Assembly (NCBI GenBank): GCA_032622095.1
Contig: CP136069.1
Coordinates: 101,894,278-101,958,277, forward strand
Origin: Siphonodentalium dalli
Lineage: Eukaryota; Mollusca; Scaphopoda; Gadilida; Siphonodentaliidae
Direction: 5' to 3'
Length of the DNA: 64,000 bases
In this document: positions 1 to 64,000 of the stretch, in pieces
Numbering within the stretch: position 1 is the first letter of the stretch
Layout: every line of letters starts with the position of its first letter
Notes under the pieces: model-generated
What the model saw: only the letters and a program-made list of their open reading frames with translations
The model's database searches: none
What the model was told of the DNA's origin: nothing
Position numbers and translations under genes: made by a program

Positions 1-1221
1 GTTGTACACATTATTTATACAATACCATTGGCATGACAAGACCAGTAGAATAGGCTATTTCTAACAAAGCAAGTACTTTAGGCCAAAACAAAAATGATGC
101 GTGTTTCCCGTAACCCAACCGACAGTCTTCAAAACCCCCCGACCCAAGTTCATTTTATTGGTTTTAAATAAAAAAAATCAATCTATAAACCGACTGACCG
201 CACTGATAACCAAACTATGTACGCATGGTTCCATTTTATCTGATTCACCTCGCGAGATAAATAATATCTTTGATATATTTATATATTTTTCGCAAAACCA
301 CACCGTCACTCTATTAACGGAGTCAACTTTAATACGATCTGATGCAATACCGGAAGATCACGAGTTATCGTTCCTCTTCGCTGACCGGAAGCACGTGTTT
401 TTGTTGATATTTACATTAAACATGGAAGTTTTCCGCGGTTGATTCGAACAAGTTCATCTCAACGATGGTGGTCGCACATGGGTCGATTCGAAGTGTCTGG
501 GTGAAAATGGAGACGTGTTCTCTTTAATATTTACAAGCTGTATAACCACAGACTACAATCGATGCAATGAGGTTCCTCTTTCGGTGTCCGGTTCTGAGTT
601 ATATCGTCTGGTTTGATAGCACAAAATACACTGTTTTCGAATGTCGTTCTCTTTCTCAAGAATTGACAGTTACTGAATCCGATTTTTGGCACATCAATTA
701 GAATGGTTTTTCGTCACAAGAACACAACATTGATCGGATTGCCAGATCACAATTTTACTGGGTGCATACAAAATTCAGGATGTGTTGATAAAAATCTTAT
801 AAATGTTGTCTCACATTCAATTATGTGATTTTATCGCTCGTTTCATATATATAAAACCAGAAATATCATTTACATCTAAATATTAACTCAAATAATAGTT
901 ATCTAACTTATCTTCCCCATAAACATGCAAGATTTGCGATCGAAAACTAGGAAAGTTTGTGCTGATTGTTAGCAAGTGCAGGGCTTTGTATTTTTTTCGC
1001 ATGCATGTTAATCGCAATTTACAACAGATATAAAACACAAAATGAAGCCCATGGAAGACTTTGCATGAACAGGATGTTGTATTGTGGTATGGTAAGATAT
1101 ATATATTACATATAGAATACCTTTACTTTGTCCATAGTATGCACAATTTGAATTCCACATGCCATGCATGATTAACTAACTGATAAGCTACATACTATGA
1201 TATACATGTAGATAGCAACAC

Positions 1222-1568
1222 TACCGCTATACTTAAAGTAATTGACCACCAATAATGTGGTGTCACCCCGTTAATATGGCGGTACTATACCGCGGTATCC
1301 TCCAATACCGCGGTACTGATACCGCTTGTTAACGTGAACAAGTATGTGTGAGTAAATACCTCCCCTAAAAGAGTTCCATGAAAATCACCACGGTCTTCAA
1401 CAAAATTAATGCGGTGCCCGCTAAAAGACCACGGTATCATTATCGCTCAATACCGTAACTCCACGCCATGACTGTCTCGATACCGCTACCGTTTATTACC
1501 GGTATCACCGCGGTCATGACCGGGGTATCACCCCATTTTTCTGGTCAATTACTTTGAGAATAGCGGTA
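1222..1568 (+). mobile_element. 347-bp MITE, copy 1
   Basis: The element is bounded by inverted repeats of about 27 bp that start TACCGCTAT and end at TAATTGACCA. A second full-length copy lies at 5096-5442 in the opposite orientation. If the terminal TA is the target duplication, the element would be Tc1/mariner-like, but only two bases support this. The interior is filled with palindromic variants of TACCGCGGTA. There is no reading frame. Confidence 0.75.
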
Positions 1569-1675
1569 ACTAGTAATCAACAGAAAACCAACTTGCCACT
1601 TCAAATTTTCTTGTTACAAAACGTCCAACAGGACATCGAAAGTGGGCCTGTGATAACAACAAATTTCCATTCATG

Positions 1676-1817
1676 GGGTGTAAGGTCCATTCATGGGGTG
1701 TAAGGTCCACTCATGGGTGTTAGGTCCATTCATGGGGTGTTAGGTCCATCCATGGGGTGTAAGGTCCACTCATGCATGGGGTGTTAGGTCCATTCATGGG
1801 GTGTTAGGTCCACTCAT
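1676..1817. repeat. 20-bp minisatellite
   Basis: About seven tandem units follow the pattern GGTCCATTCATGGGGTGTTA, with small variants (ATTC/ACTC, TTA/TAA, one unit with a duplicated CATG). The array lies inside the Harbinger-like element. Confidence 0.85.
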
Positions 1818-1909
1818 GAATATTCCCAGCTCAAATTCTGCTTGGTTCAGGGGGTGTGAACTTCAGTTTGAAATAGGGGGTGCTGACATTTCCCAACAAA
1901 GACCCTGAA

Positions 1910-2065
1910 GCCAACTAATAAATTACTCATCTCTCCCCCGTGCCCCCTAAAATGTTAACTGTCAACTAATAAATTACTCATCTCTACACTGCGCCCCCTA
2001 CAACAACTCATCTCTCCCCGCGACCCTACAACATTAATTCATCTCTCCCCCGTGCCATGCGGACA
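1910..2065. repeat. Degenerate tandem repeat with CATCTCTCCCC cores
   Basis: Three to four imperfect units contain AATAAATTACTCATCTCT followed by a C-rich segment such as CCCCGTGCCCCCTA. Spacing varies between about 35 and 60 bp. Confidence 0.6.
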
Positions 2066-5000
2066 TGTAAACTGTCTATACTGTTAATATCTGTTTTATA
2101 TGTTTCCCCTCAATATATCAGTTTTATCACCAATTTGTCGGTTGTTATGGGTCATTGTGTGGTATCTGATGGTGGTTAGGCATGGCCCACACAAGACCAT
2201 AAAAAATAAAATAAAATGAAAAGCCTACCGCCCGCCCCTATTTTTTTTGGGCTTGTTACGGGAAACACGCATTCATTTTGTTTTGGCCTTAACCATCTGT
2301 GAGGGACCTTGATCATTTGATGACTATTCCCTGAAATTATACCCATTAGTTTGTGACAAGATTCCAGCACAGTTTCTGGACGCAAAGTCCCAAAAATAAG
2401 GTTTTAATCGAATTTATAAATCAGTATACTAAAATAAAAGCCTAAGAAAGCAGGCATTACCAAATAGCAGGCCAAACATTTCTCAAATAAACGCACTATT
2501 TAAACACAAAGCACTGGGCATATGTTGCCGGTTTCCTTTAAGTAACATACGGTACTCATCAGTTAAAGTTAAAGATATACATGTATATACAATTATCGAT
2601 GAGTGACTTGTCACCACCAATATCACCATTTTTTTTCTATACTTGTTGGAAAGACCAATGTTCAGCAACAAATAGTATGCCAGCCCGGAAGACGTGCACT
2701 TTTTTCAGAACACCGGTACCCTACGGCTACACACGATGCTTAGAAACAAAATGTTGACATCGATGGCGACGGATCACTCTGCATTAAATGTGAAAATGGT
2801 TTAAACTCCCGTTAATTTTAGAGCTGAAACGGTTAAGACGGTTAGCATCCGGTTAGCGACGTAACCGGTTAGAAAAAAATGAACCGGACGTAACCGCATC
2901 CCGTTGTCAGTTGAATGTGAACGTGAATAATCCTCAAAATATTAGGTTAAATGATGCAAAACTAATACTAAATCCTGTGTCACCGATAGTAGAGTGCAAT
3001 GCAAGCATTAATTGGTACACGCGGTAGTATCAGATACTTAGTAGCAATTCTCGAACTGTCTGGAAGTGTCGGTGACCTTCAATCAATTCCGACCCTTTGA
3101 AGTTTTCTCTGATCTTCCGACAAAAGCACGTGTGCAGCAACCCTGATTATTAGCGGTCGGCTATCGGCAAAGCCGACCGTTTTGCCGAGGAAACATTTAT
3201 TATCCTCGGCTAAAAAATAGCCGAGGACATTATCTGAAGAAATGATAAACAGACACTAGACAACGATAACTACCAGGTGTATTGTCACCACGAGCTGCCC
3301 AACCCCCAAGTTTATTAAGTCAAATGTGTTACCGTGCGGAAAACAATTGAGATTTCCAATTTCGGGAACGCAAACCGGAAAGAATTATGGTGCATATTGG
3401 CGATGTGTATGCTGGTTTAATATAATAGTATTTGAAGTTTTTATGGCTAGCATGTATATAGTTACTATAGTATCTATGGATAAATATTAAAGTATATACA
3501 TGTAGATAGATATAAAATTTATAATCCTGATTTAAACTTTGTTTTAGTTCTGTTTCCATCTTTGTGGTATTCCGTGTTTTATATACGCAGTAACCGTGAG
3601 ACCGCAAATCGAACAGACCTCAAACAATTCTGTCCATGCGTATTCTCTTAAATTCACCGATGTTACTGAATATATTTGGCGACAAAATTATCGGAGAGCA
3701 CCAGAGAGCACCATTTTATAGTGTGCAAATATATTTTTAATCGTGTATTTTGGCTTGATGGAAATAAAGCGTGATCCAACCGAAAAATGATTCAGTGATT
3801 TTAGAAATTGGAGACACTCAGGCCTGGAAATCTCAAGGCGGGCTGCCCGCCTACAGCCCGCCTAGAATTTTCCAAGGCGGGCTTTTTATAGCCCGCCTCG
3901 CCTACGATAGGACATTTATTATTTAGTTATTTTATTGTGTATAATGAGTAAAATACTGCATCGAAATCGTAATTATATTGTACAGTGTGGGGACTGTGGG
4001 CATGCGTGACCTGACGGTAAGGCCTAAAAAAAATTATACCGTGTTTCTGCTAACGGGACCTCTCCAGGGTAGGGTAGGTAGGTAGGGATTTTATTTTTTA
4101 TTTTTTTTAATTTTATTTTTTGTTCACACCCCGATCACAGGTTCCAAGCTGTATTTATGTTATTTGGACAACCCAGTGGTCATATACAGTCTTAAATTGT
4201 ATTCCTAAATAAAGGGAAGGAACATTTTGACAAACATTGAGAGTGGATATATAGATAATTGGATAATGTAATACAGGGTATAGAATGGATGGATAACATT
4301 CACAATGTCGAATAATTTTATTCAGTATTAAAATATATGTATTAAGACATTTACATATAAAAGGCCCCCATTACAAATTGGCTCAATTTTACAATTTGTA
4401 GGTTTCATACAGTGACAATTTCTGTATATAATCTTACAATTCAGCTATTTCTCAAATACATGTACACCCAAAATGCTTAGGCAGTTTCCGATCTTGTATC
4501 CTACATGGTAACAAGTCATACCCTGGATGGCAGCAGTGACTGTGCATTAGTTGTGGAGAGAATCTTCGCTTGTAAACAAAATATGATTAATTGGCCAATT
4601 GACATAATAGAACTAATTTATGTCAGGCCTTAACAACCATAATGTTTTGTGAGAATCAAAATGCAGCATTTCAACAGCGAATCGGCTTATTAAGAATCAT
4701 GATTCTCTTTCTAGTCATTTAATTGCCCCACCAAATTCCAAACAAAGAATACCGGTACATCGAAATGTGTTGGAAAGTTTTCAACTAGATTGGTCACTGT
4801 GAAAGCTGTATTTAAAAATTTTATTTTATTTTAGTCGATGATTGTTTCCCGATTAATCAACCATACCCAGTTAAAATTTAATATTGTCTAAAATAAAACT
4901 AATAGTACCGGTATCAAAATTATTTAAAAACTTGAGTTTCTCAGGCTTGTAAAATTCCAGCGTTATGTTAAAACTGACAAGATGTATTTTGTACTGTCTG

Positions 5001-5095
5001 TGGCATGCAAATCGGATGAACTCAGTATTGATCACAATACTGTAAAGATGCAACTGTATTGAGAGTACATCAATCATGACATGAATACATGTAGC

Positions 5096-5442
5096 TACCG
5101 CTATTCTCAAAGTAATTGACCAGAAAAACGGGGTGATACCCCGGTCATGACCGCGGTGATACCGGTAATAAACGGTAGCGGTTTCGAGACGGTCATGGCG
5201 TGGAGTTGCGGTATTGGGCGATAATGATACCGTGGTCTTTTAGCGGGCACCGCATTAATTTTGTTGAATACCGCGGTGATTTTCATGGAACTCTTTTAGG
5301 GGAGGTATTTACTCACACATACTTGTTCGCGTTAACAAGCGGTATCAGTACCGCGGTATTGGAGGATACTGCGGTATAGTACCGCCATATTAACGGGGTG
5401 ACACCACGTTATTGGTGGTCAATTACTTTAAGTATAGCGGTA
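5096..5442 (-). mobile_element. 347-bp MITE, copy 2
   Basis: Inverted copy of the element at 1222-1568 with the same length and the same TACCGCTAT termini. The two copies differ by scattered substitutions. The flank is TA on both sides. Confidence 0.75.
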
Positions 5443-6644
5443 TATTGTAGCTAAGGCGAAAACAAAACTTGCTTTTTTCCTATATTATGGAACCAAAAAT
5501 TCCAGGTAGACATGCAGGAAAGGATTTTTTTTTTAAACAAGCAATATGTCTAGCTCTTTAATGCTTAAATGTATCCTCAGATGTGGAGCCTGTATGTCTA
5601 CCGGTATGTATTATGTGGGAAAGAACTGAATCCAGCTCAATAAGGTGATTATAGTATACAATGTATGTCAATTTTAACAGGAAATTGACTCCCAGCTAGG
5701 TGCCGGAGTAATACAAAATTATAGCAGACATAGATATTAAAAAGTCTCCAAAAATCAGATTAAGAAGTCACCTTGCCACTGGAGTTCGCAAACACAAGAG
5801 GTACATGGTGATCTTAAAACAACTGTGTTAAATATTATGAGCCATGAATGCTGCTATGTGATATTCTATATTCTAATATAGTAGTAGTTAGTAGTAGTAA
5901 TTGTTATTGCCACGATGTGCATCTGAAGGCTTTTTATCAGCATTGATGACAACATCGAGATTCGGACCGAAATTAGACTCAATGGCATACTTGAAGCTAG
6001 TAATGTAAGAGTTGTGCTCTTTAGTTCTAATATATGTACATGTATGATCTTGATATAAGTGAGTATTTAGACCTGATATAAGCGAGTAGTTAGACCTGCC
6101 AAAAAAATTCCCACCCTCCCAAAAATGCTCAATGTTATGCATCCATACTTGTGTTACACCTTTTACTGGCTAACAATCACTCATATTTAACGGCAGAATG
6201 TTGAGAAATTCTATGAAACATTCACTTAGTTTAAACAATATTTTATTTGAACAAAATTAGAAACAATCACTTGTCATATACATATGTCCCAGCTCATTTA
6301 AGTTATATTAACCAACACCCCTTCACATATCAAAGTTAAAGGTCTGTATAGGCTCAAACCATGGACCAAAAGACATCGTTTTATGTTTGTTTAATGTTCC
6401 CTATTTTCGAGGTAGTCCGTAAATTCGCATTTTTGGAAGTTTGTTTCCAATTAACTCCGGTTTGATGGGTTTTGTGAACATGATTTTCATAGTTAATTAG
6501 GCTAATGACTCATTGAATTAAATTAATGACTGCAAGTAATAGAAAATAGAAGATAATTTTGCATATTTGGAAAGGCCAATGCAAAGAAATCACCGTGGTC
6601 CAGGAAAAAAATAAAATTACGTTCGGCAAAAAATTAGGGTCGGG

Positions 6645-7785
6645 CAGGGCTGGCGATCTAGAAAATCCAGGAGGGCTATTAATAGCCCTCCTAGATATGC
6701 CTAGGAGGGCTATAGCCCTCCTCAACTTTTAAAGTTATGATTTATTTTATCTGAGTTACTAATGCCGTTAGTTTGTCTATTTTTGATGTTGTATAACTCC
6801 ATCTAAATTATTTTTTTTTATGTGGAAACAAAGTGTCCACAGAGTTGTGAATGTCAAAATCCCCCACAGTAATTATGGTATGGTGAATATTTAACTATGT
6901 TTTATATGTTATGATAATTTATATGAACAAGAAACAAAATGTAAGAGTGTTTGTACTCAACAATTTGTCAGTCGGTGTCCAACCCATGCAACGGAATTGG
7001 GTGAGTTTGTCCACGTTAAAAGCATTCTCCATGAAAGTGTAATTTTACATAAAATACACAATCAAGAACAATATTAAATCCAGTATATTTGCACTTGAAT
7101 ATTGACTGCTTTCTCTCTCAATGTAATCCATATTCCATTGCCGATCGCAGACTGCTGCTAGTCAAGTCGCTATCTATAGATTTACTGGGTGTTTGCAATT
7201 GGGGACATAGAAAATAGTTTCTGAACTTTAATAATTGAATAACAGTGTAAACTAGAATACGTGGATATATTTAGCTAATTATATTAAAATATTGTCAATC
7301 GAAGCGATAAAAGACGGCTGCAAGCTAAATACAATTTTCACTGATAGGAACCGGAAACGGAACGAAAGGTTGAACTTAATTGGGACAGTGACATTTGGTT
7401 CTCACTATCCACAAACATGTGTTCATTTTATCCAGTGAAATATATTGTAAGCTCAATCTTATGAAGAGAAATAATTTATTTTGGTCATAAAATGTGTGAG
7501 AATCGATCAAAAGATCAGATTTACGAAACAGTTCGTTCCGGAATTTACTGATTCCGCTATAATTCCCATTTGACATTACCGTCAGGTCACGCATGCGCAC
7601 AGTCCCCACACTGTACAATATAATTACGATTTCGATGCAGTATTTTACTCATTAAACACAATAAAATAACTAAATAATAAATGTCCTATCGTTGACGAGG
7701 CGGGCTATAAAAAGCCCGCCTTGGAAAATTCTAGGCGGGCTGTAGGCGGGCAGCCCGCCAGCCCGCCTTGAGAATTCCAGGCCTG
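6645..7785. mobile_element. Short inverted copy of the level-3 element
   Basis: The left end (CAGGGCTGG with AGGAGGGCT hairpins) matches the right end of 3819-10894, and the right end (CAGGCCTGG with AGGCGGGCT hairpins) matches its left end. GTCGGG is duplicated at 6639-6644 and 7786-7791. The first 730 bp match 10166-10894 inverted, and 7378-7506 match 7846-7973 inverted. The last 220 bp match 3819-4020 inverted. This copy is uninterrupted and shows the empty site of the TTAA insertion at 7974. Confidence 0.8.
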
Positions 7786-7973
7786 GTCGGGGGTTTTGAA
7801 CATGGGTCGGTCGGGTTAGCAGAAACACGGATAATTTTTTGATTGATTCTCACACATTTTATGACCAAAATAAATTATTTCTCTTCATAAGATTGAGCTT
7901 ACAATATATTTCACTGGATAAAATGAACACATGTTTGTTGATAGTGAGAACGAAATGTCACTGTCCCAATTAA

Positions 7974-10161
7974 AGGAATACGGTCCTGAAAAAAACAATA
8001 TTATTTTCTTTCAATATACCGATAATATATATATATAAAATGTCCATTGGGCGCATATAATCTAATATTCGGCCGCCAATCATTATTTTTATAACGATTA
8101 AAAAAAATTCCGAAGTTAGCCGAAGATTTTGTTGTAGACGAAGTCACATGATCATCAGCCCGATCACGTGATTGTCACATGTAAACAGAAGCATAGCACA
8201 TGATCGATCACGTGGTAACTCATTGACAACGCATAGATGCGCGACGGCGGTATTTTAAGTTTGCATGTAGTCGATCGCGACCTTGGAAGATTGTCGTGTT
8301 ATCACACTGCGAATGCAAAACTTCGCCTTTCTCGTAATTAAATGTCTTTATCGTGTTATTATTACTATTATTATATGTATCGCGATGTGTTGTTACTATA
8401 AAGCCATGCCCGTATATTATTCAGTTTTGTGCGCATTTATCTATATAAACGCGTGCTCGTGTTTATATATATTTTTTCGTTACCGGAATAGTCCAAGTTA
8501 TATTATATATGCATATCAAGATTGCATATATACGCGAAGACTTGCACAGTTATTAGGCAATTATCATCTCGTAAACATTCCAATTTCCAGATGCCATTAG
8601 TCGTGTGTCAATAAAGAGCGTTTCGTTTTAATTTATCGTAACGCGGTAAAACAACACAAAATTGGTTTATTGCTGTCGGATTTAATCAATTATAATCAAG
8701 TCATTCATTACCAATATGATATGATAAGTTCATTTTTCCTTGGTTATGAATCATGTATATATTTGGGCAATATGGTGTTTATATATATTTCGGAATATTG
8801 CTTCCCCCACCCCAAAACAATCTTGCCGACTGTCACTGATGGAAATTCACTGCATCTATGCATGGTTATTGGCCTATAAAATTAGCACTCTAGCGATGCG
8901 GTCTATTGAATATCCAGGTCATAAATCGACCTCTATGTGTCCATTACGCATAACAATAGGGTTATAAAATATATAAATGTTCGCCGTGGTTCGTTTAAAC
9001 ATCCAATCATATATAACACTTTTTGAAGGAGGGATAATAATCCGGTTTAATATGGAATCACATATTCAAGTGCTCTTTATTCGCAATATATCGTAATAGT
9101 GAACGCTCTTTATTGCGTCAAGGTAAAGGGACTCGACTTAGAACAGTTGTTCTAGTGATTGTTTACTGATTTCAACAATACAGGCCAATACATGTACATG
9201 AACTTCCGATATGCATGCTTTATATATCCTTCCATCATTGTCATAGCAATTTCCACTTTATTAAACTCTTTTTATTCGTACCATATTAGGAAAACTCTTA
9301 ACATGGAACGCTCTTTATTGAGCCATGGTGAAGGAAATGGTTGTCATCGTGAATTATTCATCAACATACTCCCCACTTTAACTGCAATTGTATGTATTCG
9401 TAACCATGACTGACTCGTCAAATTAAACGCTCTTTATTTGGTATATGTAATCGGTTTCTGATTTTGCGCAACAGGTTTCCCACAGAAATCCCGCCAAATG
9501 TCACGTAAACGAACATCGTTTGGAAATGAATACAGCATATGCCTAACTGAGAGTCACTAGACCGGCCACGGCCGAAAACACTGCATTTATATGGCATTGT
9601 CACGAATGAATGATTGTAAATACGGGACACTCGGGGCATATATACGGAAAATTAAAACAACATTGCAAACACGCACCCGAATAAAGTTCACATGCCGGCT
9701 CGTGTTTTTATAAGCTTTATACGAAAGTGTTATCTACCCCGCTCAATTGTCCCTCTATATTTTTTGTCAAAACAATACCGTAACTTTCCAAACAGCACTT
9801 AAGGCAAATCACAGGTGAAGATAACTCACCGTGCGATGACAATTCACCATGTGTACACAATGCTATTGATATGCCCCGCAGTAATTCCATTACACTCACG
9901 CGCTGATGTCGATTCCGGATTTTCCATCGCCATATAGGTAGACATAATTAACTCCGACTCCAATTCCCTGTTTTTAATTAGTTTACCTCGCTTGACGTCA
10001 TGCGAGGTTTTGCGACGGAGATAGCCGACAACCAGTGGTGGTATTATTTATTTATTTCTCGGCTTATTTATTACGCGATTTTTATGGGACTTGGATCATT
10101 GTGATCACAATAGGGGTGGCTTTCCGATAGAGTTTTGTTGTTTCATGAGGATAGTAATCCT
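7974..10161. mobile_element. TTAA-flanked non-autonomous element
   Basis: TTAA lies at 7970-7973 and 10162-10165, and the related copy at 6645-7785 has a single TTAA at the corresponding place. The ends read AGGAATACGGTCCTG and, reverse-complemented, AGGATTACTATCCTC. A TTAA duplication is used by piggyBac and Kolobok, and the purine start fits Kolobok better. The interior has five copies of a CGCTCTTTATT motif and a GC-poor frame at 8283-8600 without recognisable domains. No transposase. Confidence 0.65.
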
Positions 10162-11590
10162 TTAAGGTCAACCTTTCGTTCCGATTCCGGTTCCTATCAG
10201 TGAAAATTGTATTTAGCTTGCAGCCGTCTTTTATCGCTTCGATTGACAATATTTTAATATAATTAGCTAAATGTATCCACGTATTCTAGTTTACACTGTT
10301 ATTCAGTTATTAAAGTTCAGAAACTATTTTCTATGTCCCCAATTGCAAACACCCAGTAAATCTCTAGATAGCGACTTGACCGCTGCAAGCAGCAGTCTGC
10401 GATCGGCAATGGAATATGGATTACTTTGAGAGAAACAGCAGTCAATATTCAAGTGCAAATATACTGGTGTTAATATTGTTCTTAATTGTGTATTTTATGT
10501 AAAATTACACTTTCATGGAGAATGCTTTTAACCTGGAGAAACTCACCCAATTCCGTTGCATGGGTTGGACACCGACTGACAAATTGTTGAGTACAAACAC
10601 TCTTACATTTTGTTTCTGGTTCATATAAATTATCATATTCATAACATATAAAACATAGTTAAATATTCACCATACCATAATTACTGTGGGGGATTTTGAC
10701 ATTCACAACTCTGTGGACACTTTGTTTCCACATGAAAGTTATACAACATCAAAAATAGACAAACTAACGGCAGTAGTAACTCAGATAAAATAAATCATTT
10801 TAAACTTTAAAAGTTGAGGAGGGCTATAGCCCTCCTAGGTATATCTAGGAGGGCTATTAATAGCCCTCCTGGATTTTCTAGATCGCCAGCCCTGGACACT
10901 CGGTAATCGGTCGGTGTCAAGCCCGTTAATTGTGCATAGATCATAGCTGTACTAAACTGTGAAACTACTGAAAGGGTGTGCCTTTGAGTGCAGAAAATCA
11001 AGAAATAGGTAACTGAGTATTTCAAAATGTGGAAACTTAACAGAAATATTCACTGAATCTATTCAATCATCATTCAATATCTCAATGAATGTTATTTGTT
11101 AATCATTTTATGTACATTTAGTTAGTTAAAAAAAAAAGCCTAAGACAATGCTGTTTTTGCCTTGGAGAAATATTTCTCCTAGGCATTTTTTTTGCCTAGG
11201 ACATTTTTTCCTAATTATCAGGGTTGGTGCAGTCACTGTGTATCAAGTCTGAATGCACACAAGGAAGTGACAACATAAAAGTGGCGTTGTGTGGCAATGC
11301 GTGCTTTCGTAACTTACTCTAGTGATCCGAATAACCGTACCCGTACGATTCTTATTCAAGCCCCTACGATTATTTAATTTTGATCACCCATACTCCATGA
11401 ATGATCGCATTATTCGTAGTTTTTAATCAAATGGCATGCATGAAACGGAATACGTTCAAAGAATTCACGCAACCGTCTGGCATCGCAATATAATCTATGA
11501 TTTGATCCATGGGAAGTAACTCCATCCTCGCACGTGTCGCTATTTTGCAATTCGTGCGACCCTATTGCAATAGACAGACCCCCCTCTGCG

Positions 11591-13295
11591 TAGAGCTGAA
11601 ACGGTTGACCCATTCTTCTAACCGGTTAACCATCGGGGTTAACCGGATTTCAACCGGTTATCCGCTAAATTTCTAACGGACTTCTCTCACACTAATTATG
11701 TCAACATTATGCCATGCTCCAGGGACAAACCTAGGTGAGAAGTAGTAGCTGAAATAAAGACATTATTCACGGCATTTAACGATATTCAAAAACACGCATT
11801 CACTGTTCTTTTGCTGGCTCTCGTGAGTCGTGATGGGGAATGAGCAAGTGAAATTTGTGAATGGCAGGGGAGATCGCTTATTTGCCGTGATCAGCATATG
11901 TTTGGGCATTTGTAAAACGAGTAAAATAGTATGGGTATTGGTAAAACGAGTAACAAAACTATATATTAAAGATCTGTAATATATCATTATCATCATTGGT
12001 ATATCCTCCAATGCATTATATATAAAGACAAGAAAGTAATAACTAGAGAACAAAAAGGAAGGTCAGTTAGGTCAGACTCGCAGTCCTATTCAGTATTCGA
12101 GCTATTCGTCGGTATCGTGATAGCGGACACTAGTGTTGGGAGGTTATATAATTTACGTTTCGGTTTCGGTTTTAGCAGTCCTTCCCATGAGGAAAACACA
12201 GCGAGAGCATTTATTTGCTCCTGTAATGCAGAAGACGGGTGTAATATGGCACCCATACTATAATTGAAAGTTGGGTTTTTGCTCAAACAAAAAGTCATTG
12301 TGGAATAGACCTACCGGTATGTAGAGTTACACCTTAATATGCCACAGTTGAACTGAGATGGTAAAGGTTCTAAATAAACCTTAAAATAATTCAATATTGA
12401 ACCAACAATTATAGTCTCCATTAGTATTTTGCAAAGAGGGACGGGTGCGAATTTCAGCACCCGTGAATTGAAAATTACGAGTGCATACGGGTGCGAGAGC
12501 AATCACTCCCGTCTCCTGGGAAGGACTGGTTTTAGTATGCAATCACTTAACATATAGCAATTACTGCCAAATTGAGTGTTAATTAGTCCCACAGGCACAA
12601 CCAGTTACAGAGTAGCATGGAGCATCAATTAAATTTCCTTGATAAAAGGGGAGATTATTGAAGAAGTTTTGGGTTGCTTCAACTACGATGTCTGTTTGGT
12701 CACTCAATTGAATTGATCATATTAAATCACAACAGGGAGGAAGAACGGGAAGAGTGAAGACATTGTGCAGCTGATCTCAATCTTCAAACTTTGTCGACTT
12801 ACATAGTTTTTATAAACCCCACTGTAAAACAGTTTTATATATAGTATGTCGTGGTGTGATTCCAATTTGAATCCATGTTGCTTCGTGCAGTATTAACTAT
12901 TAAGTTACGAAAGCACGCATTGCCACACAACGCCACTTTTACGTTGTCACTTCCTTGGGTACATTCAGACTTGATACACAGTGACTGCACACGTGCTTTT
13001 GTCGGAAGAAAACTTCAAAGGGTCGGAATTGATTGAAGGTCGCCGACACTTCCAGACAGTTCGAGAATTGCTACTAAGTATCTGATATTACCGCGTGTAC
13101 CAATTAATGCTTGCATTGCACTCTACTATCGGTGACACGGGATTTAGTATTAGTTTTGCATCATTTAACCTAATATTTTGAGGATTATTCACGTTCACAT
13201 TCAACTGACAACGGGATGCGGTTACGTCCGGTTCATTGTTTTCTAACCGGTTACGTCGCTAACCGGATGCTAACCGTCTAACCGCTTCAGCTCTA
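11591..13295. mobile_element. Short inverted hAT copy
   Basis: The termini TAGAGCTGAAACGG (left) and TAGAGCTGAAGCGG (reverse complement of the right) are flanked by an exact 8-bp duplication CCTCTGCG (11583-11590 and 13296-13303). The left arm matches about 13733-14692 inverted. The right arm (12900-13295) matches 2819-3137 plus 11227-11316 inverted. It is thus a roughly 1.35-kb member of the same family as 2819-14692, enlarged by the 353-bp insertion at 12176. Confidence 0.85.
12176..12528. mobile_element. 353-bp hAT-like MITE
   Basis: A perfect 12-bp inverted terminal repeat CAGTCCTTCCCA is flanked by GTTTTAG on both sides (8 bp, GGTTTTAG, if the last G is counted in the duplication). The matching arm at 14085-14105 has the uninterrupted site with a single copy. 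The 63-codon frame at 12311-12502 is not recognised. Confidence 0.8.
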
Positions 13296-14943
13296 CCTCT
13301 GCGGGTATTGTTTATCGTTCAGTGCGGCGAACAAAGGTGACAACGCGTTATGTCTGTGTTTTTTTTTACAATTGACGCGTTATTAACTAAGAAGTTAATC
13401 AACGTCTGGGGCTCACGTTTGAAAGTTTCTTTAATTAGAACACAATTGAGTAGTTGGTGGACCGATTCCGACCAAAGAAAATTCGTATAAAAGTGTTGAC
13501 GCAGTGTTCTCCGTTCAAATCAATGACATTGAAAAGGTTCTGCAAGAACCAGACATTGTCCGTGCTGGGTCGAGGAGTGTTTATTATAAGTTTTTGTTTG
13601 ATAATTAAATCAGTGTTCTTCAATGATCTCCTTTTTCATTGACATTTCCACCCCCTACTATTATTCCGACCCCTACTATTATTAAAATTTGGCAAATTTT
13701 CCACCCCCTACTATTATTCGGATCACTAGAGTAAGTTAATACTGCACGAAGCAACATGGATTCAAATTGAAATCACACCACGACATACGAAAACTGTTTT
13801 ACAGTGGGGTTTATAAAAACTATGCAAGTCGACAAAGTTTGATGATTGAGATCAGCTGCACAATGTCTTCACTCTTCCCGTTCTTCCTCCCTGTTATGAT
13901 CTAATATGATCAATTCAATTGAGTGATCAAACAGACATCGTAGTTGAAGCAACCCAAAACTTCTTCAATGATCTTCCCTTTTATCAAGGAAATTGATGCT
14001 CCATGCTACTCTGTAACTGGTTGTGCCTGTGGGACTAATTGACACTCAATTTGGCAGTAATTTCTATATGTTAAGTGATTGCATACTAAAACCGAAACAG
14101 AGGTTTTTTTTACCCAAAAAAAAACAAAACCAAAACGTAAATTCTATAACCTTCCAACACTAGTGTCCGCAATCATGATACCGACGAATAGCTCGAATAC
14201 TGAATAGGACTGCGAGTCTGACCTAACTGACCTTCCTCTTTGTTCTATAGTTATTACTTTCTTGTCTTGATATATAATTCATTGGAGGATATACCAATGA
14301 TAATGATAGATTACAGATCTTTAATATATAGTTTTGTTACTCGTTTACCAATACCCATACTAATATTACTCGTTTTACAAATGCCCAAACATATGCTGAT
14401 CACGGCAAATAAGCGATCCCTCCTGCCATTCACAAATTTCACTTGCTCATTCCCCATCACGAGAGCCAACAAAAGAACAGTGAATTCGTGTTTTTGAATA
14501 TCGTTAAATGCCGTGAATAAGGTCTTTTATTTCAGCTACTATTTCTCACCTAGGTTTGTCCCTGGAGCATGGCATAATGTTGACATAATTAGTGTGAGAG
14601 AAGTCCGCTAGAAATTAGCGGTTAACCGGTTGAAATCCGGTTAACCCCGATGGTTAACCGTTTAGAAGAATGGGTCAACCGTTTCAGCTCTAGTTAATTT
14701 GGCATCAGGAATGATTTTATCGCTGCAGAGTTGTAGACTAGATAAGAATTAAGTACCGGTATGTTATTTGTTATAGGTAACAGCCTAAACAGGCGACATA
14801 TGCACAGTGTTTTGTGTGTTTATTTGAGATATGTTTGTCCGGCTATTTGCCAATGCCTGCATTACTTAGGCATTTATATAAGTATACCAATTTCTAAATT
14901 CGATTAAAACCTTATTTTGGGGGATTTATGTCCAGTAACTGTG

Positions 14944-16150
14944 ATTACAGTGACATGAAGATGATTTAGAAATCATGAAATGGCGGTCAATCGTTGAAAA
15001 TAATATCAATATTATTATAAATTAATACACTGAATGGCATAAAAATGGGAAAACATTATACAAAACAACGGCAATCGAATAGAAACTCGAGATAAATTTT
15101 TAACCAATTCGTCTTTATAAATAACCAAATTCAAATCTGACAAAACAAGAAATTTTCGAAAAACGGAAATTTACTTATGAGCTTCGGCGTCAGATGAATT
15201 TTAATATTTATTCACAGAACCTTCGTTCCACGAGTTGGAAACAATACTCTCGTTCGATGTTACTGTTGTTCACGTTGAGTTTCGTTCATATTGTGCTACC
15301 AGTGTTGGTCTTTATTTTATGTTTATATCGAAAATAGAGAGAGCGGTGAAATCGTGCAATTAACACAAAACAATGGCGGACAGTCCACAATTATAGAACA
15401 CTTGTGCCATAATATACACTTCTCCTTGCAAGATGAAGCAAATTTGTATATAAAGTACCCCGAGTTAGCTGTTGGGGCGTGCTGTCGATAGTCCAGAAGC
15501 GCTGGATGGGTCTTAAGATCCATCACTGGGCTTGGATTATTCAGAACGCCATTGATATCGGTCATCAGCATTACAGGGCTTGGGGATCAATGCGAGGCTT
15601 TTATATGCCGCGACTAAAATCGTCCATTTTGATTGGTCGTTCAGTGTCACATGGGACCTAATAAAACTAAATTAAACAAAATTCTCACTGTGTATTATAT
15701 TTTATTGCAATTCCCCCTCAATAATAATCTTCTGGAGGTCATGATAGCTCGACAGAACCGCAAAAGAATGGGTTATGTGAGGCGAATACTCGCCAAAAGA
15801 CAAGTTTTCAAAGCGAACGAACAATTTCATCAGACATTCGGAATGAACGTCTGACATCGATTGGCGTCAGTCGTCACGTGACAAATAAAATTATCATGAG
15901 CTAAAAATATAACTGATTTTTTTTTTCTGAAATATAACATCAGTATCAGCTTCTTTAATTCGGGATAAATGTTGAACTAGCATTTTCGGTAACTAATTAT
16001 TTTTCGTTTTCCAGATGCATTTTCGAAACTAAATCAAAGGAAAAGCACGCGAATTTGGCTGCTACTGAATGTGACGAAGCTAAATCTTTAATTAACTATA
16101 TTGGATAGTGGATGAGGAACATATTCGAGGGGCGTTTATCACGCTCACGA
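14944..16150. other. No recognisable gene or element
   Basis: AT-rich DNA with short open frames only. A lysine/arginine-rich frame at 15735-15854 (plus strand) is followed by a splice-acceptor-like TTTCGTTTTCCAG before 16015. The frame matches nothing I recognise, and I would not call a gene. Confidence 0.4.
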
Positions 16151-16154
16151 GTCA

Positions 16155-16345
16155 TCCTATAAAGCCGGGCGCACACGTCGGAACATTGTTGTACAACATT
16201 GTTGTATGGGTCATACAACATTGTTGTAAGCGTCCGCACACGCTACAACAAAATGACACAACAAATGTTATACAACAATGTTGTGACTAGCCGCACACGG
16301 CGAATATTTGTTGTACAACAAGTCACGTGATAAAACGTCATCAAG
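16155..16345. repeat. ACAACATTGTTGT palindrome cluster
   Basis: At least four copies of the palindrome ACAACATTGTTGT or near variants lie between GC-richer phrases CGCACACG and CCGCACACGGCG. The outer CGCACACG phrases are partly inverted, which suggests a small hairpin MITE. No clear target duplication. Confidence 0.5.
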
Positions 16346-17185
16346 TCACGTGTTGGCTGCATACTAATTTCAGCTCTGGGTTTTTCCCACCAAGTTGATA
16401 GATGCGGAAAGCATGCACCAGGCTCGATTTTGTCACGAATCTCTACCCTGGGCCTGTTGCTACGTTATATATATATACACTGAACGGATTTGGACCAATT
16501 TAGTACTTTTTCATAGAATAGGTTATATGGAGTTATCATTATTAAACCTCCAGGTCATATATAATTTGGTTATTTTGTACCTCTTGTGTTATTGGGGAGG
16601 GGATATCAGGAGTTATTATTAGACCTCCTTTATTAAACTATATGGAGTGATGGGTGAGGGCATAATATACGCCAAACATGGACCTTGTTTTTTTTTTTTG
16701 GACAGAGTTACTCTTACAAGTGTTTATAAATAAATCTCATGACGTCCTTTCATTATTAATGGGAATTTTGGAAGGAGCGTGTAAGTCATGGACCTTGATT
16801 TCGAACCTTTGTTCATATTAACTTTTTTTTAAATCGGCGCAGGCTTTGACCAATGATACATGACCGAGCGGAACATGTTATTAGGTTCAAAATATGATGT
16901 CACGTGATTGTATTTACCAGCTGCTTGAGCGATAGCCAACTTCTGTGTTGAATATATTGTTATTTTCACTTCTATGTCTTGGTGAATTAACTTCCTATCC
17001 AAGGGAATGACACACCCACATCTTGAAAATTGTACAGGTCTCTGTGAATCAACAATAAGCGGGATCACTGAGTTGTGGCGATATTGGATTCATCCAGCTC
17101 TGACCGATGGTTGCAGAGATTCATCCAACTCCGGTTGTGTGGCTCTATAGGGCTCAGGTCAACGTTCTCGAGCAGCATTTCCATA

Positions 17186-17218
17186 TGTGGAAGTCATGAA
17201 TAATTCATGACTTCCACA
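17186..17218. other. Perfect 15-bp-arm hairpin
   Basis: TGTGGAAGTCATGAA, a 3-base spacer TAA, then the exact inverse. The flanks from 16350 to 17400 hold no gene I can support. Confidence 0.7.
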
Positions 17219-17414
17219 CAGAGAATACCACTACAGAACCCCCATTGTTGCGACGTGTGCGGTGGGCTTAATACACGCTGCGGGGAAATATTGAGTAAAC
17301 CCCGTTGCGGGCACGAGTGAAGACTATATGTGCAGGTAGGTTTGTTTTGAGAGAAATTTTTTCATTAATTGTTTTTCTTCGGACACAGTTCCAGGTTCCA
17401 GTTCCAGGTATCCA

Positions 17415-18665
17415 GACGATTGGGACCTTGGACGATTGGGACCTTGGACGATTGGGTCAAGACGATTGAGTCAAGACGATTGGGACCTTATTCAAGTTAA
17501 TATATGTTTATACGTTTATATTTCATTTATACGTTCCTATTAAATAATTAGTACACTGGGTTAGTGTTAGTAAGTTCCCTGTAAGTTGTTATTGCTAAAT
17601 GGGATCACCGCTGATTAGATGCACATCAGATGGTAACCTTTATGGATTATTTCAAGGCAACGTGGCTGGAGCCCAGAGGATTGGTGTGTTTTTGGGGACA
17701 CCTGTTTTTGGGCAATGATATTCCGAAGGCATATCCTACAGGCCTGAGCGGAGGAAGGTTTGGGAGGGGGGTGACTCCCTGCTGATGGTGGGGGTATGTT
17801 CTTCCCCCTGGAAATATTTTGAAAATCCATTGCATTGAGAGCTAATATAGGGCTCATTGAGTCAGTATTTTGAATTTTACTGAGAGGTCAATTTGATCAA
17901 GTTTTTCAATCATAACTTTGGGAATTTTTTATATATGTATGGATTGGAAATGCTTATAAGTTATTGTCACATATCTTTTGGTTCAATGGATGGATTATGC
18001 TTATCGTGCTTGAAATGAGACTTACCATTATTACTCTAATTCATATACTAGGCTATTTTCTAAAATTCAAGTGAGACACATACATAATATACTAGTACAG
18101 AACAATGTCCATTAAGTTAGTAATTAAGTACTATTAGTACTAATCTCTATGTTAATTTCTCATTTTGGTGTTATGAGATCCCACCTGATAACCAGGTTTA
18201 TTTGATCAAATTGTCACTGTTCCAGTACTGTTTTTGATTGAAATATTGAAGTCTGACGCCTGAATGATAACAAACCTGAATTAAAACTATTTGAAGTTTT
18301 CACAGATGAAAGCTAGATAAAAACAAAGCATACTTTTACAGTATGATTCCAACTGTTAAACTTAAATATTTTTGTAAACTTAAATGTCTTATGTCAATAT
18401 ATATAACTAATTTGCATCTTGTTATGATATGAATTCGGACCTAAATAGAAGAAAAAAACCGGTAAACGGTATGAAAAACGGCCTGGATATGTCCCTGACC
18501 GTACTTATAATTTCTTATATATAACTGAAGAAAGCAATTACTCAAGGTCCCAATCGTCCTGACTCAAGGTCCCAATCGTCCTGACTCAAGGTCCCAATAG
18601 TCCGAGGTCCCAATCGTCCAAGGTCCCAATCGCCGAGGTCCCAATCGTCCAAGGTCCCAATCGTC
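17415..18665. mobile_element. Foldback-like element with tandem-repeat arms
   Basis: The left arm (17415-17488) has about five units of GACGATTGGGACCTTG or the variant with GTCAA. The right arm (18544-18665) has about seven units of the inverse, CAAGGTCCCAATCGTC. About 1.05 kb of AT-rich DNA without a gene lies between them. Inverted arms built from short tandem units are typical of foldback elements such as Drosophila FB. No target duplication was visible. Confidence 0.55.
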
Positions 18666-18896
18666 AGACAATCAGTCCGGATCCACGAGGTGCTTGATGA
18701 ACCCGTCGTCCGCCAAATGTCAACAGTTCAACGACTATATTTAAGGTCCATTCTCATGTACATAATTAGTGCCAATGCATGATTACCTGTCGCACCCCAT
18801 ATTCAACGCAAAAGCAAACGTTTCCGTGTACAATTGTGTTCTTGTCTGACTGGGACTAACCAGTTGTGGCATATGGAACAATAATCATGCAATGCG
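18666..18896. other. Unassigned spacer before the gypsy element
   Basis: No reading frame, repeat or motif was recognised here. The last five bases before the LTR (18897-18901) are the ACAAT target copy. Confidence 0.4.
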
Positions 18897-18901
18897 ACAA
18901 T

Positions 18902-19059
18902 TATGATGTTGCTGGTGGTTTAATTGGTTAGCATTTAAATAGAATTGGTTGATCAAATTGAGAACACGTTTATTGCAAACCTGGACGCTGACATATTGGT
19001 TTACTTAATAATCCGGAATACCCGGTTCGCATGAAACGGAACATACTAAGAACATTACA
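18902..19059 (-). repeat. 3' LTR
   Basis: 158 bp, matching 23431-23588. In element orientation it starts TGTAATGTTC and ends CATCATA. The exact ends are set by the shared sequence and the flanking ACAAT. Confidence 0.9.
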
Positions 19060-19068
19060 TCCCTATCT
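19060..19068 (-). promoter_or_regulatory. Polypurine tract
   Basis: On the minus strand AGATAGGGA lies directly before the 3' LTR, the expected place for plus-strand priming. Confidence 0.65.
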
Positions 19069-19247
19069 ACCTTAAAGGATTTGAAAAAACATTTAAACAA
19101 AAACAAGATCTAAACTCTACTAGTGTGATTACTACTTAGTAGTGAAATGAAAACTTCTATGTGTAAAATGAAAAGCATTAACAGTTCGTATAACTCTAGT
19201 TGAAGCCCAAACAGTAACGATCACCATAACTACTCAAGACTAATATT

Positions 19248-22200
19248 TTAGTCACAGTCATAATCATCCAGATATGCTGGTGCCTTTCTGTTACGACTCG
19301 GTCTCCTGGCTTCTCCTGTGTCATTTAGCACAATACTGTTATCAACCTGATTGTCATTTCCATCAGCATCGTTGGCATCGTTTAATGACTGATCACTCGA
19401 GTCAACTGGTTCTTCACAATGTTCGTATGGTATGTATACACGTTTGAAGTGAGAACTGTTACGGGTTATTCTGTGAATGTTATTTTCAGCAGTTATCATG
19501 GATCCTTTTACAGCAATAACAAGATATGGTGTTGGATTGAATGGTGTATCAAGTTTGTTCTTACGGATTTGTTTCACAATAACAGTGTCACCAACACAAA
19601 TGTCACTATCTCTAGCATTCTTGTCGGCTCTTTCTTTCATCTTCTCCTTCGCCAATCTATCTCTCTGTTGTAACTGTTCATCGATTACAGGATTAAAAGT
19701 CTCTGGTAGTGTAGTTTTGATTGATCTACCCAACAGTAACTCGGATGGTGACTTATCAAGCGTGGAATGAGGGGTCGCTCGATAATTTCTCAGGAATGAG
19801 TACAGTCTCTGTTTCCAAGGCTGCTTCTCTGCGTTACTAGCAGTTATTGTTCGTTTGAGAGTACGCATGAACCTTTCGACTTCTCCATTTGCTTTCGGCC
19901 AATACGGGGTTACTTTCCGGTGTTTGAATCCCAGATGTTCAGCAAATGTTCTCATGTCATTAGAGTTGAATGGTGGTCCATTGTCGGTTTTCAAGATATT
20001 ACACACACCGAACAAAGAAAATATCTTGTCGAATACTGGAATCACAGTTTTGGCTGCGGTTGATCGTACAATTTCAACTATTGGAAATCGAGAATAGTCG
20101 TCAACGATGACTAGCAGGTACTCTCCAGTTGGTGTCGGTCCCCAGAAATCTGCGCTCAACGATTGCCACGGTCCATCAGGTAGCGGTGACATTTTCAACG
20201 GTTCAGCATTCGATATCGGGTTTGAAGCTTGGCAAGGAATGCATGATTTTACACGATTTTCCACCATCTTGTCAATGTTAGGGAACCAAACTTTCTCTCG
20301 AATCAGACGTTTCGTTTTTACTATACCCTGATGCCCTTGGTGCGCGAGTGAAATCACACGGTCTTGTAGTGACTCAGGGATCACAAGTCGATTATTTCGA
20401 AGGAGGAGACTTCCATTGCTGTCTGATGCAAGGTCACTTCGTACATTGTAGAAACTGCTGTACAATGAACTTTTACACAAACTGTTGTCCCAGTCATCGT
20501 GTTGTACGAATTTTATCACATTTTGGAGTGTCTCGTCATTCTTTACAGCTTCGCGAATTTCATCGATTGTCATCGCTTTTGGTACGGCATGTAAAGTCAG
20601 AAAGTTAATGTATTCTTCTGCTACTTTGGTAGCACGAGTGTCACTTTGCGGTGTGTCGGCACTCATCGGATGACGTGACAGATAGTCAACTGGGTTATCT
20701 TTGCCTGGTGAAAATTTTAATGTCATTTCATATGGTTGTAGACGTAGTGTCCATCGTTCCAACCTCGCAGATGGTTTAGAATTTGGATTTCCAAAGATTC
20801 CGAGTAGCGGTTTGTGATCTGTGATTATGGTGAATGGCTTTCCATAAACGTAAAGGTGAAAATGTTCGCATGACCAAATAACTCCAAGACCTTCGCGTTC
20901 AGTTTGGGAATAGCGCTGCTCTACTGGTGTTAGCGATCGACTGGCGTATGAGACGATACGGGATTCATCAGTCTTGGTGTCTTTCTGTGTTAGCATCGCA
21001 GCAATTCCAACAGGGCTGGCGTCGACAACAATGGTGGTTTCTTTTGAGGTGTCAAAATATGTCATGACTGGTGATGATGACAGTGCACTTCTGAGTTTCG
21101 CCATCGCAGTGTCATGTTTCTGTCTCCAATCGTACTTCACATTTTTCCTTGTTAGCTCACGGAGTGGGTGTGTGATAGTTGCATAGTCTTTTATGAACCG
21201 CGACGTGTAATTCACCATTCCTAAAAAACTCCGTACTTCGCCAACAGATTTTGGTGTCGCGACGTTTACAATCGCATCAATTTTTCTCGGGTCTGGTTCC
21301 ATCCCTGCTGAGCTGAACACAAATCCATAAAACTCAAGTCGAGATTTTTGGAATCGGCACTTTTCGCGATTTAAGGTTAAGCCGCGTTCACTCAGACGTT
21401 CCATGACTGCACGGAGATTCAAATCATGTTGTTTTTTGGTCTCCGCATATATCAGGATATCATCGCTAAGATTCATTACACCATGAAGACCACTCAGTGT
21501 TTCGCGGATAACGTTTTGAAATATTTCACTGGCCATGTTGACCCCGAACATTAATCTCTTGTAGCGTCGTAGTCCAATATGTGTCGAAAATGTTGTAATG
21601 TGTCGTGAATCAGGTGATAGCTCTAACTGATTGTACGCCTGGACCAGATCCAATTTCGAAAACACGGTTGCGCCATTGATATCGTGGATTATATCATCGA
21701 CTGTCGGCATAATGTGTCTTTCTCGTTGTATTGCTTGGTTAGCTGCGCGCATATCTATGCAAAGTCGCACTTGACCTGGTGTCGATTTTGGAACGATCAC
21801 ACAAGGTGAAACCCATGGAGTTGGACCTTCAATAGTCTCTATTATCCCCATTTTCTCATCACTCTCCAGTTGTTCTTCAACTTGCTTCCTCATATGAAAG
21901 GGAATTCTGCGGTGTGGTTGTGCTACTGGTTGAATGCTTTCATCAATGTGTAGTTTCACTTGGTAATCTTTCAGCTTACCAATTCCATTGAAAAGATGTT
22001 CATATTCATTTAGCAACAAGTCGATGTTATCGGTGGTCTCAGTTGATACAGAGTTGATGTGAGGTGCAAATTTTATTAGTTCAAGCTTTACTGCAGTTTC
22101 ACAAGACAGAAGCGAACCAAACTTTCCTGGAACTACATAAACTGTGTCTGAAACTTCTCTATCACCCACTTTTATTTCAGCTGAGAATTTTCCAAGAGTC

Positions 22201-23369
22201 ACGATTGGTTTTGTTGCACCGTATGGATAAATCTTGGTTTCTGATTTCATCAGTGTCGGTTGATTTGTCAGTGTGTGAAAGTCATGTTCATCTAGCACAT
22301 TAATACCAGCTCCAGAATCGGCTATCATGTTAATCAGAGATCCATTCAGTTGAACATTGAATGTCGGTTGATTTCGACCACGGATCGCGAAGACATATTC
22401 AGCCTCACTTTCACTCGACGACTTGTCTGACAGGTTAGTCTTCTTCATATCTGCAGTTAATGTTCTGATTTTTTGATTATTTCGGTTTTGGTGATGGTTC
22501 TTCACATTTCGATCTCGACGCGGTGGGCCAGGTGGTGGTGGTTTTGTTGTTGACCTGCATACAGCCTTAAAATGATCAAAACGAAGACACGCCATGCATT
22601 GTTTTCCGTAGGCGGGACATCCTGTTCTTCCTCCAGGGTGGGGGTAATTTCCACCACACAATCCACATTTGGTGTTTCGCTGACTGTATTTTGGTCGGAC
22701 TGGTTGGTCACGGTAGTGTGATGAGTCGAACTGTTTGTCATGTCGACGATAACCGGTATGAGGTGATTTGTGTTTTGAAATAACATTGACGTCTCTAGAT
22801 TTTGGTGATTCCATTTCCCTGGTGTGCTTCACAGCGGCTTCTTCTGCACGAGCTTTGTCAAGTAATTGTTTGAGTGTCATGTTACCGTCACGCAGAGCAT
22901 CTTGTCGTAGCTTCGATGAAATGCATCCCTGTATTATCTGTGTTTTTATCTCTCGGTCCTCTTCGGTGAACTCACAGTACTTCGCAAGCTTCCTTAGACG
23001 GGTGTGAAATATATCAACAGTCTCATCAGGGCTCTGGTCAGATTTCCGGAAGATGTGAATCTCCATTTCCCTGTTCCTTTGTGGTGTGAAGTGTTGATTT
23101 AAAGCTTCTATAGCCACATCAAATGTTGATCGAGCATCATTGGGATCAACAACAGCGGGCAAATTTGTATTTGGTAATGTTTCAAAAATGTCCACGACTT
23201 CGTCACCCACATACTGAAGGAGTAGGGCTCGTTGTCGGGCTGCATCAGCAATGCTCATAGCCACAAGTAGGTTTTTAAACTTCTTGGCCCATTTTTCCCA
23301 ACGCACGCCAACGCCGCCGGCCTCGGGACTTGGATCAAAAGTCGGAAAATCGGGTATTGCAGCACACAT
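19248..23369 (-). CDS. Gag-Pol polyprotein, Ty3/gypsy
   Basis: The 1373-residue frame encodes the proteins needed for reverse transcription and integration. Residues 1-230 are Gag. Cysteines at 235, 238 and 251 precede a CX2CX4HX4C knuckle at 258-271. An aspartic protease motif DSGA lies at 351-354. Reverse transcriptase spans about 480-690, with LCIDMR at 536, SKLDLVQAY at 571 and the catalytic pair in LSDD at 634-637. RNase H starts about 775 (VVDAS). The integrase has an HHCC finger (H1010, H1013, C1043, C1046) and a DD35E triad (D1074, D1129, E1165). The first ATG lies 62 bases after the 5' LTR and there is no stop or frameshift. Overlapping plus-strand frames are shadows. LSDD in place of the common YxDD is seen in Mag-type elements. 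Confidence 0.96.
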   Translation of the reverse strand: MCAAIPDFPTFDPSPEAGGVGVRWEKWAKKFKNLLVAMSIADAARQRALLLQYVGDEVVDIFETLPNTNLPAVVDPNDARSTFDVAIEALNQHFTPQRNREMEIHIFRKSDQSPDETVDIFHTRLRKLAKYCEFTEEDREIKTQIIQGCISSKLRQDALRDGNMTLKQLLDKARAEEAAVKHTREMESPKSRDVNVISKHKSPHTGYRRHDKQFDSSHYRDQPVRPKYSQRNTKCGLCGGNYPHPGGRTGCPAYGKQCMACLRFDHFKAVCRSTTKPPPPGPPRRDRNVKNHHQNRNNQKIRTLTADMKKTNLSDKSSSESEAEYVFAIRGRNQPTFNVQLNGSLINMIADSGAGINVLDEHDFHTLTNQPTLMKSETKIYPYGATKPIVTLGKFSAEIKVGDREVSDTVYVVPGKFGSLLSCETAVKLELIKFAPHINSVSTETTDNIDLLLNEYEHLFNGIGKLKDYQVKLHIDESIQPVAQPHRRIPFHMRKQVEEQLESDEKMGIIETIEGPTPWVSPCVIVPKSTPGQVRLCIDMRAANQAIQRERHIMPTVDDIIHDINGATVFSKLDLVQAYNQLELSPDSRHITTFSTHIGLRRYKRLMFGVNMASEIFQNVIRETLSGLHGVMNLSDDILIYAETKKQHDLNLRAVMERLSERGLTLNREKCRFQKSRLEFYGFVFSSAGMEPDPRKIDAIVNVATPKSVGEVRSFLGMVNYTSRFIKDYATITHPLRELTRKNVKYDWRQKHDTAMAKLRSALSSSPVMTYFDTSKETTIVVDASPVGIAAMLTQKDTKTDESRIVSYASRSLTPVEQRYSQTEREGLGVIWSCEHFHLYVYGKPFTIITDHKPLLGIFGNPNSKPSARLERWTLRLQPYEMTLKFSPGKDNPVDYLSRHPMSADTPQSDTRATKVAEEYINFLTLHAVPKAMTIDEIREAVKNDETLQNVIKFVQHDDWDNSLCKSSLYSSFYNVRSDLASDSNGSLLLRNNRLVIPESLQDRVISLAHQGHQGIVKTKRLIREKVWFPNIDKMVENRVKSCIPCQASNPISNAEPLKMSPLPDGPWQSLSADFWGPTPTGEYLLVIVDDYSRFPIVEIVRSTAAKTVIPVFDKIFSLFGVCNILKTDNGPPFNSNDMRTFAEHLGFKHRKVTPYWPKANGEVERFMRTLKRTITASNAEKQPWKQRLYSFLRNYRATPHSTLDKSPSELLLGRSIKTTLPETFNPVIDEQLQQRDRLAKEKMKERADKNARDSDICVGDTVIVKQIRKNKLDTPFNPTPYLVIAVKGSMITAENNIHRITRNSSHFKRVYIPYEHCEEPVDSSDQSLNDANDADGNDNQVDNSIVLNDTGEARRPSRNRKAPAYLDDYDCD

Positions 23370-23411
23370 ATTTGGTCAGGACGGTATATGTGGGCTCTAT
23401 CGGGTATCGAT

Positions 23412-23429
23412 AGTTATCCTCGGTCGCCA
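23412..23429 (-). promoter_or_regulatory. tRNA primer-binding site
   Basis: On the minus strand TGGCGACCGAGGATAACT follows the 5' LTR after one base. TGG complements the CCA end of a tRNA. The tRNA species is not assigned. Confidence 0.75.
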
Positions 23430-23430
23430 A

Positions 23431-23588
23431 TATGATGTTGCTGGTGGTTTAATTGGTTAGCATTTAAATAGAATTGGTTGATCAAATTGAGAACACGTTT
23501 ATTGCAAACCTGGACGCTGACATATTGGTTTACTTAATAATCCGGAATACCCGGTTCGCATGAAACGGAACATACTAAGAACATTACA
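23431..23588 (-). repeat. 5' LTR
   Basis: 158 bp, with no difference from 18902-19059 found by eye. It should hold the element's promoter. No TATA box was assigned with confidence. Confidence 0.9.
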
Positions 23589-23705
23589 ACAATCATCTTC
23601 ACACCACGTGGTTGTGCATACTCAAAATCGAGACAAAACGGCCAGTCGCAAGCTAATGTGGCGCCGTTCTTCTATTTATTACCTATTTAGTTATATCACT
23701 AATTT

Positions 23706-23909
23706 TGTTTTGCCGTGGATGAAAAGAATGTTTTGCCGTGAGTGAAAAGTTTATTCTGCCGTGAGTGAAAAGTTTATTCTGCCGTGATTGAAAAGTTTGT
23801 TTTGCCGTGAGTGAAAAGTTTATTCTGCCGTGATTGAAAAGTTTGTTTTACCGTGAGTAAAAAGTTCACGGCAAAACAAACTTTTGAAAAGTTTGTTTCG
23901 CCGTGGCAC
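23706..23909. repeat. 23-bp minisatellite
   Basis: About eight units of TTTTGCCGTGAGTGAAAAG plus a short linker. One unit near 23866-23885 is partly inverted (TTCACGGCAAAACAAAC), so the array contains a small hairpin. Confidence 0.85.
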
Positions 23910-23929
23910 TTACGGGTCACCGTATAAAT

Positions 23930-24640
23930 GACTTCAATTTCTGTAAGATACTCCAAACATTTGACAAACTTCTCTTCTGTGGTGTAGTCTGTATTGGTGA
24001 CCCGAGACAGCATCTCAGTTTCTGGTGGTAAATTTAGAGACGACAGCTGGACCGACATCTTGTTGCTGGTCTTCAAAAGACTCTGGATTTAGACCATATT
24101 GTCTAATCTGAGCAATAAAATGCTCAGGGAATGATGTTTGAAACATATTTGTTGTTGGCATCGATCTGGAATTTATATGATCCAAAACTCCATTTAGCCA
24201 CAACTGTTTGGGTGTTTGTTGATGTTCAGTTGATAATTTGTGTGAATTACAGGCTTCCTTGAAGGATTTCAAATTTTGATTAATAACTGGCAAATAAACT
24301 GTTTGTAGTGCATATTTATGAACATCATTGTCATGGTCTAAGATACTAAGATATCTCTCCGCAGCGAATGAGTTATGTGGGTTCGATGCTGCTGTATTCT
24401 GTTTTACTATTTTGTCCGCCAATGATGACAGCGTGGATTCTATCCCGTTGTAGTTCGTATCTTCCATTAGATCGCGAATGGTCACTATAATGACCGCTTT
24501 GCCTGTCTCAGATCCAATAAAATTCGATTGTTATTCGCATCCTCATACTCTAGACACATCTGACCATTTAAAATAGTCTGCCTCACGCGTGCTAAAATGT
24601 CTTGTTTTCTGGTATCATCCGCCATATTTGAGTGGAATAG
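23930..24640 (-). pseudogene. Integrase-core transposase remnant
   Basis: Reading leftward, a 46-codon frame starts at 24632 (MADDTRKQ) and stops near 24492. A second frame from about 24525 to 24015 includes KYALQTVYLPVINQNLKSF and HKLSTEHQQTPKQLWLNGVL. These resemble the C-terminal end of the integrase-core (rve-like) transposases common in fish and invertebrate genomes. The frame then shifts, and SLNLPPETEMLSR continues to about 23930. The DDE core is absent, so the product cannot catalyse transposition. The family call rests on remembered similarity and is moderate. Confidence 0.45.
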
Positions 24641-24659
24641 GAGAAATCATTAAGTTGTT

Positions 24660-25120
24660 CTAAAATTAACTCATTTTGTGTTATCACTAATTCGAATTAT
24701 TGATATCACAAAATGTTGGTAATTTGTGATATCACAAAATGAATATGTGATATCACACAATAGTAAGCATTTAGTGATATCAATAATTCGATTTTATGAT
24801 ATCACAAAATGTTACATAAATAGTAGAATGGCGCGGCAAGCTATGCCATTTCCTATTTATTGATATCACAAAATGAATTAGTGATATCACATATTCAATT
24901 TTATGATATCACAAAATGAATATGTGATATCACAAAATAGAAATATTCGATTTTATGATATCATAAAATCAATTTGTGATATCAAGAATTCGAATTTGTG
25001 ATATCTTAAAATATTTAGTGATATCACAAAATAATTTGTGATATCACAAAATAATTAGTGATATCACATAATCGAATTAGTGATATCATAAAATGAATTA
25101 GTGATATCACTAAATAGGTA
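24660..25120. repeat. GTGATATCACAAAATGAATT satellite
   Basis: More than fifteen copies of the palindrome GTGATATCAC or near variants occur, mostly joined by AAAATGAATT or AAAATAATTA. Spacing is near 20-25 bp, with a non-repeat break at 24810-24850. This is not CRISPR, because the spacers are themselves repeated and short. Confidence 0.85.
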
Positions 25121-25349
25121 ATAAATAGAAGAACGGCGCCCCATACAAGCTGGGTATTAATATTTAATTAAAATACACGTCATTCATACGAACATAACTA
25201 TTACACTGTTATTAGTAATTTCGTCATGCCCGAAGGGGCGGCAATGTTTGTACATTTGTTTGTAAATTTCATGCTGCACCTCGGGAGGTTGTTGTCGCAA
25301 ATATACGCGACAAATATGTTACAAAGATTGGATACTCCTTTGTTATGTA

Positions 25350-25723
25350 AACAAAATAAAACCTATAACACCCAAACCACCAAAGTACTATTCTGTCGGA
25401 AAGCGGACTGAAAACATATTTCACTGTAGATTACGATGTGAATGTAGCAACTTGCTATCCGATAAGGTTCTAAATCACTTTGCAAATTCAAAAGGCTGCA
25501 CCTGTGGAAACGGTGAAGAAAATGCCTTTCATTATTTCTTTGATTGCCACCTACATTCAATCCCAATAATTCGTCTATTGAATAAATTACTTCCTTACAA
25601 CATTTATTCATTAAAGATTTAGCTTTTTGGAGATCCTGCACTTCCTTATTGTGACAACATGAATTTTTTCTTAGCTGTACAGTCATTCATACGCGAGACA
25701 AATCAGGATTCTTTTGACTAACT
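25350..25723 (+). pseudogene. LINE 3' end (reverse-transcriptase C-terminal tail)
   Basis: The plus-strand translation PKPPKYYSVGKRTENIFHCR continues to CTCGNGEENAFHYFFDC, the Cys/His tail found after the RT domain of many animal non-LTR elements. After the DLAFW region the frame shifts, and the end FGDPALPYCDNMNF through RETNQDSFD is in another frame, stopping at 25723. It is truncated at its 5' side, as is usual for LINE insertions. The longer minus-strand frame at 25363-25686 is a shadow. Confidence 0.7.
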
Positions 25724-26140
25724 CTGCTAAATAATGATATGTACAAGCCAGCAAGCGAATCAATGAAACAAAGAAACCCGACTTTAAATCAAACACTTAT
25801 ACAAACTTATGACAAACTCGGGGGTGGGGGTGACCGGTGATATGTATATATGTTCAACTTGTTTTTGCTAGTCATGTTGCTTTGCCATTACCAATTATTT
25901 ATTTTTCAGTGTAATAACATTTGGGAGATGGGGTACCCATAAGTGAGTCAGCACTTGTCCCCCAATCCCATTGTCTGTATAAACAATGTATGTGTCATAT
26001 ATCATATGTGTTATGTAAATTAGACAAATAAATATGTTTAAACTATATGGATTAATTAAAAACTCAACAGATTCGCAAGTTTTATTCACAAGTCCTTCCA
26101 ATAACAAGCATAAAATATTTGTTGTAGATAGCTTACTAGC
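25724..26140. other. Unassigned AT-rich spacer
   Basis: No gene or repeat was recognised between the LINE tail and the repeat starting at 26141. Confidence 0.4.
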
Positions 26141-26596
26141 CCGTGGATATCTGACACACGGACAATATATACACTCTAAGAATTAGGGGTTCTTTGAAGA
26201 ACTCAGGGGTTCTCTGTAAGAACTCAAAGGTTCATCGATGTCAGAAAAGCTTCTCTGTGATCGATAGGGTTCGTCGGTGTGTAGCTAGGGTTCTCTTGGA
26301 TGCTGAAGGGTTCTTCGTGACCAAACAATAATGCAGTTGATACATGTGCCATGGAGCCGAATTGAATGATTAACATGAATAAAACATCAACCAGAGAGAA
26401 AGGAGTACGTGTTTGTTCGCAGGGTTGGGGAATGGTAATGTATAATATAGTAATGCATTGCAATGCATTACATTTTCTCAAGTAATGCAAAGTAATATGT
26501 ACTGCACACTTTTCTGCATTATATAATGCAGACTTTTACGCGTAGCCTAAAGCAAATAATGTAGGCCTACTACTAACCAAAATGGTGAGTAATCTA
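26141..26596 (+). repeat. Interspersed repeat, copy 1 (GGTTCT-rich head)
   Basis: Direct match to 59125-59554 with small indels. The head has repeated GGTTCT phrases, for example GGGGTTCTTTGAAGAACTC. The tail has AATGCATTGCAATGCATTAC. No intact protein frame is shared beyond chance. Confidence 0.75.
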
Positions 26597-27404
26597 CTCT
26601 GGTCATTTCCAGCAGAAAGTTGCATTATTGTAAAAAATTTGAATTCTTCATCACCCGTTTTAGAATCTGAGTAGCGGAACTAGTACCGAAATATGCGGAA
26701 ATTTTAAAACTATGATCCGGAGACGGATAGCATGAAAGTACCGTTTATAATTTCGAACATAGCTGCTTATTACATGTTTATTACATGACCGTACCGATGC
26801 ACTGATCATCATGAACTTTTTGATGGATGATAACATTGACGTCTAGATGGGAACGAATCATTTTGGGCTCATTTGCATGAAAACATGGCCGCTGGCAGCC
26901 ATCTTGGATTTAAGTGATAATACTAGATAAATCTGAATCAATAACACAGCTTAGAGCCTGTGTCGATCATGACATTGATATATATAGACGACACCGAGTC
27001 ATTTTGGGCTTATTTGCATGAAAAACATGGCCGCCAACAGCCATCTTGGATTTCAAAATTGCATCATTTAGCACGGGCAAGAGGTCGCAGTGTTGGTCCG
27101 ATCATAAATAAATTTGTCACGGAGGTTGACGTTGACATGTCGATGGGAACGAGTCATTTTGGTGTGAATTCTCAAAGAAACATGGCCGCCGTCGGATTTC
27201 AGCGACAACACCGCATATATAATTAAATCAATAACACTGCCTAGAGCATGGGCTTATGTCGATGAACCGATCATCGTGAAATTATTCATGGGTCATGACA
27301 TTGGTATCAAAATGAGAACGAATCATTGATAGAGACTGTAACATTGGTGCGATCGTCGTGAAATTAGTCATATAAACATGGTCGCCGTCGGATTTCAGCC
27401 ACTC
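26597..27404. repeat. Degenerate tandem repeat with ACATGGCCGCC and GCCATCTTGGATTT
   Basis: Four imperfect units of roughly 150 bp (from about 26840) each hold GGGAACGA..CATTTTGGGCT or a variant, AAACATGGCCGCC, and often CAGCCATCTTGGATTT. The region 26597-26840 has no recognised content. Confidence 0.55.
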
Positions 27405-27599
27405 GTTTCATCGACCATGAAAGTTACGCCGATGGGGTCATTGTCACAAGGCTCCGGTCACATTCGTAGCCAGTGTAGCCAGCTTATTTCACCGGCGATC
27501 ACATTCGTAGTCAGCTTTTCTAATTCGTGGTTTATATTGCCCTAAATATGACGTCATCACGTTCGTGACTAAAATGTCGACGTCATCAACTTATATTGA

Positions 27600-27745
27600 G
27601 GAGATAAACATACCCTGTTTCGTTGTACATTCTGGGATTCGAGCATGAAAACAGTTTGTGAACGAGCCGGCTTGCCGGCGAGTTCACAAACTGTTTTCAT
27701 GCTCGAATCCCAGAATGTACAACGAAACAGGGTACGTTTATCTCC
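27600..27745. repeat. 146-bp palindrome, copy 1
   Basis: Two 64-bp arms with one mismatch surround an 18-base centre GAGCCGGCTTGCCGGCGA. Copies lie at 28204-28349 and 28808-28953, where three or four arm positions no longer pair. Confidence 0.9.
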
Positions 27746-28203
27746 ATTGTAATTCAATCTAGCAAGGAATTTGTCAAAAAACTGTATACAAAGTATCATT
27801 TAGTCATTTTCAAGACACGAATCGAGACTTTCATTTCGCCGTTGTCACCGTGCAAAAATCATTGGGTTTGTTAATTGTGTTACTCGGAACACTGCTCCGT
27901 AACCATTTCCTGTGGGGCGGGTTGGCTCGTTTCGCTACTCCGTTCTGCGCCGATGATATTGTACTGTGCCACATTCAGATTTGATGCACGCTTAAGCGGC
28001 CGATGAACGGTATCTGTAGACAACAACGCGCGGGTGTGCTCGTTTCGCTACTCGTTCTGCGCCGATGAAATTTGACCGTGCTACATTCATATTTGATGCA
28101 CGCTGAAGCGGCCGATGTCGGTGAATCGAAAACGAAAGTTAGCCGCTCTCGGCCAATCAGAATGCTTGTTTTTAGTGACAAATACTCAATTGAATTATAA
28201 TGA

Positions 28204-28349
28204 GGAGATAAACATACCCTGTTGAGTTGTACATTCTGGGATTCGAGCATGAAAACAGTTTGTGAACGAGCCGGCTTGCCGGCGAGTTCACAAACTGTTT
28301 TCATGCTCGAATCCCAGAATGTACAACGAAACAGGGTACGTTTATCTCC
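28204..28349. repeat. 146-bp palindrome, copy 2
   Basis: Same as 27600-27745, with GAG in the left arm where copy 1 has TCG, so the arm pairs less perfectly. Confidence 0.9.
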
Positions 28350-28807
28350 ATTGTAATTCAATCTAGCAAGGAATTTGTCAAAAAACTGTATACAAAGTAT
28401 CATTTAGTCATTTTCATGACACGAATCGAGACTTTCATTTCGCCGTTGTCACCGTGCAAAAATCATTGGGTTTGCTCATTGTGTTACTCGGAACACTGCT
28501 CCGTAACCATTTCCTGTGGGGCGGGTTGGCTCGTTTCGCTACTCCGTTCTGCGCCGATGATATTGTACTGTGCCACATTCAGATTTGATGCACGCTTAAG
28601 CGGCCGATGAACGGTATCTGTAGACAACAACGCGCGGGTGTGCTCGTTTCGCTACTCGTTCTGCGCCGATGAAATTTGACCGTGCTACATTCATATTTGA
28701 TGCACGCTGAAGCGGCCGATGTCGGTGAATCGAAAACGAAAGTTAGCCGCTCTCAGCCAATCAGAATGCTTGTTTTTAGTGACAAATACTCAATTGAATT
28801 ATAATGA

Positions 28808-28953
28808 GGAGATAAACATACCCTGTTGAGTTGTACATTCTGGGATTCGAGCATGAAAACAGTTTGTGAACGAGCCGGCTTGCCGGCGAGTTCACAAACT
28901 GTTTTCATGCTCGAATCCCAGAATGTACAACGAAACAGGGTACGTTTATCTCC
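28808..28953. repeat. 146-bp palindrome, copy 3
   Basis: Matches copy 2. Confidence 0.9.
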
Positions 28954-29905
28954 ATTGTAATTCAATCTAGCAAGGAATTTGTCAAAAAACTGTATACAAA
29001 GTATCATTTAGTCATTTTCATGACACGAATCGAGACTTTCATTTCGCCGTTGTCACCGTGCAAAAATCATTGGGTTTGTTCATTGTGTTACTCGGAACAC
29101 TGCTCCGTAACCATTTCCTGTGGGGCGGGTTGGCTCGTTTCGCTACTCCGTTCTGCGCCGATGATATTGTACTGTGCCACATTCAGATTTGATGCACGCT
29201 TAAGCGGCCGATGAACGGTATCTGTAGACAACAACGCGCGGGTGTGCTCGTTTCGCTACTCGTTCTGCGCCGATGAAATTTGACCGTGCTACATTCATAT
29301 TTGATGCACGCTGAAGCGGCCGATGTCGGTGAATCGAAAACGAAAGTTAGCCGCTCTCGGCCAATCAGAATGCTTGTTTTTAGTGACAAATACTCAATTG
29401 AATTATAATGGAATATAATTCGAGCATTCCAACGACATTGATCCGAAACATCAGGTTATTAGATGAACTTATATCAAAACTAAATTCAAGTTGTTGTTCA
29501 TCCGTCAACTCAGAAAAATTAGATTAACCTGATCGTGTTCATTGAGGCTCGCCTGAATATGAAAAGCTGGCTACAAATGTGATCGCCATAGAAAAGCTAG
29601 CTACATTTGTGATCGATTAAAAAACCTGGCTACGAATGTGATCGGATCGCGGAGCCTTGTGACAATGAACCCATCAGCGAAAGTTACATTAAGTAATGTT
29701 TTTAATATTGTTTTGGTATTTTTGATTTTGAGAAAAACAATGCCGATGGTGGCTAGCTGTGTTGAATTTAAAAATTGAATTTCCAATTCATGAGCACAGG
29801 CTATATAATCATATGCATAAAGCCATTCTTTGAGAGTTTTGGTGCTGATTCGTTACGACACACGAGTCACGAGTGACGTATACTATTTATAGATCCTGGT
29901 ACCGA

Positions 29906-31099
29906 CAGGGATGTGGCTAGAGGGGGGGGGTGGTGGGGGGGGGGGGGGGGTGTCTCACCCCCCCCCCCCCCAGCAGAGAGCTATATTTTCAATAGTTGGA
30001 AATTTCATACCTGCCACAACGAAATTTCACACCAACAATAGGTTGAAAATGTTCTTGTAGTTTGATTATAAAACAATTTATTGGGGGAATTTATTGTTTT
30101 TCGACCAATATTTGCATATGTTCCTATTTTTGGTAAAAAATTTTGACAGAAATGGTCATCAGTTGGAAATTTTCCAACCTTAGGGGGGTGACAGGTTGGA
30201 AATTTCCAACACTTGGAATTCTTGTGTCCTGGTCTCTCCCCCGTGGCCAGTAAAAAACTTCTAGTTAATTTAAGAAAACAATATTGTCATACAATTGGTC
30301 AACATTGTCATTGGAATTGTCATCAGTTGGAAAATTTCCAACCTAAGTGGGGGTGTAGCGTTTGAAATTTCGAACAGTAGGAAGGCTTGAGGCTAGTCTA
30401 GATGTTAGGATTTTGCGATTTTCTTGTTCAGATTTCAAAATTTTCGCACACCGGGCCGAACCATGGTCGGCCCGGTGAGTCATTGCCCCATTCACATGGC
30501 CAATACAAAACTGCTAATTAGTTTAGCAAAACAATATTTTACTACATTTGGTCAAACTTGTAGACATAAATGGTCATCAGTTGAAGAATTTTCCAACCTG
30601 AGGGGGAGTATGAGGTTTGAAATTTCCAACACTAGGAAAGCACAGTCTTGATGCTAGGATTTGCGATTTTCTTGTATAGTTTTCAAAATTTTCTCACACC
30701 GGGCCGAACAACCATGGTCGGCCCGGTGTTTCCTGGTCTGTTGTCTGTTGTCGGTAGCTGTGTGCATTTGTCTGGAATTAGATCACTAGTTGTTTTTTTG
30801 GGGGCAATTTTCAGGTTAAAATATCTTAATGTTCTCATACTGGGAAAATAGAAGCATGGCTTATGAATATATAGGAAATTAGGCCTGAGCATGAGGTACA
30901 AGGGGGGGGGGGGGTGTGCAAATGGAAATATGCAAAAAGTTGTGTTGGTACGATTCCGACTCAAGGGGGGGGGGGGTGCAAATGGAATTATGCAAAAAGT
31001 TGTGTTGGTGTGATTGCGACTCAAGGGGGGGGGTGCAGTTGGAAATTCCCAAGGTGGACACCCCCCCCCCCCAGCGGAGACCCTCTAGCCACATCCCTG
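29906..31099. mobile_element. hAT-like MITE with G/C-tract ends
   Basis: Both ends read CAGGGATGTGGCTAGAGGG. The flanks are GGTACCGA (29898-29905) and GGTACCGG (31100-31107), an 8-bp duplication with one change. Long G runs lie just inside the left end and three G-run units of about 60 bp lie near 30900-31040. The interior repeats the palindrome GTTGGAAATTTCCAAC and holds two hairpins CACCGGGCCGA/TCGGCCCGGTG (about 30450-30480 and 30695-30728). There is no transposase, so it is non-autonomous. Confidence 0.8.
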
Positions 31100-31107
31100 G
31101 GTACCGG

Positions 31108-33659
31108 TACAGTTGACAATACTTATAGTTGCTTATTAAAAAAAAATATGTTAGCGAGTTTATCACTAACTCAAATTTATAAACTAGTTATTCGGTAAAC
31201 CAGTTTGCATTACAACTTGCAAACGCACAAATAAAACGTATACTGTAAAGAATACGTAGGTTAATTTTGTGCTCTTACATTAAAGAATCTTATTACATTT
31301 TGTTACTGTATTTGGCATATTAATGGCGAGTGTTTGTACCCTACATTGACAATTTTGAATTTCGCGAAATTAAACACTCGTTCTATATATGCATGGCCAA
31401 TATCGTTACCTTTACTCAAGAAAAATGTCATCTCTCATCAACTAAGACATATATATTTGTTCGTTAGAACTAATAAAAAACAGCATTTTATGTGGAAATA
31501 ATTCAGATATTCTGGCAAAGAATCTGCACCAAAAACGCACAAAGGAATCGATTCATGCATAGGCATATATACCAGGCCTCCCCGTGAGTCTTTCTTCTAC
31601 TTCGTGATATTCGACCAGTAATCAGTGGGTTGATTACTATTACTATTATATTATGGATATTTTAGGCCTATACAACGGAGCGCGACACAAGCTCCTATGA
31701 GAGAGAGAGAGAGAGAGAGAGCTAGAGAGTTTTGGTCCCCTTATGACCAATCATTGCAGCCAGTAGCATTACAAAGTCAAGTAGTACATATAGGCCTACC
31801 GGTACATAACGAACATAAAACATGAAGAAAAAAACAATATTATACCACGTGGTCGTGCCATAAATAGAAATAAATTATATGTGAAATATTTGTACAAATT
31901 ACCATTCAGTCAAATAAAGAATATCTTATTGGGTAGTCGTCATTTTCATGAGTTGATAACAACAGACAGAAAAATACAGAAATTTTCAGGAAAATGCACA
32001 AAAAATCAGGATTAATTAGATCTTCAAAAACGAGCATAGTATGACGCAGTCTGGAGTAAACTACATACCCACATATAAAAAATAGTGGGTCTGACGACCT
32101 TTCGTTCAGTTTTCATTTCCCAAACCCGGGATTCCTTGTAATTACCGCCAATCAAAACTTAGCTCCAAGAAATGTGTGCCCCAATACAAAAAAATAGTAA
32201 CATGTCACGTGCTCTCGATGTGGAAATTCCGAAGGTGTGGCTAAATGTTGTTAAAATAGTATCCATGACGTCATGTTATACCGGAAGAGAAATTCACAAA
32301 TCGACAAATAAAGAAGATTGTTGACGAGCGGTCGAAAGTTTAAAATCAAGAATCACCGGAATTTGGATTGTAGGCAACTGTAATTATGGTACAACTGGCC
32401 AATCTTTGGAGCTAATAATACGGCTGTGTAAGGTCGGGAGGGTTTCGGTGGGGTTGGTGGTAGAATTGTGTTGCTCTTCGCTCGTTTTGGCTGCGGTGGT
32501 ACTACTGCCGGTACTGGGGAACTGATAGATCGTTTTGTTATGTCATTTAACTTTTTTTTAGTTCTGTAGTTGTTTTAGCAGATAGTCCCGACATTCATGT
32601 ATTTTTTATTCGTGGCCGTTGATTTGTGTTATTTTTCGACAACATTGGCGACAAATCGCCTGGCCAATCTAAAAAATAATTCGTTCAAGAGAACCACATA
32701 AATTGACATTTTTTATAATTTCAAGAAGATCTGTCTTAGTTATTGTACATATTATTTTGGACCCCGGAAGCTAGCTGTTTCCCTTTATTGTCAGTAAAAC
32801 AACCGCCGAACGAAAAGTCACAAACCCTGCAACTATTAATTCCGATTCTTAGAATCGGCTTCACAGGGTTGAAGCGCCCATGACGGCACTGGCACGTGAC
32901 CATGTTTACGCCTGTCAATCACAACTAATTTCAGATTTATATTTAGTGTGGTGTGACGTAATTTGGGGGAAGCCCACAACCGTTCAGAAATGAAAAGTTG
33001 ATGGAAATGCAATAGACTCAGTATCAGTATAAATCTGGGTGTATGTTTACATAGACTGAGTATGACGCAAACATAAACTGATTTAAGTTTTCTGGCGCCT
33101 AAGTTCGAAAACCGCACGCACTTTCAAATATTTTAGAATTTCGCGGGCTTTAAATTTAGGTTTCGATTTTATTTCGTTCCGACTTTGTTATTCCGGAAAA
33201 ATGTTTTTGTGTCGTTTGTCATTCCGATTCTTAAACGGGTGATGTAGAAGTCGCAGATTTGTCTTGTTGGTGAATTTACAATACATTACCGAAATAAAGT
33301 GATGTTTTCGAAGAACTGGAAAAATATACCTATGGAATGTTGTAGATTGGCATCTAAGGTGTAAGAGGAACCAAAAGTTTTTAGTGAAAATATATTTTTT
33401 GTAGGAATACAGTTGAGTTCAAAATGGGTGGCAACAATTTGTTGTTTCGTTCCTTCCGTGGCCTATGGCCCCGGGTGGTGGTTCCGCCAATAAAAGAGTG
33501 GTTTTGACCAAATTCCAAGCTCCTGTGCTCAGACCTACAGACGAATGCGACCAGCAAATTTCAAAATTGGTCACTTGACCTCCCCATGAATATCTTCTGG
33601 GAAATTCCAGGGAATGCCGATTGAGCTCAAACTTGCTACCTACGGGAAGTGTCATATAT
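31108..33659. other. Stretch without recognised genes
   Basis: Contains a GA microsatellite at about 31699-31721 and several short frames (60-93 codons) with no domain I recognise. The stretch 32200-33300 is slightly richer in CpG, but I cannot support a promoter or exon. Confidence 0.4.
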
Positions 33660-34025
33660 ATATGTGTGTGTCCTTTATAGACTCGAACTGATTGAGCTCA
33701 AACTTGCTAAATACGGGAAGTGGCATGGACGGGTTAAATTGTGACACCGACTTGACCTTGAAAATGATCAATTCAAGGTCAAATCGGGTAAAATTGAAAA
33801 ACAAAAAATTCAATTAAAAAATTAAAAAGGCACAATTAACTCATTGAAAAACATAAAAAAAAGCCTGTAAATTAAAAAGGCACAATTAACTCATTGAAAA
33901 ACAAAAACAATCGGGTAAAATTGAAAAACAAAAAATTCAATTAAAAAATTAAAAAGGCACAAATAACTCATTGAAATTTTTTTTTTAATTAAATAATTAA
34001 TTAAAAAAATTAATTAAAAAAATAT
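33660..34025. repeat. GACTCGAA-type repeat followed by an AT-rich tandem repeat
   Basis: ATATGTGTGTGTCCTTTATA is followed by GACTCGAACTGATTGAGC and AACTTGCTAAATACGGG, a phrase family seen again at about 53960, 55530, 58580 and 61230. From 33780 three units containing AATTAAAAAGGCACAATTAA repeat at about 70-130 bp. Confidence 0.6.
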
Positions 34026-34917
34026 TTTGGTGCCCCCTACCTGATCTGATGGTGCTTCGGTGACTTTGCACAAAATAATTATATTCCTCATAGCAGGATA
34101 TGCTTCTCTATATACCACTTTGGACAGCATAATTATAGTCCTCACGCAAAGGAGATGCCTGTGTATATACAAAAATATTTTAATAAAACAATATTCCCCT
34201 ATCAATGATAGACTATCGAACCACAAAAAATACTAGATCCTGTCATGAATCTCTACACTAGCTATGTCCGTACATATTACTAGAGATCATATTACACAAA
34301 TTGCTTTTTATGTTCTGACAGCGAACTTTATAACATGAACAAACAAGCAGGGAATATATTTCTCTTAATTGTTAATACTTGTTCCTCAGTAATCTACTTC
34401 ACAGAAGGGGGTGGTAAAGCTCGAGATTGCATGCTTGTTTGTGACATGTGAGCTGATACTCTCATGTGCCTAATCATTGTGACGGCCAATAATAGTGATA
34501 GTGGGGATTTGAGACTGAAATTAATAATAGTGATAGCAATTTAACTCTATATACTGTATGTATCTGCTCTGCAAAATGTTTGCAGTCATTAATTATCTCA
34601 ATGTCAACAGCTCTCCAAGACATACTGGTAGCTGATAGTGGCTTTATGAATGGAATATTATCCCATGTTTATCTCAGATACAAATTACCTGTTTGACAGA
34701 TAAAGTTTATTTTTACTATTAATATTAACCATTTCATGACCAGAGTTGTGCTGGTAAGAGCAATGAAGACCCTGTGCTTGTGCATTCTCTTATATATGCG
34801 AGTCTCCCATGGGGAGCCTCCCATATAAAAGAGAATGCACTGGCTTTCAAGGTCATGGAAATTTTGTTAAGCCAATATAGTCAGGCATTCAAATAAATCA
34901 TGTATGTCATATTCTTG
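34026..34917. other. Unassigned stretch with one hairpin
   Basis: At 34780-34840 the arms GTGCATTCTCTT and AAGAGAATGCAC enclose an inner CTCCCATGGGGAG palindrome. Nothing else was recognised. Confidence 0.4.
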
Positions 34918-35879
34918 CAGGGATGTCCCCACAGTGTTGGGGGGGGGGTGATTTACAGATTTGTTCAATGAAATGTAATTTTTAAGCTCACCTGAGACAA
35001 AGCTATAGTCATTACTTCTCATCTGTCACCTGTTCATCTGTCTGTCCGCCCATCCATCTGTCAAAAATTCTTTGAACATCTTCTCTAGATCATAAGACTG
35101 AATGGGTTCATATTTGGTGTGGATGTTCTCTAGGTGACTCACATTCAGATTTGTTCAAATGAGGTCACTCTGTCAAATGGTTATGAAGCCATGGCCATAA
35201 CTCTTGCCCTCCATAGTAATTATTAAAAACGACTTCTTCTCATGTACCATCAGGTTGAATGGGTTTATATTTCGTATGAAGGGTCCTTGGGTGACCGGAG
35301 TTCAGATTTGTTCAAATGGGGTCATTTGTTTTAAATGGGGTCACCTGGTCAACTAGGGGCCAAGCAAAGGACAGTTTTCCTCTTAATATGCTTCCTTCAC
35401 ACGGACCATCAGGTCTATTTTACTGATATTTAGTATGAAGGGTTTTTTGGATTCAAATTTATTCAGATGGGTCACCAGATTAAATAGGGTGGGACCAGGG
35501 ACATAACTGTATGTCTCTATAGTAGTCTTCTCAAGAGAGGTTGGACTATTTAGCTTACATATAGTATGGAGGATCCTTTAGTGACTGAGATTCAGATTTG
35601 TTAACATGATGTCAACCTGTCAAGAAATGACGGGGCTATGGGGACTTAACACTTTTGTGTCTAATTAAATCATTAAAATACAAAATTGGAAATTTCCAAC
35701 AATTGAGAAAGTTTGAGATGTCGGTTGTGAAATTCCAACCTAAGACTTTGGAATCTGGAGCCTGGTCGGGAGGGGATATGTTGAGCTGGAGTGGGGGTGA
35801 TCAATAGTGTACAGTTGGTAATTTCAAAGTAGATATTCACCGATCTACATACATGAAGCCTCTCTAGCCACATATCCTG
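34918..35879. mobile_element. Diverged relative of the 29906-31099 MITE
   Basis: Starts CAGGGATGT followed by a G run. The right end, reverse-complemented, is CAGGATATGTGGCTAGAG, and a GGAAATTTCCAAC motif lies near 35690. The interior (34980-35640) is a different repeat: AGCTCACCTGAGAC, a TCTGTCTGTCC run, then four units with ATTCAGATTTGTTCAAATG and GGTCAC. No target duplication was seen. Confidence 0.45.
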
Positions 35880-36356
35880 TTTAGATCTACTTCTTTTAAA
35901 GTGATTATGAAAAGTTCTGACTGTTATGGTCTCCAGATACCCAGTCTTATCAGTCTTTGCAGTCTGGTGGGCGACCCCACAGTCTTTGACTGTCTTGTTT
36001 TTTTCATTGTTACTAACTTCCATTTCGCAACAGCAAACAGTTCCCATGGTTTGTACTGGTGGAATATATAATCTTGACGGGCATATGTACTAGCTAGAAT
36101 AGAGATTCATGACATGATCTAAGAAAATGCTACCAGATTAAAAAATTATATGACCATCTGGGATTGCCTCATGAGTCATGTAGAAGGTCATGACAGTTCC
36201 ACTAGCTTGGCATCAGCCTTACGGTATTATTATATGTATAGCATAACCGATGATTCCAATGTGTCAAGTCGACAATAGAGCATACACAAGGCTATATCTA
36301 ATAATGTTTCCACAAATAGCCATTATAGTTGTCAGGCCTGCTGACCGAGCTCCCGC
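35880..36356. other. Unassigned spacer
   Basis: Short frames only, with no recognisable repeat or RNA. Confidence 0.35.
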
Positions 36357-36360
36357 TTAA

Positions 36361-36818
36361 GGGTTGTCAATCCGATCATACGCTCCTAAATTACTAATTG
36401 TTTGGCTTCGCAGGGCTTCGAGGGTAACAAATATTTGATTCTAGTCAAGGAACCCACCAATCAAAGCTCAGAGTGATCAAATATCGATTTTTGTTATTAC
36501 TCGAGATATGTAATAATATGTGGCCCAGAAACACGTGATCAAACGGAAGATCTCGTACAAAATTGCGGATGAAGATGGATAACTCTAAAATCAAGTGGTA
36601 ATACGGCAAAATGTGTTGATATTTAAGTCTTAAGTGATAATACGGCCTTATTTTGTTGATAAATAACAAGTTTTTGGAAATTTGATACCAATTGACAGTG
36701 GTTAGCATTAATTATTTCGTCGCAATAAATCTATTCTGATAACTAAAGCGTATTTTGAAGAAATGTTATCGTTGTTGTATCTTGTTGATATGGGACCGTC
36801 TGATCGGATTGAGTACCT
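36361..36818. mobile_element. TTAA-flanked MITE, copy 1
   Basis: TTAA lies at 36357-36360 and 36819-36822. The right end, reverse-complemented, reads AGGTACTCAATCCGATCAGA. The left end is diverged (GGGTTGTCAATCCGATCATA). Internal blocks GGATAACTCTAAAATCAAGT and CAAAGCTCAGAG are shared with the next copy. Confidence 0.6.
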
Positions 36819-36933
36819 TTAATGCTTAAAGTTTAAACTGAGAACACAGTGTTAGAATCATGATATATTTAATAGGTGAGAATGGTAAAACAAATCACCG
36901 TTAATGGCATTATTAAAAGTTAATCACGTTTAA

Positions 36934-37413
36934 AGGTACTCAATCCGACCAGAGGGTCCCCATCTCAACAGATTCCAACAACAACAATCAGATCAGAGGG
37001 TCCTATATTACTATTCCTTTGGCTTTGGTGGTAAAAAATATTTGATTCGAGTCGAGGAACCCATCAAACAAAGCTCAGAGTTATTAGATATTGATTTTTG
37101 AAAATTCTTATGTTCTCGAGATGAGTACTAATAATTGCCGTCAATTTCGTTTCCTGTTCGAGATTTGTACACCAAAACTCTATTCAAACAGACAAGGATG
37201 GATAACTCTAAAATCAAGTGGTAATAATAACGCAATTTTGACTGAGATCTGGACCAGAAAGTATTCCCGATAATGAAAAATAATAGATTTCTAAAATCGA
37301 TATCTAACAAATCTGAGCTTTGATGGGTGACTTTCTCGACTCGAATCAAATATTTTTGACCCCCGAAGCCATTGAAATAGTAATTGAGAGGAGTTTTATC
37401 GGATTGAGTACCT
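36934..37413. mobile_element. TTAA-flanked MITE, copy 2
   Basis: TTAA lies at 36930-36933 and 37414-37417, with ends AGGTACTCAATCCGA in inverted orientation. An internal inverted repeat pairs 37019-37100 with 37275-37375 (ATATTTGATTCGAGTCGAG and its inverse). Confidence 0.65.
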
Positions 37414-37535
37414 TTAACTTGATCTGTCCTGACTCCATCACAGGAAACATAATTCAAACCGTAGATGGAAAGTTGGAAACTATTCAAACATATCCTCTCA
37501 CTACACTCAGTCACTCTGCTGTCTCTGCAGTGTGC

Positions 37536-37926
37536 AAATTAAGAAAAAACACAGGCTCTTTTCCGGAGAAAATATTTTTGATTGTTCCTGTTTTGAGGTT
37601 ACCGGAAAAGAGGCTGGGTTCAGCGTCTCCGTTTCTCTCTTCTGCAATTCATGCGCGCGAACGCGAAATAGTCCCAAACAAAAGTTGTCTGTAGGACGTG
37701 AATAATTTTATTGTCGATTGAAAATCGGTATTGTCGATCTGTTATACAAACGGGAAAGTTGTTGTGTGCGATGATATGTAAAGAGATCGTAATTGGAAAG
37801 TTATAGGAAGAAAGGAAAATATTTTTTGTAACAACAAGACGCTGCCGCTAGAGGGCGGAGTTCAGTTTAACTAGAAAATACGCGGTCGATTCCATAAATT
37901 GGTGAAGTGGTGCTGTTCCCGTTATT
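37536..37926 (-). repeat. Ngaro terminal repeat A, downstream copy
   Basis: Matches 45194-45593 in the same orientation, with short indels at the right edge. It starts at AAATTAAGAAAAAACAC. Its right part (37753-37926) also lies in the 936-bp repeat. Confidence 0.85.
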
Positions 37927-38688
37927 TATGGACCCGAGCCCCGAATGCGATGGAATAAAATAAGGAGACGTATGTGCGGTAAGGACTCGCTGTTGATTAA
38001 TGAAAAGCCAAAATTAAAATTACAACAGGAGTCAAAAGAGTTAAAAACTAAATATATCAAAAGGGTGGACGGCAAAATCGCCACAGATGAAGCGAAGCTG
38101 CATCACGGCCACCCAGAGAGAGCGGAGTGCGTTGCCCATGGAAGGATCATATGGAAAGCCACAGACTGGAAATTTTGTACTGAAATTTCTAGACTATACT
38201 AAGTATGTACAAGCCTCCATAAATGTGGGAGGTATGAAATAGCTATACTAAGGTATGAAATAAAATGTTGCAATGACATTGTCAACTGGACTAGACTAGG
38301 TATATTCTTATGCATGGTCAAGCCCTTGTAATATGGGGCATATGGAAATAAGTGGTCATAGTATAATAACAGTGGACGGAAAAAGATCATACACCCATAA
38401 CAAATTAACAGCACCCTTAAATTTACATGTAAAAGAATGTATAATAAAGCATAACTAATTACTTAACAATTAACAATAGCAATATAGAGAATGTGTGTTT
38501 GAGGAAATCTTGGGACCCATTCATCATGAAGGCATCCGGATCCCCTGGAAAGAATCTCTCTCCAAAACCGAAGGGGTGGCGCCCATGCCAAGCCACCCCA
38601 TAGACAGAAAAGGCATTCCCTCCAAGGGATGGAAAAGCCTATAAAGCCGAGGGTCTAATGTAACGACGGAAGGCGTCAGATTGCCATC
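37753..38688 (-). repeat. 936-bp tandem direct repeat, unit 2 (A part plus B)
   Basis: Nearly identical to 38689-39624, with two substitutions seen. The 174 bp at the left are shared with terminal repeat A. The remainder corresponds to the B repeat of a Ngaro element. An 85-codon plus-strand frame (37945-38202) recurs at 38881-39138 only because the DNA is duplicated. Confidence 0.9.
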
Positions 38689-39624
38689 GGAAAGTTGTTG
38701 TGTGCGATGATATGTAAAGAGATCGTAATTGGAAAGTTATAGGAAGAAAGGAAAATATTTTTTGTAACAACAAGACGCTGCCGCTAGAGGGCGGAGTTCA
38801 GTTTAACTAGAAAATACGCGGTCGATTCCATAAATTGGTGAAGTGGTGCTGTTCCCGTTATTTATGGACCCGAGCCCCGAATGCGATGGAATAAAATAAG
38901 GAGACGTATGTGCGGTAAGGACTCGCTGTTGATTAATGAAAAGCCAAAATTAAAATTACAACAGGAGTCAAAAGAGTTAAAAACAAAATATATCAAAAGG
39001 GTGGACGGCAAAATCGCCACAGATGAAGCGAAGCTGCATCACGGCCACCCAGAGAGAGCGGAGTGCGTTGCCCATGGAAGGATCATATGGAAAGCCACAG
39101 ACCGGAAATTTTGTACTGAAATTTCTAGACTATACTAAGTATGTACAAGCCTCCATAAATGTGGGAGGTATGAAATAGCTATACTAAGGTATGAAATAAA
39201 ATGTTGCAATGACATTGTCAACTGGACTAGACTAGGTATATTCTTATGCATGGTCAAGCCCTTGTAATATGGGGCATATGGAAATAAGTGGTCATAGTAT
39301 AATAACAGTGGACGGAAAAAGATCATACACCCATAACAAATTAACAGCACCCTTAAATTTACATGTAAAAGAATGTATAATAAAGCATAACTAATTACTT
39401 AACAATTAACAATAGCAATATAGAGAATGTGTGTTTGAGGAAATCTTGGGACCCATTCATCATGAAGGCATCCGGATCCCCTGGAAAGAATCTCTCTCCA
39501 AAACCGAAGGGGTGGCGCCCATGCCAAGCCACCCCATAGACAGAAAAGGCATTCCCTCCAAGGGATGGAAAAGCCTATAAAGCCGAGGGTCTAATGTAAC
39601 GACGGAAGGCGTCAGATTGCCATC
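38689..39624 (-). repeat. 936-bp tandem direct repeat, unit 1 (A part plus B)
   Basis: Begins directly where unit 2 ends, with no spacer. Its right edge overlaps the end of the tyrosine-recombinase frame (39575-39624). Confidence 0.9.
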
Positions 39625-40478
39625 TACCTAGTTGTTGGATCTGAATGTCGGAAAATCCCATTTGTGCCGCGAGGCTTACGCCTCCTATTCTGAAACTGTG
39701 CCCTTTAAAACGGTGGGTATCCAGGGAACAGAAAAGCATGGCTTGTCTGAGTATTTTGTCAAATTCCCGACGTAAAATGGGGCCACCCAACGGTTTGCAG
39801 AAGAGGGGACCATCAGTACTTGGCCTGAGGGAAAGATAGTAATTGATCGCTCGCACTGGACAATAAACAGCTTGAGGTTGTTTTTGTATGTGAACCGGGT
39901 GTGGCCGACCCGAAGTGTTATGTTTAAATTTTCTGAAGATGAGTGTGGCAGTTTGAGTTGTCGCTGAGCAATAAGATCGTTGTAACACCTGGGCAGTTTG
40001 GTTGTTAGTTTTTGGACATAATTCGCCAACCCGAGCTAATGCGTAGAAAGCAATCAAGAATAAGTACTGAATAGAGCCTGGTCATATGAAGCAGGTACAA
40101 TAACGTTAATAGCAGCCACTAATTTATTTAGTATCGGGAGGGTGATGGGCAGACGCAGATCAAATGTAGGTCGTAATCGACGGGTACCCATTACCATTAC
40201 AAGTCTCCTGTATGACCAATCGTGCCCTGCATTTTATGGTAAAAGGATAGGGCACTCAAAATAGACATGATTGTGCTCGATGCCAATTGACTATTGAAAA
40301 GATTGGCAATGAAAATGCATAACATATCAAGGGGAATGGGCCAAGTTTCCTCCAAATTTAATGAAGAGCAGAATGTTCTATATTTCATACAAGCGCTGTC
40401 ATATTGGCGACGCGTGTTCTCTGATAGGGAGTGTTCGATCAGCCTGTTGGCGGTTGTAGCAAGTTGACTAGTGACCAA
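39575..40478 (-). pseudogene. Tyrosine recombinase (Ngaro/DIRS type), frameshifted
   Basis: The enzyme would integrate the circular cDNA. The N-terminal core-binding part is at 40478-40197 (SENTRRQYDSACMKYRTFC). A middle part near 40195-40075 is in another frame (RLPITLPILNKLVAAI). The catalytic part is at 40057-39575. It keeps the box-I arginine in ALARVGEL, the HSFR motif and, in LGRWQSDAFRRYIR, the tryptophan and probable nucleophile tyrosine. At least two frame breaks separate the parts. The last 50 bases lie in the first direct repeat. Confidence 0.85.
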
Positions 40479-42173
40479 TGTGTCGGTAAGTCTGTGCGGT
40501 CCTGGAAATCAGGTTGCGCCAACTTCTGAAATTCAGAAAAGCGTGCACGTGAGAGGTGATCGGCAAGTACATTGTGTTTGCCCTCTATATGTTTAGCTTT
40601 AAATAGAATGTTATTCTGAAGGCATGTCAAGACAAGTATGCGCAAAAGTGTTAAGAGATGGTGATCTTTAGTTGTTTGTGCATTAATTATTGCTACAACG
40701 GCTTGAGTTATCGGAGAAGAAAAGAATACATTTATTTTGCATTTGCTGTCCCCAAAGTTTCATTGCGATGACTATGGGGTACAGTTCCAAAACTGCTATG
40801 TTAAACCCTTTTTCCCGGGGTGTCCATGTACCATAGAAGTATGCTTTTTGTAATAGACCTGAATAGCCCACTGTGGTGGCCGCGTCTGTGAAAAGAAATA
40901 GTTTGTCGCTAGTTAACCACTGTTGGTCTAAGAAAAAAGTCTTACCATTATAGCTTTTTAGAAATTGGATCCATATCGCCAGATCCCTTTTAACTTGTTT
41001 TGATAACTTGATATGATGATGAGGTTTTATAATCCCAATTTTCAAGTTGATAAGGCGACGTAAAAATACTCTGCCTGGAAGAACTACTGAACATGTAAAG
41101 TTTAAGAGACCAATTAGCGACTGAAGTTCACGTAGCGATACAGTTTTGCGCCCAAGAAATTGGTGTATGAGGTCCTGGCATTTGCATAATTTATCCTGAG
41201 GTAACCGGGCCAACATCAGTTCTGTATCCAGCTCGATCCCAAGGAATGAGAGACAGGTTGAAGGGCCACATGTTTTTTCCGGTGCTATGGGAACACCCAG
41301 TTTGTCACAAAGGCCTATGAGAGCTTCTAGGTATGCCTCGCAGAGCCCTTGTGTGGGGGCTAGGACCAAAAAATCATCAAGTTAGTGGGTCATGTGTTTT
41401 ATCCCCATGTGATGACGGGCCATCCATTCGATCGCTGTGCTAAATTCTTCAAAAAGGAAACAACTGCTCGATGCCCCCATCACCAACGCTTTGTCATGAT
41501 AAAATTTGTTCCGAAATTTGAAACCGAGAAGGGGATAATCATGCGGCGATATAGGAAGAATACGAAACGCATGAGCCAAATCACACCTGGCCAAATATGA
41601 ATTGGAAGGCATTCTCTGAATACAGTCGATCGCTGTTTGTATAGATGAATATTCGACCCTTTTGAATTTTGGGTCAATATTGTCATTGACAGAATTGCCT
41701 ACTGGATGAGAAAAATGTTGGATCATCCGAAATTTCCCTGGGGTTTTCTTCGGTACTAGGCCTATTGGAGTTATAACTAACTGCGGGAAAGGTGGTGTGT
41801 CATAAGGACCAACTACCCTCCCCGCTTCGACTTCAATTTGGATTTTGGCTGCGAGGATATCTTCTAACTCAGAGGCCGATTTTAGGTTATCCGAAATTAT
41901 GTTCCAGGGGGGTTTTGAGCAGCCTAATTTAAAACCATGTGAGAAACCATTGATGAGGAATTCGGCTTTGTCGGTGTTGTAGCCTCTAATTAGCCTTTTT
42001 AGCATTGGGACGCGGACGGGTGTCGGTAGGTGATTGATTCGTGGCATGCTTATTGGGACCCTCGTATCCCCGAAAAGAACCATTGTTGCCATTACATTGG
42101 TTGGCTGTGCAGTTGACTGCACGGTGTGGTCGAAAACACCGAAAACATTGGTGCGAGTATCCACAACTCGCAT
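40439..42173 (-). pseudogene. Reverse transcriptase and RNase H of the Ngaro element, disrupted
   Basis: The frame 42173-41382 covers the RT fingers and palm (GLVPKKTPGKFRMI, ARCDLAHAF, ALVMGASSS). It ends with a TAA exactly where the first residue of the catalytic xLDD motif should be. LDDFLVLAP follows in the same frame from about 41378. RT thumb and RNase H continue to 40683 (LFLFTDAATTVGYSG, ELYPIVIA, FFSDNS), then a one-base shift moves the frame to 40645-40439 (HIEGKHNVLADHLSR). The first 190 bases overlap the gag zinc-finger frame. Confidence 0.88.
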
Positions 42174-43762
42174 TGCATGCTTGTCCCCGGTGGAATTTCC
42201 GGCAATATGTCACTGGAGCGAACATTTGTTTTGAGCCTTGCCGGGGGTTATATGGGGACTGGGGATTCTGAAGTTGTGTCTGGGAAACCTTAAAAGGTGG
42301 TCGCGCTTGAGGGAGTGGAGCTGCCTTCCAATGGAGGTCCCAGTGCGTGTCTTCCCACTTCAGGGAATGGTTGGTGCTCTTTAGCACCCTAAATTCCCGG
42401 TCGTACATAGCCCAATCGTATTTTGTTCAGCCATGCGTTGTATACGCTCATCGTATGTTAGCAATGGCTCGACGGCATCTTTGTCGCGTTTGCAATAAAT
42501 TGCACTATAAATTTTGAATGCTTTTTGCCAAACGTTGATTGAGGTGATTGACTTTGGTGTTTTGGGCAGAAGGACGATAGACCTTGTAGAGCCCTCCCCA
42601 TTAAATGCCATTGAATATGAGGTAGTGCTGTCATGTTGTGGCAGCAAAATTGCCAAGTTAATCGGTTCCCCTGCCCATACTTGCGATTTAATTTTCATGG
42701 GGGCATGGGAACTAATCAGAACTGGGACTGTTGTTGCCGTGGAGAGCACCGATGAAGTATGTGAGATGTTTGTCATGTCCGGGGGAGCCAGGGTCCAGGG
42801 CAAAAAGGTTTCAGTTGGATTGGCAGTATGAACTGCCTGAGTCGTACCCATAGTATTATCAATTATCGGTGTTATGGCCTCCACCAGTTGAGATTGTAAG
42901 GCCCCAACAGATGGGGCAGCTGAGTTGGATGGTAAATTAGTTGCCAGGTTGTTGTTGTTTATACCTGGCATATGTGTGGCCAAAACGCTGTTAATGGCCG
43001 ATGAAAGATGTTGATTCAAATCATTAATGTCACAATTCCTGGTGGTAACCTGTTGGAATTCCTGCCCAGTCATGTCCGATTGGCTACTGGGAAAGCCTTG
43101 GTTGTTCGTTTCCATATTGGTTGTTGAAAGTCTGTGAATGTTTGTATTGGTCGCTGGACGTCCAAGAGTGTCGGCACTGTGATGAGCTGGTTCGTTCACA
43201 GAGAAACAGGGCCCTCTGTTGGTACTGAGTGTCCAAGGCTGCTGTGCTGTCCGGTTTGTAACAGCAGCCGTGAAAGTTTGTGCCATTGTGTTGACCGGCG
43301 GAGCCCTGAATCGCGGTCCCGATGGACTCGTGAACTGTGGAACAGTGTGAGCAGTGAATGACCGATTGATGTTACTATAAGTTGAATGATGATAATGTCA
43401 TTGACCGGTACAGCATTTAGTGTTTGTGCAGCAGTGGGCCTGGTAAACATTGTTGAATGTAATGAGTTACCAGTATACGAACTGCTGGTAACGGTGCAGA
43501 CTGTCCCATATGAATTCGTAGAATTTGCACACGAAACAGTATTTATGGTGGAAGTTGGTAACGTTCTGGCCACGATATGACATGAGAGGTCTAACTGAAT
43601 GTCCGACACAGGCTGAGCATCTTGGCCGGATGTGTGCAGTGATGTGCGGTTCCGACGCCGTGACGATGGCGCATAAGAGGTTGTTAGGCCATCGGTCAGC
43701 CGAGCCGCTGGTGTTTGTCGTTTCCGTGGCATGTTTCTTGGTCTGAAGATGGAAAAAGACAA
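41986..43762 (-). pseudogene. Gag-like protein of the Ngaro element, frameshifted
   Basis: A probable start MPRKRQTPAARL lies at about 43732. The frame breaks before 43286, where a 301-codon frame runs to 42381 and includes VWAGEPINLAILLP and LPKTPKSITSINVWQKAFKI, the conserved DIRS/Ngaro Gag block. After MAEQN a one-base shift near 42420 joins to WAMYDREFRVLK and KWEDTHWDLHW. The cysteine-rich end CRKFHRGQACNASC to HQCFRCFRPHRAVNC lies at about 42190-42130. The function would be particle assembly and nucleic-acid binding. Confidence 0.8.
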
Positions 43763-44377
43763 GCAAGCAATCTGAGTATGTATTAACCTGTGAAAGAGCT
43801 GAGAGCAGCCGCATGTATTTTGAGTACAAAAATTTATTGAGGTGAAGCTACCAAAGTATAATAGAAGAATGCTGCCTTAGAAGGAGCTGGATGTTGCCAT
43901 CGATTTCAGATATTGGTAGACAGACATGTATGTGTGGGTAACACAAACAAAAAACGCCATCCTGGAACGGCTAATATAAAGGTACCGGTAAGGTGGGAAA
44001 TTAATAAGGTGGCGACCAACGAAAAGGCATCGTGAGAAAAAAGGTGACTAAAAACAGCGTGTATACGAGCCATTAAAAAAAATTGATCCTCAAGCCAGAA
44101 AATTGACGAGTTGGAAACAACTGGCAACATAAAGGAAGCAGCCCCTTAACATAACTTAAGATCGTAAAGCGTGTTGACAGTAAAAGATCCTGCCCAGAAA
44201 ACAATATTTTCAGATGATTGGAAAATGTGAGATAAGTTCTTGCGAAAGCTGTTAAAATTAAATTTGGTTGGTCTTCTGGTATGCAAGAGCTATGTTTTTT
44301 CCGAATGGGGTTGATTCCGGTATGAGATCAAAACTCGCGAATACGCATAGCACCACACAAGCCGCAAAAAGCCACTG
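43763..44377. other. Ngaro interior without a recognised frame
   Basis: Lies between the SGNH frame and gag. Only short frames are present. Confidence 0.4.
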
Positions 44378-45060
44378 TTAACTACCGGTATATAAACATA
44401 TAATCAATACCAGGAAACCCGGTTTAGTGCGAAAAGAATAGCTCCCCTGAGACTTTTTGAATAAAGGTGTGTGCCAAGAGTAAAAATGCACCCCATCTGT
44501 TAGGACATCTAGCGCCTGGACTTGAAGGCAACCATGATGCCAAGTCTTCACCTTGCTGGAGCGATCAGAGAGGACAACACTGTTGTACTGATTGAGAATC
44601 TCTACCTGTTTGTTGTATAAGTCCTGAGTCTTGTCCCCTCTGATTCTCGTGCGAGGAAAAGCTTGGCTTGCAACAATGAATTTTACCGATTTAATATGGA
44701 GCATGTCGGCTAACAGTTCATCAGTGTTACTCCCAACAGTCTGAGGAAACTCCGAGGATAAATCATTGCCCCCAATTTGGGTCACAATGATATGGGGGCG
44801 GAATTTCCGAAGGCGAGGTAAGTACTCGCTGGCAGAACCAATGGTGTAACCCCCCTTTGCAAAGAATTGGATGTCCACTGAACGGCCGTCATGCTCTGAC
44901 AATTTGAAAGCTTCTGCGTAATTATACAGTAAATGGTTAACGATGTGTCGACCAAGTCGTAGCCTCAATCGTTTACGAAGGAAATTCCCAAACGGACAAT
45001 AAAAGAATGTCCCACAATTGCAATACGAGTGTGGTTACGCCGGCTCTTAGCGCTCGGCAT
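44378..45060 (-). pseudogene. SGNH hydrolase-like frame of the Ngaro element
   Basis: A start at about 45060 (MPSAKSRR) leads to block I as IVGHSFIVRLG at about 45014. A one-base frame break near 44980 follows, then a 196-codon frame from 44968. That frame keeps block II (KGGYTIGS, residues 38-45), block III (GGND at 66-69) and block V (DGVH at 158-161). These are the serine, glycine, asparagine and histidine blocks of SGNH esterases. In block I the usual GDS is GHS. Some Ngaro and CR1-type retroelements carry SGNH domains, and their role in retrotransposition is unproven. Confidence 0.75.
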
Positions 45061-45193
45061 GACAAAGTTTGCTCCGTTTATTTTTATCCAAAACTATGAA
45101 AATTAAACGTGACCGTTCGAAATAAATGTACCCAACGTGGTAAGGAAAAATATACTAACCAAACATGCTAAAATTAAAGTCAGATTACCTTGT

Positions 45194-45593
45194 AAATTAA
45201 GAAAAAACACAGGCTCTTTTCCGGAGAAAATATTTTTGATTGTTCCTGTTTTGAGGTTACCGGAAAAGAGGCTGGGTTCAGCGTCTCCGTTTCTCTCTTC
45301 TGCAATTCATGCGCGCGAACGCGAAATAGTCCCAAACAAAAGTTGTCTGTAGGACGTGAATAATTTTATTGTCGATTGAAAATCTGTATTGTCGATCTGT
45401 TATACAAACGGGAAAGTTGTTGTGTGCGATGATATGTAAACAGATCGTAATTGGAAAGTTATAGGAAGAAAGGAAAATATTTTTTGTAACAACAAGACGC
45501 TGCCGCTAGAGGGCGGAGTTCAGTTTAACTAGAAAATACGCGGTCGATTCCATAAATTGTTGAAGGGGTGCTGTTGCCCCCTTACCGTTATTT
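45194..45593 (-). repeat. Ngaro terminal repeat A, upstream copy
   Basis: This 400-bp copy marks the 5' end of the element on the minus strand. It matches 37536-37926 and, in its outer 174 bp, also 38689-38862. The outer edge is blurred by an insertion of about 10 bp (GCCCCCTTACC region). Confidence 0.85.
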
Positions 45594-45954
45594 CTTCACT
45601 GACAAATTTTATGGACTCACTTAATCCACAGCGCACTATAGGCTTCACATGTTTGTCACTGTTGTGTGTAGTCTGTAGATGGCCAGAATTGTATTCTGAC
45701 CCGAGTCACAGTGATTGAGGCTGAGCCTGAAGTCGGTGATTACTAAATCACTAAATGAGTAAATCAGTGAGTCAGCTTTTAAATGTCCATTTTTCTGATT
45801 TCCTTGACCTGACATGCAGTGACAGCTATTAAATTTGGTGAAGTAGAAGACACAATTTGCCACTTGCAACACTAACCAGTCCAGGTGAAAAAAGACTTAA
45901 CATTTAACAGAACAAGTCAAATCATAGTGGAGCGGACGGAACCGATTTCAGAAC
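45594..45954. other. Unassigned spacer
   Basis: No gene, RNA or repeat was recognised. Confidence 0.35.
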
Positions 45955-47749
45955 GTTTAGTTCATCGGCACCACACACGGGCTTGTGATACATCATTTTG
46001 AAGGTTATGACATTCCGCATCGGATAGGACCCGGTGTGAAATATTCAAATGATGCAAAAGATGATTTTTAGCTGATTAAGTGCCAAAATTCAGCAAAAAT
46101 CCCTGTTTTTGTAAAATTCGGCAAAATGAGATATAGTCTAGAAAAGTGCGGATATATATACCGCATACGACAATATGCTGAATATGCCATCATATTTAAC
46201 ACGTGATGTGTTATGTAAGATTATTTCAACCCTCACCCCAAAATTCAGCAAAAAATCACTGTTTTAGGGAAATTCGGCACAAATGAATACAAAAGCACAG
46301 ATATTCGGGATATGTTTGTGCTATGATATAGCAGGTTACAAACTTGTAAATACAAAGTAATGAAATGCCATGATTGCGGTGATAGATGTCAAAATTTCTT
46401 AAATTTACGTGGAATACAGACAAAAAATCATTCATTTTCAGTTGTTTCGTCCCTCTTAATAGGCGATTATTCAGTATTACATTGAATGGACATACAGTAT
46501 ATAGTATAGAAACTAATATATACTGCATATGACTGTAAGATAATGATGTCATTCTTTGCCATAGATGCTATGTGGTGGTAGATTGTGTCACCCCCACCCC
46601 AAAATTCAGAAGAAAAAATAATCAGTTTTAGAAATTTCGGTATGGCAGAATACAAAAGCACAACTCCGATTATTTTGTGCTATTATATTGAAGTCTACCC
46701 ACTTCGGGATATACATTCTGATAACGTCATGGTATCATTTACAGATGGCAAATTTCGGAGTTTTCTGATGAAAGTAGACCGAAAATCGTGAAATATAAAC
46801 TTGTTTTGCCCCTCAACATGGGTGATAATTCAATTCCATTTTGAACAATAATCCAGGACAAACTTCAAGAGTTGACGAGACACATAACGCATATGAATGT
46901 TTTCGGATTGTGTCATCTTCTGTCGCATTTGTTTGGTTATATTGCACCCATCGCCCCAACAATACAATACATTGCAAGATGAGACAAGCAAGGAATATTC
47001 CTATACACATTTATGCATTATACACATACCTTATCAAGCTGAGGCGTTTGATATATAGTTACTTGAGTTGAAGAAATTACATCATTGTATATGTTTACTT
47101 CGCATAATATAGCTTCACATTTGTATAAGATTATACGTATTGGGAGGTTTAGTTATTGTTAATAACCAGGTTCAGCCACAGTACATGTAACTTGTAACGT
47201 GTGTTGCCATTACCAACGAAATCACCTGACTCACATGACCATTCCGCTTACATGTACACCATCAAACAACCGTTTAGACGTTTTGTGTCAAATGTGCAGC
47301 ATTGCGAAATGTGTATCAGAGGGGTGTCCAATCTTTATATCAATCGACGAACATGTGCTTAGTTAACTTTTGTTAAATTCTTCAGCAGCGGTGACCACGC
47401 CGTTACTTTTCCCAAATGGGTTGTTGGTACGACTTCCTTCACATACCGTAGGTCGTCTGCACCCTGTGACCGATGAAAGTCAAAGTTTGTTTGTATCTGG
47501 GTGCAGAAATGTTCCCCAATGAGGTCTCATAGCCTACTCTTCTTCGATACACATAGAGGGTTTTTAGCGACCAATGGGCTTGAACTGCCCACGAGACGGC
47601 ACAGCCATTAAGGTGAGCTCGCGATCTCACCACATCTATTCATGGCTCAACCCTGCAAGTTGAGCCAAGGGGTCGTGTTTGGAATGAACCTGCAGCCACC
47701 CGGGACTTGATGTCCCCCGTGGCTGCCACTTCCCTTTAATCATATAATA

Positions 47750-49440
47750 GAATATTTGTTTTACACCAACAGTACTGTACAAACAGTATATACACTGTAT
47801 ATCTGTGACTCTCATTTCTGGGAGTCATCATCCACGACTTTGCCCTATGGGGACCTTCCCACAGTATTTGGGGTTTTAATGCGTCACGATCTTCTTGGTC
47901 ACAGCCATCAAATCGAGCCTTGTCATCAACCTTGCGATGTTTTTTAATTCTATCTATCGTCCTTGAATCCCCATTGGGGTACCATGGCGCCGTTTCTGGG
48001 TTGGGCCATATTTCTTGGAATATGATGAGGAACAGATGCCGTAATATCTCCAAGGCCTTGGTCATTACATGTCGAATTTCTCTGACCATGTATGTCTTCC
48101 AATATGTTACGAAGAATATATTTCTCCTGTGCATTTGATTTCACTCCATGATAGGGTGGTTTTGGTTCAGCTCTTTGAAACTCATCCCCATTGTTTATGG
48201 TAGCAGAAACTACTGCTGTATTGCCATGTGATCATAGAGACCCATAATAGGTTCGTTAAGCTTTCTGAGCATTTGGGAATGTCCAGACCTTCCAGGAGTC
48301 ACATATGGCATATTCTGCCAATATATGTGTTCTCTACGATCCGTGCCTGATCCGTGGTGCGTATCGTGGTATAAGTGGGCTCGTGATCCACAGTGTCAAA
48401 AGTTCCAATTCCTTCTGTGGAATTTGTGTTGATGTGTTCTGACAAGTGACGAGAAGATACTATCTCTGGCAGAGTTTCCGATGAGTTAGATGATACAACT
48501 CGGTAAGCCTTATTCGTTTCGTTGGACTCAATGATCAGCAGCTCGTGTGCTACATCATTTATGTAACATATGATGTTTATCTTCCGATAAGTAGTCATAC
48601 AGTTTCTTTGAGAGTATGGAAACTGTTGTTCCAGTACCAATCAGAAACCTCACTGGCTGCCCATAGATTGCAATCTAAATATAGCCACCCTCTTCAGAAG
48701 AGCTGTACATGTATCTAACAAACTCGTTGGAGTTACGATGTCCATTGTGTTCTGCTCGTCTCCCCTACCACGATAGGCATTATGACACATGTCGCGTGGA
48801 TTGTGAGAAGTTCTGCATCTGGTGCGTTCTTTGTATTCGTTTGTGTTATAATCAGGATTATCATTATAATTATGTCTCCACTGTCTATCGTCACGACAGT
48901 CCACACAGGACTCATTTGTGTTACTCTTTTTCTCCTTGTTTTGGTTCTCCAAGTTTGTCATTCTTTGTTAATATCCCCTTTACACCTCTTCACATCAGTC
49001 AATATTTGTTTTATCTCCTTCGTCTCAGAGATGGACTGTGATATCTGGGACGGTTGTGAGCTATTTTGAGTTTTCCCATTAGAACCAGTTTGGGGCTTCA
49101 GTTCATCTCTTATCTTTTTGAGTTCTTCAAACTCTATATTTTTGCTTTGTGTTGAGTCTGCTTCATTTACTGCCCTAGCATAGTATTTAGCCCTATGTTT
49201 GTCAGACTTGGCAAAAGCCTCTAATTCAACTACATGTTTTATGCTCTCACAAAGAGAGCCCGGTCTTGCTTGTTTTGCCCTGAGCGTATGTCTGGACCAT
49301 ACAAACCACCAATGAATTGGTCCTTTGCCAAGGTGTCTCTCAATTCATGTGTTGCAGTGTGATATAACATATTGGGTAGGAGTCCTAGGAGTAGGTCACC
49401 GAGTGTTCCTTGCGCCAATCATCTCATCAATTTCCAATCC
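47750..49440 (-). pseudogene. Decayed, deleted Ty3/gypsy gag-pol
   Basis: Reading leftward, a gag stretch at about 49400-49275 (HELRDTLAKDQFIGGLYGPD) shifts frame to RPGSLCESIKHVVELEAF near 49250-49200. A charged region reaches 48965, and a cysteine-rich remnant lies at about 48920-48770. A protease-like stretch follows at about 48650-48560 (GQPVRFLIGTGTTVSILSKK), where the expected active-site DTG reads GTG. Near 47860, LKPQILWEGPHRAKS resembles the end of a gypsy integrase. Most of RT and the integrase core are missing. The fragment lies between the arms of the inverted repeat. Confidence 0.55.
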
Positions 49441-51329
49441 ATTTATATTGGAACACATTTCAAAGTGTGCTTGGTGATCTAACCATGATCTTGTGCATTA
49501 TAGCTATCTGGTGTCACAAATTGTTTCCGTTTTTCATCGGATATTCTAGAACAATTTCGGTTCGGGTGGTATTTAGTGCAATGCATTACAATGCATGCAT
49601 ACAGTAAATTATTATTTGCTGTGTTGGCACTTGACAGCTTACGCATAATAACCTATTGCACGCATGAATTACGCATATGGTGCTACAGGTACATCACTAG
49701 AATATGTGTTCTTTCTATCAGTTGTCGATTTTTAATAGTTTCGAGAAACTCAAGTATATGGGCACGCGAGTTTTGCACGCATTCATCTAGTGTACAACTA
49801 ACAATAAGTATCATGTAAACAACAGAATTAAATACAAACATAACTATAGCACAATGCTGCGTGTGGTGAGAAGATTGAATGCAATGAACGGCACTATTTT
49901 CTCCAAAATGGACTCGCAGTCGATCGTCAATTCTGTAAAAATGAGTTTAGACCGTACGAAACACATACGCCTACCATAAGCTATACTTGTAATTCTTATA
50001 TGTATATTACTACTATAATAGTAGTTCGTACCAACAACCCATTTGGGAAAAATAACGGCGTGGTCACCGCTGCTGAAGAATTTAACAAAAGTTCACTAAG
50101 CACAGGTTCGTCGATTGATATAAAAATTGGACACCCCATTGATACACATTTCGCAATGCTGCACATTTGACACAAAACGTCTAAACGGTTGAATGATGGT
50201 GTACGTGTAAGTAGAATGGTCATGTGAGTCGTGTGCTTTCATTGGTAATGGCAACACACGTTACAAGTTACATGTACTGTGGCTGAACCTGGTTATTAAC
50301 AATAACTAAACCTCCCAATACGTATAATCTTATACAACTGTGAAGCTATATTATGCGAAGTAAACATATACAATGATGTAATTTCTTCAACTCAAGTAAC
50401 TATCAAACGCCCAGCTTGATAAAGTATGTGTATAATGAATAAATGTGTATAGGAATATTCCGTGTTTGTCTCATCTTGCAATGTATTGTATTGTTGGGGC
50501 GATGGGTGCAACAACGTAACCAAACAAATGCGACAGAAGATGATACAATCCGAAAACATTCATATGCATCATGTGTCTCGTCAACGCTTGAGAGTTTGTC
50601 CTGGATTATTGTTCAACATCGAATTGAATTATCACCCATGTAGAGGGGCAAACAAGTTTATATTTCACGATTTTCGGTCTACTTTCATCAGAAAACTCCG
50701 AAATTTGCCATCTGTAAATGATACCATGACGCTATCAGAATGTATATCTCGAAGTGGGTAGACTTCAATATAATAGCACAAAATAATCGGAGTTGTGCTT
50801 TTGTATTCTGCAATACCGAAATTTCTGAGTTTGTTTCTTCTGAATTTTGGGGTGGGGGTGACACAATCTACCACCACATATCATATCTGGCAAAGAATGA
50901 CATCTTTATCATACAAACATATGCAGTATATATTTCCACAAGTTTCTATACTATATACGGGATGTCCATTCAATGCAATACTGAATACTCGCCTATTAAG
51001 AGGGGCGAAACAACTGAAAATGAATGATTTTTTGTCTATTTTCCACGTAAATTTAAGAATTATTTACATCTATCACCGCAATCATGGCATTTCATTACTT
51101 TGTATTTATAAGTGTGTAACCTGCTATATCATAGCACAAACATATCCCGAATATCTGTGCCTTTGTATTCATTTGTGCCGAATTTCCCTAAAACAGTGAC
51201 TTTTTGCTGAATTTTGGGGTGAGGGTTGAAATCATTTTACATAACACATCACGTGTTAAATATGATGGCATATTCGGCATATTGTCGTATGCGGTATGTA
51301 TATCCGCACTTTTCTAGACTATATACGAT

Positions 51330-52570
51330 ATCCTTGGTCAAAACAATATTGATCTATCGCCCATTAAGTGAGGCAACAAAAATGAAAAATTGCGGTGTTT
51401 TGTCTATTTTTACAATAAATCTAAAACAAATCTTCTTTATATCAGAGAAATCATACCACTATCATAGTAAATGTCTAAAGGTATTTGTAATACGACCCTG
51501 CCTAACTATGCTTAAAAGCCATGTCCTGATTGGCCAGTGGCCCGAGTTACCATGGCTATCTCGTTCCAGTTTTGTGGTACAATTCTACTTTTTCCAATTG
51601 TACCACGAAAAAAATCGGTTTATTCAGATTGCCGCACGCGACTTTTCCCGTCTTTTCTAACTCCGCGCAAACGGGGCATCAACGGAGTACACCCGCACCC
51701 GTAACCCTTTGAATTTTTCTACATCTTGACAATCTTGCGAATTTTCTAGCGATTTGTCGCTTGAAACCAATTTGGTTGCCAATGAATATGGTCCAAATGA
51801 TGTTATGGTATATTGATATATGTTACGACCAAAGAAACTTACTTAATAAGTATATTAAATGACAAAATACATCCATGGGGCCGGGCTGTGCATTCGTCGA
51901 TTCGAATCTCGATCATATTCGATATTTCGGAATCAAGTTGAAAATGAAAGCGTTTGTTCACCAGTATACAGAAGGGGAATAAGATTAGTTTAGTAAACTA
52001 GATCATTTAGATCGCTTTGTGTAAGGAAAATGGTCCATAGTCGATGATCAGATTCATGTTGTCCCAACAACGTTCAAAACAGAAATGACCGAAATCGTAT
52101 TTCCTGTACAATTTAAATGAAACGCACGGGCGCCGCTGAAAACACATCGTTTTTTAGCCAATCACAACGATTATTTCTAGAAGAGGTGCCTCGAAAAGTC
52201 AACGGGGGAATTTCATAACAAGACAAGACATTACCAGAGTACTCCATGCAAAGAAATCGAGTACGCCCAATACGAATTACACCACGAAATGTTTTCTCAC
52301 CTGAGACCGAAAAAGCGCAGTATTTCGTTGACTATTCAGTCGAATTGTGACCATAAACTTTCAGTCGTATTACAATTAAGAAATAAATACACGGTGTATC
52401 GGTGTGTATGGTCAAGTTGTACCACAAAAAACTGATTGTAGGACTCCGCTACGCGTCGTCCTACAATCAGTTTTTTGTGGTACAACTTGACCATACACAC
52501 CTCTACACCGTGTATTTATTTCTTAAATAGACTACAATATTTTAGCGGAAAATGTTCGCGTTTCTATACT
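51330..52570. other. Extra DNA in the right arm, with hairpins
   Basis: Begins with one more arm unit (to about 51500). A hairpin of GTGGTACAATT and AATTGTACCAC lies at 51568-51608, then AT-rich DNA, then the long palindrome at 52375. No gene. Confidence 0.5.
52375..52527. repeat. Palindrome with 70-bp arms
   Basis: Two arms of about 70 bp with two or three mismatches surround a 13-base centre TCCGCTACGCGTC. The inner arm is ACTGATTGTAGGAC, and the arm also holds GTCAAGTTGTACCACAAAAA. Confidence 0.88.
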
Positions 52571-52753
52571 TTTATTTCCCATTTTGACGAATTTTACAAA
52601 AACAGGGATTTTTGCTGAATTTTGGCACTTAATCAGCTAAAAATCATCTTTTGCATCATTTGTATACTTCAAACCGGGTCCTATCCGATGCGGAATGTCA
52701 TAACCTTCAAAATGATGTATCACAAGCCCGTGTGTGATGCCGATGGACTAAAC

Positions 52754-53445
52754 TCCTACTTCTAGTGAGCTTTTTGAGTTTGTCACCGTGAGTGGGGACC
52801 ACAGACCAGTGACCTTCATTTTCATATTTTTTCAGTCACAGATTAATTTTCATATTTTTCCAGTCACACTCACAGACTCATCATTAATCAGTTTCTTTTC
52901 CGACTGACTGAGTTTCATTTTCACTGTTCAACTTCAGAAGTCTGGAATGGAGGCTTCACACACAATGTATGCCCAATCGAGTGGCTTATACCCATAAAAT
53001 TCAGTACGAGAACCACAACTGAAGTTCGAATGGCAAGCGCCAATAACTAATTCCACTGGTCTGGTCGACGCCATTTTCTGACGAAAATTACGTCATCATT
53101 TGCAACGTTGCATGACCTAATAACTGAAACGGGACGGAATCTGACGAGGTTTGCTGAATGCTATGCACCTCGGCAGGAAACGTAAACCGACCTCGGTCAA
53201 CCACAAAGGCCCCATAGGTCCGAATCGCCCGGATGTAAACAAAACATTTGAGGTTGATAGAGTCATATAGAGTATAGAAATTAGTGACGTCACAACTATA
53301 CTTGCGTCGCTTACGAACCGTAAAACAACCAAAAATTGTCCATCTACCAAATGGTACGATAAATGATATGCCATTCCTCACAAATAAGCGAATACAAATA
53401 TAACTTCGATAAAAATTAGATAACACGAATTTAAAAAAGTTTTTT
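52754..53445. other. Stretch without a recognised feature
   Basis: Has short repeats of TTTTCATATTTTT.CAGTCACA near 52820-52870. The 136-codon minus-strand frame ending here overlaps the tRNA-like relic and does not look like a protein. Confidence 0.4.
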
Positions 53446-53454
53446 TTTTTATTA

Positions 53455-53525
53455 AAAACTCGACGCCATGAATTGAACCCTGACCGCCAGCGTGACAATC
53501 GAGAACGAAACCCACACGACTATTG
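53455..53525 (-). pseudogene. tRNA-Asp-like relic, possible SINE head
   Basis: On the minus strand GTCGTGTGGGTTTCG resembles an A box, TTGTCACGCTGG matches the anticodon arm of tRNA-Asp(GTC), and GGTTCAATTC is a B box. An A-rich tail (TTTTTAATAAAAAAAAAA) follows. The T stem does not pair well, so it is not a working tRNA. Confidence 0.35.
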
Positions 53526-53529
53526 TGTT

Positions 53530-54260
53530 TTATTTTATAGCGCCCTCTCTGTTTCAGCGCGGCCAGTTCAAACTATGTATATATCTATAAGTATTTTATT
53601 TGTTTTCATGACTGTTAATTATATCCCATTAAATATTTTCTAAAAATGACGCCTGTAATACCTGTGTATGACATATGGGGCATTTTATTATACAAGGCCC
53701 ATGCATGACTGTTCACAATTGTTATTGCTATATACCTAAACTAAACAGCTCCATTCTAACATGTGATACAAAATTTCAGAAAGTCCCTTTCAATTGTTCT
53801 GGAGTTATAATTAGTACACTATAGAGCAATAATAACATGCAGTTAATCATTTTCTTAAATGTATAGGCATCTACTTCATCTATCATACAGTTTTGGAACT
53901 TCTGTCTATCTATCTGTCTGTCTGTCTGTACGTGTGAGTTGGCCTATGTGTGTTATAGGCTCGAAAACTGCTCAACCGATCCTACTCGAATTTGGTATAT
54001 AGGCCTACTTTGATCCCGTGAACAATATGAACAGGTCCAATTTCACGTGCGACGGTATCCTTGATCTTGACCTCGCCCATATCCGACTGAAAGTTCTGGA
54101 CTTTGACCGATCAAACTCAAATTTGCTATGTAGGCCTACTTTGATCTCGGGAACAATATGGGCGGGTCCAATTTTACGTGCGACCGGGTCCTTAACCTTG
54201 ACCTCGCTTTGTTTCAAATTAACAAGAAAATTAAGATGACATTTCTTAAGATCAATCATT
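53530..54260. repeat. Tandem duplication with TTGACCTCGC
   Basis: Two units of about 120 bp (about 53976-54095 and 54100-54220) share AGGCCTACTTTGATC, GGAACAATATG and TCCAATTT(C/T)ACGTGCGAC. A TCTG/TCTA microsatellite lies at 53905-53930. The part before 53890 is unassigned. Confidence 0.6.
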
Positions 54261-55500
54261 CGCGTGCATATATATTCATAGATTCAAATTAAATTTTAAC
54301 GCTAAGAACAATGGTTTATTAACATGAACATTAAAGTATTGCGGCGAAGTAGAAGTGTATATAAGGAAATATTATAGACTGTTCTGCGAAATGATGAGGG
54401 AGTTCCAAATGTATTACAATTGGCGGAAGTGAGATACATGTGTACAATAGAAGTACTGCAAAGTCCACCCGTATCGTCGTCAACCTTTGCTATATAGCGG
54501 GGATGGCGCGAACGCATGTGCACGATTTCTCAACAACAATAAACTTTCTTGACAAAATCACACGACTGTAAATAAGAGAAATTTTTCGAAACTGACCACT
54601 TCTAAAAAAAATATAGTGGGACGGGACCTCGTCTCCATGCATTATACGTTTTAGGAATTGATATCTCCTAAACTCACGGACATCTGAATATGTATATGTA
54701 TCAGCACATTATAAACGTCGAACTGAATAAACCATTGACTTCTAGATTTATGGTTTTAATGAGTTTTTCTTTTTATGATCTCTTGAGTTTGAGGGTGATG
54801 GGTAGGCGAGTCTAGCGTGCAATTCTTTATCTGATCTCAGCTATGTCTATGACTATTTTGGTCCATTAATTGTATGTCGACCAAAATCAAAAGGTTTTCA
54901 CTGTTGAAAGTTCTGTCTAAAGAATAAGTCATAGCCGTTATACACTGGTATATATAGATCACGATGCCATGAGTTTACACTTCATATACCACTCGAGGGA
55001 ATCAAACTTCATTCTTACAAACGCTGGGGAAATGAATATATCTATCTTACAATAATATTTCCATGTAATTTAAGCATTTTAAACCCGGTGTAGTTTTACC
55101 AGTTTTTGAATGTGATTCCGTCACGCCCGTTGTGTGATTCCGACACGGCGAACAAACTGAGTTAGCTAGTAATATACACATAAGTGTGTGATAATGCGGC
55201 TTCTTTCTTCAAGGATAATGTTTCTACTTTTCTAATTTTGAACTTTTTCCAGCTCAGCTTTGCTCAATGAGCAGGGTTCTGCCATACTACGGACCAACCC
55301 TCGTAGTGAGGGAACTTTTTTGTGATTCCGGCACGGACACAATTTGGCCGAGTGTGAGATGGTAATCAATTGCACATAGCATTGTATATAATCAAACAAC
55401 TTAGTATAGTATATACAATGTTTTTAATTTTAATCGGTACCCAACTGGTCATAATTTTAGATTGTATAGGACACAGAAAAGTAAAATTCCGTAAAATTTG
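54261..55500. other. Stretch without a recognised gene
   Basis: AT-rich. Three phrases GTGATTCCG(T/G/A)CACG (near 55110, 55135 and 55320) and a fourth near 55500 form a loose repeat. Nothing else was recognised. Confidence 0.4.
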
Positions 55501-55524
55501 GTGATTCCGTCACGCTGGTATTCA

Positions 55525-55830
55525 TATATGTGTGTGTGTCCTATATAGACTCGAAAACGGCTCGACCGATTGAGCCCAAACTTCCTACCTAGGGGTACTT
55601 TTGTCCGGGAAGTGTATTTGACGGATCAAATCGTGACCCAACCTGACCTTGACCTTCAAAATGGTCAATTCAAGGTCAAATCGGGTCCAATTTCGCTTGC
55701 GCCCGTGTCCTTGCTCATATACGCTCATGTTGTCATGTTTCTGACAAAGGCATGGGACGATATATATGTGTGTATATCCTTTACTAGCAGGGTTACCCGG
55801 CGTTGCACAGGTTAATGTATAATGCTGTGG
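55525..55830 (+). repeat. GACTCGAAAACGG-type interspersed repeat
   Basis: Contains TAGACTCGAAAACGGCTCGA, GAGCCCAAACTTCCTACC, GACCTTGACCTTCAAAATGG, and ends near CAGGGTTACCCGGCGTTGCA. The phrase set recurs at 33660, 58570 and 61220. Confidence 0.6.
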
Positions 55831-56473
55831 ATATTTGTTGGGAATAGAGAATGCTCTTGCTTAAAGTGTTATACGTTTTCTCATAAATTGTATATTCAAA
55901 TAGCATCACAAAACATGATTATTACAGTCATGGAAATATAAGTAGTGGCTCACCTTGTCAATTGTCATTCTGTTTATCACGATTAATCCGTTCCACCAAT
56001 AATGAAGTATTTATTTATTTACAACTGCGTATACATTATACCTTATAATATGATACATGAACATCATAAACACATTAGTTCGATAAAAGATGATAATTGG
56101 GTTTTACATATTGAGTTGTATCAATCAATCTAGTGGGTTGGACTAAGATCTCGAGGACACCTGGCTATCATATCTCCACGAAGATACAGATGTTTCAAAG
56201 AAATTTCCAGGTGCTCCTCTGTTCATGGTGCTATATATTGGCTTAATATTCTTAGTTTAAACGAAATGTTGCTGCGCACATATATCAGCTACATGTGCCA
56301 GGCACAGGGCGAGATTTTGAGTTGTTTATGTCAGTCGATGAGTCTGTTCTAAAACCCTTGTCAGATGTCAGTATTGGTAGGATCCTGAAAAGTCTTGTGC
56401 TACTAACTGCATTTTCTTGTATATCAGAAGAAACTATATTTGACTGCACACTGTGACCATTTTTGAACACAGT
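55831..56473. other. Unassigned spacer
   Basis: No gene or repeat was recognised. Confidence 0.35.
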
Positions 56474-56763
56474 GTTTGGCGTTCACATTTCACAATCCCG
56501 ACATATGGTGACCCACAAAAGTCACTTGAACAATTATATCTTCTGACGGTTCGAGGTCTCTCAGTTTGCACGAATATATGTATCTCTTCAATAGAATGAT
56601 AAATATACGTTTATTGCTTCTTCTAGTTATCTCTTTTTGCTAGCTCATTGTGTGAATGCCTTGATTGCCATTCCCATATAAATATGACTGTTAAGAAGAT
56701 ATAATTGTTCAAGTGACTTATGTGGGTCACCATATGTCGGGATTGTGAAATGTGAACGCCAAA
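56474..56763. mobile_element. 290-bp hairpin MITE
   Basis: Arms of about 73 bp, starting TTTGGCGTTCACATTTCACA, are inverted around a central 140 bp. Only a few mismatches lie in the arms. No clear target duplication. Confidence 0.7.
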
Positions 56764-56923
56764 CTACTTAAAATGATATGGAGATGGCCTGGTGACTGTA
56801 TATAACTTATATGTGGATATAGGCGAATAGCAATCTTATCAATGATGTACATATCCGCTCGCCATCCGTGACGCAAACGACACCAAATGTGATTTAATTC
56901 ATGGTATATCATTAGAGAAAAAC

Positions 56924-58500
56924 GTGTATGAATTTGGTGGAATTTGGTTTATTAAATCAATTGTTGATGCAACGCTGACTCGAACAACGCCATATTGCGA
57001 AGGTGATTATGTATTCGTTTGGTGGAAATCAGCGACAAAACTATTTCACCATATTTTTTTAATTTCCCCTCCCACCAACAGCGTCATTTTAGAAAAATTT
57101 AACCCGCACCATTATCTTCCTTGTAAAAAGTTACCCCTCTTAGAACGCCTTGGTGCCATCTCAATTGTACCGCGTGAAGTTATATCTAATATGCACACAG
57201 ACAGAATAAAAGACAGCACGATTTTATTTCGTGTATCATTTGACAAGAACGTGTCTGAATTTGATGGTAATTGGTACTAAACATATTTTGTATCAGTTTT
57301 GGTGACCCTCCCGTCCTTATTTCGGACTCAAGCTGCACACACTAAGACTCATTAGAGATTAGAGATGCATATATATGAAATTGGTGAAAATTGGCGAGTA
57401 TACAAATTCGTATCAAATTTAAGGTCCCCATATCTCTCACCCATAGGGCACCAATTTGGTGTATCTAAACCACACGATAAGATTCCTCGTATCACGGAGA
57501 AGAATATGTATCAATCTGGTGGAAATCGGCACTAAACATATAGATATAATTTTTTGTGTCCCTCTCATCTCTATACACCATTGACTCGAATGGCCCCATT
57601 TGTGACACCATTAAACCACACGATTACACTCCTGATATCATGGATATGATTGCTTATAAGTTTGGTGATAATCGGCGACTAAACAATTTTTTTTATCAAA
57701 TTTGGTGCCAATCCCTCCCCTCTCCATCTCTCACCAAACAGCACCACTATGGCGTCTTTAAATCACGATTAGATTCCTCGTATCATGGATAAGAACGTGT
57801 ATCAATTTGGTGGAAATTGGCTCTAAAAAAATTGTGCATCAATTTTGGTGCCCCTGTCCCTTTAAATGCAACCCTGACTCGAATGAGGCCACATTTGACA
57901 GATAAAAGCCACACAATTAGACTCCTCATACCACGGGGATGATTTTGTATAAGTGTTGTGGCAATCGGCGACTTATTATCAAATTTAGTGCCCACCCCTC
58001 ACAATCTCTCATCCAAAAACAACAATTTGGCGTTGTTAAATCGCACAATTAGATTCCTTGTATCACGAAGAAGAATATATATCAATTTGGTGGAAATCGG
58101 CGCTAAAATTAGTTTTATAAATTTTGGTGCCCCTCTCCCCTTCCGTTCATCCCTGACTCAAACGACGCCACTTTTGACATATTTAAACCACACCGTTGGA
58201 TTCTTCATATCATGGGGATGATTATATGTAAGTTTCGTGGCAATCGGCGACAGAGAAAAAAAATCTGCCCCCCCCCCCCTTCCGGGCACCCCTGACGCGA
58301 ACGGCGCGACTTTTGCCATACTAAAACCACGCCATTAGATTCCTCATATTATGGGGATGATTATATATAAGTTTGGTGGCAATCGGCGACAATTTATTTT
58401 TCTGCCCCTCCCCCTTTTCTGCCCCTGACAACAACGGCGTCACTTTAGAAAATTATAACCCCGACCATTATCTTTCTCGTAAAAAGCTACTCCTAGTAGA
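56924..58500 (+). repeat. Degenerate tandem repeat with GGTGGAAATCGGCGAC
   Basis: About ten units of 110-140 bp carry TTTGGTGGAAATCGGCGAC, a C-rich TGCCCCTCTCCCCTT-like part, CCTGACTCGAACGGCGCCA-like text, and CCACACGATTAGATTCCTC. Related tails with TGTAAAAAGTTACCCC lie near 57120 and 58470. The 118-codon frame at 56924-57280 is part of the repeat. Confidence 0.75.
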
Positions 58501-58549
58501 CCCCTTTGGCATCATCTAGATGGTCCCCTGTGAATTACTATAGAACACA

Positions 58550-59124
58550 GACAGACATACATTCGCAAATATAGATATAGATAGACTCGAAAACGGCTCG
58601 ACCGATTGAGCCCAAACTTGCTATCTAAGGGTAAAAATCCACGGGCAGTGTCATCGGACCATTCGCGAGCCCATTCGACCACCCCTTCACCCTTCAACTG
58701 CCACCGTCGTTGGAATTGATGGGTTAAATGGTCTCTGTGATGTGTGTGACCCGACGCAGGAAGGACAACTCTAAATTCACACAACGTATTGAATTCGTGA
58801 AATTTGTTATCATTCTGTGCTGTCGTTGTTAAAGAGCGTTTATATACACTACGAGTATAAATACGCATCAATCGACCGTCTCGGAAACTGGGGATTTCGT
58901 ACTTAGGGCTTCCAAGGGACGGGGGAGATTTTCGTCTGGTCAGTTTGTCCGCCTGAGGTGACATTGACCTTGAAACGGGTACCCTCAAATGACCTCGGGC
59001 GATATCTCGGTCGTCAGCGGTGACATCGACGTGAAATTTCTTATGGTCAACTCGGGGCGGGCAATATTTTTGTCGGGTGAAAAACAAAAATTAATGGATC
59101 GAACAAGCCATGAGGCGAATCCCG
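58550..59124. repeat. Interspersed repeat with GACTCGAAAACGG head
   Basis: The head at about 58585 matches 61240. A second part (CGGAAACTGGGGAT, GACGGGGGAGATTTTCGTC, GGTGACATCGACGTGAAATT) matches 60800-61010. The 191-codon minus-strand frame here is one of several such chance frames. Confidence 0.55.
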
Positions 59125-59554
59125 CCGTGGATATCTGACACACGGACAAGATATACACTCTAAGAATTAGGGGTTCTTTGGAGAACGCAAGGGTTCTCTG
59201 TAAGAACTCAAAGGTTCCTCGATGTCAGAAAAGCTTCTCTGTAATCGATAGGGTTCGTCGGTGTGTAGCTATGGTTCTCTTGGATGCTGAAGGGTTCTTC
59301 ATGACCAAACAATAATGCAGTTGATGCATGTGCCATGGAGCCGAATTGAATGATTAACATAAATAAAACATCAACCAGAGAGAAAGGAGTACGTGTTTGT
59401 TCGCAGGGTTGGGGAATGGTAATGTATAATAGTAATACATTGCAATGCATTACATTTTCTCAAGTAATGCAAAGTAATGTGTACTGCACACTTTTACGCG
59501 TAGGCTAAAGCAAATAATGTAGGCCTACTACTAACCAAAATGGTGAGTAATCTA
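59125..59554 (+). repeat. Interspersed repeat, copy 2 (GGTTCT-rich head)
   Basis: Direct match to 26141-26596, slightly shorter because of two small deletions (near 59430 and 59490). Confidence 0.75.
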
Positions 59555-59564
59555 ATATATATTT

Positions 59565-59907
59565 GAGGAAAGTCTGTCTGTCTGTCTGTGTGTGTGTGTG
59601 TGTGTGAGGGTGTGAGTGTGTAAACCCAACTCTGTGAAGACATTCATATAGTAAAACAATGTCCTCACAATGTTAACAATTTTTTCCCTTAAGCCGACGG
59701 AAATTTTTATTTTTTGAAATTTTTGAAATTTTTTCGTCCGCACTAGGCGGAAATGATACTACGCATGCGTTACAAAGATTGCCGTTATTTCGTTAAAGGT
59801 ACCCTCCGAGTTTGGATATATTTACGAAATAACGGGAGTCCTCACAACTACGGTATTGTTTGAATTTCTAAAGAAATGTCCCCACAACGTATGTAATACA
59901 AACAGGG

Positions 59908-59940
<33 letters not shown>

Positions 59941-60230
59941 TGTGTCAACCCAACTCTGAGGACATTCATATAGTAAAACAATGTCCTCACAATGTTAACA
60001 ATGTTTTCCCTTAAGGCCGACGGAAATTTGTATTTTTTGAAATTTTTGATATTTTTTCGTCCGCACTAGGCGGAAATGATACTACGCATGCGTTACAAAG
60101 ATTGCCGTTATTTCGTTAAAGGTACCCTCCGAGTTTGGATATATTTACGAAATAACGAGGTCCTCACAACTACGGTATTGTTTGAATTTCTAAAGAAATG
60201 TACCCACAACGTATGTAATACAAACAAGGG
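59565..60230. repeat. Tandem duplication of about 335 bp with TG microsatellites
   Basis: Unit 1 is about 59565-59905 and unit 2 about 59906-60230. Each has a TG run, CAACTCTG, ATTCATATAGTAAAACAATG, CGTCCGCACTAGGCGGAAAT, and a hairpin CGTTATTTCGT/ACGAAATAACG about 50 bp wide. Confidence 0.85.
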
Positions 60231-61195
60231 TGTGTGTGTGTGAGGGAGGGGGGGGGGGGGGGGTGTGTGTGTGTGTGTGAGGGTGTGTGTGTGTGTGTGA
60301 GCGCGATGGACTCGAACACGGCTGGACCTATTTCGACGAAACTTGGTACGGGCACGTAATTCGACCCATTTGTCCGTGCGGCGTGACCTTGACCTTCAAT
60401 CCGGTGACCTTCAACCTGTATCTCGGCTCCTGCTGGGCCGATTTGGACCAAATTTGGTATGTGGGGGCAGTGTGAGGCGCCGAGCCATTTCGTCACACCG
60501 AATGCCGTGCGACGTGGCCTTGACCTTTCAAATGACCTTGAACCCGTATCTCGGGATCCGCTGGGCCGATTTTTGGGGTGTTGGTGTAGGTTGACCCCAG
60601 GAGTAACACGGGCATGTCCGTCTGTCCGTGCGGCGTGACATTGACCTTCGAGTGACCTTGAACTCATATCTCGGGAGCTGAGCCGATTTCCACCGAATTT
60701 GGTGGAAACGGGTAGTATGAGGCGCTGAGCAATTTCGTCACACTCGGATGCCCGTGCGGTGTGACCTTGACATTAGTGAAAATACGACATTTGACCGTCT
60801 CGCTCGGAAACTGGGGATATCGAGACAAATTTCGTACATAGGGGTTCCAAAGGACGGGGGAGATTTTCGTCGGGTCAGTTTGTCCGCCCGAGGTGACATT
60901 AACCTTGAAACGGGTACCCACACATGACCTTGGGTGATATCTCGGTAGTCAGCGGTGACATCGATGTGAAATTTGTTATATATGGTCAACTCGGGACGGG
61001 AAATATTTTTGTCGGATCATTTTGTCCACCCAACATGACCTTGAAACGGGTACCCGCAAATGACCTTGAGTGATATTTCGGGCATCAGCGGTGGCAGCGA
61101 CGTACGGGGTTACCTTGAAAAACAAAAATTAATGGATCGACCAAAGCCATGGGACCAATCCCGCCAGTGGCGGGCTAATCTGCTAGTCTACTATA
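60231..61195. repeat. Low-complexity run and GACCTTGA-rich interspersed repeat
   Basis: Begins with G and TG runs (60231-60300). Then come repeated phrases GGCGTGACCTTGACCTTC, CGTATCTCGG and GGGCCGATTT at intervals of about 110-150 bp. It ends near AATCCCGCCAGTGGCGGGCT. The 165-codon minus-strand frame is made of this repeat. Confidence 0.6.
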
Positions 61196-61905
61196 TATTT
61201 TAAGACTTCCATATGTGTGTGTGTCCTTTATAGACTCGAAAACGGCTTGACCGATTGAGCCCAAACTTGCCATCTAAGGGTAAAAGGCCACAGTAGTGCA
61301 CTCGGACCATTCGCGAGCGCGTGTGACCACTCCTTCACCCTTCAACTGCCACCGTAATGGGGATTGATGGGTTAAATACTTGCCGAAATTTTAGAGTTAC
61401 TTCGCCTACACCATACAGAAACATGTGATGGCAGAATTCGCGTTTCTGATGAAAAAGTTACCAAGTTTTCTCCACTCGATTCTCTTAAATTGCACCCTAA
61501 TCGGTTAAATTCTTTAGATAATTCTATCTAAATACATCTTAGCTATTATTCGGATCAGCTCTCCCCGTCGAAAAAGTGATAGTTGGACCAAAACGACACT
61601 TGAGAAAAGTTTGTTTACAATATCAACGTATTGAATACGTGGAGCCGACAACGTTATCGCACGTTCGTCGGCTAATCGTAAAATACACACAAATATGTGC
61701 AGACTAATTCACCACCTTCGTGTATTCATGAATATGAATCACACCAAAATTAAGCGAATTTTATATGGAATGTGTAGGTATAAGCTGCTATGTATATATC
61801 ATTCCCCAAATGCTTCAATATCATGACAATATATTAGTTATTATAAAAAACGTCAAAGTTTACGGAACGTCGCGATATACACAAGAGCACAAACATACTA
61901 TATTA
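61196..61905. repeat. GACTCGAAAACGG-type repeat start, then unassigned DNA
   Basis: 61210-61370 matches 58570-58740. The rest to 61905 has no recognised content. Confidence 0.5.
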
Positions 61906-61909
61906 TCAT

Positions 61910-62115
61910 CTGGGGTTCTTATAAAGGTTCTCTGAAGAATATTATGGTTCCCTTTAGAACCCTGTTCTGATATATGAAAGGTTCGCTGAAGAACCCTCGT
62001 GTGACCCTTCTGATGGGGTCATCCGAAGTACCATCTGGGGTTCTTATAAAGGTTCCCCGAAGAACCATGTGGGGATATATTATGGTTCCCTTAAGAACCC
62101 TGTTCTGTTATGAAC
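61910..62115. repeat. GGTTCT/AGAACC palindromic repeat
   Basis: Two units of about 110 bp (from about 61913 and 62036) share TGGGGTTCTTATAAAGGTTC, GAAGAA, ATATTATGGTTCCCTT and AGAACCCTGTTCTG. The phrase family resembles the heads of the repeats at 26141 and 59125. Confidence 0.7.
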
Positions 62116-63173
62116 GTGTACACCATCCAGCCCGAGTGTACGAGCATGGCGGAATATGCATTATAGCTATAGGTAGAAAACTAAGAATTCGAATTATGTT
62201 ATATGGAGTATGGGTTAACGCATTGGGTGTGCGGTATTGATGTTGTCGATGCCGAATAACGATGGGTGCTGTATCGCAGAACACCTGCTTAGGCGAAGAA
62301 CCACCAATATCAATATATATATATACATGTACATGTCTACTGAATATCTGTCTTTAAAATAAAATAATTTGCACTGGTTTTAAGAACAATTATTTTTTGC
62401 GATTTTTTTTTATCTGTTGGTCCAGGTTATCTTATAATGGCTCTTAAAGCTCCATAAAGTGACGAAATGCTCGATGAATTGTGAGAATAAGCTTCCATTT
62501 TTCAAATTTGTGCGTTTTCAGCTCCAAGATGAGTGCATGGTGATAAATTTGGACTTGTTGTCAACGTTAGGATAATGTGGGGAACGATGCGACGCGGGGC
62601 ATAATGCGACAGCCGGTCGTTAACATATATCTTTTATTCTTCCATGTCTGAAGAGTCAATATATAATCAAGCAAAATACATAGAATATAAATAAGGAATT
62701 ACACAAACATTTCATGCACAAACACAGAGACACAGGACATTAATATAAATGGACACACACATATATAGTGGCATGAAACCCGTAATAATGAACTAATGTC
62801 TATTGTCCCCGAACATCCAAAGGTTCCATATTTGAGCGGCTTCTCTTACCATAAAATCGACAATCTCCAGGACATCATCAGCGATGCCATGGAGAGAGTT
62901 TGGGATATTATTATAGAGTAAAATACATAGGGTTTTAATTTTGATATAATTCTGAATCAACGAATTATCTCAGTAAGGTATGTCGGCCGATAAAGTATTG
63001 TATGACACAGTTTAAGGTCTGATTTCGATATATGTAAATATACATATATCACATAGTCATAAATGGAGGTGGTTATATACACCTACATAAACGTTCAATA
63101 ATTCTATTACAGGTTAGCCACTGTCGCGTATCATACTGTCTTACATAACTCGTGCATTAGATTTCACAAAGCC
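62116..63173. other. Stretch without a recognised gene
   Basis: AT-rich with no coding or repeat structure that I can support. Confidence 0.4.
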
Positions 63174-63337
63174 GTCAATGCGTATCGATGGTGTGGTATA
63201 TCAAGTATACGTCCTCAACGAATTCCAACATGCTAGTAATTGCACAATGAGAAAGTCAATGCGTATCGATGGTGTGGCATATCAAGTATACGTCCTCAAC
63301 GAATTCCAACATGCATAGTAATTGCATAATGAGAAAG
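63174..63337. repeat. 81-bp tandem duplication
   Basis: Two units start GTCAATGCGTATCGATGGTG at 63174 and 63255. They differ by one substitution and a small insertion (ATGC-AT-AGTAAT). The 91-codon minus-strand frame that begins here (63531-63256) is not recognised. Confidence 0.85.
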
Positions 63338-63679
63338 TAAAATTTCTTGTATCTGGGGTATTTGTGGCATGCTTTCCAAAGATGGGACATGTGTAGGTTT
63401 GTTTGGACGGTAGCGAAACGACCGAAGTCACTCTGTGTTGTTACAAGGTGTTGCCATTCGTTTCTAGAGTTGGACATCATTGCTTTGTTGTTAATCTCAC
63501 ATGCGAAATGACGGAGTAGAGGTACCCACATTTGGTGACCCGATTTTTGAATGGTTTATAACTTTCGGCAGGTCTTGTAAATGTAAAAACGAGAACATCT
63601 TACCACTACCACCAAAGCTATTATGCCTATTTTGGTACAGTAAGACGAGTGATATAGTAATTTGATCAGTTCTATGTGC

Positions 63680-64000
63680 ACCGGTTATTCACATTCATTC
63701 ATACTGCGAACTTACAGAACTTTCAAAGACAATTATGACATAGAACCGTACCTGAGGCACGTTCGATTGTCCGCGACAAGAGAGATGTTCACTCGACTAC
63801 GTGTTAGCAATCATATTTTAGCTATAGAACAGGGTCGACACACGCAACCGAAGACGCCATTAAAAGACAGAATTTGTCACATGTGTGATAAACTTAAAGT
63901 TGAAACAGAAACAACATTTTATTATGGAATGCAGTGCGTACGCTGACTCTAGAAACGACTTGTTTAATATTGCTCAAAATTATAGCATAGATTTCATAAA
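63680..64000 (+). pseudogene. LINE 3' end (RT C-terminal tail), cut by the window edge
   Basis: LRTYRTFKDNYDIEPYL, LRVSNHILAIEQGRH and ICHMCDKLKVETETTF match the tail that follows the RT domain in many animal non-LTR retrotransposons, including the start of its cysteine/histidine motif. Near 63930 the frame shifts by one, and CSAYADSRNDLFNIAQNY continues to the window edge. Only the tail is present, consistent with a 5'-truncated copy. Confidence 0.72.

Follow-up and report, generated by a model that had tools for sequence, protein, structure and literature searches.

The locus considered here, in the scaphopod Siphonodentalium dalli, raises the question of how a set of inverted repeats that seem to cross one another came to be packed into 12.6 kb, and of how many separate events they record. 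The window, meaning the whole 64,000-nucleotide stretch of DNA that was analysed (C9:101894278-101958277), belongs to a 2.23-Gb assembly in nine contigs. We re-read positions 1801-15300, listing the inverted repeats and printing the junctions, and searched the genome for other members of each element family. We hold with high confidence that the locus is a stack of cut-and-paste DNA transposons resulting from ten separate insertions, and we present below the boundaries, target duplications and empty sites from which its history can be read.

Layout of the nest and its junctions

The nest spans 2368-14943, and its elements lie inside one another without crossing (Table 1). A first-pass annotation had proposed that the inverted repeats resolve into clean nesting once eight target duplications are read, with up to six levels on the left path; the nesting is confirmed, every one of the eight duplications is present at its position, and the left path does reach six levels, which requires counting an unlisted level, 4021-7840, between the elements flanked by GACACT and GTCGGG. 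Two elements were absent from that earlier list, the one at 4021-7840 (level 5) and the 343-bp insert at 5098-5440.

Table 1. Elements of the stack, with their ends and target duplications (window positions).
Level	Element	Position	Strand	Ends and own sequence	Target duplication, left / right
1	Outermost element	2368-14943	+	CACAGTT..AACTGTG; own sequence 2368-2810 and 14701-14943	ATTCCAG 2361-2367 / ATTACAG 14944-14950 (6/7 identical)
2	A-outer	2819-14692	-	TIR TAGAGCTGAAACGGTT; pieces 2819-3137, 11227-11316, 13732-14692	GTTAATTT (8 bp) 2811-2818 / 14693-14700
3, left	GTGCAG element	3138-11226	+	TIR CAACCCTGATTATTAG; own pieces 3138-3818, 10895-11226	GTGCAG 3132-3137 / 11227-11232
4, left	B-outer	3819-10894	-	CAGGCCTGG..CAGCCCTG	GACACT (6 bp) 3813-3818 / 10895-10900
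5, left	Putative PIF/Harbinger-like element	4021-7840	+	TIR GGCCTAAAAAAAATTATACCGTGTTTCTGC; right tip missing	TAA 4018-4020 /
5, sibling	TTAA element, in B-outer	7974-10161	+	AGGAATACGG..TAGTAATCCT	TTAA 7970-7973 / 10162-10165
6, left (deepest)	B-inner; second B copy, inverted, 1141 bp	6645-7785	+		GTCGGG (6 bp) 6639-6644 / 7786-7791
6, sibling of B-inner	343-bp element	5098-5440	+		TA 5096-5097 / 5441-5442
3, right	TA element	11317-13731	+	TIR CTCTAGTGATCCGAATAA; own pieces 11317-11590, 13296-13731	TA 11315-11316 / 13732-13733
4, right	A-inner with GTTTTAG insert; second A copy, inverted	11591-13295	+		CCTCTGCG (8 bp) 11583-11590 / 13296-13303
Passenger in A-inner	GTTTTAG element, 353 bp	12176-12528	+	CAGTCCTTCCC..GGGAAGGACTG	GTTTTAG 12169-12175 / 12529-12535

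Inverted-repeat pairs reach 273 nt at 99% and are far longer than chance would give; those of the outermost element pair 2368-2449 with 14862-14943 at 84% and 2447-2496 with 14814-14863 at 86%. Eight duplications (8, 6, 6, 6, 4, 2, 8 and 7 bp) are perfect at ends fixed by outside copies, for a naive chance of 4^-47 to which TTAA and TA contribute little because they are the fixed targets of their families. As in nested clusters generally, element lies within element, each with its own target duplication, the exceptions being 4021-7840, whose duplication is one-sided, and the outermost element, whose duplication carries one mismatch; uninterrupted host copies are found elsewhere. The stretch is highly repetitive, and the analysis uses assembly sequence alone, which is what could be said for regarding the stack as an assembly artefact. 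We find that reading scarcely credible: misjoins would not yield matching target duplications at ends fixed by other copies, and the window lies within a 215-Mb contig.

A seventh, outer level was sought and rejected: BLAST matched nothing in 1-2367 to 14944-30000. No stop-to-stop frame of at least 130 aa occurs in the stack; transposases were presumably supplied in trans.

Ends, duplications and family membership

Each family search retained the best 40 scored places of 383 to 3740 loose first-look candidates, and the copy counts given here are samples. The first pass had suggested looking for other genome copies with identical end points, and the sampled copies do stop at the boundaries of Table 1. 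Target duplications of 8 bp, TA and TTAA characterize non-autonomous hAT, Tc1/mariner and piggyBac/Kolobok elements, respectively, and the stack contains duplications of all three kinds.

In the A family, both ends were found at 26 of the 30 loci examined, window included (L050, L052, L058 and L060 each have one end beyond the retrieved stretch), and 25 of these 26 carry a perfect 8-bp duplication while the other has one mismatch, as scored by a script that let each end shift by up to 2 bases; on the strength of the duplication length and the ends, we take A to be hAT-like. The TTAA element is flanked by TTAA on both sides in nine of ten copies with both ends retrieved, one copy having ATAA at its left, and we take it from this duplication and its ends to be piggyBac or Kolobok, two superfamilies that these features do not tell apart. 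One direct tandem of this family exists. Five copies of the TA family were retrieved: three have exact ends and flanking TA, a fourth is TA-flanked with slightly altered ends, and the fifth has an altered left end. Both this element and the 343-bp element show the TA duplication and are presumably mariner-like, judging from duplication and ends, a TA duplication being a weak mark of Tc1/mariner because it comprises two bases only.

The start of the level-5 element, GGCCTAAAAAAAATTATACC, was located by a search with 4026-6644 and the flanks of ten copies. All ten retrieved copies have 3-bp duplications, which are of the TTA/TAA type expected of PIF/Harbinger in eight, TCA in one and TGG in one (scored by eye); these duplications and the ends suggest a PIF/Harbinger-like assignment for 4021-7840. 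Set against the B copy L004, the window lacks, to the right of this element, a piece of host B of about 67 bp as well as the second TAA, and the element itself stops short of its last bases; the simplest reading of this missing junction is a deletion after insertion.

The remaining families may be hAT or belong to another superfamily. B shows perfect 6-bp duplications in 12 of 12 cases (8/8, window included, and 4/4). The GTGCAG family has the same ends in all six retrieved copies, three of them with a 6-bp duplication, two with 5 bp and one with 7 bp, and the GTTTTAG element, when outside A, has a 6-bp duplication at 15 of 16 loci, yet 7 bp in A (both families scored by eye). The titles and opening abstract lines of literature on 6-bp duplications, and of superfamily lists, hold nothing that settles the class of B. 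Folding of the element ends is strongest for the two B ends (z -5.6 and -7.4), the GTGCAG left end (-5.6) and the A left end (-5.1); it is weaker for the GTGCAG right end (-2.6), the A right end (-2.4) and the GTTTTAG ends (-2.4 and -1.8), and near chance for the TTAA and outermost ends.

The outermost element belongs to an old family. Among its 40 scored places the others give leading matches of 69-84%, and of nine copies inspected four have the same two ends. The 7-bp duplication is exact in L010 and 6/7 in L022, and none was visible in the other seven; L016 has altered ends, and in four of the nine an end lay outside the coordinates inspected.

Empty sites, a passenger and the order of insertion

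According to the first-pass annotation, several insertions have their empty sites preserved in a related copy inside the stack, so that the order of events can be read directly. The empty sites are there: those of the GTGCAG and TA elements are kept intact in A-inner, those of the TTAA and Harbinger-like elements in B-inner. A direct reading of the whole order from the stack is not supported, because the GTTTTAG insert is present at the same site in other A copies.

Eight of the 29 other A loci (L040, L044, L046, L052, L054, L057, L063 and L066) carry the GTTTTAG insert at the identical site. The search from the insert itself gave 40 places, one being the window and eight adjoining A matches; 19 of the other 31 were retrieved and 12 were left, and three of these 19 further loci (L110, L112 and L117) lie within A at the same site. 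At C8:153993921-153995042 an A match and a GTTTTAG match adjoin. The insert is therefore older than the insertion of A-inner and rode in with its carrier, and what had appeared to be the youngest event of the right path is a passenger of A-inner rather than an event of its own. Containment alone thus sets a trap: it over-counts local events whenever a carrier brings its own guest. The stack comprises ten insertions and one passenger, its right path recording four events and a passenger, not five events. The GTTTTAG site is empty in A-outer, which seems to belong to a different A subgroup: the 40 places found from A-outer (nearest 98%, then 97%) and the 40 found from A-inner have none in common outside the stack (by eye). 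This empty site is therefore uninformative on order in the stack.

If one level arrived as a passenger, further levels might also have come as ready-made composites, leaving fewer than ten events here. Moving composites do exist in this genome, A with GTTTTAG being one and the 343-bp element inserted in its own kind another. All 39 other scored places of the 343-bp element match query 1-339, and it is nested in its own kind at five of the 40 scored places, all five sharing their outer flanks; this composite is one old event copied as a unit. We nevertheless judge the arrival of additional ready-made composites quite improbable, on counts drawn from samples of at most 40 scored places rather than from the whole genome. 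Near copies without the insert were found at each level sampled. Where the query did not span the site, the B-outer site is uninterrupted in 6/6 GTGCAG-family copies (overlapping by 7 bases, one more than the duplication), the A-inner site in 5/5 TA-family copies (8-base overlap) and the B-inner site in 10/10 Harbinger-like copies, and the GTGCAG and TA sites are uninterrupted in the 8/8 best A-outer relatives, found with the right part of A-outer. Where the query did span the sites, which biases the counts to uninterrupted copies, the GTGCAG and TA sites are uninterrupted in 29/29 other A loci found with A-inner, and the Harbinger-like and TTAA sites in 7/7 other B copies (L002-L008). None of the ten Harbinger-like copies checked is flanked by B sequence. 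The A-outer site is empty in L011, which reads AAACTCCCGTTAATTTGGCG with a single copy of the duplication. At seven Harbinger-like places a match to query 1-1072 adjoins a match from query 1416 onward, and those seven copies therefore lack the 343-bp insert; a Harbinger-like copy at L087 carries a 343-bp element at another point.

Divergence offers a second view of the order. Differences from the majority of relatives number 36/1323 in A-outer and 8/1344 in A-inner, 29/1070 in B-outer and 4/1141 in B-inner, so that outer exceeds inner in both same-family pairs, in agreement with the nesting; this gap is inflated in both pairs, likeness to the inner copies having guided the choice of relatives. 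The A values rest on 25 reference rows that include L067 in the wrong orientation (51.68%). The TA element differs at 7/702 positions. The GTGCAG element (16/998) is less diverged than B-outer within it, contrary to the order and against a strict clock reading; an uneven choice of relatives, picked for likeness either to B-inner or to the GTGCAG copy in the window, could lie behind this reversal, and we give it little weight as evidence against the order.

Both same-family pairs are inverted and lie within 13 kb, and the inner A and B copies could in principle have been made locally from the outer ones, by a local hop or an inverted duplication. Derived sites present in the outer copy only, in the inner copy only and in both number 33, 7 and 1 of 1312 columns for A (24 rows, without L067) and 29, 3 and 0 of 1064 for B. 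The sole derived site common to both A copies occurs in none of the 24 others compared, which favours a local origin; yet outer and inner differ at about 40/1312 (A) and 32/1064 (B) columns, far from the few differences just given between the inner copies and the majority of their relatives. Furthermore, A-inner contains GTTTTAG and A-outer none, the 40-place lists of the two share no place outside the stack, and the inner copies bear their own duplications. We consider local origin very improbable. With so few derived sites in common, there is little to suggest local copying or conversion, and gene conversion between the two inverted arms is likewise not supported.

On the reading that we prefer, ten insertions took place separately. 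An old element bounded by long inverted ends received an A element, which in turn received the GTGCAG element and, separately, the mariner-like TA element. The GTGCAG element received a B element, and this B-outer the PIF/Harbinger-like and TTAA elements, the former becoming host to a second B copy and to the 343-bp TA element. In the right arm, the TA element received a second A copy already loaded with GTTTTAG. Once in place, the Harbinger-like element most likely lost its right tip in a deletion that also took one of the two duplication copies and about 67 bp of the surrounding B.

Depth of nesting and comparison with known systems

Six-deep nesting as a sign of something special was rejected on the basis of uniform-insertion simulations. 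When nine insertions of about the observed lengths were placed uniformly into the outer element, a depth of at least six arose in 19.6% of 20000 runs. Genome-wide, uniform insertion of 1300-bp elements gave about 62 to 4168 six-deep stretches per genome at an assumed transposon fraction of 0.4 to 0.8, the two lowest fractions each resting on 1 hit in 300 runs. The stack looks like what small transposons ordinarily produce by jumping into one another, and is unusually legible. A broader proposition, which we think unlikely to hold, is that in this genome nested small transposons often stay mobile and found composite lineages, and that nests within one family survive chiefly in inverted orientation, since recombination would tend to delete those in direct repeat. 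In the window both such nests are inverted, and so is the amplified one elsewhere, but these are three events only, and the TTAA family has a direct tandem.

The stack provides a clean worked example, most layers of which can be checked against empty sites, and its families would help the annotation of this genome. Among titles and abstract openings on nested or composite MITEs and on nesting depth, nothing describes such a stack. Nested clusters have precedents in print, their ordering included (PMC2672092), as does a guest at one site in many host copies (PMC3903597).

At the level of a single family, PIF/Harbinger and Tourist-type MITEs are described as having 3-bp TTA/TAA duplications and terminal repeats starting with GG, in one case GGGCC (PMC2213677). 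The GGCC-ended element at 4021-7840 resembles them in its 3-bp TTA/TAA duplications and GG-starting terminal repeats, and its family departs from them in the TCA and TGG duplications of two of the ten copies. At the level of composites, the MITE Os0548 of rice sits at a single site within Mutator-like elements, in 107 copies of which 40 are intact and 67 partial (PMC3903597). Host and guest amplified together there, as A did with GTTTTAG; the families are different, and the rice hosts contain transposase sequence whereas the stack described here has no long open frame.

At the level of whole clusters, REANNOTATE resolves nested transposable-element clusters and reads their temporal order from containment, and nesting is described as known across eukaryotes (PMC2672092). 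Cereal LTR elements and human repeats figure prominently there, whereas the present stack apparently consists of small DNA transposons, and its inverted same-family pairs supply internal empty-site controls for the order of insertion.

Further copies of the 343-bp TA element

At five places elsewhere in the genome (L137-L141), one 343-bp TA element lies in inverted orientation within another, and the flanks of the outer element are shared by all five; these loci carry a self-nested composite of the element that was duplicated as one unit. An additional inverted copy (97%) is located at window 1226-1564, a short distance beyond the boundary of the transposon stack.

Same-family neighbours outside the stack

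A direct tandem of TTAA-family pieces, one of them carrying an internal duplication, occurs on contig C1 (65770392-65775096) and is a counter-example to the proposal that same-family neighbours are found in inverted orientation only. At a separate locus (L109:553-2218), two copies of A, the hAT-like family with 8-bp duplications, adjoin head to head in inverted orientation and are unequally diverged, one more so than the other; a copy of B, the family with 6-bp duplications, lies approximately 2 kb from this pair.

Element ends and other features of the window

Folding identified strong single-strand hairpins immediately inside both ends of the inner B element (window 6645-6735 and 7685-7785, z −5.6 and −7.4), the left end of the GTGCAG element (3138-3238, z −5.6) and the left end of the inner A element (11591-11690, z −5.1). 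The palindrome motif of B is not the same at its two ends.

Among the remaining features of the window, the 1375-aa frame reads by eye like a putative Gypsy-type polyprotein, and the group of several frames looks, on similar inspection, like a putative retroelement encoding a reverse transcriptase and a tyrosine-recombinase-like protein.

Open frames and repeated units in the window
Feature	Window position	Strand	Source
Stop-to-stop frame, 1375 aa	19248-23375	-	Frame listing
Several open frames	39575-45034	-	Frame listing
139-bp unit, repeated	58130-58391		
323-bp unit, two tandem copies, 95%	59587-60242
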